From positions 23,866,069 to 23,930,068 of the forward strand of contig NC_133104.1 in NCBI RefSeq assembly GCF_022965805.1: 64,000 bases of DNA. The letters run 5' to 3'. The notes beneath the pieces were generated by a model. That model was not told where the DNA came from and did no database searches. It worked only from the letters and a program-made list of their open reading frames with translations. The position numbers and the translations under genes were made by a program. Origin of the DNA: Primulina eburnea. Its lineage: Eukaryota > Streptophyta > Magnoliopsida > Lamiales > Gesneriaceae. Shown one piece after another: positions 1 to 64,000 of this stretch (positions within the stretch are counted from its first letter, which is position 1; every line of letters begins with the position of its first letter).

Positions 1-1048
1 GAGGAGTTCGGTCAAATTCTTAATCATTGTCATGGCTGTGAGGTAGGTGGTCATTTTGGACCAACAAAGAAGACATCTAAGGTAATTGAATGTGGCTTTT
101 ATTGGTCAACCATCTTTAAGGATGCCCGTTCTTATGTGCTTACCTGTGATAAATGCTAGCGGACAAGTAACATATCTAACCGTCATGAAATTCCATTAAA
201 TAATATTCTTGAGTGTGAGGGTTTTGATGTGTGGGAGATAGACTTTATGAGACCGTTTCCCAGTTCGTTCACAAAAAAGTATTTTTTGGTGGCGGTTGAC
301 TATGTGTCAAAGTGGGTAAAGGCAGAATCATATGCCACTAATGATGCTCAAGTGGTCTTGAAATTTTTGAAGAAAAATATTTTTAACAGATTTGGAACAC
401 TAAGAGCAATCATTAGTGATGGTGGCACCCATTTTTGCAACAAATTATTTGAAAAAATTTTGAACAAATACGGTGTCACACACAATATCTCTACCCAATA
501 TCAACCCCCAAAAGAGTGGTCAAGTGGAAGTGTCTAACCGAGAAATCAAGCGGATTTTAGAAAAAGTGGTAGGTGTCAGTCGAAAAGATTGTTCTGTAAG
601 GTTAGATGATGGTCTTTGGGCATATAGGACTGCGTTCAAAACACCTATAGGCACTACACCATATAGGTTATTGTTTGGTAAAGAATGTCCTCTACCTGTA
701 GAGTTAGAGCATCGGGCATATTGGGCAACAAAAGTACTAAACTTTAAATTTACTGAGGCAGGTGAAAGACGTCTGCTTCAATTGGACCAGTTGGAGGAAT
801 TTCGGAATCTGGCACATGATCTCGCACTATCATTCAAGGAAAAGACAAAGAGGGCTCATGAAAGGCGAATCATTGAAAGGGAATTCAAGTAAGGTGAAAA
901 TGTCCTGCTCTACAACTCCCGGTTGCGATTGTTTCTCGGAAAATTGAAGTCGCGATGGTCTGGTCCATTCGTGATTTCTAAATTTTACCCGTCGGGAGCT
1001 GTAGAATTGCAAGATGGAAAGGATGGGACATTTACGGTCAATTCCTAG
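1..1048 (+). pseudogene. Athila-lineage Ty3/gypsy pol, 3' part (integrase)
   Basis: Degenerate integrase of an LTR retrotransposon, which would join the cDNA to host DNA. The N-terminal zinc-binding region is visible at about 25-160 (histidines in a CH...GGHFG context, then CDKC), broken by a TAG directly after CDKC. The catalytic core follows from about 229, with [20 protein letters not shown] and ISDGGTHF. The frame shifts at about 510-540, resumes as a region with [19 protein letters not shown], meets a TAA at 890-892, and stays in frame to a TAG at 1046-1048 through a C-terminal domain with LLYNSRL and [10 protein letters not shown]. The wording is typical of the Athila lineage. At least two stops and one frameshift make it non-functional; the 5' half of the element lies outside the window. 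Confidence 0.9.
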
Positions 1049-1245
1049 TGAGTGAAGCTCTACATGGGTGGCGCAGTTGAGCCACAACTTGGAATCTCCT
1101 GATTCCAAGACAATCCGAACTGAAATTGGCTATGTGAAGCTCTCAACTATAAATTGAGAACTACCTCTTTCGCCTATTTAATTCGATTTTATTATTTTAG
1201 TTATGTGTTTATTTATTTATTTAAAAAAATGGAAAAATAAGATAG

Positions 1246-1433
1246 GGTAAAGCTGTGAAGCTTCCGCCCGGGCGCACATTTATGTCCGCCTTCAAAAAGT
1301 TTTTCAAAATGCCGTGAAGCTTCTGCCCGGGCGCACATTCATGTCCGCCCGGGCACGCCCTTTGATTGACAAATTTTAAAAAAAGCCGTGGAGTATCCGC
1401 TCGAGCGGAAACTTATATCTGCCTGGGCGGATC
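1246..1433 (+). repeat. GC-rich repeat cassette in the pol-env spacer
   Basis: Three diverged units spaced about 65-70 bp apart (near 1250, 1312 and 1385). Each starts with a GTGAAGCTTC-like or GTGGAGTATC segment and contains CCGCCCGGGCGCACAT or a variant, ending in a TATGTCCGCC-like stretch. The units are very GC-rich and partly palindromic (CCCGGG) inside A+T-rich DNA. The same motif recurs in this element's LTR at 4150-4345. A pyrimidine-rich stretch and a TTTCAG splice-acceptor-like site follow at about 1536, before the env-position ORF. Confidence 0.75.
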
Positions 1434-1727
1434 ACGAATTCTTTTAAAATCACAGATCTTCTTTTCTCTTCCCTTCGATTTTCCGCCCCTCCTCTCTCAA
1501 TCTCACTCCCATCACTTGTTTTTTGCAAATTTCAGGTACAATCTTGTGTCTTAACCTTCACCAAGCATCAAGAAGTGATTTCTCCGGCCACAAACACACA
1601 TTTCCGGCTACCACCACCATTTCTGGCCGCCACTAAAATTTTCCAGCCGCCACTGCATTTTGGCGAAGCATTCTTCCAACAAACCACTTTCCGCTCCGGG
1701 TTTCTTGTTCTTCACAAATAATCAACT

Positions 1728-3178
1728 ATGCCGCCTAAGAAAGCTCGGGTAAGTCACGATGCTTCTTCGTCTTCATAGCGTAATTCCCACTTATTTGTGA
1801 ATGATGCCACTAGAGAACGCTTTGAAAATGCGAAAATACATCGTGCTCCTCTTCGTGAGCGTGGTTTCCAATTGGTGGTCCAAATTGAATTATTAATCAT
1901 ATTTCTAGTCGAGGTTGGACAAAATTTTGTGCCGAACCGCAAGTCGCAGTGGCACCGGTAGTGAGGGAATTTTATGTCAATGAGGCTGAGCGGAGCGATA
2001 ATAAAGCATATGTGAGAGGAAAGCTGGTGGATTTTAGTTCTGTGTAGACTAATAGGGTGCTTGAGACACCAGGTGTGGATGATTCGGTATATATGGCATG
2101 GGCAGCGAACTCCGATTTAGCCTTGATGATGCGCAGAATCTGCTATCCAGGGTCTCCGTGGAAGACACCTGGATCTTCCAATTGTTTCGCCGAGAAATAT
2201 TTGTTAGTCTCGGCTGCGATGTGGTATGTTTTTTTGGCCACACGGTTGATGCCAGTCGAGCACACTAGAGAAGTACAGAGGGAAAGGGGAGTATTGCTCT
2301 ATGCATTGATGACCCATATTCCACTTAATGCGGGGGAAATTATTCATTCACAGATCCAGCTGAGTATCCACAATACGAATGTGGCATTATTCTTTCCCCA
2401 TATTATCACCGAGCTGTGTGAGGGAGCTGGGGTCATTTTTCAGGATGATGATGAATGGTTGCCCCCGACCAAGGCCCTTGATGACGCTAGCTGGCTACAG
2501 AAGACCGCAGTATGGCGGAAGGCTTTCTCGTAGTTTGGTCCTATATGGGACGGTTTGACTTTCGATCCCGTGCCACAGCAGCCACCACCACCGGCCCCCA
2601 GACCTCGACATCTCCTTCTTCAAGACCGGATGGACAAGTTTGCTGCATTTTCTGACCATCAGTTACAGTGGCAGGCTGTGAGTCAGACATATCACGCCGC
2701 CACCGATGCCATGCTGCGTCTGTCCCTGAGCCACAGTGGTATTGACCCGGCCCTTCTGCCACCACCCATGCCAGCTTTCCCGCCACCGTTTCAGTACCAC
2801 TATGTCAATGCACCAGAGCCGAAAGCTGGTGTCATTCCCCAGAGGCGCACAAGGATTATGATCTTTGAGAGGGGAGTCACTTATGTCCCTTCTTTTTATT
2901 TTCTGCATTTCCTTTCGATCATTTTGTTTATTTCGGTTTCTGTTGCATGTTTAGGTCATATTGCATCTATTTTTTTATACATTGTCTGTCTCTTTTTCTA
3001 TCGTCTGTTGCATTGCGGACACTGCTCGACTTTAGAATTAGGGGGTGGATGGGTGTTGTTATATATGTTAATTTTTTTGCTTTGTTGGTTTTATTTGTGG
3101 GCATTTAGTTTTAGTCGTTTTTGCATTGGTGTGTGTCAGCCGACAGTGTTAGAAGTAGCACTTGTTAGCCAAGGATGA
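1728..3178 (+). pseudogene. Athila env-position ORF (plant transposon protein domain)
   Basis: Degenerate ORF in the place where Athila elements carry an env-like frame, downstream of integrase and upstream of the 3' LTR. The likely start at 1728 begins MPPKKARVSHD. It is broken by a TAG at 1776-1778, a frameshift near 1930 and a TAG at 2045-2047, then runs open as YMAWAANSDLALMMRRICYP to a TAG at 2531-2533. After that stop the same frame stays open to 3178: a proline-rich stretch (PQQPPPPAPRPR), then two strongly hydrophobic blocks around 2895-3015 and 3045-3130 that could be membrane segments. The middle resembles the 'putative plant transposon protein' family found in Athila elements. The hydrophobic tail may only reflect T-rich DNA. 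No function is assigned. Confidence 0.65.
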
Positions 3179-3992
3179 TTAAGAGGTGATGAGACATGCC
3201 ATGTCTGTCGTATAATCACACTCCTTTAGCACATACTGTGGTAAAGACATGAAGTTTTATTTAAAATGTTGAATCCTCTTTGCACGAATGTTAGAACTAG
3301 AAGCATGCATGATAAGATGGTGAAAAATTAAAACTGAAGTGGGGAACAAAGACGTTTGAAGGTGTAAATTGAATTTGACGATATTCTCTTAAATCGAGGT
3401 ATCAGCAGCGTAAAAAAGAGAACGATGGAGATGTAAGGCGTGGGGGAGCCGAATAAAGGAATGAAATCCTATTCCTGGATAAAGTTGGAGATGTAAGGTG
3501 TTGAAGAGCCGAATAAAGGAATGAAATCCTATTCCTGGCTAAAAAAATGTAAAACACATAGATTTGAATCTGATATGAAAGGTTCTAATATAGTCATTTT
3601 ATTACTGTATTCCAATTCAGTAAAAAAAAAAAGATAATAGATAAAGGGGCGCTGCTGGTGGTTACTGAGTGCAGAGGAATAAAGGAGAGTGAGATTTACA
3701 CTAACAGGCTGATTTAAATAACTGACAATGGTTGAGAATGGATCCCTCTGTCATTTATGATGCTAGGACTAACGACAGGCACATACACGTTCAGGTTTTA
3801 TTTGAAACGATGTCTAGACAAAGGAAAGTGCGAAGAGTTGTGTTTGTACATTGATCGACAAGGGAATATGTTCAGTTTCACTGAGGCGAGGTGATGACTA
3901 TGAATTCACTTTCAAGCTACTTTGTGTCATGTTCCATTTTGTCTTGTCACCTGTTTTGCTCGAGGGCGAGCAAAAGGTTAGTATTGAGGGGT
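3179..3992 (+). other. Athila 3' noncoding region and polypurine tract
   Basis: No ORF is supported here. It is the untranslated stretch between the env-position ORF and the 3' LTR. It ends in a purine-rich region (GCGAGCAAAAGG, then GTATTGAGGGGT at about 3980-3992) directly before the LTR, in the position of a plus-strand priming site. It also holds the 60-bp duplication at 3427-3546. Confidence 0.6.
3427..3546 (+). repeat. 60-bp tandem duplication
   Basis: Two head-to-tail copies of exactly 60 bp (3427-3486 and 3487-3546). Both contain GGAGATGTAAGG and the block GAATAAAGGAATGAAATCCT, with only a few differences. Confidence 0.85.
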
Positions 3993-5326
3993 TGATATAG
4001 GGGGATTTTGCTTGTTTTTCATATCATGTTGTGTTGCATTTATCATTTAGATTGCATGCATTTTGTATTTTTTAGCATAATTTATGTTTTCTTGTTGCTC
4101 ATGTGTTTAGTTGGTGAAAATGCAGGAAATTCGTGCATAAACTGAAGAACTGCGAAAGTCATCCACCTGGGCGCACATTCACATCCACCCGAGAGCTCCA
4201 AGGTATGAGAAGGAGATGTTTTTGCGAGAGTCATTCTCCCGAGCGGAAACTTATGTCCGCCCGGGCGCGTCAAAGAAAAACAAAAATGCAGGATTTGCGC
4301 AAGCCATCCACCCGAACGGAAACTTATGTCCGCCCGGGCGCGTTTGAAATTTAGGAAAGATTTTTTGGGCGATTTTTTCCCTTAATTCTGAAGGTGGAGG
4401 ATATGGTAGGGGGTTGAGGCACGAAATCAGGAATTATTGATCATTATTCAGCCGCCACCATAAGCCTTGGAAAGGACTTCGCGCTTGGATTGAAGATTCG
4501 ATGATTTCCGGGCATTGTCTTTGCGTTTTTCGTCAAATCTAGTATTTCTGATTTAGTTTTTATCCTTTAAACATTGTGTTATTTATTTTTGCTTTGAATT
4601 CGAGTAGCTAAAAAAAATATTTGTTGGGATTTAAGGGGATCGTACCCCAAACTTTGAATTAATTAATTTATATTTCGATTGTTGCGTTATTCTTAAATGT
4701 GCTACTGTTTTTCATTGTGTTGTTAGAGCGTAGCTATCTTTAACAACATTTTTATATTGCGAGTGAGTTCGAGAGAATATCTTGTGATAAGAACGAGTAG
4801 CATAGTCCGTGGATCTAGAATTTACATAGATATATGAAATTGGATATGCGCCGATAGTCAGAGTCCGGTAGGGCGAAAACTAGGGGATTTATAGACCGAT
4901 ATGTGATTCACTCTGATAAATGATTAAAGACATTTAATTACTTCACTGAGTAGAATTAATTTGGCATAGCTCGAGAGAGTGTGTTCAATTGAATAGGAAA
5001 TCCTATCGGAAGCATACAATAAATATCGAACGAATTAATTAATTAACGAGGGGTAGGTGAACTAAAATTCCCAACAAATTCATTTCTCATTGAATTTTAA
5101 TCAACCATTTTAGATATTATATTTCATTATTCAATTCTTGATTCTTTTTATTTGCATGTTTATTTGAGCATAGTAATAATAAACAACCATCCATATTTTG
5201 TTAATAAAGATTTAATAACTGAAAATAATAATTGTAAAATACAGTCTTTAGTGGAACGATACTCGTACCCAATTACATTATATTATTACTTCTCATCGTG
5301 CACTTGCGATTAATTTTTGAGCATAC
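3993..5326 (+). mobile_element. 3' LTR of the Athila element
   Basis: Starts TGATATAGGGGGATTTTGC directly after the purine tract. The right end is estimated near GAGCATACA and is uncertain, because unrelated minus-strand pol begins by 5351. Three GC-rich units (CCACCTGGGCGCACATTCAC, then two with AACTTATGTCCGCCCGGGCG) lie at 4150-4345, about 160-350 bp into U3. The partner LTR is outside the window, so no target duplication can be checked. Confidence 0.6.
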
Positions 5327-5350
5327 AAAACCATATTTTTATTAAGGATT

Positions 5351-7130
5351 TCACAGTGCAAGTTTTGCTCGATCATTGAGCTTGTCTTTCTTGACAAATC
5401 TCATAACACCCTTCATAAGTGTTATTTTTACAAATATGTGGTCGTCTACACTAAAATCTAGCTCTCTTCGTCGCTTGTCAGCATAGCACTCTTGTCGGCT
5501 TTGTGCAATTTTCATCCTATCTCGGATTTTAACTACTGGCTCCAGTGTTTGCTTGATCATGTCCAACCAAATTTCCCTCTTTGATCAACCTCGCCCCAAT
5601 GTATGGGTGATATACACTTCCTTCCATATAGTGCCTTGTAAGAAGCCATTCCCTTAGATGATTGATAGCTATTGTTATAGGTGAACTCCACTAGAAGTAA
5701 CTTCGGTTCTCAACTTCCTTGAAAATCGATGACACAAGCTCGGAATAGATCCTCCAAGATTTGAATCACCCTTTCAAACTGACCATCTGTTTGAGGATGG
5801 AATGTTGTACTGAATAACAACTTCGTCCCCATCGTTGCGTGTAGAATTTTCCAGAAAGACGATGTGAACCTCGGATCTCGGCCAGAAATGATAGACATTG
5901 GAATCACACGCAGTCGGACTATCTGTCGAATATACAGCTCGGCATACTGTGTCCTTGTGAATGTCGTCTTGATAGGTAGAAAGTGCCATATTTTCGTAAG
6001 ACGATCAACTATCACCCAAATGACATTGTATCCCTTGATAGTCCTTGGCAGTCCCACAAAAAAATCCATAGCAATATTTTCCCATTTCCACTCGGGAATA
6101 GGAAGTGGTTTAAGCTTTTGGGCTGGTCTTTGTTGCTCAGCCTTAACTTGCTTGCATGTCAAACACTCGGACACATGTTAGATGACTTGTTTCATTCCCG
6201 GCCACCAATACAACAATTGTAGATATTTGTACATCTTCATACTTCCAGGATGGATGGAGTACATGTTATTGTGAGCTTTCCTCAAAATAACCTATCGTAG
6301 TGAATCACCACTAGGAACCCATAGTCGATCACGATATCAAACTATGCCATCTTTCTCATAATACAGTTTCCGACCCTTAGCTTCATCTCTCAGTCTCCAT
6401 TTTTGTAATTGCTCATCAGAAGACTGACCTTCTCGAATTCTATCCCACAGAGACGACTGAAACGTCATAATAGAATGATTGGGGGCCTCACCCCTAGCAT
6501 AAATTGTGAGCTCGAACCGCTGAATCTCGGACTGCAGTGGTCTCTGAAGTGATAATTGAGTAATAACTGTTGTCTGTCTGCTCAATGCATCTGCCACTAC
6601 ATTAGGTTTTCCCAGATGATAGCTAATATCACAGTCGTACTCCTTTACCAACTTTAACCATTTTGATGCCTCATATTCAACTTTTTTTGGGTGAAGAAGT
6701 ACTTCAAGATTTTATGGTCGCTGAAAATCTTTCACTTCTCCCCATATAATAATGTCTCCAAATCTTCAATGCAAACAAACACTACTGTTGCAAGCTCTAG
6801 GTCGTTTGTCGGGTAATTCTTCTCATGAACTTTCAACTGTCTAGACGCATAAGCTATAACTCAGTCATTTTGCATTAGGACTGCGGCCAAACCAAGTTTC
6901 GAAGCGTCCGTATGAAAAACATACTCTCCTTGCCTCGATGGCATTGATAATATTGGCGCTGAAATCAAAGCATGCTTGAACTTTTCAAAACTTTCTTGGC
7001 ATTCGGAACCACATATAAACTTTGCATTCTTTCTTGTCAAAGCGGTCAGGGGTACTGCAATAGATGAGAATCCTTGAATGAACTTTCGGTAGTAGCCAGC
7101 TAGACCCAAGAAACTACGGATCTCGGTTAC
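5351..7130 (-). pseudogene. Chromovirus (Tekay/Del-like) pol fragment
   Basis: Broken minus-strand pol of a Ty3/gypsy chromovirus, from the RT/RNase H junction to the integrase C-terminus. From right to left: GLAGYYRKFIQGFSSIAVPL at 7109-6861, the end of RNase H ([20 protein letters not shown]) at 6651-6337, integrase with [32 protein letters not shown] and HPQTDGQ at 6174-5710, then the region before the GPF module at 5566-5351. Fragments lie in different frames with stops between them. It is clearly more diverged from the pol at 12-15 kb than that element's two LTRs are from each other, so it is an older separate insertion. Confidence 0.9.
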
Positions 7131-8220
7131 GCTTTTTAGTAGGTGCCCATCGAGCCAAGTGTTGGCCGAGAGTTCATGTTGAAACTCTATGTATAAACAA
7201 TCTTTATTTTAATTATAATTGAAATTATTGTTTTGGCACATCTTTATCTGTATATTCATGGTAGTTGCATAGATAAAGTCCTTGAATATACAAATAATAG
7301 AAAGAATATGAGATGCTCATATGATGAGTATCATGAAAATCATATTTGTGACACTGTATATTCTAAACAGTTCCTAGTCGATTCAGCTGCCGCTAAGAAG
7401 GATAAAGGTCGCTCGAGTTTGAGACTAGTATCTGCGATGTGAGTATCATATTTCATTGGTAGGGGACATTGTGATGTCCGAACATGCATATATGTGCTCC
7501 TTGTAAAGTGCACTGAACCACTCTCTATAAAAGACTTTCCAAGTAGTTCTCACTTATCGAGTGGAAACGTCCTAGTTTATGGTTGTACACAATTATTCTT
7601 TATGACTCGGGACAACATTGAGACTCTATATGCTAGCATTGCAGTTTGACTTGTTTACCGACTCTCATGGGATCATCAGGTGGCAAGGTTGGTTGTTCTC
7701 TCGAAATATATAGGAGTCGATGCAAAGATTGAAATACTTTTATTTTATAATGATGTATTTTAAAAAATATAATTATAATTTTTATTTTGTTATGAGTTAA
7801 ATATAAATTAATTAGATTTTTTTACATATTTTGTTGCTATATATAATTATACAAAGCTGAAAATAATTTTAAACGTTTTTCTGGCACAATGAATAAAATT
7901 TAAAATTTATTTAATTTTAAACTTGCAGGTCGAACTTGATTGGACTCCTCAGATTTCAGGTATGAGGTGAGAAAAGATGGGTTTTGGGTCTGGTCAGACC
8001 AGTCTCATCATCTTTAGAATCAACCGAAACGGGCTTCATATTTAAGTTGTTATCTATCCGAAATAACACTAGTGTCATAATTTTTTAAAAAAATTAATAG
8101 ATGGAGGGAGAGGGAAACTATAATTTATTTTATATGACTCTGTATGAAAATTTGACACAATATAAAATGGAAAAAAATTTCAAGTTCTACACATGACAAT
8201 ATTTCAGCGATCCATTATGC
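7131..8220. other. Noncoding, A+T-rich, probably transposon-derived
   Basis: No credible coding region on either strand. It separates the pol fragment on the left from the partial gag leader on the right. A TATA-like CTCTATAAAAG occurs at about 7522. I could not identify the element. Confidence 0.4.
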
Positions 8221-8372
8221 AATTATGTTGACTCAAGAATTGTAGAGCCCAATTGAAAATAATTATTCAACTAGTAGCATATTTATGTTGACTCAAGAAT
8301 TGTAGCATAATGATGACTCAAGAATTGTAGCATAATTATGTTGACTCAAGAATTGTAGCATAATTACTCAAG
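8221..8372 (+). repeat. Minisatellite, ATGTTGACTCAAGAATTGTAG units
   Basis: The core TTGACTCAAGAATTGTAG (or TGACTCAAGAATTGTAG) occurs four times, near 8227, 8287, 8314 and 8340. The last three are close head-to-tail units of about 26-28 bp joined by CATAAT. The array ends at the junction with the gag-leader fragment. Confidence 0.85.
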
Positions 8373-8375
8373 AGG

Positions 8376-8717
8376 GGTGGTGGTACATCTCTCTCCTTCC
8401 TACGATCCTCACCGTCCTCATGACAATGCTCATCATCCCTCATGCGCTCAGGAATGCGTCTAGGAGGCATACTGTTCCATACATAACCCCATACGTAACT
8501 AACATGCATAATTTCTATTATTTCTTTAAATTTAAAAAAATACTGCATAATCATAATCTTGACATAAATCATTTCATGAAAACATGTTGTTAAAATATTT
8601 CATGCTTTAAACGAAATGCGTAAACGTAAAACTTACAGACCGAAGACGTGACTTCGTGAGCTTATCGAGATCAATAGTAGTACAACTCTTTACAAAAACA
8701 TAGGCTCTGATACCAAC
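8376..8717 (-). pseudogene. Truncated second internal region: primer-binding site, leader and gag start
   Basis: On the minus strand, directly outside the left LTR, lie a primer-binding site (8703-8715, complement TGGTATCAGAGCC, matching initiator tRNA-Met), a leader, and the start of gag at about 8479 (MPPRRIPERMRDDEHCHEDG). It matches 16438-16780 closely along its whole length, with roughly one difference in twenty by eye. It breaks off at the minisatellite. The left LTR is therefore followed by internal sequence on both sides, as in a tandem LTR-internal-LTR-internal array. Confidence 0.85.
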
Positions 8718-11700
8718 TGTAGAGGCTCGTAATTCATATTTGTAAATTTGCGGAATTATTTAAAATTTTTCTTTTTAAAATAAACAACATACCTCATTCA
8801 TAAAATAAACTAATTAAAAGGTCTAATGTTAAAGTAACAGCGGAAGAAATTATTATTTTCAAAACAATAACTTAAAATAATTCAACATGATGAAATGAGT
8901 TTTGAGCATAAAAGATAAATCAACTAAAGCATGAGGTCCTCGGGTTCCTACTACTGCTGACCCAAGCTAGCTCACTGCTCCCCACCCTCAGTCTCGATCT
9001 CATCAGTATCTACAACAATCAAATCTAGTGATTCTAAAGATTCAGCATGCATACATTGTGAATAACAAGTAAATATATCATAAAATTTCGCGTGACATAA
9101 AAATATCGTATAGTAAAGCGTAAGGTGAAAACCGTTTCATGGATAATTATAAATACGTTCATATCTGAAAATCATATGTAAAAGATTTGCTCGATAGAGC
9201 TCTGTCATAACATATCATATCGTAATTTTCTGTAGAGGTAATGTTTCTACGCAAGTGGCCCATAACATAACATGCACGTCTGATCAAACTAAACCACAGT
9301 ATACTGAGCGGTAGAGATCATCACAGCCCTTGGACTGGATATCCGTACCCATACATAATCGTAAACCAGTCGTAAGTCATCGGGTGAAGCAATCCCATAA
9401 GCGTAAGGTGGCCACAAGACATATCACATATATCTCAAAAATAAACATTTTTATATTATGCACGTAATATAATTATAACCATGTTTTTACCGAATGAGTT
9501 GGATCGTTCCCAGGCTCGCTGCGACCTAATTCTAACATGAGAAACATGCAAATATTTTTCTTGAGGATGACTTCGTAATTGATCCCAAAAACGGGGCCAA
9601 CTAGACCAACAATCTTAATTTCTAACCATGACTCTGTACCAACCCGAACCAAAATCGAACCATCGTTTAGTCATGGTCAAAATACGCCTAACATGATGAA
9701 ATAATGCTCCTAATAATTGTAATTCACGAAATTTGGTGAATGGACGCCAAAATCTTGAAACACTATTTCAAGAGTCACTTTGGCACATTGCGCTGTAAAT
9801 TCTGGTACGACTTCTAAACTTAACCAAATCACAAACAGCCAAAACCTTAACTTTTTAACTCATTGAGGTACTGTCTAGTCCAAGGCCATAGGCTAAAAGC
9901 CAATCTAGAACTCGCACCAGTCTCCTGAACCGAACCCAAGCTGCTGTCCAATTACAGTAGCAGCACTTGTGCTTGCATCGCTTCGTTTACGAGGCTATTG
10001 GCCATGGGGCTTGAACCACCAACCAAATCCTCTTCCCAACATCCTAAGGTGTGGCTTGAACCATGGCTAAGGGCCCTAGGCCAACCACAATCCAATCAAA
10101 CACCTAAGACAACGCGACACTCCCACCCGAGAACCTTGCTGCACGCGTCGGTTGTAAAGCTTTACTTGCTTTCATTTTCATTCCAGTGGTCATATGATCG
10201 ACCATGGCTTGATCTAGTCATTGTGAGGTATTGTGTGAACCATGGCTAAGGGCCAAAAGCTAAACAAGATCCACACAACACCCTAAAAATCGAAACTCAC
10301 TCACCCAAAACAGAAAAAAAAAATGAAACCGAGGGACATGTGTTGTGTTGTTGAAAAATATCGATGGAATCGTGAGCTAAGCCATTGAAAGGTCACTTGG
10401 TCACATCCTAAACATGCTAAGGGAGGGTTCTAACCATGGCTACAGCCCATAGAACAGCCATAGTTTGAAAACACACCTTAGACAACAACCATGAAAATCG
10501 AGACTCAAAAATCTGCAACTATGGAGAGTTGATGTCCATTTTGTTTTACTGAAGCGAATGGACTTAAACCGATTGACCAACATCTTCCTAACACACTATA
10601 TAATGTGTCTAGATTCAGCCTTGAGTTCCTGGAACCGAGCCAAATCCTGAAACCACAAACACAACCCGTGAAGCATGAAGTGAAAGCCGAAAATACTGAA
10701 ATTCTGTGCAGGTTTTTTCGAAACAATTGTGCTGTCAAATTGGATGATTTCGTGCTTCATGAGCATAATATGGTTTAAACGTGTACATATGACTTGATTG
10801 AGGAGAAAAGAAACGTATAAACATGCCTGGAAATTTGTTTGAAAAGAAGACAAATTATACGACGACATGGCGCGGCGTAGACGGAGTTTCTTTATTTCTT
10901 GTTTTCTCTCTTATGTCTCTCGATGAAACTCACGATTTTTGTTGCTGTAATTCCCAGAATTTTCGAAGGAATTAGGTGAGGAATGGGAGGGAGACAAGGA
11001 AAAATGAGGGAAAGGATACCAATTAAATGGGGATTGAATGGCAACATAAAAATCTTTCTATCCTTGATTCTTTGTGAGATAAGGAAATGATATGATATAT
11101 TGGTGGATTGAGGGAGATTTGATGGGATATGATGGCCGATTTTTGGTGATCAAAAGCAAGGGAGAATATTGCTTAAATCATTAATTATTGGTGATTAAAA
11201 TGAAGGAATTATCATACCAAGAAAAGATAAGGAAAGGGATCAAAAATGGAGAGTTGCCAAACATGGTTAAATCTTTTAAGGGGTGGCCGAAATCTTGCTT
11301 GATAATGGAGGAAAAATATTGCTTAATTATTGAATTTTATCTCCTTAAAGTTTTAAACACTAATTATGTATTTTATTGAAATAATTAAATTAATTTTTGG
11401 ATAGTAATTTCCTTGCATGCATGACAAATTCTTAGAATAAATTACTAACATGTTAAGTTACAATTTCTTAGATAGAATAGTCCTAGATTAATTTGTTCCA
11501 ATTTGTTACACATTTTAATTTAGGCTTTTAATCAATTATTGGACATAAAAGAACTTATTTACTACTTAACTCCAAGTAATTAATTAAATTCTTAAACTTA
11601 TTTTTCATTAAAATAAATCATTCTTTATCTTAAATTAAGTCTAGGAATATTTTCATATTATTAAAATTTATCTCAATACTCCAACTCCAGTCTTGCCTCG

Positions 11701-11870
11701 CGTATTTAACTGAAAAGGTAAAACTAAACCTCTGCTATTTAAAATAAATTATCATGACTTAACAAGTTTTAAAATGAATTAAACACTCCATATATATATA
11801 AAATTATTTTTAATTTAAATAATAGCAATTATGCGTGGCTTATACATAGTCTGATTTATCGGGTTCTACA
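8718..11870 (-). repeat. LTR of chromovirus 1 (3' copy)
   Basis: Reads TGTAGAGGCTCG...GGGTTCTACA on the plus strand, so it has TG/CA ends. It is about 3.15 kb and matches 16781-19934 throughout. The purine tract adjoins its right end and a second primer-binding site its left end. Open frames inside, such as 9998-10249 and 10596-10868, are not conserved as frames between the two copies and look incidental. Confidence 0.93.
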
Positions 11871-11884
11871 ACTCTCCCCCCTTA
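11871..11884 (-). promoter_or_regulatory. Polypurine tract of chromovirus 1
   Basis: On the minus strand the bases directly before the 3' LTR are AAGGGGGGAGAGT, the usual form of a plus-strand priming tract. Confidence 0.85.
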
Positions 11885-11889
11885 AAAGA

Positions 11890-14800
11890 AACTTCGTGCT
11901 CGAAATTAAAACTTACCGAATAACTCGGGGTATCGACTCTTCATCCAAGGCTCAGATTCCCACGTAGCTTCCTCTTCCGAATGATTAAGTCATTTGACTT
12001 TCACTAGCTTCACCAGTTTGTTCTTAAGTTTCTTCTCCTGTCTGTCTAAGATTTGCACTAGTCTTTCTTCATAAGACAGTTCAGAGTGAGCTACAACAGT
12101 TCAAAGTTCAAGACATGCGAAGGATTCGCCATATAATTCCTCAGTATAGAGACGTGGAACACATTGTGTACTCCGGCCAGATTCGACGGAAGAGCAACAC
12201 GATAAGCTAACGTCCCAACCCTGTCGAGGATCTCAAATGGTCCGATGAATCTCGGACTAAGCTTTCCTTTCTTCCCGAACCGCATGACACCTTTCATAGG
12301 TGATATTTTCACAAAAACATGGTCGCCAACTGCAAACTCTAGATCTCTCCTCCTCTGATCTGCATAACTCTTTTGCCTACTCTGATCAGTCCTCAACCTA
12401 TCACGGATCTTGACTACTACATCGGTAGTCTGCTGAATAATCTCCGGACCCAATTCTGATCTCTCCCCTACTTCATCCCAATGAATAGGGATCTACACTT
12501 ACGACCATACAGTGCTTCATATGGAACTATACCTATAGACGACTGAAAACTGTTGTTATAAGTGAACTCCACCAATGGCAACTTCGACTCCCAACTCCCT
12601 GAGAAATCAATGACACATGCACGGATAAGATCCTCCAAACTCTGGATAACTCTCTCTGACTGACCGTCCATCTGAGGATGGAAGGCTGTGCTAATCAACA
12701 ACTTCGTACCCACAGCTGAATGCAGACTCTTCCAAAAGGAGGAAGTGAATCTAGGATCTCGGTCAGATACTATAGAAACGGGAATACCATGAAGTCTGAC
12801 TATCTCTCGGATATACAACTCGTCATACTGAATCATGGTGAAAGTCATCTTAATGGGTAAGAAGTGTGTTGACTTGGTAAGACGATCAACAATCACCCAT
12901 ATAGCATTTGACCCTTTGGCTGACTACGGCAAGCCTACCACGAAGTCCATGGTAATATTCTACCACTTCCACTCGGGAATAGGAAGAGGCTTGAGCAAGT
13001 CTGCTGGTCTCTGATGATCCGCTTTCACTAGCTGGCACGTCAGACACTCGGATACAAAACGTCTGATATCCTTCTTCATCCTGGGCCACCAATACATCAA
13101 CTGCAGATCTTTATACATTTTCGTACTCCCAGAATGAATAGAGTACGGCGACATGCGGCCCTCGGATAAAATATCTGCTCGAATAGAATCACTGCTAGGA
13201 ACCCACATTCTGTCTCGATATCTCACAATACCGTCGCTAACTGTATACAAAATACTGCCCTTGGCCTCATCTCTCCGCCTCCACTTCGCCAACTGCTCAT
13301 CTGCTGACTGTCCACTGCGAATACGGTCTAGAAGAGAAGACTGAATCGTCAAAGTAGATAGACGAGGAACTCTACCTCGAGGATAAGTCTCTAGGTCAAA
13401 CCTCTGCATGTCAAACTGAAGAGGTCTCAGAATCACCAAATGAGCCATCAATGCGACTTTCCTGCTCAGTGCATCCGCAACTACATTAGCTTTGCCCGGG
13501 TGGTAGCTAATGTCACAGTCATAGTCCTTAACTAGCTCCAACCAATGCCTCTGACGCATATTCAACTCTTTCTGCGTAAAGAAGTACTTGAGGCTCTTAT
13601 GGTCGGTAAAGATCTGGCACTTCTCTCCGTACAAATAATGCCTCCAAATCTTCAAGGCAAAAGCTACGGCTGCCAACTCTAGAACGTGAGTAGGGTAATT
13701 ATTCTCATGGATTTTCAATTGACGAGAAGCATATGCTATCACCTTCCCATGCTGCATCAACACTGCGCCTAAACCGAGCTTCGAGGTATCGGTATACAAA
13801 ACAAAGTCTCCGAGCCCTGACAGCATGGCCAATACTGGTGCTGAGATAAGAGCTTGCTTCAAAGTATCGAAGCTCTTCTGACACTAATCGCTCCACACAA
13901 ATTTAGCATTCTTCTTTGTCAATGACGTGAGTGGAACTGCGATAGAGGAGAATCCCTGTATAAACTTCCGATAATATCCTACTAGCCCAAGGAAACTACG
14001 GATCTCTGATGCATTATGCTGTACAACCCAATCTCTGACTGCTGCAAATTTCACTGGGTCTACCTCGATACCGCTGCTAGAAACGATGTGGCCTAAGAAT
14101 GCCACCTTCTCTAACCAGAACTCGCACTTACTGAACTTCGCGAATAGCTTATGCTTTTGCAAGGTCTGCAAAACTGCTGTCAGATGTCTGCTGTGATCCT
14201 CTTGATTCTTTGATTATACGAGAATGTCGTCTATGAATACTATCACGAACTGATCAAGGTACGGCTGAAATACGTGATTCATGAGATCCATGAAGATCGC
14301 TGGCGCATTCGTCAAATCGAACGGCATCACAAGGAACTCGAAGTAGCCATAACGAGTCCTAAAAGCAGTCTTGAGAACATCGGCATCTTTCACCCTCAAC
14401 TGGTGATAACCAGAACGCAGATCAATCTTCGAGAATACTGAAGCTCCCTGCAACTGATCAAATAAATCTTCAATCCTCGGGAGTGGGTATTTGTTCTTCA
14501 CTGTAACCATGTTCAATTCCCGGTAATCAATGCAGAGCCTCATCGAACCATCCTTATTCTTCACAAATAAGAATGGCGCGTCTCATGGTGAAAAACTCGG
14601 GCGAATAAACTCCTTGTCAAAAAGTTCCTGAATTTGCTTCTTGAGTTATGCCATCTCTGTCGGTGCTAATCGGTACGATGCTTTCCTTATCGGTGTCGTA
14701 CCTAGCATAAGCTTGATAGAAAACTCCACCTCTCGTGCGGGTGGCATGCCAGAGACGTCTTCAGGAAAAACATCTAGAAAGTCCCTAACAATTGGGACAT

Positions 14801-15260
14801 TGGAGGCTGACTGACTGGGTGCCTCGGGAACGGATACAAAAGTCGCTAAAAACGCCCGACACCCTTTACGCGTGAGCTTCCTAGCCTGGACACGAGGTAT
14901 AATGCGCGGTAAAGGAAAGTACATGTCTAGTTCGAATAAGAAATGTTCTCTCCCCAGCAGTCGGACTAGCACAGATCTCCGCTGGAAATCAATCAAAACC
15001 TCGTTCTTTAATAGCCAGTCCATCCCCAGAATGATGTCAAACTCTAGCATCGGTAGTACGATCAGATCCGTATAAACGAGATTACCATGAAGTTTGAGGC
15101 CTATGTCTCGGATCACATTAGTAGCTGCCAGCTCCTCTCCAGAAGGCAATACTACTGAATATGCCACATCTAGCTCAATGATCTTGATCTGGAGGAAATT
15201 AGCAAAGGTCTTCGAAATGAACGAATGAGTAGCTCCTGGATCTATCAAGGCATTCGTAGC
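11890..15260 (-). pseudogene. Chromovirus 1 pol: protease, RT, RNase H, integrase, chromodomain
   Basis: Minus-strand polyprotein in broken pieces. Protease at 15248-14646, where the active-site triad reads DPGATHSF instead of DTG. RT at 14564-14214 with [25 protein letters not shown] and the catalytic FIDDIL; the usual MPFGLTNAP reads MPFDLTNAP. The RT end (LVGYYRKFIQGFSSIAVPL) is at 14171-13884. RNase H and the integrase zinc finger are at 13862-12960, the integrase core ([20 protein letters not shown]) at 12896-12468, and the GPF module (RFIGPFEILDRVG) at 12453-12091. A chromodomain in another frame ends in a SRYPELF-like motif at about 12090-11900. Stops separate all pieces, so no functional polyprotein is possible. 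Confidence 0.93.
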
Positions 15261-15479
15261 TGAACCAGCTATAAAAATTCTCCCTGAAAGGTTTGAACAT
15301 CAAGCTGAACCCAGTAGTTAAAAGAACTAAACTTATAGACATGCGAAGGTCAAAGTTCTTCTAATCTCAATTCCCGAAATAACGCTGATTAGAGCATGTA
15401 ATCCTATCACAAATTCTAAGTTCAAAACCTTAACCCAAACCCTCGAAACATTAACTTTCAAATATAAACTCAAAGCTTT

Positions 15480-16534
15480 AAGATACCTGTCAAGAGCATC
15501 GTCTCTGGGTTCGTCTCAGCTGCATAGAGAGAAAAAACTCTGCCTTGGGTAGGTAGAGTCCCCTGCTGGCAATACTTCAGCAGGTGGTCAGGACTATCAC
15601 ACTTGTAGAACTTCCCTGAGCCATACATACAAGCTCCAGCATGACGGCGCGTGCACTTAGCGCAGACTGGGTACTCTACGGTCCTCGGGACTGCCCGTCC
15701 CTGCTGGTGCTGTCTTCTGTTCCTGGATGGGCCGTGGAAAGGTATCTTACTCTGATGCTGCTAGTGAGGAGGGAGTTACGTTGCTTGGAGTGGTCTCTTG
15801 CCCTGGCGATCTCTCTCAATATCAATCAGATCCTGCTCTGCAGCTAGAGCTGTGGAGACAACGACGTCGTAGGTAGTAGGGACAGCCACCCTAACATCAC
15901 GGCGCAACATCGGCCATAGAACATCCATAAATTGCCTCAATTTGGCTATAGCATCATTTGCAATCAAGGTTACAAAATGGCAACCCCTCTCAAACTTACG
16001 GATGAACTCCGTGACAGTCATGTCTCCCTGCCTCGGGGTCATAAATTCCGTGGTCAACCTGGAACGCACCTCGTTAGTAAAATATTTGGAGTATAATACC
16101 TCTGTAAAGCGCGTCCATGTCAGAGTAGCCATATTCAAGGCTACAGATGCTCCTTCCCACCATAAGCGAGTGTCTCCTCCAAACAGATAGGTCGCACAAC
16201 GAACTCTGTCATCATCTCCAAGCCCCGTGAACTCGAAGATAACCTCGAGGCACTTAATCCAGCCCTCAGCAATCATGGGATCTGTCGTCCCTGAGTACTC
16301 CTTCGGTCTCATCTTCATGAACCGCTCATAGGTAGCCTCAGGCCCCGTCTGCTTGGCTACCCCAGCAATGTACCTCGCAAACTGTGCGAAGTACTACGTC
16401 ATTCCAGATAGCATCTGGGCGTTCATGTCCGGTGGAAGGGGTGGTGGTAAATCTCTCTCCTGCCGATGATCCTCACCGTCCTCATGACGATGCTCATCAT
16501 CTCTCATGCGCTCAGGAATGTGTCTAGGAGGCAT
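15480..16534 (-). pseudogene. Chromovirus 1 gag
   Basis: Structural (capsid/nucleocapsid) protein. It starts at about 16534 with the same MPPRR-type beginning as the second copy. A TAG occurs near 16396, and the frame is open again at 16318-15776 with the gag capsid region (GWIKCLEVIFEF, LFGGDTRLWWEG, MTVTEFIRKFERGCHFV). A single nucleocapsid zinc knuckle lies near 15560-15625 as KCDSPDHLLKYC; the first cysteine of the CCHC motif is replaced (FYKC rather than CxxC). The frame also shifts between capsid and knuckle. It is inactive. Confidence 0.85.
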
Positions 16535-16765
16535 ACTGTTCCATACATAACCCATACGTAACTAACATGCATAATTTCTATTATTTCTTTAAATTTAAAT
16601 AAATACTGCATAATCATAATCTTGACATGAATCATTTCATGAAAACATGTTGTTAAAATATTTCATGCTTTAAACGAAATGCGTAAATGTAAAACTTACA
16701 GACCGAAGACGTGACTTCGTGAGCTTCTCGAGATCAATAGTAGTACAACCTTTTACAAGAACATA

Positions 16766-16778
16766 GGCTCTGATACCA
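16766..16778 (-). promoter_or_regulatory. Primer-binding site (initiator tRNA-Met), chromovirus 1
   Basis: GGCTCTGATACCA on the plus strand is the complement of TGGTATCAGAGCC, two bases inside the 5' LTR. This is the standard first-strand primer site of many plant LTR elements. Confidence 0.93.
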
Positions 16779-16780
16779 AC

Positions 16781-19700
16781 TGTAGAGGTCCATAATTCAT
16801 ATTTGTAAAATTGCGGAATTATTTAAAATTTTTCTTTTTAAAATAAACAACATGCCTCATTCATAAAATAAATTGATTAAAAGGTTTAATGCTAAAGTAA
16901 CAGCGGAAGAAATTATAGTTTTCGAAACAACAACTTAAAATAATTCAACATGATGAAAAAGAGTTTTTAGCATAAAAAGATAAATCAACTGATGCATGAG
17001 GTCCTCGGGTTCCTACTACTGCTGACCCAAGCTAGCTCGCTAGTCCCAACCCTCAGTCTCGACCTCATCAATACCTACAACAAACAAGTCTAGTGAGTCT
17101 AAATATTCAGCATGCATACATCGTGAATAACAAGTAAATATATCATAAAATTTTACGTGACATAAAAATATCGTATCGTAAAGCGTAAGGTGAAAACCGT
17201 GTCATGGATAATTATAAATACGTGCATATTTGAAAATCATACGTAAAAGCTTTGCTCGATAGAGGTCTGTCATAAAATATCATATCGTAATTTTTCTGTA
17301 GAGATAATGTTTCTACGCAAGTGGCCCATAACATAACATGCAAGTCTGATCAGACTAAACCAAAGTATACTGGGCGGTAAAGATCATCACAGCCTTTGGA
17401 CTGGATATCCGTACCCATACATAATCGTAAACCGGTCGTAAGTCACCGGGTGAAGCAATCCCATAAGCGTAAGGTGGCCACAAGACATATCTATATCTCA
17501 AAAATAAACATTTTTATATTATGCACGTAATATAATTATAACCTTGTTTTTACCGAATGCGTTGGATCGTTCCCAGGCTCACTGCAACCTAATTCTAACA
17601 TGAGAAAAATGAAAATATTTTTCTTGAGGATGACTTCGTAATTGAACCCAAAAACGGGTCCAACTAGACCAACAATCTTAATTTCTAACCATGACTCCGT
17701 ACCAACCCAAACAAAAATCGAACCATTGTTTAGTCATGGTCAAAATACGCTTAACATGATGAAATAATGCTCCTAAGAATTGTAGTTCACGAAATTTGGT
17801 GAATGGAGGCTAAAATCTTGAAACACTCTTTCGAGAGTCACTTTGGCACATTTCACTGTAAATTCTCGTACGACTTCTAAACTTAACCAAATCACAAACG
17901 GCCAAAAACAAGACCTTCTTAACTCATTGAAGTACTGTCCGGTCCAAGGCCATAGGCTAAAATCTAACCTAGAACTCGCACCAGCCTCCTGAACCGAACC
18001 CAAGCTGCTGTCTAATTACAGTAGCAGCACTTGTGCTTGCATCGCTTCCTTTACGAGGCTATTGGCCATTGGGGCTTGAACCACCAACCAAATCCTCTTC
18101 CCAACATCCTAAGGTGTGGCTTGAATCATGGCTAAGGGCCCTAGGCCAACCACAATCCAAGCAAACACCTAATACAACGCGACACTCCCACCCGAGAACC
18201 TTGCTGCACGCGTGGGGTGTAAAGCTTTACTTGCTTTCATTTTCATTCCAGTGGCAATATGATCGACCATGGATTGATCTAGACATCGTGAATTATTTTT
18301 TGAACCATGGCTAAGGGCTAAAATCCAACCAAGATCCACACAACACCCTAAAAATCGAAACTCACTCACCCAAAACAGAAAAAAAAAATGAAACCGAGGG
18401 ACATGTGTTGTGTTTTTGAAAACTATTGATGGAACCGTGAGCCAAGCCATTGAAAGGTCACTTGGTCACGTCCTAGACATGCTAAGGGAGGGTTCTAACG
18501 ATGACTACAGCCCTTAGGACAGCCATGGTCCGAACACACACCTTAGACAACAACCATGAAAATCGAGACTCAAAAATCTGCAACTATGGAGAGTTGTTGT
18601 CCATTTTGTTTTACTGAAGCGAATGGACTTAAAACGATTGACCAAAACCTTCCTAACACACTCTATAACGTGTCTAGATGCAGCCTTGAGCGCCTGGAAC
18701 CTAGCCAAATCCTGAAACCACAAACACAACCCGTGAAGCATGAAGTGAAAGCCGAAAATACTGAAATTCTGTGCAGATTATTTCGAAACAATTGTTCTGT
18801 CAAATTGGATGGTTTCGTGCTTCATAAACATAATATGGTTTAAAAGTGTACATATGAATTGATTGAAGAGAAAAGAAACATATAAACATGCCTGGAAATT
18901 TGTTTGAAAAGAAGACAAACTATACGACGACACGGCGCGGCGGAGACGAAGTTTCTTTATTTCTTGTTTTCTCTCCTATGTCTCTCGATGAAACTCACGA
19001 TTTTGTTGCTGAAATTCTCAGAATTTTCGAAGGAATTAGGTGAGGAATGGGAGGGAGACAAGGAAAAATGAGGGGAATGTTACCAATTAAATGGGGATTG
19101 AATGACAAGATAAAAATCTTTCTATCCTTGATTCTTTGTGAGATAAGGAAATGATATGATATATTGGTGGATTGAGGGAGATTTGATGGGATATTATGGC
19201 CGATTTTTGGTGATCAAAAGCAAGGGATAATATTGCTTAAATCATTAATTATTGATTATTAAAATGAAGGAATTATCATACCAAGAAAAGATAAGGAAAG
19301 GGATCCAAAATGGAGAGTTGCCAAACATGATTAAATCTTTTAAGAGGTGGCCCAAATCTTTCTTGATAATAGAGGAAAAATATTGCTTAATTATTGAATT
19401 TTATCTTCTTAAAGTTTTAAACACTAATTATGTATTTTATAGAAATAATTAAATTAATTTTTGGATAGTAATTTCCTTGCATGCATGGAAAATTGTTAGA
19501 ATAAATTACTAACATGTTAAGTTACAATTTCTTAGATAGAATAGTCCTAGATTTATTTGTCCCAATTGGTTACACATTTTAATTTAGGCTTTTAATCAAT
19601 TATTGGACATAAAAGAACTTATTTATTACTTAACTCCAATTAATTAAATAAATCTTTAAACTTCTTTTTCATTAAAATAAATTATTCTTTATCTTAAATT

Positions 19701-19934
19701 AAGTCTAGGAATATTTTCTTATTATTAAAGTTTATCTCAATACTCAACTCCAGTGCGGCCTCGCGTATATAACTGAAAATGTAAAACTAAACATCTGCGA
19801 TTTAAAATAAACGATCATGACTTAACAAGTTTTAAAATGAATTAAACACTCCCTAAATATATAAAAATTATTTTTAATTTAAATAATAGCAATTATGCAT
19901 GGCTTATATGTAGTCTGATTTATCGGGTACTACA
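16781..19934 (-). repeat. LTR of chromovirus 1 (5' copy)
   Basis: TGTAGAGGTCCAT...GGGTACTACA on the plus strand, about 3.15 kb, the partner of 8718-11870. It has the same order of blocks, including the segment around 18050-18330 with GGGGCTTGAACCACCAACC and the A+T-rich tail. No gene is supported inside. Confidence 0.93.
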
Positions 19935-20159
19935 ACTACACTTATATTGCTCAAGAAAAACTTAGCTAGGCAGTGCACCAGCTCCTAAACATCGAACTCG
20001 CCGAGAATTCTCGGGCTCGAACACCTCGATACATAAAAAACAATTTGTGACTTTAGGAAAATTAAATTGTGTGCAGTACCGAAATGATTTTTTATGCATT
20101 TGTCTTGGATCTATTCCCTCTGACATGTCTTGGTCCGATGCAAAGTACTGTATGGCACA

Positions 20160-21010
20160 GTTTTTTTAAAAAAGAGGTTCATGAACTCCCAAGGTTTTTA
20201 AAGCATCGAGACAATGGGCCAAGTTATGTGTGACAACTTTGATATTTAAAAAGATTAAAGTCATCACCAGTGAGTCTCAATCGTACATTTAGAAGATCAT
20301 AAGCAAAGTCATGATGTAGTTCATCAAATGCCTTCCATGCTTGTGAATTAGTCGGATGACTTAGAAATCCATCCACCCTATTCTTAGAAGGCCATTGCAT
20401 ATTTTCAATTATTGTAGATGACATGAATAATCATTATAATTTTGGTTGTAAAGTAAAATACCAAAATATCTTGGCTGATGTCTTCACCAAAAGACGCTTT
20501 TTCCACCTTTACTTGACATCTTGGTTTGTTTCTGCAAGTCATTCCATCTTGATAGGTTATACACTTTGCAAGCTTGTTCATTCTTAATTTCCTCCCAATA
20601 AATAATGCAGTCATTTGGACAAGCATGTTCTTTTTCATACTGTAGTCCAAGTTTAGAAATTAATTTTTATTCTCATAAAAAGAATTAGGTAATTGTGCTT
20701 CAAATGGAAGTGCTCGGCGAAGAAACAACAATAATGTCATGAATGATTTATCACTACATTTTTCACTCACTTTCAACTTAAATAACTCAACAAGGAACGT
20801 CATTTTGAAAACTCGATGCATCCAACATATAGTGATTGTTAAGCATCATCTATCAATCGATAAAAATCTTCTACATTAGAGTCATACTCCATATGACTTG
20901 TTGATGCACCAGTATAGTTTTCATTATTCATAAACACATGAATTCCAAGTCCTTTACTTAGCATGTCTTGCATCATAGGTTCATGATTACCCATACTAGA
21001 AAACTCCTTA
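20160..21010 (-). pseudogene. CACTA (En/Spm) TNP2-type transposase relic
   Basis: Minus-strand fragments of a TNP2 transposase, which would excise and reinsert CACTA elements. From right to left: an N-terminal piece near 20990-20830 (MQDMLSKGLGIHVFMNNENY, then a stop near 20847), a shifted frame (MTFLVELFKLKVSEKCSDKS) near 20810-20690, a cysteine motif (CPNDCIIYWEE-like) near 20630-20540, and NSQAWKAFDELHHDFAYDLL followed by NVRLRLTGDDFNLF at 20350-20235. The last block is the family's most recognisable signature. There are several stops and frame changes. No CACTA termini were found around it. Confidence 0.85.
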
Positions 21011-21239
21011 GAATAAGCCAGAAGATTGTTCCTTGTGCTATCTCGAGATTGTATAATAAGTTTTTCTCTATGAAAACTCCGAATACGATAATCTCATAAA
21101 ATACAATTTATCAATAGATGTGTGTGTACTGTCTGACGATCATGATTCAATGAGTCTATGTATTTGAGACAAAGACACGGCTTTGTCATTTTTGTCATCA
21201 AATGTGTAACGTAAAAGGTGTAGGACTCTCACCAAATGT

Positions 21240-21966
21240 TAGAGGTGATCAAATTTTTTTATTAACCACCCTAGCCGAATTCCACCACACCGTTTTTCTT
21301 AATATTTTATAAAAACCACGATTAAAAATAGTAATCATAAACCGCACTGCATACACGATTCGGTTAATTTTTTTTTGCCAAAAACCGCACCGCATAAACC
21401 GCTTACCATAATATTTGGCCTATGATTATAATAATTTGTAAACAACGTATTCAATTAAAGAAGTCTTCATTCATTATATCTCAACTCTCTTCAAAATTAT
21501 TACTCCTACAAAGAAAACTTATCTTCTTCTTAATTATTTTTCATATTAGTCTTTTATTAGAGTTTTTATTTCTTTCACCACAATATTTTGTTTCAAATTA
21601 AAAAATAAAAATAAAATATTGCAAACATCATTTTTGTTGTGAGTGTGTTGTACTGTTAAATTATTAACTTAGTTTTGAATATTGATTATTGCTTTATCTA
21701 ATTTTATTTTTATATGATTTGAACTATATTTTATATTTGAAGATCATATATTGTTGTTTTCAAAAAAATTAGAATATATGTTCTAATATCTTTCATTAAA
21801 AAAATCGTAAACTGACCGCAACCGCCTGAAACCGCTCAAAATCTTAAGACTAATTCTACATGTAAAACCGCGATTATTTTTTCAAAATATTAACCGACCG
21901 CATATGGCAATTCGGTTTGAATTTTTTTAAAAAAAAAATCACAAAACCGTACCATGATCACTCCTA
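21240..21966. mobile_element. Probable hAT-like MITE
   Basis: Ends read TAGAGGTGATCA on the left and, in complement, TAGGAGTGATCA on the right. The sequence just inside both ends is rich in A/T runs and CCGCACCGCATAAACC- or CGGTTT-like words. The flanking octamers CCAAATGT and CCTAATAC agree at five of eight positions, a weak remnant of an 8-bp duplication. There is no coding capacity. Confidence 0.4.
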
Positions 21967-23533
21967 CCTAATACTCAAGACTATACTGCGGGGATAATCC
22001 ATCCAAGGCTTCTCTATTCAAAACTATTACATTTTTTTTAGATTATTTTTTCTAATTCAAATACTTATATATAATAATGAATATGTCAAACATTTAATGA
22101 TATAATAAAGAAAAATGAACTAGGAATTTTGAATATCTACACTAAACTAATCGAGTAAAAAAAATTTAAACTTTATCGAATGCCAATATAATTCTACCAA
22201 AATCAATTAATACCACATTATATGTTTCTAAACTAACGAATTTTTCCCCAACATCGTCTATTTCTTGTTTAATAAATATGTTTCTGGTTTACTAAAAGTT
22301 GAGATAAAACATGTACATGCTACTGTATATGCATACTCGAAATCTTGAAAAAAAAAAACTAGTTTTTTGACAGTTCTAAAATTATTTTAGTAAGGATTAT
22401 AGAACATCTTTCTTTGAAATAACATAGAGTTCGATACCTTGAGCAAACTTCCGATTATGCTAGCTTAATCCAATTAGAAAAATAATTAATAACGATTAAT
22501 CCTAAAGTATTTGAAGTCGAATCTTAAATATGAGGCATGGTGCAAGGAAAAAGCAATTGTGATAATTATCGTCGACTTGGAATTTAATTACTAGTTGTAA
22601 AAGCCCAAATAAATTGTCACAATTGTGATCTTAAATAAATTGGTACAATATGCTCTCCATTGTCATATTCTTATATTGACCAACTAAGATTGGTCACATT
22701 TATTTCACAGAATAATCTATATATAAGCAATAAAAGTTGAACGGCATCAAACATATATGTATCCAAGTACCTTAATATAAAATAGTTAATCAAATCTTCA
22801 AAAACAAAAGTGTGATTGAATCACATCTATAAAACGATTCTTATCTAAATTAGAAGATGTATTACTTTACTAAACAGAAGTTGGATTGTTATTATTTTTT
22901 TAAGAATCTCAGATCCAAGTTTGGATTTTCAAGGAGAAGGATACATGATCAAATCCAACTGCTCCTACGACTCTACCGTTTTACATAAGGTTTTATGGGC
23001 TATACTTATTTACAACGGTTAATCAAATGTTCATTTTCACCGCTTTCAAATTTAACAGACATTCTCACATATAGATCTATCTAAGTGTGAGAATTCATTC
23101 TGCACACAAAGCTCCATTTTCTCGTAGAAAAACTGTTTTTCCTCAAATTATTTGTTGTTTGGTAACTGAACAAAATTTGCTTAGTTCGAATACATCACCG
23201 TGGTGTGAGAGCAAATAATTTCTTAAAGAAAGCGATTTTACATTCATTTTGTGGTTTATTGAATGATTTGGGGAGTTAATTGACAGAAGCAAATTCCGAG
23301 AGAGGCTGTATCCAAGTATACCCAAAACACAAATTATGCCGTATTTATACAAGAATACCAACTAGTTTTAATTTTCACTTCAAAATCATATTCAAACTCC
23401 AAACGCCTTATAATTGTTCTAATGATTACTCTAGAAAAGAACTTTAGAAAATTACATTATTATTAAGAAATAATAAAATTCTTAATGTCTGTACCTCCCT
23501 CAGATTCGTTCTTCCTCGAGCCTTAATATCAAG
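21967..23533. other. A+T-rich intergenic region and likely CSLA 3' UTR
   Basis: No supported ORF, RNA gene or recognisable repeat between the MITE and the CSLA stop codon. The last few hundred bases before 23534 probably include the 3' untranslated region of the minus-strand gene, but no polyadenylation site could be fixed from sequence alone. Confidence 0.5.
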
Positions 23534-26500
23534 TCACATATTTTTTAGGCCAAAGCAGCTAAATCCAGCAAGTATTAAGAAGATCACTTGAAGTAACATG
23601 TATATGTAGTAATAGTATTGTTTTCGATGATAGACGAAGCCATAGCATCCACATGCTAATAGAAACACTGCAATCACAATCTCTGGTAGCAATATTCTGA
23701 AACATAGGAGAAATTTATCAAGTCATTTTATGCTTTCTAATATAGATTAAATAAAAATTGCATGAATGATTGATTATTCTATTCAAAATACATCATATAC
23801 ATAGTTATGAATAAAAATTACCTGTCTTTGAGGGCTTTGAATCGTATTCTATGGTGTTTTTGTGTAGTTGATTCAGTGTTGGTTTTATTGTTGAGTGAGT
23901 CTCCAAGCTTTTCGGTCACAACCCATTCGTTGACACTTTTAGCTCGGAACAACCCGACGAATATAGCCGTTGTTCGGCGAAAAGACATCGCCGTTTCAAA
24001 AAGGATCCAATGTAAAATAAGATAGATTGACCTGAGAATTTTCAAAGAAGATGGGAGAGCAAGAGAAGGTTTAAAGTCAATTTGAATCGTGAAGTATTTG
24101 GTTTAAAAGTATTTCACAAAATGGACTTCTTCCAGTGCTTTTAAGAAGTTTTTTGTTTGAGAAGAGCACTAAAAAGATGTTTTTTTTTTTTCAAAACAGA
24201 GAAACAAAATTAGAAGTCTAAAAGTTAAAAAAGCATACATTGGAAGACAGTACCTTGGAGTTCCAAAGAGTGTGTTAACCCCCGTGATGAAGCAAGGAGC
24301 TAAAATGGCACCATCTTTTCGGATAACGACTTCGGGGAACAGAATCGTCAATGGCAGAACCACACAATAAAACAAGAATATGAAGACATGGCCGACCACC
24401 TTTCGGACAAAGAAGAAACTAAGCATCATGTAAAGTTTCTTCTTCCATGAAACCTTCTGTAAAATCACAAAAAGGAAGAAAAAAAATTTTAGTTTGTGCA
24501 AATTGTATGGTTACCACTCAGAAAGTCAAAAGATTACGAAACTCCAATGTAAACCAAATCTTTTAAAATACAGTGTTTTTAAATCACAAGCATATATCCC
24601 CTGAAAAAATACATATATATGTAAATGGGGTACAAGTGCTTGAGATTTAAAGATATTATTTTTATTTTTTTAAAGTACAAAATGGAGAGAATTCGAACTT
24701 TAGTCTAAACATAACGGGTGAGACCAACTGAGCTACATGTTCAGTCTCGATTTAAAGATATTATTAATTATATATATATAAATATAAGGTTTTGTAAGTA
24801 CTCTTTTGACTTTTCAACAAGCATAAGAAATGCAATCTGTCCATTATAATTTGCAAGATTTTCCCTACAAAAGTAAATTTCTGGTCAAACAAACCTTGTT
24901 AATGGCAATTTGAATGATGGTGGTCCTAAACAAATTGGCTGGAGCACAAAACCATCGATGCTGCTGAGAACGGTAGGATTTTATTGAACTAGGAAGTTCA
25001 CTTTTCACCTATTTTTTAATTCATGAAAAAAGATAAAATATTATTATAGAAATAAATATAAAGAAGACCAAAATATTAAATTTATTTAAAAACCTGAAGA
25101 TCTCCTAGGTAAAGAAATTCCCAACCCTTGAGCCCCGCCCGCACAGAAAGATCCATGTCTTCTGCTGTGGTTCTCCAATCCCACCCACCAGCATCATTCA
25201 TTGCATTAATTCTCCATATTCCACCACTTCCTATAGTTGTTATATATAACAAGAATCAAAATCAGGATCAGAAAAAAATAGTATGAATGGCGGCCTCGTC
25301 ATTCAAAAACATATATAGGATTCTCAAACATAAAAGTTTTCGTGCCCTTTGGACTTTTCACAATAATCGCGAAACCACATATGATTAAGTACTCACCGTT
25401 GAATCCGAAAAATCCATAGCCAGATGAACCAACTTCTTGTTCAAATCTGAAATGGAAGTCCAATGACATTTCCTGCAATCTTGTCAACACACAAGCATCT
25501 GCATTCACTGGCAAAAAAACAAAAAAACAAAGATTACTTTTCGTTTTTCTTCTAGGACTATTCTTGAACAACAAATTATAAAGAAAAATGTTAAAGGAAA
25601 ACCTTCATGATTTAGTTATCTTCTAACATGGAGTCCATCAACTTACCAAATCTCCAACGAGCTTGCACGAGACCAATTTCAGGGTTGTGCACGAGAAATG
25701 GTATGGCTCGCCTCAGAAAGTCCGGTTCTGGTTGAAAATCGACGTCGAATATGGCTACATATTCACATTGTTTGACATAATCTTGCTCCATGCCTTGTTT
25801 AAGAGCTCCAGCTTTGTAACCCTCCCTGGTGTCCCTTGCTTGGTATCTAATATTAATGCCCTCATTTGCCCACCTAATACATTCTTTCTCAATCATACCC
25901 TACAAACATGTACTCTGTCAAAACTCAAAAGTGAAAGCTCAAGAAAATAATTATTTTGACAATTATAGGCAAGGTTCCGCTTGAAAAGCCACGATTGATT
26001 TGATTCAATTCGATTCGAAATTTAAGTTCCATCGAGAGTAAAGCAAGTTGTTTTCAGTATAGAATTTTTAGAAATTTATTTCTTTTCTTCCAATTAACAA
26101 GAAAATTATTTGGAATCTTGTTAATTGGAGAAAAGAAATAAATTGTAGTATGCATGATTTATGTGTACCTTGTTCGCTTGATCGGAGGAGTCATCGAGTA
26201 CTTGAATCAATAGCTTATCGGTAGGCCAGGAGAATTTACACGCTGCACCAATTGACAGCTTGTGAACCTAACCAAGCCCAAAAGACAAATTCGTTAATTA
26301 ATACACGTTTTATTCCTCACCAAAAATTTAAAAAATATAATTCATAAACGAACAATGAAAAAAACAATTAATTATAATCTAAACACTTTACGTTTATATT
26401 ATGAAAAATCAAATGTAGTTTTATCATAACTTCCAAATATTGCCCCTACTTTGAAAAAAAATATCAATCGCCAGTCGATCTTCCTATTCCTAGTCATAGT

Positions 26501-27521
26501 CGCTATTTTTCATTACACACTTGGTAAATCCTTAGGCTAGTTTTGTAAACCATGTTAGTGAGTCAAGTAAACTGCACTGGAAAAATTGTGTTCAACAAGT
26601 TTTACCAAAAAAAGTTTTACAATGATAATCGAACTAATAATAATTAGCTAAATTCTCACATATTCCATTAACTCGAATATACATGTTCATCGACATTAAT
26701 GACTCAATAACAACCCTTATGAAGTCATTTATTTTTGTAAGTTGACGTTTAACAAGAGCATCAATATAATAAAACAAACAATTAGAAGAAAAAATAATAT
26801 AAATTTATTTATTAGCACACTTCATGATGAACTTGTTGTGCCATTTGGGTAATTTTCACCAACTTGATAAAATATAATAATAAATAAATAAGTGCCAAAA
26901 AAGATGAGGTCGAAAACTCACTGAGAGTCGCGTGAGGGAAGAAAAAGTAAAAAGTGTGACCTGTAAAACTCTTGTGCCCAATCATTTTCCAAATGACTTC
27001 TTGACTCATCCTTCATAATAATCATAATCAAATTTGATTTTATTTAATAATTTATAATTTATTTCCCTTAAAAATTTATGATTTCGGAGCTGTAAATGAA
27101 GAGATTATTTTAGATATATAACATTTGGCACTCGTTTTGTTGAAATATACCAAATGGGAAAAAATAAAACTAAATTAAAAAAACAGACCTCAACTTCATT
27201 GGCAATGGGAATCTGAACAAGAACAAACGGGAAAGCCTCACTTCCTCCCTCCAAATCATCCTTAATCTCCTCGAACTTATATCTCTTTTCCGGTTTCTTC
27301 CGGAAGAGCTTCAAAAGAACACTCACAATCACCAAATGAAGCCACTCCAGAGACAATAAGAGTGACAGAAACAAGCAAATATACAGGCAAATTCTGAGCA
27401 ATGGAACCACAAAAAAAAACTTAATGCTCCCCAAAATCTGCCCAATTCTCTCCGTAATGTCTCCCTCGGTCGATCCCAGAACCCATTCCAGCACTATATT
27501 CTTCGCATCAACTTCAGCCAT
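23534..27521 (-). CDS. CSLA: CSLA-type glucomannan 4-beta-mannosyltransferase, nine exons
   Basis: Golgi family-2 glycosyltransferase that polymerises (gluco)mannan backbones from GDP-mannose/GDP-glucose. Exons, in transcription order: 27521-27189, 26267-26169, 25899-25647, 25507-25397, 25230-25094, 25008-24895, 24456-24254, 24031-23822, 23696-23534. All introns are GT-AG, phases are consistent and no stop interrupts; they total 1623 bp (540 aa), close to the family's usual length of about 530. Catalytic residues are all present: DDSSD (136-140), DVD (196-198), TAED (287-290) and QQHRW (325-329). A hydrophobic N-terminal segment lies at residues 34-70, and hydrophobic segments encoded by exons 7-9 suit a multi-pass protein. 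[18 protein letters not shown] and [20 protein letters not shown] are family hallmarks; KPEKRYK with a short N-terminus favours CSLA over [14 protein letters not shown], where FNGTAGVWRI is common, is a mild oddity. This is the only apparently intact host gene in the window. Confidence 0.93.
24661..24748 (-). mobile_element. Short tRNA-derived SINE in a CSLA intron
   Basis: On the minus strand an 88-bp body begins CGAGACTGAACATG and has a pol III A box (TAGCTCAGTTGG, 24724-24735), a B box (GTTCGAATTC, 24689-24698) and an A-rich tail. It is flanked by a perfect 17-bp direct repeat, GATTTAAAGATATTATT (24644-24660 and 24749-24765), as expected for LINE-type target-primed insertion. It lies in the intron between exons 6 and 7 (24457-24894), in the gene's own orientation and away from both splice sites. 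Confidence 0.88.
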
Positions 27522-28585
27522 TTCTGCTCTGTTTTTATTTCCAACTGATGTTTTATTTTCCCTGAAGATCGTTGGGTTTTATTTGCAAATCAGGAGTACG
27601 TCTTGGGTTCTTTAGGTTTCTTCTGTCGTTTTCTATGTATTGAAAGGGAAGTGAACGAGAAGCCATGTGGAATTCTCGGGGAGGTGGAGGTTGTGAGTCA
27701 TAGGTCTCTTTTTGGTTTTTTAATCAAATATATTATTTAGTTTTTCTTTACCTGGATCCAACAGACCAGACCCCTTTCACCATTGGCACATCTTCCATAT
27801 ATTGTATTAGTTTATTTTGAAAAATTTATCGGCTTCACATTTGAGATGATATATATTAATGGTCAAGTTTGTGACATAAATTTACAAAATACATAAATAT
27901 ATATATATTGTTTTTATATTTAAAATATTAGTATTTACTGATTTTTAAAAAATATTTTGTTTATATAAAAAAGTAATTTTTATTATAAATATTAATCAGG
28001 TGGATTCTTCTGACAAATATTGATTTATGGAATCAACCCCATCACTACTTTAAAATTTATGAGTGTACGTACCTTTCTCATTGGCAAAGTCAACAATAAG
28101 TTTGACAGAATTTTTTAAAATAACATAATTTAATCTATAAAAATATTCACTTTTAATCATTAAGAATTGAAAATTAAAAAAAAAAAAAATTACATTTTCT
28201 CCGTTAGAAAATATGATTTAATTTTTTTTTACCTATTTGAAATTCTTTTATTATAATTTTTGAAAGAATTTCTCGCTTCTACGAATTAAATATAACTTTA
28301 TTATATTAATTATATCAAAATTTTCATAAACAAATCGGTGGTCGAACTGATCTACCTTATCACGGTTTAATTAGTCATAAAAAAACTCTAATACTGTTAA
28401 AATAATATTTTAATATAATTTAAAATTTAATAATCATATATGATGAAACACGTGTAAAATTGGGTGAGTTCGGGTAGATAATTTTCCAGGATGAGGAATT
28501 GTCCTTCCTTATATGTAGTGATGATTAAGTGAGATGAATCTCGTCTATATATCTTGGACACTTGAGAAGAAGACACATTAGTGGG
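27522..28585. other. CSLA upstream region, A+T-rich
   Basis: About 1 kb upstream of the minus-strand CSLA start codon. It should hold the 5' UTR and promoter, but I found no TATA box or other element convincing enough to place. The distal part (27790-28450) is very A+T-rich with no coding potential. Confidence 0.4.
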
Positions 28586-28683
28586 GCGTCAGACAGGGAC
28601 GGATCCAAGAATAAAATTTAGGGGGGGCTTGAACTCAATATGATAAGTTATATATTATTAAAAAAAAATTTACATTATATCGT

Positions 28684-29199
28684 TCAACGAAGTTGTGCCG
28701 TACGAGATTTTAAAACATAAAATTCATCAATAATAGAATTTACATCAATATGTTTAGCTAAATCTCGTTCAATATAGATTGTCAAACAATCGGCAAGAAA
28801 GTCATCCTCCATTTTATTGCGAAGTGCCGTCTTCACATGCTTCATTGCTGAAAAAGGCCGCTCAGTAGTGGCAGTAGACACAGGTAATGTCAAAACAAGA
28901 TGAATCAATCTAGTCAACATAACATAAACACTTGACCGTCCACTCTCGGTCAATTGCTGACACAACTCAACAAGTGTAGAAACCTTTAAATTCTGCATCA
29001 CATCAAGTTTATAATGTATCAATTCATACTCCAAAGCAACAATTTCTTGATCTTTGAAATCTCCAGGATAAAACTTCTTCGCAAGCTTGCAAATATTATC
29101 ACTGTTAAATGAGTCAAATGAATTTTTAGGATCTAAAGCTGTTCTAAGAGAAAGAAGTTCCACCGATGACTCATTGAACCGAGTATTTAACTCCATCAA
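28684..29199 (-). pseudogene. hAT transposase C-terminal fragment (dimerisation domain)
   Basis: 171 codons open on the minus strand; the visible start is internal, since family members are several hundred residues longer. The C-terminal hAT dimerisation domain is clear: LVLTLPVSTATTERPFSAMK and KTALRNKMEDDFLADCLT. Just before it is a cysteine-containing linker (STLVELCQQLTESGRSS). The DNA-binding zinc finger and RNase H-like catalytic residues are missing, so it cannot transpose by itself. It resembles the plant TTF-type zinc-finger hAT group. Confidence 0.88.
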
Positions 29200-29254
29200 A
29201 ATGAAATCTATTGCTGCATTAAAAACATCACAGTGGTAATGATAGCGACTGTTA

Positions 29255-29440
29255 TTAGCTGTACTAATAGACTGTTATTAGCTGTAATAATATCGACTGT
29301 TATTAGCGACTGTTTGAATAAAAGGTCGCTAGTAGCGACGGTGTAATTAAAACCGTCGCCGATCTACATCGGCGACGGTTTTACTAAAACCGTCCCCAAT
29401 ATTAGCGACGGTTGTTGAAAAACCGTCGCTAAATTATTAA
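29255..29440. repeat. GCGACGGTTTT / AAAACCGTCGC inverted-repeat array in the hAT element
   Basis: The array begins with three copies of a GACTGTTATTAGC-like word. Then come alternating GCGACGGT and ACCGTCGC words that can pair as short hairpins (for example AACCGTCGCC...GGCGACGGTT near 29355-29385). The same words fill the inner subterminal zones of the CACTA element at 51652-53253. Confidence 0.8.
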
Positions 29441-29501
29441 AAAATAAAAAAAAAAGTGGGCTAGGCTACAGCCCTAGAATACATCCGTCTCTGGCGCCAG
29501 A

Positions 29502-30594
29502 AGATTTTTTGTATAGTCACACCGACTCAAGTTAATCAAGTGAATACACAAACGAAAGAGAAAGCAATATAAATAAAAATATAATAAGTGTCAGTTATCA
29601 TGTCCATCATGTTCTCCTTTCTTTTGATTTTACCTTATTTGGGGGTATTTATAGGGTTTTGAGGTCATGGATCATCATGAGATGTTCGGGAGTGGTCACA
29701 GTGTGGCAATGTGGCCCATGTTATGATTTTAGCACGATCTGCGAACGTGGGTGAGAATAGATCCTGGATTTTTGGTGAATACGGTTCACGATCATTTTGA
29801 CTTAGTTCTCTTACGTTTCTCAGGCTCGGATACAAATTCGAGCTTGTGTGAACCTGTAACGATCTGATAAGATACCTGGGCTAATGTCCGGGCTGATAGG
29901 AATAAAGTATTCTTTCCTTAACCAAACGGGTATTACGGGTAAATATGTGACTGAGGTAGCGCCTTGTGATATCGGGTAAGTGTGGGCACTATCGGGGCTA
30001 ACTCTACATCAAGGCACCGTGGACCAATTTTGGGCTGGTCTTTCCTCAATTTCTACTCCCATGCCCGAGTCCAAGATGATCCAGGCTCTTACCGAGGTAT
30101 CACCACTCCCTCCTTAAGTAATTGGACTAGAGTCTTGCTCGATTTCTCGAGTAGTCATATTTGGATCAGGGCGGGTAAACGACTTCATTTTGAATTGTAA
30201 GCCGACTAGGGCTGACTTAAGCACTAGCAGTTGAAAATACGGATGTCACGTCAGACGTTGTTTCACCTACCTCACCCCGAAATTTCGTCTTCTCGGGTGA
30301 CCCAGTTCAAATTCCAATGTAAATCCCGATTGTCTGCTCATAGTCTGATCAACGACCCTGATTAACCCTCTTGCCCCTATAAGTATTTGACAGCCTTCAT
30401 CATTTCTCACTTATGCAAAACCTTGATTTTCCGTCCATATTGGAATCTATCTCAGCTTCTCAGACACACTTCTATTTCCGGCTAGCTGTTTTTGTTTTTC
30501 CGACTACCCCCACATTCTTTTCTCTACTACTTGTAATTTTTCTTGCTCTAGTTTTTTCAAAATATCTAACTATACATCTTCTACTTCTGAAGCA
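29502..30594 (+). other. Probable LTR/leader of a non-autonomous retroelement
   Basis: No gene. A TATA-like CCTATAAGTATTTG at about 30377-30390 lies upstream of the gag-like relic and suits a plus-strand promoter and leader. LTR ends could not be fixed because no second copy is in the window. Confidence 0.35.
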
Positions 30595-31830
30595 AATTCA
30601 CATGGTTCATCTAGGTATGAGTCCGCGAAGGTGCGCTCTGACTCCACCTCAAATTCTTTTCCTTCCCGCTCCACCGAGCACCTCCAAAAATCCATCCCCA
30701 TCCCTTCTGTCAGAATCATAAGCCAAACCTTCAAAAAATCCAAATAACCTAAACTCTTCGACCCGGATACCGGGCCCTCCAATGCCCAAGAAAAAGGGCA
30801 AGGGAAAACTCAAAATGGCTTCTAAAGCCGAGGTCGAGAACCCAGGTGCTTCCTAGTTTTCTACCACAACAAACACCTTGCGACTCAGCTATGATGAGGA
30901 CCTTCGAGTTTTTGGATCCATCCTTTTTACCTTCATGTTTATTATTTCTGGTCCCTTAGAAAGTGCTGATCGACCCCTCGAGATCTTCTATACTTTTTTC
31001 TCGGACCAAGTTAAAAATGGCCCCCGGTTCCCCATCTCCCCTTTCTATATCGAGGTGGACCATTTTGTCGAGGTCTCCCTAAACCAACTCCATCTTAAAT
31101 CCTTCAGCATAATGGCCTTAGCCTTTGTGCTATTCATGAGAACAACCTCTCGATCAAACCCCTGATCATCCATTACTACTTTGCTTGTCGTTTCAAAGGG
31201 AACCATTTCTCTATGGCTGCCCTGACCTACCACAAATTCCTTGATGACGTATCTTCTTCTTTGAAGGGATGGAAATGTCGATATTTTTTCATCAGTCTTC
31301 CACCCTACCCAGCCGCTCGACCAGCTTCTATCTACCCTTCCCACTCAACCCGAACATCCTCGAGCGTAAAAGTTCGAAGAGTCCTTTATCCGAAGCCAAG
31401 AGCTCGTAGAAGGAAAAAATGTTTAAATCTTCTACTCATATTTCAGAGGAGAATCAGATTGACTAAGAGTTGAGTGCCCGGGAGGAGGATCCCCTGGATC
31501 GAGTAATTGATGCTCTTGATGCCTTGGCTACTCAACCAGTACACCCCTTGATCATCTAACTTTATTTCTTAATATTTACTTCATCTTGACCCCAGTTTTT
31601 TTGACTGTATCAGAAGCTTTCGAAATGAAACAAGACTTCGCTAAAAACGGACAGCTGAGAAGGAAGTCGTGCGTAAAGCTGCCCTTGAGAAGAAATCTCG
31701 AGCCAAGCAACTGGCCCAAGAAGCTAAGAAAGCTTTTGATGCCCAAGAGGCCAAGGAGAGAGAAGTTGCGGAGGCCCGAGAGGCCGAGAAGAGATTGGCT
31801 GCTGAAGCCCTGGAGAGAGCCGATGTTTAG
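30595..31830 (+). pseudogene. Gag-like / coiled-coil ORF of a non-autonomous retroelement, 5' part
   Basis: Several plus-strand frames broken by stops. One piece (30878-31165) begins MRLSYDEDLRVFGSILFTFM. Another near 31213-31290 contains HKFLDDVSSSLKGWKCRYFF, which recalls the GWK(S)RFFF motif of gag-like ORFs in plant retroelements lacking pol. Near 31651-31830 a frame is rich in A, E, K and R (EKKSRAKQLAQEAKKAFDAQ) and would form a coiled coil. The ORF seems to resume at 35750 after the solo LTR insertion. The function is unknown and the assignment rests on a weak motif. Confidence 0.5.
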
Positions 31831-32859
31831 GAGACGGCAAGGGGATAAATGACTATGATTCGAGTAGAAGGACAGGACCCCGAGATTCAATCTCCCCCCT
31901 AAGAATCAAAAGATCACATATCCTTTAATCACAGAAAAAGGAACGTTAGTATTGATCCCAACCTAGTAAATCTAAATGACACTAAAGAGGGGCCTTGAAC
32001 CCATCCATCACCATAGAGGTCATGGGAAATATTTTCATAAACAGGGTTTCCTCAGCTAGGGTCTGGCTGATAAAGAGTTTGACGTCCCATGTAAGATCCC
32101 CTATTTTAATGGCATAAAATTATTTATAAACAGGTATAGGCATCAATATTTTTGAATTCAAGTGTTACTGTAAAGTAATAGGAATTTCAAAATTTTAATG
32201 TAACGAACCGTATTCTTTACTACTTAAAATTTGCGGAAAAATTAAAAATTTTCTTTTAAACTAAATGAAATGCGGAAATGAAATCAAATACGATCGTCAC
32301 TACATCCTTCATCAATAAAAATATTTGAAATCGACATCACCAATAAAATTTGCTGAAAAGAAACACTGTTCCAAAAGTCTTGAAACGAAACATGACATCA
32401 GAGTATTTTAAACTTGCATAAAAAGAATCGTAAAATAACGTGGGCGGTCCTCGGGTTTAGCCTGCCGCTCAGTCCAAGCCTGCCCCTTGGTCACCACCTC
32501 CTGCCTCCTCGTCAACATACTCACCTGCATCGATCAAGTCTAGTGAGTCTAAAGACTCAACACGTATAAACTGGAATAACGAGTACTACATAATAAAATC
32601 ACATGCAACTTTAAAATAGGACATACATAACTTGAAACTTGAACTTGCGTATTAAAACTTGAACATACGTACATACATACTTCGACGTGCCATAACTTAA
32701 ACTTTTCATAAACATGCTGCATACTTGAACATACTTGAACATACATAACTTCATCATTTTGCGTAGAGGGTGTTTCAAAGCAAGTGACCCGTAACATAAA
32801 TGAGCCTGATCAGACTATACCACAGTACTGGGCTGACATGGACGTATCCACTGCCGCAT

Positions 32860-33040
32860 ACATAAGATCCCCGTTCATAATTTAACGGGCTGGTTGGTCC
32901 CCGTTCATAATTTAACGCTTTCCAACCACGATCTAACCCGTTCATAATTTAACGGGCGGATTGGTCCCGTTCATACCCCGTTCATAATTTAACGGGCGGA
33001 TTGGTCCCGTTCATAATTTAACGCTTTCCAATCCTAACAT
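32860..33040 (-). repeat. Tandem CCCGTTCATAATTTAACG repeats
   Basis: CCGTTCATAATTTAACG recurs five times between about 32873 and 33023, alternating with GGGCGGATTGGTC-like and CTTTCCAA spacers. It lies inside the solo LTR. Confidence 0.85.
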
Positions 33041-33334
33041 AATTTGGTCACAAGACATTTAGCATACCTCCAAAACTTAAAATATTTTCTTGCACGTCAT
33101 ACATACTTACTTGGCGTTGAGGGATTCGTTGGACTTCGACTGGGGCCGTTGCTGCTGTACATACTAGCTTGAATTTGCATACTTAACTTGCATAACTTAA
33201 ACGTAGAAATCATACTTACTCTGGAGTTCAATCATTACTTAGGACATTCTATAATTTCCCATGACATGACCTTGATAACCATTGCACTAAACCAGGACAT
33301 CAATCTTAAAAGCAACAATATTATTTTTCCCAAA

Positions 33335-33610
33335 AACGTGAGTACACGGACCCCGACCCCGGGCCCGTGTACAGGTCCGTCTACCTACTGCAAAGGAAAT
33401 GCCCGGAAGAAAGAGGGGCACGGACCCCGTGTCGGGATCCGGAGACAGGTCCGTGTCTGTGCGGTGAAAGGTGTCTCGAAGAAAAGAGAAGGCACGGACC
33501 CCGTGCTTGCATCCGTGTGAGGGTCCGTGTCCGTGCACAAATTGACACCGCGAAGAAAACAAAGGAACGGACCCCGTGTCAAGGTCCGTGTAGACCTCCG
33601 TGTACCTACG
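33335..33610 (-). repeat. GC-rich CACGGACCCCGTG / GGTCCGTG cassette
   Basis: Repeated CACGGACCCCGTG-like and AGGTCCGTGT words in direct and inverted arrangement, separated by AAGAAAGAGG-like purine spacers. The cassette is GC-rich inside an A+T-rich LTR. Frames such as 33188-33520 and 33367-33618 are by-products of this composition. Confidence 0.8.
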
Positions 33611-35301
33611 CGACTTAGAAGCTCACGAAAAGTCTGAACCTGTTGTGCTTAACTCCCTCAACTCGGTGTACAACCCAATAATCAACATCACGAGCTCATC
33701 TTAGGCTACTAAATCAATGACTCAAGCCTATACAACTGTCCCAAAACAACCATACATCACAATCAACCCAACAAAACCCGTGAACAAGACTTTTTGACAC
33801 AAAACGGTTTTATACGACATTCAATCTCCCAAGCACCTAACGACAAGAAACGATGCTTCAATAAACATCCCAACATCATAAATAATATACCTATATGAAG
33901 CAACAATCACGCGTCGATCTCCAACGAAGCCTGCAACAATTAAACTTGAAGAACACATCAATATCATAACTTTTCTGAAAACGCAGTTTGAGCAGTCCCA
34001 CGAAAAACGCCATAACTCACTCAATTTTCATCCAAAAATCTCGAATTTTATATCAAATCGAAGGTATCGAAAAGTTCTACAATTTTCTAGTTGAAAGTTT
34101 TCTCAAAATCCCGACGGAAAAATGCAGTATTTAAAAAGACAGTAAAAACGTGATTTTAGATCTAAAATTAATTCAAAACTGATCTGAATCGTTTTCTGCT
34201 CAAACGACGAACGTCACACATATATTTTTACGCATATAAATAACACAACACATAATATGACAAGATCGATGCAGAAAGAACAGAATATACGTGCCTTTTG
34301 ATATTAAAAAATACCGTGACGACGATACCGAAGCGGAGACGGTGCGAGGCTCGATCCGGGACGAATGTGGCGCTAAAATCCTTGAAGAAAGCACACGAAA
34401 ATATGCTGGAATAATTCAGAGGAGGGGGCGGCCGTTTCTTTCACAAGAACCCTAGGTTTTCTTTTTAAAATCTGAAAATAAACTTGTAGGTGTGTGTTGT
34501 GTGTTTTAGTGTGTGTAAAAACGTGTTTAGTGTGTGTGAGTGTAGAAAACGTGTGTGTGATTTAATTAGGAGAAATCTAGTGCTAAATTAACTAATTAAA
34601 ATACTAATTAAAAGTTAACACTTACTAATTTAATCAAACTCTACAATTAAAATGATTACACACCAATTTTAAAAATTTTAAACTCTTAAATCACTAAATA
34701 CATAATAATGCTTTAACATATTAAAACTTAATAACTTATTAAAAATTCCCCATCCTCAACTTAAAATAAAATACCATATATTAAATTACCAACATCGTCA
34801 CCGGTCTTTTCCTCAATCCCGCTTCGAATAGTCGCCTGAAACATGAAACTCGAAAAACATTTTAACGTGCGTCACATGTACATAAATAATTTAAAACAAT
34901 GCATTTCAATAAATCATGCACTACTAAGACTCGTTTTAAAATTAAATTCATGCTTCAATAATCAAATAAATGCATGGGTTATACGTGTACGAAATTGGGT
35001 TCTACATTTAAGATATCAATCAAAATTATAAGAAAATAATACATGCAGGTTAGATTTCGACCAATAAGAAAGCTAGCGAATTCAATATAGTCTAGGTACG
35101 TCGTAGACTTGTACAAGGAACCAGTATATATTTGACTGCCAAACCATTATGTATAATTTCGAAAATTATATTGCGGGACCAAGTTTTTGAGATTTGACAA
35201 GGTGTGTATATATGGAAGAAAAATTTCGAAATTATGAAGAAATATCTAACAAATTCATAAAGAATATCAAACGAATTATAGTAAGATTTTCACATCACCC
35301 C

Positions 35302-35309
35302 TATAAATA
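35302..35309 (+). promoter_or_regulatory. TATA-like box
   Basis: CCCCTATAAATAGGAGG is a strong plant TATA match. It lies about 450 bp before the second part of the gag-like relic and just after the solo LTR, so it may belong to the interrupted element. Confidence 0.4.
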
Positions 35310-35749
35310 GGAGGAGCCACATTCTTTATTTTTACAACAAAATATATCACACAAAATTCGTGAGTGTGCTCCCTAGTGTTGTTAAGATTCTAAAGCATTT
35401 TTTTCAAGTCGAAGTTATATCCAGGTGCTGTCAAGAATTAGACAACAGTTTTGCGGTTTACAAGGCCAGAAATCGTCCTCTTTCACGTTTTTAGTATCAA
35501 GATTCGAGGTAAGTGGGCTTATGTTTTAAAATAGTTCGAACATGAATTGTATCTGTTTTCGAAAGTTTCATTTGAGCATGAGTTATTTGTTTCGTGTTGT
35601 GTTAAAATACCCATTTTTTTAGCACTGTTAAGATTCAACGAGATATGGGAAGGATTTCTCAAATATTATATGTTATGGGCCCTTACACAGTGGGATTGTA
35701 AATGTTATATGACATTTCCCTATCAAATAAAAATAAATTAGGGACTGAG

Positions 35750-36290
35750 TGATGCTTACTCACCCCTTACTAACCCTAAGCATGGAGCATGACATCCGTG
35801 CTGAGAAGGCCCATCTTCGGGGATTGGGCCCCAATCACAAGCTCTTCAAAGGTGTTGCCCGGGTTCTCACAGTAAGTATCTCTATCTTGCATTTTGTCTA
35901 TCTTTTTAATAATAATTTTTCTAACTTCCTTCTTATTTATGCAGGGACTTCAAAATTAGTTGTTTCTTATGAAGATGTTTCTATTCTAGCCAGAAGGGAG
36001 GTATGTCAGGCCCGAGATGCCATCGAACTCCATGGATAAATTAAGGATGAATTGGACAAAGCCAGCCAGCTTCATGAGGAAGAAGAGTTCAGGATGAGAA
36101 CCGCCAAGGTGGTAGCCCACCAACAGATGGAGGAGTCCCAGATGGAGCTGAGGCGGACTCAAGTGGAGGCTGAGGTCTCCTAAAGGAGATTGGAGGAAGA
36201 GCTTGAGGCTTCCCAAGTTCAGGCTAGATTGGTGCCGGAGAAACCAGAGGCTTCCTTAACCTAGGCAAATGAGGCAGTGGCTGCTAGGCT
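35750..36290 (+). pseudogene. Coiled-coil ORF of a non-autonomous retroelement, 3' part
   Basis: A plus-strand frame with MEHDIRAEKAHLRGLGPNHK ends at a splice-donor-like ACAGTAAGTATC (about 35871). After a TATGCAG acceptor at about 35944 it continues in compatible phase (GTSKLVVSYEDVSILARREV). The following stretch is rich in E, Q, R and A (KASQLHEEEEFRMRTAKVVA) and would form a coiled coil. It is interrupted by TAA at about 36036-36041 and further stops. The tone matches the fragment at 31.65-31.83 kb; I infer one element split by the solo LTR. Confidence 0.45.
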
Positions 36291-36309
36291 GGCAAAAAAC
36301 CCAAAATTC

Positions 36310-38081
36310 TCGACCCTGCTCGATTCCCATCCCATTCCCTTCCCGCAAATTTCCCGACCCGCAGGTTCAGAATTTTTCCCGTCCTGATTTATTTTTCCCG
36401 TAGGGTATATAGCTCATTCTATAACCTCTCAAAAATCTCTCATAACATAAATAAAAGACGTAAAAATATCTTCAACATTACTTAAAATCATAAATAATAA
36501 CTAGTACGAAAAACTAGCGTCGGTCCTCAGGTTATGTGTACCTTCAGTCCAGCAAAGTCAACCACCAAGACCTCCATTATCATATTCATAATCAATATCA
36601 CCTGCATCAATCACACCTAGTGAGTCTAAAGACTCAACACGTCATATTCTTGATAACGAGTAATACGTAATACAGTTAACATATAACAGTGAAAAATAAT
36701 TCTACTTAAAATATCGTTTTCATGAAGATGCATAAACATAAACATATTCGTACATATTTTCATGATGCATAAAATTTTTAAATAAAAATATTTTCATAAT
36801 CTTATGATAAACATTTTCATATAAACATAAAAATATTCATATACATATTCATATCAACATATTCATGTCCTCATATTCATATTCATATTAACATATTCAT
36901 ATTCATGTTCGTGTATGTTGAATTCATATCGTGATTGAGACTCGTATTCTTAAACGTAGTGGGCGATGGATCCATCTACATGTAACCACATTACTGGGAG
37001 GCGGGGATACCAGCGACACTCTCACCCGTCAACTGAGCCTTGGAAAATGTATTAACATATTCCTAATCGTATCACGTATTCGTATTCGTATTCGTATCCA
37101 AGGAAACACGATCGTCGGGCTCCCACTGAGACCATAACCCTCACGATATCTCCAACATGTAGTAGTCACAATCCTTCACATCCTTCAACATGTCGTATTT
37201 CCATCACTTACTAAAAAAATGCATATAATATCATTTTATTTTGAAACCAAGCATGCAACATATATTTTCAATGTCTGATTTAAACCTTAATAATTCATGA
37301 ACATTAAAAACAATCATATTTCGACATATAAAATTTCATAAACATCCATAATCACTGAAAATAATCATATTAGCATAAAAATATCATTTAGGACACTGCC
37401 ATGACATTTACTAATTTTTAGGTGTAAAAAGACTGTTTTACCCCTGGACGTAAAATTTCACGTTTTTGACATTTTCTTAATTTCATTGACTCTAACATGC
37501 CCAAAATAATTATTTAAGCCTACATGAATTTTCTCATATTTTTATTTAGCATAATACGAGGACTTTTAAACAAATCTTTAAATGTGACGTATTAATGCAT
37601 TTTAATCTCGAATTAAACCAAACATTAATATAAAATTCCCAAATTTAAAACTTAGACTTATAATAATAATTTAAGTTTAAACCTAATTTTTCAGAATTTT
37701 ATAAAGCTTAAAACTAGGCTTTTTAATTAACTCGTTAATTGGCGTTTAGTGCGGCGATTAAATTCTAAATAAATCCAAAACTCGTTATTTTGATCCCAAA
37801 TTTTAAACATAACATTTTTAAGATTTATTCTACCCTTCCAAGTCATGAGCCACTCCTGTGGACCCATGGATTCAATTTTAGTCTTTTAATTTTCGTTTTT
37901 GACACCCTACCGAGCGCACCGAGCCATCTCCTAATTTACTCGAGCCACGCCCGAGCCACCTTGAGCCAAAACCTAGCCAACCCACCTAGGGACCCTACTG
38001 ACCAAGCCCAGACCGAAAAAAAGCCCTGGCCCGACCAAAAACTTGCTGGAAACTCACCCCAATTTCTGCACGATTCAAGCG
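36310..38081 (-). mobile_element. Truncated chromovirus-type LTR fragment
   Basis: No coding region. Blocks such as CACCTAGTGAGTCTAAAGACTC and the sequence around 36510-36670 match the LTRs at 8718 and 32199. A CATATTCATAT-rich stretch lies at 36820-36930. The fragment ends at the Cassandra element and does not continue beyond it. Confidence 0.5.
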
Positions 38082-38295
38082 TGAGACTGGCCCGGGGCCG
38101 AAGAGGGCGTGTGGTGATGTCGGTTCCATGAAGTGGCACGAACAATGAGCGGCTCCTGGCAGGCTTCTAGGTGGAGGGAACATGAATGAACCGTTCTTAC
38201 ACCGGAAGGAGAGGGATTCCAAGACTGTTCAATGTAATGGACTGTACAGTTGAAGATGGCTTAAAAGATTTGATTGGTACTACTCATATCACGAA

Positions 38296-38406
38296 GGTGC
38301 ATCTTCTTTTCGGTAGCCATCACATAAGAACTCCAAAGTTAAGCGAGCTTGACTTGGGGCAATTCTATGATGGGTGACCTCCTGGGAAGTTTCCTAGAGT
38401 GCATGT
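38296..38406 (+). repeat. 5S rRNA-like segment in the Cassandra 5' LTR
   Basis: Contains ACTCCAAAGTTAAGCGAGCTT (A-box region, about 38330-38350) and GATGGGTGACCTCCTGGGAAG (C-box region, 38369-38389), the 5S internal promoter. The 5' part is diverged from plant 5S. It is not a functional 5S gene but may support pol III transcription of the element. Confidence 0.9.
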
Positions 38407-38481
38407 GAGTGAGGACATAAGCAGGCTGAAAAGACTCGTCTTGGTACAGTGAGGACAATCGTCAAATCTGGGGGTTACAAG

Positions 38482-38494
38482 TGGTATCAGAGCC
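38482..38494 (+). promoter_or_regulatory. Primer-binding site (initiator tRNA-Met), Cassandra
   Basis: TGGTATCAGAGCC, two bases after the 5' LTR end TTACA. Confidence 0.92.
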
Positions 38495-38762
38495 AGGTTC
38501 TCTCCGAGTACGGTGTGGTTCGAGGATGAACCAAGCGGAAGCTGGTGGGCATGTGAGGCCCGGGGCCGAAGAGAGCGGGGGTGATCGCTGGTGCCATGAG
38601 GTGGCACGGACAATGAGCGGCTCCTGGCAGGCTTCTAGGTGGAGGGAACATGAATGAACCGTTCTTACACCGGAAGGAGAGGGATTCCGAGACTGTTCAA
38701 TGTATGGACTGTACAGTTGAAGATGGCTTAAAAGATTTGATTGGTACTACTCATATCACGAA

Positions 38763-38873
38763 GGTGCATCTTCTTTTCGGTAGCAATCACATAAGAACTC
38801 CAAAGTTAAGCGTACTTGACTTGGGGCAATTCTTAGATGGGTGACCTCCTGGGAAGTTTCCTAGGGTGCGTGT
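38763..38873 (+). repeat. 5S rRNA-like segment in the Cassandra 3' LTR
   Basis: Second copy, with AGTTAAGCGTACTT (38804-38817) and GATGGGTGACCTCCTGGGAAG (38836-38856). Its A-box neighbourhood is slightly closer to plant 5S (GCGTACTTG) than the 5' copy. Confidence 0.9.
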
Positions 38874-38947
38874 GAGTGAGGACATAAGCACGCTGAAAAG
38901 ACTCGTCTTGGTACAGTGAGGACAGTCGTCAAATCTGGGGCGTTACA

Positions 38948-39885
38948 AGTGTACTTGCTATTTTGTTGTGTTGCAGGATTGATTTTCCTATATTTGAGTA
39001 TTTGACCACTGAATTATAGGTCTCGAGAGATTTTAAAAAAAAAATCGGGATATCACATCCCCACCCGACAGGATCCCGAATGTTCGGGATCCTGAACATT
39101 CGGGTCCCTACACTTGTCATGTTCAGGATCGGGGAAAAAAAAGATTCTCAATTTTTATCATGAAATTACAAAACCTATTCTATATTCTTCGAGATCTCAG
39201 ACCCGGCAGCATTAGTGTCCTTCTCTCCTGCCCCTTCCATCATCTACGTTCGGGATCGAGTTGATGTCCCGATTGAAATCCGGGAAGTCCTCCTTATCAG
39301 CCGGAAGAAGACCGGACTTTTCAAACTGTTCCTTTCACTTGTCGAAGCTGGCCTGGAATAAAGAATAAGTTTTATCTTCGACGACCAGTTTGAACTCCTT
39401 AGACATGAGAGAGGAAGTCTGTCATTCCTCCTCGAACAACAGTTGGGCCCCCAGGGCAGCCAATAGAGGTGGGATCGGGGCCCTGTGCCTCCCAGATAAG
39501 ATAAAATACCGGGACCTCATGATTCCCAAACTTGATAAGATAAAATGTCGGGGCCTCATGCCTCCCAAACTTTAGATAAGATGTTTGGAGGCTTCATACA
39601 TCCTAGACTTAATAAGATAAAATACATGGGCCTGATGCCTCCCGTGCTTTAGATAAGGTGTTAGGGCCTAATATCTCCCTGACTCAGTAAGATAATATGT
39701 TGGGACCTGATGCCTTCCGGGCTTTAGATAAGATTTCGATGGAAGGGGATCGGTTAAGGTGACCGCTTGCGCAATGGAAGTTTCAAAATTATTTTTCTAT
39801 CAAGAAAATCGATCACTCTAAACTATAGTGTGTAGAAAATACAAGAAAACACAAAATGACATTCATAGGATGTTTTAAGATTTTA
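38948..39885. other. Retroelement relics and degenerate tandem repeats
   Basis: A near-perfect 22-bp palindrome lies at 39071-39092. A minus-strand relic at about 39395-39200 reads MSKEFKLVVEDKTYSLFQAS after a stop-rich start and looks like part of a gag-like coiled-coil ORF. From 39480 to 39735 a degenerate tandem repeat alternates CCTGATGCCTCCC-like and TTTAGATAAGAT-like words with a period of roughly 40-80 bp. No intact gene. Confidence 0.45.
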
Positions 39886-40308
39886 CCTATTGTTTCGACT
39901 TTGATTGTTGCACTCCCAAGAGAAGGTTGTCCACAAATAGTATAATTCGGTGAGTCCGAATATCGTATCCACTGGGAAGCTAAGGTAATTACAAGTCCAC
40001 TGCAATGTCTTTTTGTTTTTGTATTTTTTTTTTTTGTATTTTTTTAATGGTTTGAATCTTTAATTGGTAATTTTTAATTGTTCAAATTTTAATTTAAGTA
40101 GTTGAGATTAAAGGATCCACTCTTGGTATTTTAATAAAGTTAACATTAATGAAAATTATTGAAAGCCACATAATAAAATGGTTCCAATATATATTAAATA
40201 ATCATATTTTTATTATGTTATATATTATTATCTTATAAGTATATAATATATACCAAAACTTGTAAATGTTGTCAAGTATTTATTGTGCTATATATAAATT
40301 TGTAAACA

Positions 40309-40560
40309 ATAAATCAAGGTTCCCACTTTAAAAGGTTGGTAAACCAAACAAACATTTAAATGGTACCAACAAATTAATATTATGATATTAATATATAATA
40401 AATCAAGGCATCCACTTTAAATGGTTGGTAAAACCAAACAAACATTTAAATGGTACCAATAAATTAATATTATGATATATTCATATATAATAAATCAAGG
40501 CATCCACTTTAAATGGTTGGTAATACCAAACTAACATTTAAATGGCTCCAAGAATTGAGT
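40309..40560 (-). repeat. Tandem repeat of about 90 bp in the Athila LTR, three copies
   Basis: Units begin ATAAATCAAGG at 40309, 40398 and 40490 (spacing 89 and 92) and contain ACTTTAAATGGTTGGTAA and ACATTTAAATGG. The 5' LTR has only two, from about 62541 and 62632. Confidence 0.88.
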
Positions 40561-40954
40561 GTAACATATACCAACAATAAATCAAAACTCCCACTTATAA
40601 ATAGGGTATAATAATACTTAAATAAATAAATATAACATAAACAATAAATAATGATTAAATAATATAAAACATAGATTCTTACTTTTTAATAACCTTATTA
40701 TCATGCCAATAGTTTCACCTTTTCAGCTCAACTTTGGGAAGTTAGCTACTCATTATTCAAAGTGTAAAACTTTGAATATGAATTTAACATGCTAATTATA
40801 TTTAAATGAAGAAATAAAGGAAAAACAAAGAGAGAAATATTGTTGTGGGGACCCGGACGCTAATCATTTTCTTAATCATCTTTGGGATTTAATTATCAAT
40901 TAATATAAAACAGGGTCTAAAAATTTTTCTTTTTAAAGTACAAGTGCGGAAGGT

Positions 40955-41279
40955 CACTACAAGAAAAGTGGGTTTCCGCGGCGTGCAATATGCGCCGCGA
41001 AATTGCACGCTGCGACGCACGCTGTAAAGTTGAAAGCCGTCTTAAGTTTGACACTATTGACGGCGTGCGATTTACGCTATGGTTTAGTCTACTAACGGCG
41101 TGCAGAGTATGCGCAGATATTACTTTCCGCAGCGTGCTTTTGATGCACGCCGTTATTTCTGTAAGTACAACAATATTAACAGCGCACATATTATGCACGC
41201 CGTTAAAAGCACTATTCGCAGCGTGCTTTTAATGCACGCTGTTGATAACGTGCTGAAGAAAATCATTTTTCTTGTAGTG
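40955..41279. mobile_element. CACTA MITE, 325 bp
   Basis: Perfect terminal inverted repeat CACTACAAGAAAA at both ends and a 3-bp target duplication GGT (40952-40954 and 41280-41282), both CACTA hallmarks. The interior has repeated GCGTGCNNTATGCGC- and GCACGCCGTT-like words in both orientations. The two related LTRs at about 49500 and 57722 read GCGGAAGGTAATGG across the site, giving the uninterrupted target. Confidence 0.95.
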
Positions 41280-43018
41280 GGTAATGGCATCAATCTAATA
41301 TACATCTCAGTATAAAAGTACAATAATGTACAATACTCACTCAAACTAATCTAAGGTTTAACTACTAAATTTCAAGTATTAAACTAAGTCTACAATAAGT
41401 CCGGAATCACCACTCTAAACTCGTCTTCTCTCGTCATCTTCTTGACCCCGATCTTGTCCCACCTGTTGTCATGCACACATACAAACAAGACAACAGCCGG
41501 ATAACTCCGGTGAGAATAAATCCCAGTATAAACAATGTATACATGGAATTAACTGAATTAACATAGAAGCATGCATTATATCTTTGCACATGTATCTAAA
41601 ATCAAACAACATGTATCAATATTAATCTGTAAATAAAACATGAATCGTACTCTACGAAACATAATCAATACAGGTCTGTAAATCAAATCTAGTCTCAATA
41701 TCTAGGACTCAACTCATCTCTCATTCTAATCTAGGGATCCCAGTGAATAGGAATGTAACAAATCTCCCACCTATCTCTTACATTCGGGGTGGTTGAAATT
41801 GATACGTTTCTATTTACGGACTTGGCCCTCGCTGTATCGAATATCTATGATAAGAGCTACTCTACTCATAATCACATCGATACGACCAAACGTCCGGTGT
41901 CTTGGAGTATCTACCAAGACTATACCTAGTCTGACAATGTGCAATGGGTCAGTGACGTCTCTGTCATAGTCTGGCCCCTCTGTCAGTGACTCTTATTCAA
42001 TAGCTCTCCGCTTTCTACTTCATATCTCAGTAGAATAAACATAATCATTAAAACATAAAGGTATAAAATCAATACCATACAAGTATGTGGTTTAGGGAAA
42101 CTCGAGTAGAATCTAACTCAAGTCGATCTCCCAATAAACATCAATTTATACATTTCTCTTCGCGATCTGATGAAGACGAAGTCTCGTATCCCAATCTGTC
42201 CATATCCAAACCTGATAATGACAATCATATAAATACCATATCAGTATATAACTCAATTCGAGACATGTTCTGATCAATACTCCAATCGGTACACAATCTG
42301 ATCAATGTCAACGATATAACAATGAATCTCAATCAATCTACATCAACTGATGTTTCGACAGCATATCAATACAGTCTTGTAATCCCGTTAATCTCAACAT
42401 CACAGATGTCACATCCAAATTCATAATCAATACCATATCATCATTCTTCTAATTCCAGTATATCAATATCTATCAATTTCAACTCAAGAGATGCTGGAAT
42501 TCATAACACAGACATACGGTATAATTTCTTCGATCTGATTTCACAAATATACTGAATAATCTATCCAGAACACATAAGAATAATCATCTCTCTATTCTTG
42601 AATCAAGAACAATACAAATCTAAGGTTCAATCTCAATCAATATATTTCGAAATTCATAACAATTGTATAAACAGTCTATTCGTCAATCTGACTTCGATTA
42701 TACAATACTTACGGTAGTAGAAACACCATATCTGAATTAAATTCAGTTCTGACAACATAATATTTCCAAAATATCTCAAAACGTGATAAAACTTACGTCT
42801 TTGTGTAGCCCGTAGAAAGAGGAATACGATACTGCTTTCTGATTCAAATTCTGATACACGGATATCTCAAAATCCTAATTTACATCAATGGAAAGCTCTA
42901 AAGAGAGGCTTGAGAGGAAACTCACGATTTCTTCTTCTGAAATCATGAGAATCAGATGCATATATATATATAGCTCAGTTGCATGGCAAACAAAAGGCTA
43001 AAACTTCATACTGCACGT

Positions 43019-43190
43019 TGCACCGCGGGTGCGCTCTGATTATTACAGCGGGTGCGCTCTGTCTACTGTAGCCACACCGCGGGTGCGCTCTGTCTGGCAC
43101 CGCGGGTGCGGTGTTGCTACTGTAAAAATACTCCACCTTACTGCCACTCCACCACGAGTGCGGTCTCTTCCTCACCGCGGGTGCGGTCCA
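43019..43190 (-). repeat. GC-rich CACCGCGGGTGCG cassette
   Basis: Six units of CACCGCGGGTGCGCTCTG or CACCGCGGGTGCGGT and variants, lying about 80-250 bp from the U3 start of the solo LTR (which runs on the minus strand). CCGCGG is palindromic. Confidence 0.9.
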
Positions 43191-43901
43191 TCAATTTTCA
43201 AAATTCAAATTTTCTGTCCATGCAACATCTCATAATCTTGTCTTATCAATTCTATAATTCTTGGGCATTACAATTATGGACTCAAAGGTTTGTTCATAAA
43301 ATGACTGATATCTCAATAAATTACAATGCACCCCTATTTATAGCCAAATTTGGGAAGACAACCATAAATAAAATATTATTTTTTATACATAAGTCTTCAT
43401 TGGTCTTCCAAGAAATTAATATTTTAATACACATCACTTTTGAAAATCTTCCCATCCGAATTTTCTTCTCCACATAAAAACAAATATGTAGATATCTGAG
43501 TTGTTTGAATTGTGGTATTTTTTTTAACCTTTTGACCAAGTAATTTGAGAGATATGGTTAAAATACTAGAGCATGGTAAAACTGTCACTTCTTTGGTAAC
43601 TTTAGTTGTTGCTTAATTTGATCCCATTTGTGAGAAGATTTTTATCTCATGCTTGCCACCAATATTGTAGATATTAACATCAAATTTCTACAGGTCCAAG
43701 AATCATCTTAATCCATTTGCAACGCCAAGTTTATTCTTGTTTTATCGAACCTGTAAAAAATAGTAAAAACTTATAATTACACAACAACTTATATTTTATA
43801 CAATTTATTATAAAACATATAATATTTAAACATTTAATAAAAAAAACTATATATTTATATTATAAAAAATTTAATTAATATACAATTTTTTATCTTTATC
43901 A

Positions 43902-45122
43902 CACTCCCAACGAGCTTATTGTTAGTCCATAGCAATTTAAGCGTTAATATCAACAAAAAACATATTGATTAATTTAAATAGAAATGTAATCAGAACTATC
44001 CAACTGTTTAAATTAAATTTGAAAACTGTCAAAGTAATATCAAGATCATTATAATTATAATTTATGAAATAATCTGAACTGATCAATTCACAGCTTATTT
44101 TCAGGTAGTTAAATGTACATGGCCTTCAGAAATTCCTAGTAAGAGTCTCAACTCCATATCCTCACAGGTTAATAAGTGTTTCAATTTATGGGAATGATTT
44201 CTCCCATGGAGTTAGAATACAGATAAATGCTCAGGAAAATGGTTTACAGAATGCAGATAGACAAACGAGCCAAACTAATCAAAACATAAGAAATCCATTG
44301 ATTCAAAATCCAGTTGTTCTTATTATATATTTTTTTCTTGATTTTTTTTTTCTTTTACATCATGGAATCAGACTAAGTTTATGCTTCTTGACCACATATT
44401 TATTTAATTTTTACAATGTATTTCTCTCTTTCTTTCTTTTTTTTTTCTTTTTTTATTTGTATTTTTATGAGAGATAAATGGGTCGCAGCATATAACTTAA
44501 AAATTACATAGATCTTCAACATCTTTCTTTTTTTTTCTTTTTTTTCTTTTTCAGGAAATATCAATTTTTTTTCAAAATAAGAACACAAGATCTAAACAAT
44601 AGATAGCCTCTCTGATGATTAATAAAGGCTCGCAAACTGTTTTCTCAATCCTCTCCACTCACTCAAAAAATATGTGTGTGTTTAAAAATTTTAGGCACTC
44701 TTATCAGGTATATCTTGGGACATATACTTTAATAACTGATTTTATCACAATGGTTAATCATTCAAAAAGATTTCATAAATCATATTTTTATAGTGATCAA
44801 AATATTAAAATTGACTTTTTTTTTCAAAAAAAAATTTAAACATCCTTAGATAGCTTAATACAATTTCAAATCTAAACCTTTCAAACATGTAAGGTATGAT
44901 ACTCTTGCAAAATTACTAAGATACAAACAATAAACATGTTTTTATTTTAAAATAATTTTTTTTTTTAATTTTTAAGTTTGTTCTCCCCCCAATCAGAATA
45001 TGAAATTGTTCCTAATGTCAAAATAACTATTAATAAAGAGCACATAATGAAAGAGATATCACCTGAAATTTTATTGAAGATAACAAACTGAAACAAACGC
45101 AAACCAATCCACGATTTTTGAA
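43902..45122 (-). other. Noncoding stretch between the LOG-like gene and the 3' LTR
   Basis: No ORF. It holds the polypurine tract next to the LTR (GTTGGGAGTG on the minus strand, about 43902-43911). A-rich tracts on the minus strand lie at 44430-44460, 44525-44555 and around 44820 and 44960; any of these could be a relic of a polyadenylated captured transcript, but this cannot be shown here. Confidence 0.5.
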
Positions 45123-45761
45123 TCAATGATCCAACTTTCTTTTCTTACTGCTTGATTGCGACCAATTAATATTTGTTATCATCGGATTAGGCTTATGAAC
45201 AAAAGCTTCCAGATCATCAATTAATTGGTCGGCATTCGAAGCACATATGAGCATCCGTCGTGAATTTTCTGAAATGAAATTTTGTTCCACAGCTTTATCA
45301 ATAAATGTCAACAAACTGTCATAATAATTATTGTTATTCAACAGGCCCACAGATTTATTATGGATATTAAGTTGAGCCCAAGAAACAGTGTGAAAAATTT
45401 CTTCTAATGTACCAAAACCACCTGGTAGTGCGATAAAAGCATCAGAAATTTCAATCATTTTGGTGATTCTTTCATACATAGAAGAAACTTTTAATTTCTC
45501 CCCAATCGTAACACCTGTAATATTTCCTTCAGCTAAAGCTGTAGGAATAATACATAAAACCTGACTACCTCAAAGATGCGTAGATGTTGAAACAGATCTC
45601 ATTAACCCAATATTACCTCCCCCATATACCAAGTGAATTTTTCTCTCAGCCAATATCTTTCCAAGATTATTCGCTGCTTCTACAAATACTTCATTTTTTC
45701 CAGAACTCGACCCACAAAATACACAAATATTTTTCAATGTTTGTGCAGAGGATCCAACCAT
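45123..45761 (-). pseudogene. Captured LOG-family gene (cytokinin-activating phosphoribohydrolase-like), intronless
   Basis: LOG enzymes release active cytokinin base from its riboside 5'-monophosphate. A 212-codon frame runs from [20 protein letters not shown] to SSKKRKLDH, the full family length, with one TGA at codon 64 (45570-45572). Family motifs: FCGSSSG (15-21), [11 protein letters not shown] (44-54), PGGFGTLEE (113-121; consensus PGGxGTxxE), WAQLNIHNKSVGLLN (128-142). The MHxRKxxM motif reads MYERITKM, so the arginine is kept but the histidine and lysine are changed. The KKRK tail is unusual. Plant LOG genes normally have several introns; this has none. It lies on the element's sense strand between integrase and 3' LTR, where Athila carries an env-like ORF. 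A TTTTCGCAG acceptor-like site ends 20 bp before the ATG. The codon-64 stop means the full protein is not made unless read through. Confidence 0.9.
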
Positions 45762-45920
45762 TTTTTTACTTTCTTTTTTGTCTGCGAAAATAGAGAGAAA
45801 GATGAGAGATTTTATGGGGTAATATGTTATCATGACAAAACTATGGGTCATAGCTGTAAGCAGAATAACAATAAAAATAATAATGACACACATACATATA
45901 AACAGTAGTGTGATTGTGGC

Positions 45921-46512
45921 TCACAATTTTCCTCTGGTTTTGCATCCAGAAACGGCTTCAACGCCTTCTATAAGTCGAGGATATGCTTCCCATCCAATTT
46001 TCTTATAAATTGGCAAACATGGTTATTTTTAGTTGGATTCCCAAGACTATGACACTAATCTTGAAATTGTTTCCATAAACGGAGAAGTTCAATATGCACA
46101 TGTCCACTAGAATGCGTCTCAAGAGTCAATAAGATGTTATCTAAAGACTCCTTACTCAGCCCATTCTTAATAAAACCAATTTTATCTTCTCTGTTATCGG
46201 AAACACATCCCAAAGATCTGCATCGTTTGTCACAAGTCCATTTGCACACTTATGACAAACCCCTAACTTTTTGGCCCTTCGTTTTTTCGTATAAGTGCTT
46301 TTTCCTAATCCAGGCAAATACCGAATGAGCAATGATTGTGGAACTTCTCCTCCTAATCGGACCTTAGCTTCTATTACAAGACGAATATATTCTGAAATTC
46401 CTTTTCGCATTAACAATCTCAATCTTTCACACCTACCTGCATAAATTTTTCTTAGAACATTTTCAGAAACAGAGGTAAAATATTTACAAATTTTTGAGAG
46501 ATTTTCAGCCAT
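45921..46512 (-). pseudogene. Unidentified cysteine-rich protein, extra ORF of the Athila element
   Basis: Starts MAENLSKICKYFTSVSENVL at 46512 on the sense strand of the element, about 150 bp after integrase and 160 bp before the LOG-like gene. It has a helical N-terminus with basic patches, a basic run (YTKKRRAKKLGVCHKC) and then, after a one-base frameshift near 46245, a second cysteine cluster (CDKRCRSLGC) and a tail to a TAG near 46056. The same frame then stays open to a TGA at 45921. A basic run just before a CxxC...C...C cluster is reminiscent of small cysteine-rich nucleic-acid-binding proteins of filamentous plant RNA viruses, but this is an impression, not an identification. It could also be a host zinc-finger fragment. 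Confidence 0.5.
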
Positions 46513-46663
46513 TTTGAAAAGAAAAAAAATGATTTTTTTATTTTTGTATCAGCAATTGTGGGAAACTGATTTAACCGACTATGAGAGTCACGGAGTACCG
46601 TTATCCGCCATTTAACCGGGAAAATAAAAAGATTAAGGAAACCTGAAATAAAAACAAACAAAA

Positions 46664-49405
46664 TTAAATGCAACATAAAAATTTAAGGATCAGAAAGGGA
46701 AATAAACTCTTCTTGAAATATTTCATTTTCCAAAAATGTTTAAGACTTTGTCCATTCACTTTAAAAATATCACCATTTTTAGGATTTTCAATATCCACAG
46801 CTCCATAAGGATACACATGCTTTACAACATATGGTCCTGTCCATCTAGATCGTAATTTTCCTGAGAATATGTGAAGTCGAGAATTATAAAGCAAAACTTT
46901 TTTACCATTCTCAAAAGATTTTATATGAATTGTCTTATCATGAAATAATTTGATTTTTGCTTTATAAATCGTTGAATTCTCATACGCATCATTTCTGAGT
47001 TCATCAAGTTCATTAAGTTGCAATTTGCGCAATTTGTTGCAATCATCCATGCTTGAATTAAAAGTTTTGATCACCCAATAAGCTTTATGTTCCAATTCCA
47101 CAAGCAAATGGCAATGTTTTCCGTAAACCAACCTATAGGGAGACATATTCAATTATGTTTTAAAAGTTGTTCGATATACCCAAAGTGCATCATAAAGTCG
47201 CAGATACCAATCTTTTCTATTTGAGTTAACAGTTTTTTCAAAAATTTTCTTTATCTCTCTATTAGCTAATTCAACTTGCCCATTTGTTTGAGGATGATAA
47301 GGAGTAGTTACTTTGTGAGTAATTCCATATTTTTTCATTAATGAAGCAAATGATTTATTAACAAAGTGAGTTCTCCCATCACTTATCATGGCTCGAGGAA
47401 TTCCAAATCTACTAAAAATATTTTCTTTCAAAAATTTGATGATGATTTTATGATAATTTGTTCGACATGGAATTGCCTCTATCCATTTGGAAACATAATC
47501 AACTGCAACTAAAATATACAAGTATCCAAACGACGGTGAAAAAGGTCTCATAAAATCAATTCTCCAACAGTCAAAGATTTCAATTTCAATTTCAATGATA
47601 GGATTCAAAGGCATCATATTTCTTTTTGAAATCGCACCCAATTTTTGACAATTTTCACAGATCTTGCAGATTTAGTGGGTGTCTTTAAACAAAGTGGGCC
47701 AATAAAATCTACACTGCAAAATTTTTGCAACCGTTTTCTTTGAAGAAAAATTTTCTCCGCATGCTTCTGAATGACAATTTAATGACACTACTTACCATTT
47801 TGTTTTGTATGCAACATCGAAAAATTTGATCTGGGCAATACTTGAACAGATACGGATCATCCCTATAAAAAATTTTACCTCATTCAAAAATTTTCTTTTA
47901 TCTTGAGAACTCCATTGCGGTGGCATTTTTCCTGACACGAGAAAATTTACTATGTTAGAAAACCAAGGTGTAGTAGTAACTGAAAATAGATGTTCATCAG
48001 GAAAATTATCGTAAATTGGTGTCATTTCACAAGATGATCTTGTTACTAGTTTCGATAAATGATCGGCTACGACATTCTCGGTTCCTTTTTTTATCTTCAA
48101 TCACAATGTCAATTCTTGGAGCAACAAAATCCATCGTATCAGTCGTGTCTTTGCATCCTGTTTGGTCAACAAATATCTAATAGCAGAATGATCAGTAAAC
48201 ACAATAGTCGTTGATCCAATCAAATAAGAACGAAATTTATCTAATGCAAATATTACAGCAAGTAGTTCTTTTTCAGTTGTGGAGTAATTCATTTGATCAT
48301 TGTTTAAAGTTCTACTTGCATAATATATCATGTAAGGCTTACCGTTTCTTCTTTGACCCAGTAATACATCGACTGCATAATCACTCGCATTGCACATGAT
48401 TTCAAATGGTAAAGACCAATCAGGAGGTTGCATGATAGGAGCTGATGTTAAATGTCGAATGATTTTATCAAAAGCATTTTGACATTCTTGAGTCCACTCA
48501 AGTGCAGTTTCTTTTGTTAAGAGGTTACAAATGAGTTTAGAGATTGAACTAAAGTCTTTTATAAATCTCCTATAAAATCCAGCATGTCCCAAAAATGAGC
48601 GAATTTCTTTAATGGTTTTTAGAGGGGGTAAATTCGCAATGACATCAACTTTGGTTTTATCAACTTCAATTCCATGAGATGACACGAAATGTCCTAGAAC
48701 AATCCCAGAAGTAATCATGTAATGACATTTTTCCCAATTTAAATTAAGACATTTTTCCTCGCATCTTTTTAAAACTTTTTCCAAATTTTCAAGACAATTA
48801 TCAAATGTATTCCCAAAAACAGTTAAATCATCCATGAAAATCTCCAAACAATTTTCAACCATGTCGCTAAAAATGCTTAGCATACATCTTTGAAATGTGG
48901 CTGGGGCATTACATAATCCAAATGTCATCCTTCTAAATGCAAATGTTCCAAAAGGACATGTGAATGTAGTTTTATCTTGATCTTCGAGTGCAATGGGAAT
49001 TTGATAATAACCTGAATATCCATAAAAAAAAAAAACAGTAGTATGGATGACCTGCTACTCTTTCTAAAATTTGATTCAAAAATGTTAATGGAAAATGATC
49101 TTTTCTAGTGGCTTCATTTAATTTTCTATAATCAATACACATCCGCCAACTAGATGGGACTTGACTTGTTAACAATTCACCTTTTTCATTTTTTATCATT
49201 GTGATGCCAGATTTTTTTGGAACTACTTCTGTTGGGCTTACCCACTTACTATCAGAAATAGGGTAGATAATCCCAACATCAAGTATTTTGAGAACTTCAG
49301 TTTTCACAACATCTTTCATGTGTGGATTTAATCTCCTTTGTGGTTGTTGAGATGTTTTTGCATTTTCTTCTAAGTGAATTTTGTGAGTGAAAATTAGTGG
49401 ATTAA
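46664..49405 (-). pseudogene. Athila element pol: RT, RNase H, integrase
   Basis: Minus-strand pol after the nested insertion. RT begins with KTEVLKILDVGIIYPISDSK and WRMCIDYRKLNEAT at 49319-48972. A run of A at about 49021-49032 breaks the frame. It resumes at 48928 with [16 protein letters not shown] and the catalytic FMDDLTVFG, then RNase H ([37 protein letters not shown]). 48100-47792 holds the RNase H end (ENVVADHLSKL). Integrase is at 47641-47153 ([35 protein letters not shown]) and 47152-46664 ([42 protein letters not shown]). Stops and shifts between pieces show decay. Upstream, NPLIFTHKIHLEE runs to the insertion point at 49405. Confidence 0.93.
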
Positions 49406-50760
49406 TGTGAGTACCCGGACGCTAATCAAGTTCTTAATCATCATTGGGACTAATTAATCAATTATAATAAACAGGGTCTAAATTTTTTTTTTAAAAATGC
49501 GGAAGGTAATGGAATCAAACTCCTATACATATCAGTATAAAAGTATAACTCTGATAAAATATACAATCATACACATCTCAGGTTCAACCACTAACTATCA
49601 AGTGTTTAAACCCTATCTCTAGTCCAAGGCCGTAGTCTCCACGCTACTCGATCTTTCTTCACCTTTGTCACCCTGAACCTGTCCCACCTGTTGTCATGCA
49701 CACATACAGACAAGAAAACAGCCGGATAACTCCGGTGAGATATAAATATCCCAGTATAAACAATGTATCAATGCAATCATATAAAACATATACAAAAGCA
49801 GAAACAATCATTAAAAACATGTATCCAATCTGACTACATGAATTAATACGAATCTGTATTTAAAACAATGTCTTGTTATCTTATCTCAATTTATTTCTAA
49901 TCTAGGGATCCCAATCTAATTTAGACTTTGGTATGCTGTATCGAATTTCTACAATAGACGTCGATCTACATCTAAGCTCATCGATACACCGTAAGTCTAG
50001 AGTCTCAGCGGTTCTGACAGAGACTCTGCGGTTCTGCCCTAGCTAGGCTGATCTGCCCTAGACTCAACCTCTGACTCTGCTCTAATTCAATAAATTAACA
50101 TATCAATCTGATAATCTGCAAATATCAACGCAATAAAAAAAAGTATGTGATTTAGGGAAACTCAAGTCAAACCTAACTCGAGTTGTGCAATCCCGAATCA
50201 ACATTTATTTATACCTTTCTTGCTGTCGCTCTGATACAGTCGAAGTCTTGATTCAAAGTCTGTCACTGTTCAATCTGGCAATGAAAATATCAATATTCTG
50301 TATCAATATTCTAATCAAATCACAACATCTCTCTTTTATCAGATTCTGACGGTTCAACAGTACAATCTTGCGATACTGATAATATGATATCAGTCTAAAC
50401 CAATTCCAATAATTTACAATCAATCACCGTACAATCTGATACCATTTCTAGTCCATTTCATTCTGAAATTCATAACAATTCCATATTCAGCCCGTTTCTT
50501 AATCTGACTTCGATTCTACGCTGTCTAACATGTCAAGAACAACATATATGACGTGTATTCAATTCTAACAACATCATAATTTCCAAACATGTCAAAACGT
50601 AGTAAAACTTACGTCTAGGTGAAGCCTGTGTTGATAGGAACATAGTACCGAAGTCGGAATTAAAATCTAACGGACGGATTGATCGTAAAATCGAATTCTA
50701 AAATTTAAAAGCCAATTTCCTCGGAGCTTCGATTTCTTTTTCCTTTCTGAAGAAAGTTGC

Positions 50761-50763
<3 letters not shown>

Positions 50764-50831
<68 letters not shown>

Positions 50832-50840
50832 TATATATAT
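50764..50840. repeat. (AT)n microsatellite in the 3' LTR
   Basis: A long AT dinucleotide run with one short AAAT interruption. It is clearly longer than the equivalent in the 5' LTR (58978-59028). The tyrosine/isoleucine-repeat frames over it are artefacts. Confidence 0.97.
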
Positions 50841-50885
50841 ACCAACGTACATGCAAAAATCCAAGTGGCTCGGTGTGCCTACTGC

Positions 50886-51085
50886 ACGTCTCGCGCATAT
50901 GCGCGCCCACTTTCCGCGCATATGCGCGCCCTATTCGGCGCATATGCGCGAGGTTTCTGCTCAAAATACCCCCCTCTCGGGTTGTCTCGCGCATGTGCGC
51001 GAGTTTAAGGCGCGCATGTGCGCCAACCCTACTGGAACCCTCGCGCATGTGCGTGCATATAGTCGCGCATGTGCGCCGATGCTAC
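50886..51085 (-). repeat. CGCGCATATGCGCG / CGCGCATGTGCGCG cassette, 3' LTR
   Basis: Seven units of a palindrome, TCGCGCATATGCGCGC or TCGCGCATGTGCGCGA and variants, spaced about 20-45 bp, about 120-320 bp from the U3 start of this minus-strand LTR. Confidence 0.93.
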
Positions 51086-51207
51086 TGTTCTCGCACATCA
51101 ATTTTCACACGTGATCTCATTTCGTGTCTCGGTTAGCCTTTTCACAATCGTCTCGATTAAAAATCTATAATCGTAATTTAACACGACATAAAATCTCGGG
51201 CATTACA

Positions 51208-51221
51208 TTTCTCCCCCCCTA
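51208..51221 (-). promoter_or_regulatory. Polypurine tract of chromovirus 2
   Basis: Minus strand reads TTAGGGGGGGAGAAA directly before the 3' LTR start TGTAATGCCC. Confidence 0.9.
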
Positions 51222-51689
51222 AGATACGATTTCGTCCTCGAAATCACAAACATTCAATCGTATCAATAAGGAATATATATATACAAAACTGTATAATAAA
51301 TTTACATTATCGAAACAACTCTGGGAATTCTTGTCTCATATCTGATTCAGTCTCCCAAGTTGCTTCTTCAGTGCCATGACGAGTCCATTGAACTTTTACA
51401 AGTGGAATAGTCTTCGTTCTGAGCTGTTTTTCTTTACGATCAATAATCTGAATCGGTTTTTCCATATATCTCAACATCTTATCCAGTTCGGCCTCGTCTG
51501 GTTGAATAGCATGTGAAGCATCAGGAAGATATTTCCTTAACAACGATACATGAAAGACATCATGTATCCCAGATAATGAAGGCGGTAAAGCAAGTCGATA
51601 GGCACGATCTCCTATCTTCTCAAGAATTTCATAAGGCCCAATGTATCGTGGCACTACAAGAAAAACCACATACAACAACACACATACGA

Positions 51690-52510
51690 CAACGGTTTTT
51701 GTGCAAAACCGTTGTCGTAGAGTTTTTAACAACGGTTTTAGCCAAAACCGTTGTCTTTTTGGGATCAAAGACAACGGTTTTAAACAACTGTTGTCTTTGG
51801 GGGGTCAAAGACAACGGTTTTAGGGTCAATAACAACGGTTCATAGAACCGTTGTCTATTAGCGTGTTTTTTTTGGGCTACGACAACGGTTTTTAAAAACC
51901 GTTGTCTATTAGCGGTTTTTTTTTTGCTACGACAACGGTTTTTAAAAACCGTTGTCTATTAGCGTTTCTTCTTTGGCCTACGACAACGGTTTTTAAAACC
52001 GTTGTCTATTATTGTGTTTTTTTGGACAATGACAACGGTTTTTTCAAACCGTTGTCTATTAGCGGTTTTTTTCGAGCTACGACAACGGTTTTTAAAAAAC
52101 CGTTGTCGTAGAATTTTTTAAAATAATTTGTAGCGTGTATTTTTAGACAATCGACAACGGTTTAAGAAAACACAACGTTAATTAGCGACGGTTTTAGCGA
52201 CGGTTTTAGGACAAAACACAACGTAAATTAGCGACGGTTTCATATATACCGTCGCTAAACTCATTTTAGCGATGGTTTAGCCAAATCCCGTCGCGAATTT
52301 CAAAAATTCGATCCCGCCTTGTTTTCCCTCCATTTGTAGCGACGGTTATATACATACCATCGCTACATTCATATTAGCGACGGTTTAAACAAAAACCGTT
52401 GCTATATTTTGCGACAGCTTCATGTAAAACCGTCGCTATATTGATTATAGCGACGGTATGCAAAACGTCTGTCGCTAAATTTAGCGACGCTTAAGACAAA
52501 ACCCGTCGCA
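51690..52510. repeat. Left subterminal array of the CACTA element
   Basis: Outer zone (51690-52190): many copies of ACAACGGTTTT paired with AAAACCGTTGT, often with AGCGNTTTTTT spacers. Inner zone (52185-52510): GCGACGGTTT with AAACCGTCGC or variants. Such repeats suit subterminal transposase-binding sites known in CACTA elements. Confidence 0.9.
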
Positions 52511-52559
52511 GATTTAAAAAATTCAATCCCGCCTATTTCTCCCCCCATTTTCTTCCACC

Positions 52560-52860
52560 ACTCTCTATAAATACATACAAATTCACTCCATTTTCTTCCA
52601 CTTCACTTCACCAAACTTAAATTTTTTCTCATTTACACGATTTTACAACTTCATAACACTTAAAATTTTTATCACTTACACAATTTTATCACTTCACAAC
52701 ACTTAAAATTTTTATCTCTTACACGATTTTTTTATCATTTCAAAACAATTAAAATTTTATCTTTTACACGATTTTATTACTTCACGACATTTAAAGTTTT
52801 TATCTCTTACAAGATTGTACCAATTCACAATACAAATTTATAAAATTCTTAATTTTTTTT
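52560..52860 (+). promoter_or_regulatory. CACTA centre: TATA-like box followed by tandem repeats
   Basis: CTCTCTATAAATACAT at about 52561-52576 is a good plant TATA match, read on the plus strand. From about 52625 to 52830 a unit of some 50-55 bp is repeated four times (TTACACGATTTTA...ACACTTAAAATTTTTATC). There is no ORF after it, so this may be the remnant promoter and leader of a lost transposase gene. Confidence 0.5.
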
Positions 52861-52879
52861 TTATTTTACGTAAAATATT

Positions 52880-53245
52880 AGCGACGGACTTAAAAATCGT
52901 CGCAAAATAGCGACAGTATTTTAAAATAAATACTGTCGCTACATTTAGCGACGGGTTTTAAAACCGTCGCAATAAATATTAGCGACGGTTTTAAAAAAAC
53001 CGTCGCAAAATGCTGCTACGACAACGGTTTTATTTGCGACGGTTTTCATTGTCGTCGCAAATTTTAATAGCAAAATCGTTGTCGTTGATAGAAAATACAA
53101 CGGTTTAACACCGTTGCAAAACCGTTGTCGTTGGTAGAAAAGACAACGGTTTAAAACCGTTGTCGTTGAAGATACTTTCAACAACACCCTCAGTTACAAC
53201 AGTCGAAAATGGCCTACGTTTATCCGTTGTCGTTTGGCGTTTTTG
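52880..53245. repeat. Right subterminal array of the CACTA element
   Basis: Mirror order of the left array: GCGACGG/CCGTCGC words first (52880-53045), then ACAACGG/CCGTTGT words towards the terminus (53025-53245). Confidence 0.9.
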
Positions 53246-55566
53246 TTGTAGTGTGGAGACAGTTTCCCTTTCTTGCCAAATCTGACAACTCCTCTGAAAG
53301 GTGAAATCTTTAGAAATACTCGGTCTCCTACCTCAAATACCAACGGTCAACGTCGAACATTGGCATATTTGGCTTGTCTGTCTTGTGCTGCCTTCATTTT
53401 CTTCCGAATTATCTTCACTTTTTCTGTCATATCTCTGATCATATCAGGTCCAATCTCAGGTACTTTAGAGATATCATCCTTCTTTCCGTACAACGCTTCA
53501 AATGGTGCCATTTCAATACTCGTCTGATAGCTGTTGTTGTACGAAAACTCACAAAGAGGCAATGCATCTTGCCAAATAGTGCCAAAATCTAGCACTACTG
53601 CTCTCATCATATCCTCCAGTGTTTGGATAGTCCGCTCTGACTGTCCGTCGGTCTGTGGATGATATGCGGTACTCAGATGTAACTTCGTACCGAGAGCCTG
53701 CAATAAACTCTGCCAGAAGTGCGAAGTAAATCGAGGATCAAGGTCTGATACGATAGACTTCGGCACTCCATGTAATCTGACCACTTCTCTGACATAGATC
53801 TCTGCCATCTGGTCAAATCTGTACGTCATCTTGTACGGAATAAAACATGCGGATTTGGTCAATCTGTCAATAACGACCCAAATCGCATCACAACCTCGGG
53901 AAGAACGCGGTAGCTGCGTCACAAAATCCATGGAAATGTGATCCCATATCCATTCAGGAATGGACAAACTCTGTAATAAACCTCCTGGTTTCTTTCTCTC
54001 TGCTTTCACCTGTTGGCAATTCAGACATTTGGAAACAAATTCGGCAATGTCAGTCTTCATTTGTTTCCACCAAAACTGTCTTTTCAAATCGTTGTACATC
54101 TTTCTGCCACCAGGATGAATACTGAATCGACTGTTGTCCGCTTCTGACAATATCTGTCGTCTCAAATCTGAAAAATTCGGCAAAACCAGACGATTATTCA
54201 CATACAATACATTATCCTGTACTTGATACTCCGATCGATGCCCTGTTCTGACCATCGCTACTGATTTCTGTACATTCTGATCAACTTTCTGAGCTGCCTT
54301 AATTCTTAAGATCAAATCTGGTTCTACTTGCACTATATAGAGTCTCAACGGTCTATAATCTTTTTCAAATGCTAATCCAGACAAACAGCAGTATTCTATC
54401 AAATTTGAAACACCAATCGTCGATAAGGATAAAGAACATACCTTTCGACTCAGTGCGTCTGCTGCTGCATTAGACTTTCCTGGATAATATTTGATTTCAC
54501 AATCAAAATCTTTAAGCAAATCAAGCCATCTTCGCTGTATCATATTCAATTCGGATTGTGAAACCAGATATTTCAAACTCTTATGATCAGAATATATATC
54601 AAACTTCTCCCCGTAAAGATAATGTCGCCATATCTTTAATGCAAAGACAATGGCTGTCAATTCAAGGTCATGAATTGGATAACGGGTCTCATGTGGTTTA
54701 AGTTGTCTTGAGGCATAAGCAATAACATGCCCTCGTTGCATCAGCACACATCCCAACCCTCTGTGAGAAGCGTCGCAATAAACCACAAAATTACCAGTAC
54801 CGGATGGAATAGTCAACACTGGGGCACTGGTCAACCTCTTTTTCAACTCCAGAAAACTGGTCTCGCATTCTTCAGACCAAACAAATGGAGCATTCTTCTG
54901 AGTCAACTGAGTAATTGGTTTAGCTATACTCGAGAAATCTTTAATAAAACGGCGGTAATATCCTGCTAAACCCATGAAACTGAGAATTTCGGGTACTGAC
55001 GTCGGTCTTGGCCAAGAAATCACGGCTTCCACTTTACTGGGATCCACCGATATCCCATCTCCGGATATAATATGACCCAGAAATACTACCTGTCTTAACC
55101 AAAACTCACATTTTGACAGTTTAGCATATAATTTCTTAGCCCTTAAAATTCGCAACACAGTTCTTAAATACTCAGCATGCTCACTCATATTCTTTGAATA
55201 AATCAAAATATCGTCGATGAAAATAATCACAAAATCATCGAGATATTTCTGGAAAATATGGTTCATCAATCCCATAAATACAGCTGGAGCATTCGTCAAA
55301 CCAAATGGCATGACAATAAATTCATAGTGTCCATACCTGGTTCTGAATGTTGTCTTTGAGATATCAGAATCTCTGACTCTCAGCTGATGGTATCCCGATC
55401 TCAAATCGATCTTGGAATATACTGAAGAACCCTGCAACTGATCGAATAAATCATCAATACGAGGCAAAGGATATTTATTCTTTATCGTTGCCTTGTTCAG
55501 TTGCCGATAGTCGATACAGAGTCTCATCGAACCGTCTTTCTTTCTCTCAAACAGTACTGGAGCACC

Positions 55567-57372
55567 TCAAGGAGAAACACTCGGTCTGATGTACCCCTTG
55601 GCCAGTAAGTCTTCCAGCTGATTCTTCAATTCTTTCAATTCAACTGGTGCCATTCTGTACGGAGCTCTAGAGATCGGCACTGTACCTGACATCAATTCAA
55701 TGCTGAAGTCTATCTCTCTAACTGGAGGTAATCCCGGGATCTCATCTGGGAAGACATCATCAAACTCACGTACCACTGGCAGGTCTGCCAATGCTGGACT
55801 CGACTTCAGTAAATCTACTGAATATAGAAGGAATCCTTCTGCTCCTTTCTGTAACAATCGAGTCATAGATAATACGGATATTAAAGGAATTCTCGATCTA
55901 GAACCCTTACCGTAAAATTTCCACTCTTCAGCCATATCTGGTATGAATCTCACTATTTTGTGGAAAAAATCAACTGTAGCTCTGTACTTGGTCAGCATAT
56001 CAATACCGATAATACAATCAAAGTCAAACAATCTAAGTACGATGCAATCTAACTCAATCTCATGCCCGTCATACTGTAGCATACAATGCTTAACATAATT
56101 TACGGATATCAAACCTGTCCCCAAAGGCGAAGAGACAGACACTACAGTAGCTAAAGACTCTACAGGCAATGCATGACTTAATGCAAATCGTTCAGAAATA
56201 AATGTGTGTGAAGCACCGGTATCAATTAATACATAAGCAGGGTAACCACATAAAGAACAGTTACCTGCCACAACATCATCTGGTGCTTCCTGGGCCTGCT
56301 CCTCTGTCAAAGCGAATACTCTGACCTGCTGTCTAGGAGGCTGGCTACCCGTCTGGCTTCCTCCTGGCCTCTGCTGTGACTGAGCTGGCGCTGGCTGAAA
56401 TGTGTGGACAGCAGCTGATCGTCTCTCAGTCTGTGCTGCTGATCCTGATGACTCGGCCCCTTGAGATCTTTGGGAACCTCTCTGGGGACACACTTTAGCA
56501 AAGTGTCCCGGCTGGTTACAGATGTTGCAACTACCAGTCACTCCCTGGCATTGTTCAGTTGCATGTCTTCCTCCGCAAGTCTTGCAATAAACTCCAGTGT
56601 AACTCTGGATCTGTCTGGAACCACCGGAGCTAGAAGAACTACTGCCAGATTTCTTGAATTGCTTTCCTCTGGCTTTCAAAAATTCTTTCTTTCTTCCACT
56701 GCTACTGCCACCCTCAAATCTGGGAGGTGGTTGCTGTGGTCTCGGTGCTGGAGGCACAAATGAAGCACTTTTCTGTCTCATCAGATCGGCTTCTACTCCC
56801 TTAGCTCTGTTCAAGGCGTCAGTAAAATTATTCGGTCGCCCTGTGTTCACCAATGTGAAAATATAGGGGTTCAGGCCATTGATGAACTGGTCGGCAGTAG
56901 CTTCCTCGCTGTCAGCCACATGTGGAGCAAATTTCAACAAGGTGGAGAATTTGGACACGTATTCTTCTATGTTCATCTGTCCTTGCTTTAGATTGGCAAA
57001 TTCCGCCCCCTTGTCCTTTTGGTATGACACTGGAAAGAATCGTTGATAAAACTCAGTTCTGAATATATTCCAGGTAATAGTCGTACCTCTATGCTCCATG
57101 GCTCTCTTTCTCGTAATCCACCAGTCCTTTGCAACATCGTGTAACTGGTGTCCAATCAATTTCACTCTCTTCTCGTCTGTATACTCCAAGGATTCGAACA
57201 ACATCTCTATATCATCGAGCCAACTCTCGCATTCTACAGCGTTCTCTGTTCCTTTCAAGGTTGGCGGATGAAATGACTGAAATCGTTTCAGTAATGTTTC
57301 CATTGGAGTCAGGGAAACATCCATTGGAGGATTTGATGTACTTCCCTGTTCTGGTACTCGTCTCGGAGGCAT
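55567..57372 (-). CDS. Chromovirus 2 gag-protease (601 codons)
   Basis: Open frame from MPPRRVPEQGSTSNPPMD to a TGA that replaces a tryptophan codon of the RT N-terminus. Capsid domain at residues about 50-210 (ESWLDDIEMLFESLEY, DWWITRKRAME, FYQRFFPVSYQKDKGAEFAN, MNIEEYVSKFSTLLKFAPHV). A basic, serine-rich linker. Two zinc knuckles: CKTCGGRHATEQC and CNICNQPGHFAKVC. Protease with active site IDTGASHTFIS and CIIGIDMLTKYRATVDF. Then the linker to RT (FPDEIPGLPPVREIDFSIEL). It would assemble virus-like particles and process the polyprotein. The start is supported by the leader and by similarity to the MPPRR start of chromovirus 1. It is intact apart from the terminal nonsense codon. Confidence 0.93.
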   Translation of the reverse strand: MPPRRVPEQGSTSNPPMDVSLTPMETLLKRFQSFHPPTLKGTENAVECESWLDDIEMLFESLEYTDEKRVKLIGHQLHDVAKDWWITRKRAMEHRGTTITWNIFRTEFYQRFFPVSYQKDKGAEFANLKQGQMNIEEYVSKFSTLLKFAPHVADSEEATADQFINGLNPYIFTLVNTGRPNNFTDALNRAKGVEADLMRQKSASFVPPAPRPQQPPPRFEGGSSSGRKKEFLKARGKQFKKSGSSSSSSGGSRQIQSYTGVYCKTCGGRHATEQCQGVTGSCNICNQPGHFAKVCPQRGSQRSQGAESSGSAAQTERRSAAVHTFQPAPAQSQQRPGGSQTGSQPPRQQVRVFALTEEQAQEAPDDVVAGNCSLCGYPAYVLIDTGASHTFISERFALSHALPVESLATVVSVSSPLGTGLISVNYVKHCMLQYDGHEIELDCIVLRLFDFDCIIGIDMLTKYRATVDFFHKIVRFIPDMAEEWKFYGKGSRSRIPLISVLSMTRLLQKGAEGFLLYSVDLLKSSPALADLPVVREFDDVFPDEIPGLPPVREIDFSIELMSGTVPISRAPYRMAPVELKELKNQLEDLLAKGYIRPSVSP

Positions 57373-57614
57373 ATCTGATAATCAAATACATTAGTAACAA
57401 ATACCACAATTCTGTTTCAATCCTCCTCTGATCATCTTACTGCTGATCTAGAATCATTACTGATCCAATCTCAATAAAACATATTACTATATCAAATCAG
57501 ATAAACAAGTAACATGTATTAAAGCAGTAAGACATGCTAGCATTCAAAAGCAGGAAAGAAAACCTCAATCTACCCCGCTCACTAGCCTCTTCTATCTCAA
57601 TCTAAAGGATCTAT

Positions 57615-57627
57615 CGCTCTGATACCA
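57615..57627 (-). promoter_or_regulatory. Primer-binding site (initiator tRNA-Met), chromovirus 2
   Basis: CGCTCTGATACCA on the plus strand is the complement of TGGTATCAGAGCG, five bases inside the 5' LTR. Confidence 0.92.
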
Positions 57628-58974
57628 CCTGTTGTGGGGACCCGGACGCTAATCAAGTTCTTAATCATCATTGGGACTAATTAATCAATTATAATAAACA
57701 GGGTCTAATTTTTTTTTTAAATGCGGAAGGTAATGGAATCAAACTCATACACATATCAGTATAAAAGTATAACTCTGATAAAATATACAATCATACACAT
57801 CTCAGGTTCAACCACTAACTATCAAGTGTTTAAACCCTATCTCTAGTCCAAGGCCGAAGTCTCCACGCTACTCGATCTTTCTTCACCTTTGTCACCCTGA
57901 ACCTGTCCCACCTGTTGTCATGCACACATACAGACAAGACAACAGCCGGATAACTCCGGTGAGATATAAATATCCCAGTATAAACAATGTATCAATGCAA
58001 TCATATAAAACATATATAAAAGCATAAACAATCATTAAAAACATGTATCCAATCTGACTACATGAATTAATACGAATCTGTATTTAAAACAATGTCTTGT
58101 TATCTTATCTCAACTTATTTCTAATCTAGGGATCCCAATCTAATTTAGACTTTGGTATGCTGTATCGAATGTCTACAATAGACGTCGATCTACATCTAAG
58201 CTCATTGATACACCGTAAGTCTAGAGTCTCAGCGGTTCTGACAAAGACTCGGCGGTTCTGCCATAGCTAAGCTGATCTGCCCTAGACTAAACCTCTGACT
58301 CTGCTCTAAGTCAATAAATTAACATATCAATCTGATAATCTGCAAATATCAATGCAATAAAATAAAGTATGTGATTTAGGGAAACTCAAAACCTAACTCG
58401 AGTTGTGCAATCCCGAATAAACATTTATTTATACCTTTCTTGCTGTCGCTCTGATACAGTCGAAGTCTTGATTCAAAGTCTGTCACTGTTGGTAATGACA
58501 ATATCAATATTCTGTATCAATATTCTAATCAAATCACAACATCTCTGTTTTATCAGATTCTGACGGTTCAACAATACAATCTTGCGATACTGATAATATG
58601 ATATCAGTCTAAACCAATTCCAATAATTTACAATCAATCACCGTACAATCTGATATCATTTCTAGTCAATTTCATTCTGAAATTCATAACAATTCCATAT
58701 TCAGTCCGTTTCTTAATCTGACTTCGATTCTACGCTGTCTAACATGTCAAGAACAACATATATGACGTGTATTCAAGTCTAACAACATCATAATTTCCAA
58801 ACATGTCAAAACGTAGTAAAACTTACGTCCAGGTGAAGCCTGTGTTGAAAGGAACACAGTACCGAAGTCGGATTTAAAATATAACGGACGGATTGATCGT
58901 AACATCGAATTCTAAAATTTAAAAGCCAACTTCCTCGGAGCTTCGATTTCTTTTTCCTTTCTGAAGAAAGTTGC

Positions 58975-58977
<3 letters not shown>

Positions 58978-59028
<51 letters not shown>
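58978..59028. repeat. (AT)n microsatellite in the 5' LTR
   Basis: Uninterrupted AT run of about 50 bp, shorter than its partner at 50764-50840. Confidence 0.97.
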
Positions 59029-59029
<1 letters not shown>

Positions 59030-59074
59030 AACGTACATGCAAAAAGCCAAGTGGGTCGGTTTACCTACTGCACG

Positions 59075-59283
59075 TCTCGCGCATATGCGTGGCCACTTTC
59101 CGCGCATATGCGCGACTCGCGCATATGCGCGCCCTATTCGGCGCATATGCGCGAGGCTTCTGCTCAAAATACCCTCCTCTCGGGTTGTCTCGCGCATGTG
59201 CGCGAGTTTAAGTCGTGCATGTGCGCCAACCCTACTGGAACCCTCGTGCATGTGCGTGCATATAGTCGCGCAGGTGCGCCGAT
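59075..59283 (-). repeat. CGCGCATATGCGCG / CGCGCATGTGCGCG cassette, 5' LTR
   Basis: Eight units, one more than in the 3' LTR: an additional CGACTCGCGCATATGCGC unit lies near 59112-59130. Several units have lost CpG sites by transition (CGTGCATGTGCG). Confidence 0.93.
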
Positions 59284-59419
59284 GCTACTGTTCTCGCACA
59301 TCAATTTTCATACGTGATCTCATTTCGTGTCTCGGTTAGCCTTTTCATAATCGTCTCGATTAAAAATCTATAATCGTAATTTAACACGACATAAAATCTC
59401 GGCCATTACAATTAATGCC

Positions 59420-60173
59420 CTTGAGATCTTTTAGTGTCCAACCAATTGCATTTTTATGTCTTTTAAGCATATCAAATAATTATCTTCTTGATCACTTGCT
59501 AGTTTGGAAGAAATTATCACCGGATATTTTTCATATTCTCCAAGAAATGCATATTTCAATTCTTCTGGCAAGGGTTTTAACTCCAATATGGGTGGTTCGT
59601 TTTTGTTCTCATATTTTTCCTCAAATTCTTTCTCTGATCCTGGTAACGAGTGATACCTGATAAAATTATCAAGATCAATTTCAATATTTTTTTAACAGTT
59701 TCAATTGAACAAATATCTAATTGATCACGAGTACTCCCCTTCTTGAATGTTTACTTCCACAAGAGTTTCAATAAGATTTTCATCTTCACTTTCATCTCCT
59801 TTGTCATGTGGTTGCTTACAAAGATTAAAAATTTTGAGCTCCAAGGTCATGTGACCAAATGACAACTTCATTATTCCATTCCTGCAATTTATAAGAGCAT
59901 TAGAAGTTGCTAAAAATGGACGACCCAAAATTACAGGAATTGCTTTACAATATTCGATAGGTTGTGTATCTAAAACTATGAAATCGACAAGATATACAAA
60001 GTTATCAACTTGGACCAACACGTTTTCTACCATACCTCTTGGCACTTTAACAGATCTATCGGCAAGTAAAAGTGTTACCAAAGTAGATTTTAACTCGCCT
60101 AGATTGAGTTCTTGACTGAATATGGAAGTAAATTCACACTAGCTCCAAGATCAAGCAAGGCTTTTTTAATCTT
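59420..60173 (-). pseudogene. Athila element protease and linker to RT
   Basis: Retropepsin-like domain: the active-site region LLDLGASVNLLPYS lies at about 60155-60115, followed by a shift or stop. 60081-59725 then reads VTLLLADRSVKVPRGMVENV with PVILGRPFLATSNALINCRN, the second half of the fold. The rest, to 59420, is a degenerate linker ending in LKDLKGI at the insertion point of chromovirus 2. The other side of that insertion (49405) continues with NPLIFTHK, so the nested element cut this linker. Confidence 0.85.
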
Positions 60174-61935
60174 TCATTCTTCAATAATACATGAAATAAT
60201 AGGACAACCAGGGTCTTTGTATTTCAAATTATTATTATTTTGAATGATTGCACTTACTTGTTCGGCTAAAAATGCTTTCTTTTTCACATTAAATTTTCTT
60301 TTCACAGTGCACAAGTCTTTCAAAAATTTGGTATATGATGATACCTGTTTTATTGCATCTAATAAAGGAATATTAACTTTTACTTGTTTAAAAATATCAT
60401 ATATATCAGAATTCAAATTTGATTTTTCTGTATTTTTCAATGCATGAGGGAATGGTGGTGACACTATCTGTTGAACCTCCTCTTCGCAAGTTATGGGTAC
60501 CACATCCTTACCCTTTGGAGTTGATTTATCATCATCTTCACAAGGTTCAGGAATGGATTTTTCAACAACCTTACCACTTCGAAGGGTAATAACAGATTTT
60601 ACCTGATCCATCGGTTGAGTTCCAGAAGTTCCAGTTTGTGAATGATGATCCTTAGGATTAGGCTGTGGTTGTGAAGGAAATTTACCTTTTTCATGAACAT
60701 TAAGTGCAGATGCAAATTTAGCAAGAGTATCTTTCAAATCTGTCATAGTTTGAGCAGTTTGAGTATCGATACTTGCTTTGCAATGAAAGAATTCAATAAA
60801 TCTTCCAAATTCTTTTTAGGTGGAGGAACATAACATGCATAATTTTGAAAATTTTGTTGATTTTGAAAATGTGGTTGTGGAAATTGTGCACCATTATCAT
60901 TCCTCCAACTAAAATTTGGATGATTTCGCCAACCTGGATTGTAATTTTGAGAAAATGGTTCAAAATTTGGCTTTTTGAAATTGTTCAAAACATTGACTTG
61001 TTCATGGAGACATTCTTTAAAAGAGGGAAAAGTGGGACAATCTTTTGTAGAATGATCACTTGTATCACAGATGTGACACGCAATTTTTTGAATAGCTTTT
61101 AATTGACCATTTTTTTTCCAATTCAAGTGCCTCAACTTTTCTTGCCAAAGAGGTAAATCTAGCTTGGAGATCATGTTCATCTTTGAGGGTGTACATACCT
61201 CCACCAGATGTGGGAGATTGAATCTTGTTTGATGGTTCGATTGTATCTATAGTGTTCCAATTTTGAGCATTTTCAGCTAATGAATCGAGATACTCAATTG
61301 CCTCATTGGATCTTTATCTTCAAATGTTCCATTACACATAAATTCAACCATTTGCCTATCTTTAGGTGTTAAGCCTTCATAAAATTGAGAAAAAACTCTC
61401 CAAATTTCAAAACCATGATGTGGACAAAGATTAAACAGTTCTTTGTATCTATTCCAACACTGATAAAAATTTCTACTTGTTTTTGAGTGAAAGTGATGAT
61501 TTGCCTTTTGAAAGAATTTGTTCTATGAGATGGAAAAAACTTTTTCAAAAATTGTTGTTGCAATTCATCCCAAGTTCGAATGGATCCCGATCTAAGATTT
61601 TGTAGCCAAGTTTTAGCTTTATCTTTTTAAAAAAAAGGAAAAAGCTTAAGTCGAATGGTGTTCATGCTACAATTTAGATCATTATATGTGTTGCACACTT
61701 CTTCAAACTCTCGTAAATGCATGTATGGATTTTCAAAATCTAAGCCATGAAAATTGAGTAAAAGTTGGATAATACCAGGCTTAAAATTGAAATGAGATGC
61801 ATCAGGGGGAAAAACTAGACATGAAGGTGCACTAGTACGTGTAGGATTCATGTGATCTCTAAGTGTTCTTCGTCTATCATGATCATGTTGAGATTGAATT
61901 TCATCTTCATTTTCTTGGATGAGTTCTTCCGCCAT
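60174..61935 (-). pseudogene. Athila element gag
   Basis: Starts at 61935 (MAEELIQENEDEIQSQHDHD). The typical Athila capsid region follows (FKPGIIQLLLNFHGLDFENP, MHLREFEEVCNTYNDLN, IRLKLFPF). A run of A at about 61622-61630 shifts the frame; a piece with QQQFLKKFFPSHRTNSFKRQ follows, further breaks lie at 61370-61200, and 61204-60743 contains a CCHC knuckle (CHICDTSDHSTKDC). 60746-60174 is the C-terminal part (SQPQPNPKDHHSQTGTSGTQ; VITLRSGKVVEK) up to protease. It is inactive through frameshifts. Confidence 0.9.
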
Positions 61936-62103
61936 GTTTTGTAAAAATAAAGGGTTATTTCGAATGAGTCGACCACTAAGTGTACGTGACCAAATGCTCT
62001 TGCAAATGCAAATGCAAAAGAATAAAAACACACAAAAGCAATAAAAATTCAAATAAAAAAATAAACTATAAACAAAATTAAATAGACTTGAAATTAAATT
62101 ATA

Positions 62104-62123
62104 CTTCTCCGGCAACGGCGCCA
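62104..62123 (-). promoter_or_regulatory. Primer-binding site of the Athila element
   Basis: The minus strand reads TGGCGCCGTTGCCGGAGAAG, the TGGCGCCGTTGCCGG site usual for Athila/Tat elements (tRNA-Asp is the primer commonly assigned), six bases inside the 5' LTR. Confidence 0.92.
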
Positions 62124-62129
62124 AAAAAT

Positions 62130-63611
62130 TGTTGCGACTTTGATTGTTGCACTCCCAAGAGCAGGTTGTCCACAAGTAGTATAATTCGGTGAGTCCGAAT
62201 ATCGTATTCACAGGGAAGCTAAGGTAATTACAAGTCTACTACAATGTATTTTTGTTTTTGTTTTTTATTTTTTTAATGGTTTGAATCTTTAATTGGTAAT
62301 TTTTACTTGTTCAAATTTTAATTTAAGTAGTTGAGATTAAAAGATACACTCTTGTTATTTTAATAAAGTTAACATTAATGAATATTATTGATATTCACTT
62401 AATAAAATGGTTTCAATATATATTAAATAATCATATTTTTATTATGTTATATATTATTATCTTATAAGTATATAATATATACCAAAACTTGTAAATGTTT
62501 TCAAGTATTTATTGTGCTATATATATATATTTGTAAACACTAAATCAAGGCATCCACATTAAATGGTTGGTAAAACCAAACAAACATTTAAATGGTACCA
62601 AGAAATTAATATTATGATATATTCATATATAATAAATCAAGGCATACACTTTAAATGGTTGGTAATATCAAACTAACATTTAAATGGCTCCAAGAATTTA
62701 GTGTAACATATAGCAACAATAAATCAAAACTCCCACTTATAAATAGGGTATAATAATACTTAAAGAAATAAATATAAAATAAACAATAAATAATGATTAA
62801 ATAATATAAAATATAGATTTTTACCTTTTAATAACCTTATTATCATGCCAAGAGTTTCACCTTTTCATCTCAACTTTGGGAAGTTAGCTATTCATTATTC
62901 AAAGTGTAAAACTTTGAATATGAATTTAACATGGTAATTATATTTAAATGAAGAAATAAAGGAAAAACAAAGAAAGAAATATTATGAACTCAAAGGTTTG
63001 TTCATAAAATGAGGGATATCTCAATACATTACAATGCACCCTTATTTATAGCCAAATTTCGGGAGACAACCACAAATAAAATATTATTTTTTACACATAA
63101 GTCTTCATTGGTCTTCCAAGAAATTAATATTTTAATATACATCACTTTTGAAAATCTTCCCATCCGAATTTTCTTCTCCACATAAAAACAAACATGTATA
63201 TATCTGAGTTGTTTGAATTTTGGTATTTTTTTAACCATTTTACCAAGTAATTTGAGAGATATGGTCAAAATACTAGAGCATGGTAAAACTGCCACTTCTT
63301 TGGTAACTTTAATTGTTGCTTAATTTGATCCCACTTATGAAAAAAATTTTATCTCATGCTTGCCACCAATATTGTAGATATTAACATCAACTTTCTACAG
63401 GTCCAAGAATCATCTTAATCCCATTTGCAACGCCAAGTTTATTCTTGTTTTATCGAACCTGTAAAAAATAGTAAAAACTTATAATTACACAACAACTTTT
63501 ATTTTATACAATTTATTATAAAACATATAATATTTAAACATTTAGTAAAACAAAAACTTTATATTTATATGATAAAACATTTAATTACTATACAATTTTT
63601 TATCTTTATCA
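62130..63611 (-). repeat. 5' LTR of the Athila element
   Basis: TGTTGCGACTTTG...CTTTATCA on the plus strand, 1482 bp, uninterrupted. It holds two of the 90-bp tandem units (from about 62541 and 62632). At 62985-63000 it shows the empty site for the solo LTR found in the partner. Confidence 0.93.
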
Positions 63612-63616
63612 CCTAT

Positions 63617-64000
63617 CAATCTTAAAAGATTAATGATGACTCCTTTGTAAACAACTTAGCTCTTCAATGGCAAGACAAATCTTCAAGCCTCCCTTGAGAA
63701 CTCCTTGCTCAAAATCCAGCCCACCACCAACAAGCTAAATCCACCTTACTTGCACTACAAAATGTAAGGAATTTTTCTTGTAGAAGAGTATGCTTTCAAC
63801 AACAATTGATGAAGCAAATTTTTTGAAGAAAAATGGTATAAAATTTCGGCCAAGGTATGAGGAGAGAAGGGAGAAGTTTTCTTGGTTGTGGAAAAAGTTG
63901 AAGTAAATGTTGCATGTGCATGTCATGCCATTAACTCAAAAGTTGCCTCCAACCCTTCACCTTCCAAGCATGCAATGTTTTGGGCTTGTGACAATTATAA
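63617..64000. other. Right flank of the Athila element
   Basis: No ORF, RNA gene or repeat that I can name. It begins directly after the CCTAT duplication and is the continuation of the DNA ending at 39885, which was therefore the pre-insertion neighbour. Confidence 0.5.

Follow-up and report, generated by a model that had tools for sequence, protein, structure and literature searches.

The window analysed here, a stretch of 64,000 nucleotides from Primulina eburnea, contains an Athila-like LTR retrotransposon on its minus strand, and the env position of this element is occupied by an NABP-like gene followed by a gene of the LOG family, both in the sense orientation (Table 1). The matches to the Pfam families RVT_1, RNase H and rve lie in the Ty3/Gypsy order, while the LTR pair with TG..CA ends and the 5-bp target duplication are those of an Athila-type element, both in the window and in 9/9 of the dated copies described below. 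The primer binding site may be of the tRNA-Asp type, which is usual for Athila. The LTR divergence (K2P 0.050) corresponds to approximately 1.9 million years at an assumed LTR substitution rate of 1.3e-8. The window copy is an old, broken member of a high-copy family. Its anatomy bears out the original prediction of a LOG gene in sense between the integrase and the 3′ LTR of an Athila element, and the perfect CCTAT target duplication is seen at both ends. Several features go beyond that prediction: LOG shares the env position with the NABP-like gene, which comes first; the 3′ LTR is split by an insert of 2.4 kb; a further Gypsy element is nested inside; and gag-pol is fragmented.

Table 1. Features of the Athila-like element (window positions; an empty cell means that no value is given).
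Feature	Position	Strand	Remarks
Complete span of the Athila-like LTR retrotransposon, with its later insertions	39891..63611	minus	TG..CA ends; LTR pair; LTR K2P 0.050
Target site duplication CCTAT, left	39886..39890
Target site duplication CCTAT, right	63612..63616
5′ LTR	62130..63611	minus
3′ LTR, distal part	39891..40841	minus
Insert splitting the 3′ LTR, solo-LTR-like	40842..43272		2.4 kb; distantly resembles the nested Gypsy element's LTRs (piecewise 73-81%)
3′ LTR, proximal part	43273..43901	minus
Primer binding site TGGCGCCGTTGCCGG	62109..62123	minus	similar site in the nine dated copies
gag region with fragmented frame, approximate limits	59431..62127	minus	piece 60174-60815 matches a gag stretch of P0002
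Nested Gypsy element, later insertion	49406..59410	minus	10 kb; target duplication ATTAA; ORFs of 726 and 601 aa; LTR K2P 0.030
Fragmented region of reverse transcriptase, RNase H and integrase	46664..49421	minus
NABP-like gene (Carla_C4/Viral_NABP domain), frame broken, 3′ limit approximate	45967..46512	minus
Stretch upstream of the LOG start	45762..45821	minus	pyrimidine-rich tract with CAG; A-rich leader
LOG gene, intronless, broken by TGA	45123..45761	minus	Pfam and structure-chain matches
Non-coding spacer between LOG and the 3′ LTR	43902..45122	minus	common to family-1 copies

Other repeats are present elsewhere in the window. Direct repeats of 3.5 kb at 8373-11873 and 16437-19937 (94% identical, spacing 8064) belong to another LTR-type element. 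An integrase-like stretch at 230-734, on the opposite strand and 68% similar to 47156-47569, marks the end of another related element, and a tandem repeat of about 468 bp is found in two copies (91-96%) at 38089-38951.

The LOG frame comprises 213 codons without an intron (212 codons and the stop). Its translation matches the Pfam family Lysine_decarbox (E 4.2e-35), and the top solved chain is Arabidopsis At2g37210 (E 5.8e-57). The sequence PGGFGTLEE agrees with the PGGxGTxxE motif of the family, and R98, E121 and GGxGTxEE are all kept. The frame is split by an in-frame TGA at codon 64 (45570-45572); consequently, the window copy is not an intact gene. The frame had been described as full-length and intronless, which holds for the absence of an intron and for the motif, but not for an open frame. 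The nearest relative, P0001, is 92% identical and shows 16 differences over 212 positions, one of which is the stop; at three of these 16 it carries glycine.

The frame between the integrase and LOG is also broken in the window and shows a Pfam Carla_C4 match. Among its relatives, many of which have about 182 residues, Carla_C4 is matched in 21/26 and Viral_NABP in 20/26. The relative P0132 scores above the curated cut-off of both PF01623 and PF05515 (E 1.7e-7 and 1.1e-7). Two structure models predicted for NABP have low confidence, with mean pLDDT values of 63.9 and 52.1.

The distribution of the element was followed in the assembly from which the window derives (812 Mb), using a 32-mer shared without mismatch by the 31 LOG copies compared, namely those of 30 loci and that of the window. 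It occurs at 449 exact sites genome-wide, with none for the reversed control. With P0001 as the query, 1464 first-look candidates are obtained; the best 150 scored, ranked by similarity, all cover residues 1-212 at 97-99% identity, and 148 of them are free of stops. At the fetched loci of this group (family 1), the order LOG, spacer, LTR is seen in 30/30 cases; upstream of LOG, an NABP match is present in 29/30 (27 at full length) and the integrase in 27/30. The LOG, NABP and integrase sequences of the window each diverge to a similar degree, 4-6% at the DNA level, from the other copies. Both LTR regions were fetched for ten copies and nine yielded a pair, while no 5′ LTR lies within the stretch fetched for the tenth. 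The nine pairs have K2P values from 0 to 0.0102, three of them being identical, and all nine copies are flanked by perfect 5-bp target duplications, each different from the others. These differing duplications, together with the low LTR divergence, indicate that LOG has moved in many independent and recent insertions. The suggestion that the element may have spread the gene is thus supported, and the spread is larger than had been proposed: other copies of the element do carry LOG between the integrase and the 3′ LTR, and the outcomes named as refuting it, a one-off younger insertion or a separate resident gene, did not come about.

A second, diverged family is recovered with P0013 as the query, which gives 80 matches at 82-100% identity, followed by family 1 at 68%. 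In the 30 family-2 loci fetched (L037-L066), the integrase is found in 29/30, an NABP match in 30/30 and LOG in 30/30, in the order INT-NABP-LOG. LOG lacks an intron in both families. Downstream of LOG, a family-2 copy (L037) and the window have only 50 nt in common by blastn. No family-2 NABP match is unbroken over all 183 query residues (0/30); these copies contain an extra stretch close to the 3′ end which, in those inspected, is interrupted by stops or frame breaks and may reflect a lost gene or an intron. Public records list P0013 as 'LOG3-like [Primulina eburnea]', as though it were a host gene, and this entry would suit the alternative of a resident LOG gene distinct from the element, or of a processed copy inserted later into this single element. 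Such an origin is rejected as extremely improbable: the 30 family-1 loci all have LOG in the same place with the same flanks, the nine target duplications differ, the window LOG has diverged about as much as its NABP and integrase neighbours, the second family repeats the gene order, and the 32-mer recurs at hundreds of sites.

The comparison between the two families also provides a measure of selection. For LOG, dS is 1.12 and dN/dS is 0.222 (bootstrap 0.130-0.337); for the C-part of the integrase, the corresponding values are 1.14 and 0.103 (0.055-0.174), and the first 167 codons of NABP give a dN/dS of 0.21 (0.112-0.347). The equal dS of LOG and integrase fits joint descent, and the dN/dS of LOG is roughly double that of the integrase. 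The dN/dS comparison of element-borne copies proposed with the original prediction returns purifying selection between the families (0.222). With two diverged families sharing the same gene order, many independent recent insertions and purifying selection between the families, it is nearly certain that the element has inherited LOG as one of its own genes.

Within family 1, a systematic sample of 40 copies was taken (every fifth, at two offsets, from 100 of the 449 sites, all on C1-C4), in which 20/40 LOG frames are intact and 20/40 are broken. Variants were counted in 38 of these 40, two having been dropped for long gaps, together with L024 and the window (35 distinct sequences). Variants found in a single copy comprise 62 synonymous and 187 nonsynonymous changes, that is 1.06 of the neutral expectation, and shared variants comprise 25 and 54, or 0.76 of expectation; the difference between the two classes is not significant (p 0.24). 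Inserted LOG copies decay freely, and the constraint is visible on the line between the families. The even division into intact and broken frames, along with the neutral-looking single-copy changes, points to selection through transposition rather than through use by the host. The pN/pS of family-2 LOG (0.54, 18 distinct intact LOGs) counts against a simple story. For NABP, pN/pS within family 1 is 0.30 (16 distinct of 23 intact, 30 loci), and the comparison with L006, described below, gives 0.27. A family-1 LOG pN/pS of 0.23 was discarded as evidence, because the loci had been ranked by the LOG protein, and the systematic sample was used instead.

NABP also occurs without LOG. A 34-mer from the end of NABP has 358 sites genome-wide, with none for the control. 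On C1-C3, 54/70 of these sites have a sense LOG inside 1 kb and no LOG was found within 1 kb of the remaining 16/70, its presence being judged by the 32-mer sites, 18 family-2 matches and two further P0001 matches; conversely, the exact 34-mer lies upstream of 45/93 LOG 32-mer sites. A comparable arrangement is seen in L006 (1-3330), where an intact RNase H-integrase frame precedes an intact NABP frame and no LOG match is present in the approximately 980 nt after NABP. The blastn similarity between L006 and the window stops some 100 nt short of the LOG start. A search of the record set to which L006 belongs likewise gave no LOG, although an empty answer there carries little weight. L006 itself, obtained from a scan of genome contigs, is filed under a Candidatus Nomurabacteria MAG, and its plant retroelement genes identify it as a plant contaminant by content. 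Taken together, L006 and the 16/70 sites suggest that INT-NABP forms a wider backbone to which LOG was added or from which it can be lost, so that an element may have no need of LOG. These cases, and the values of 1.06 and 0.76 that cannot be told apart within family 1, would be expected if LOG were a passenger, captured once and copied by a successful element without any benefit. Against this stands the low dN/dS maintained over a dS of about 1.1, a distance at which the L037 and window sequences 3′ of LOG have become unrecognisable except for 50 nt. A passenger role is consequently considered improbable.

The sequence just upstream of LOG is conserved in both families. A TATAAAW motif is found at most 90 nt upstream in 29/30 family-1 and 30/30 family-2 copies, compared with 0.13 and 0.40 such motifs per 90 nt of spacer, and in the inspected copies of both families the distance from its first base to the end of a CAG is 34-36 nt. 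This CAG closes a pyrimidine-rich tract and precedes the start codon of LOG by about 17-25 nt in the copies inspected, and a YAG lies within 35 nt upstream of LOG in 30/30 and 29/30 copies of the two families. In the window, CATAAAA replaces TATAAAW. As judged from these motifs, the signal fits either a transcription start of its own or a splice acceptor. Expression from a spliced LTR transcript, in the manner of retroviral env, would account for the pyrimidine tract and for the CAG and YAG before the start. It is less readily reconciled with a TATAAAW lying where the TATA box for a start at the CAG would lie, at a frequency well above that of the spacers. Splicing is therefore regarded as quite possible, though not as the favoured mode, and the choice concerns only how LOG would be expressed.

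Relatives of both genes are present in other plants. In a tree of 121 LOG rows, 118 are separated from the two Arabidopsis LOGs and one bacterial-type sequence (96/93); the neighbours of the window LOG are P0001, next P0003, and next P0013/P0014. Reevesia, Diplodiscus, Xanthoceras and Paulownia are each named in several records of LOG relatives, and Populus is represented by three species. One Xanthoceras gene model fuses LOG with part of a gag sequence (63% over 38 residues, E 1e-11), a single and indirect sign that LOG sits in an element there. For NABP, 771 relatives are found at E 0.01 among 2887 candidates; the 120 listed include named Populus, Xanthoceras, Acer and Rhamnella sequences, with clusters of up to 566 members. 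Contigs of the same size (8723 and 4511 nt) and with a common source tag appear in both the LOG and the NABP lists, where 0.06 coincidences would be expected (for contigs of at least 2500 nt), which suggests that LOG and NABP are linked in other plants too. When the Primulina genome is queried with Arabidopsis LOG, all 150 scored matches are element-like, the scored copies being about 52-54% identical to At2g37210. Neither P0001 nor the NABP alignment gave a match in scans of viral contigs. Five viral-contig loci from the scan with the LOG alignment (34-45% identity) were not taken as element-borne.

Among 117 LOG relatives, R98 is kept in 111, E121 in 112 and GGxGTxEE in 103; R98 and E121 are residues that we take to be catalytic. 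The lysine of Arabidopsis LOG at position 99 (P0001 numbering), which adjoins R98, is mostly replaced in these relatives, most commonly by M (44), and substrate use may therefore have shifted. This replacement, together with the weaker constraint on LOG than on the integrase, speaks for an inherited LOG that serves the element by a route other than cytokinin signalling, such as activity on different nucleotides or a role in binding. The retention of R98 and of GGxGTxEE in most relatives and the dN/dS of 0.22 argue against it, and this alternative appears unlikely, though clearly less so than a passenger role.

Gypsy elements with a LOG gene are already known as a kind, as a LOG-type domain has been published for Citrus and Populus. 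The section concerned in PMC9289625 lists the YgdH domain, which occurs in LONELY GUY proteins, for consensus Gypsy elements from Citrus sinensis and C. clementina, and in one of Populus trichocarpa with the survey filter off, and cites an earlier report, Steinbauerova et al. 2011. These elements resemble the Primulina element in having the LOG-type domain inside, but that section gives the domain with no position, neighbour gene, selection, age or genomic copy number, whereas the present data add two families, the INT-NABP-LOG order, dating and dN/dS. In the literature searched, which contains few subscription papers, nothing was found on the genomic copy number, selection, age or NABP neighbour of element-borne LOG, and, as far as that search extends, the upstream Carla_C4/Viral_NABP gene beside LOG is new. 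The passages on Athila-type elements in PMC7264820 and PMC6317226 describe an env-like gene between pol and the 3′ LTR. The Primulina element shares with them the Ty3/Gypsy order, long LTRs, the 5-bp target duplication and extra sense frames between pol and the 3′ LTR, but its extra frames are an NABP-like protein and a gene of an enzyme family. Gypsy elements of Phalaenopsis with an AlkB-type RNA demethylase, as presented in the same part of PMC9289625, likewise combine a Gypsy lineage with a host-type enzyme gene; that enzyme was assayed in vitro, whereas the Primulina LOG is known from its sequence. Compared with plant LOGs (At2g37210, At5g11950), the element copies agree in Pfam family, length, PGGxGTxxE, R98 and E121, but differ in being element-borne, multi-copy and intronless, with lysine 99 mostly replaced. 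Compared with carlavirus NABPs (PF01623, PF05515), the domain matches exceed the curated cut-off, but the genes here belong to retroelements, and their products have about 182 residues.

Taking these data together, we prefer, with a probability of roughly 0.6, a reading that combines an inherited element LOG, a cytokinin function favouring dividing cells and a role for the NABP-like protein. A plant LOG mRNA would have been captured before the split of the two families. In active copies, LOG may be expressed from the conserved signal just upstream, by its own TATA-type start or by splicing of the LTR transcript. LOG enzymes make active cytokinin, and the predicted enzyme would free it from the cytokinin nucleotide where the element is expressed. 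The cytokinin would favour dividing, meristematic or germline-fated cells, so that new insertions could be inherited. Carlavirus NABPs suppress silencing; the NABP-like protein might similarly counter silencing, or else handle the element RNA. A broader proposal, offered tentatively, is that of a eudicot-wide, host-manipulating Athila lineage with an old two-gene env module, in which an anti-silencing NABP of RNA-virus type and a cytokinin enzyme with its own promoter would drive cell division and thereby bring insertions into the germline, with recent amplification in Primulina. The long-standing question of what makes plant retroelements retain genes at the env position becomes testable here, as the system offers an enzyme family of a known pathway, a simple assay, measurable selection and a young element. 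If LOG is active, mobile DNA would provide a plant genome with hundreds of cytokinin-activating genes. This bears on development, on the annotation of the LOG gene family (as with the 'LOG3-like' record) and on the possible exploitation of meristems by selfish DNA. Furthermore, the presence of a carlavirus-type domain in retroelements bears on the origin of that viral gene.

A further observation concerns the surroundings of NABP. The segments 625-666 and 1210-1306 of L024, located ahead of NABP and at its end, are near-identical at the DNA level in family 1, L037 and L006, while the coding part of NABP is mostly 35-80% identical in the three-way comparison of L024, L037 and L006. These two conserved blocks flanking NABP are perhaps cis-acting RNA or splicing signals.
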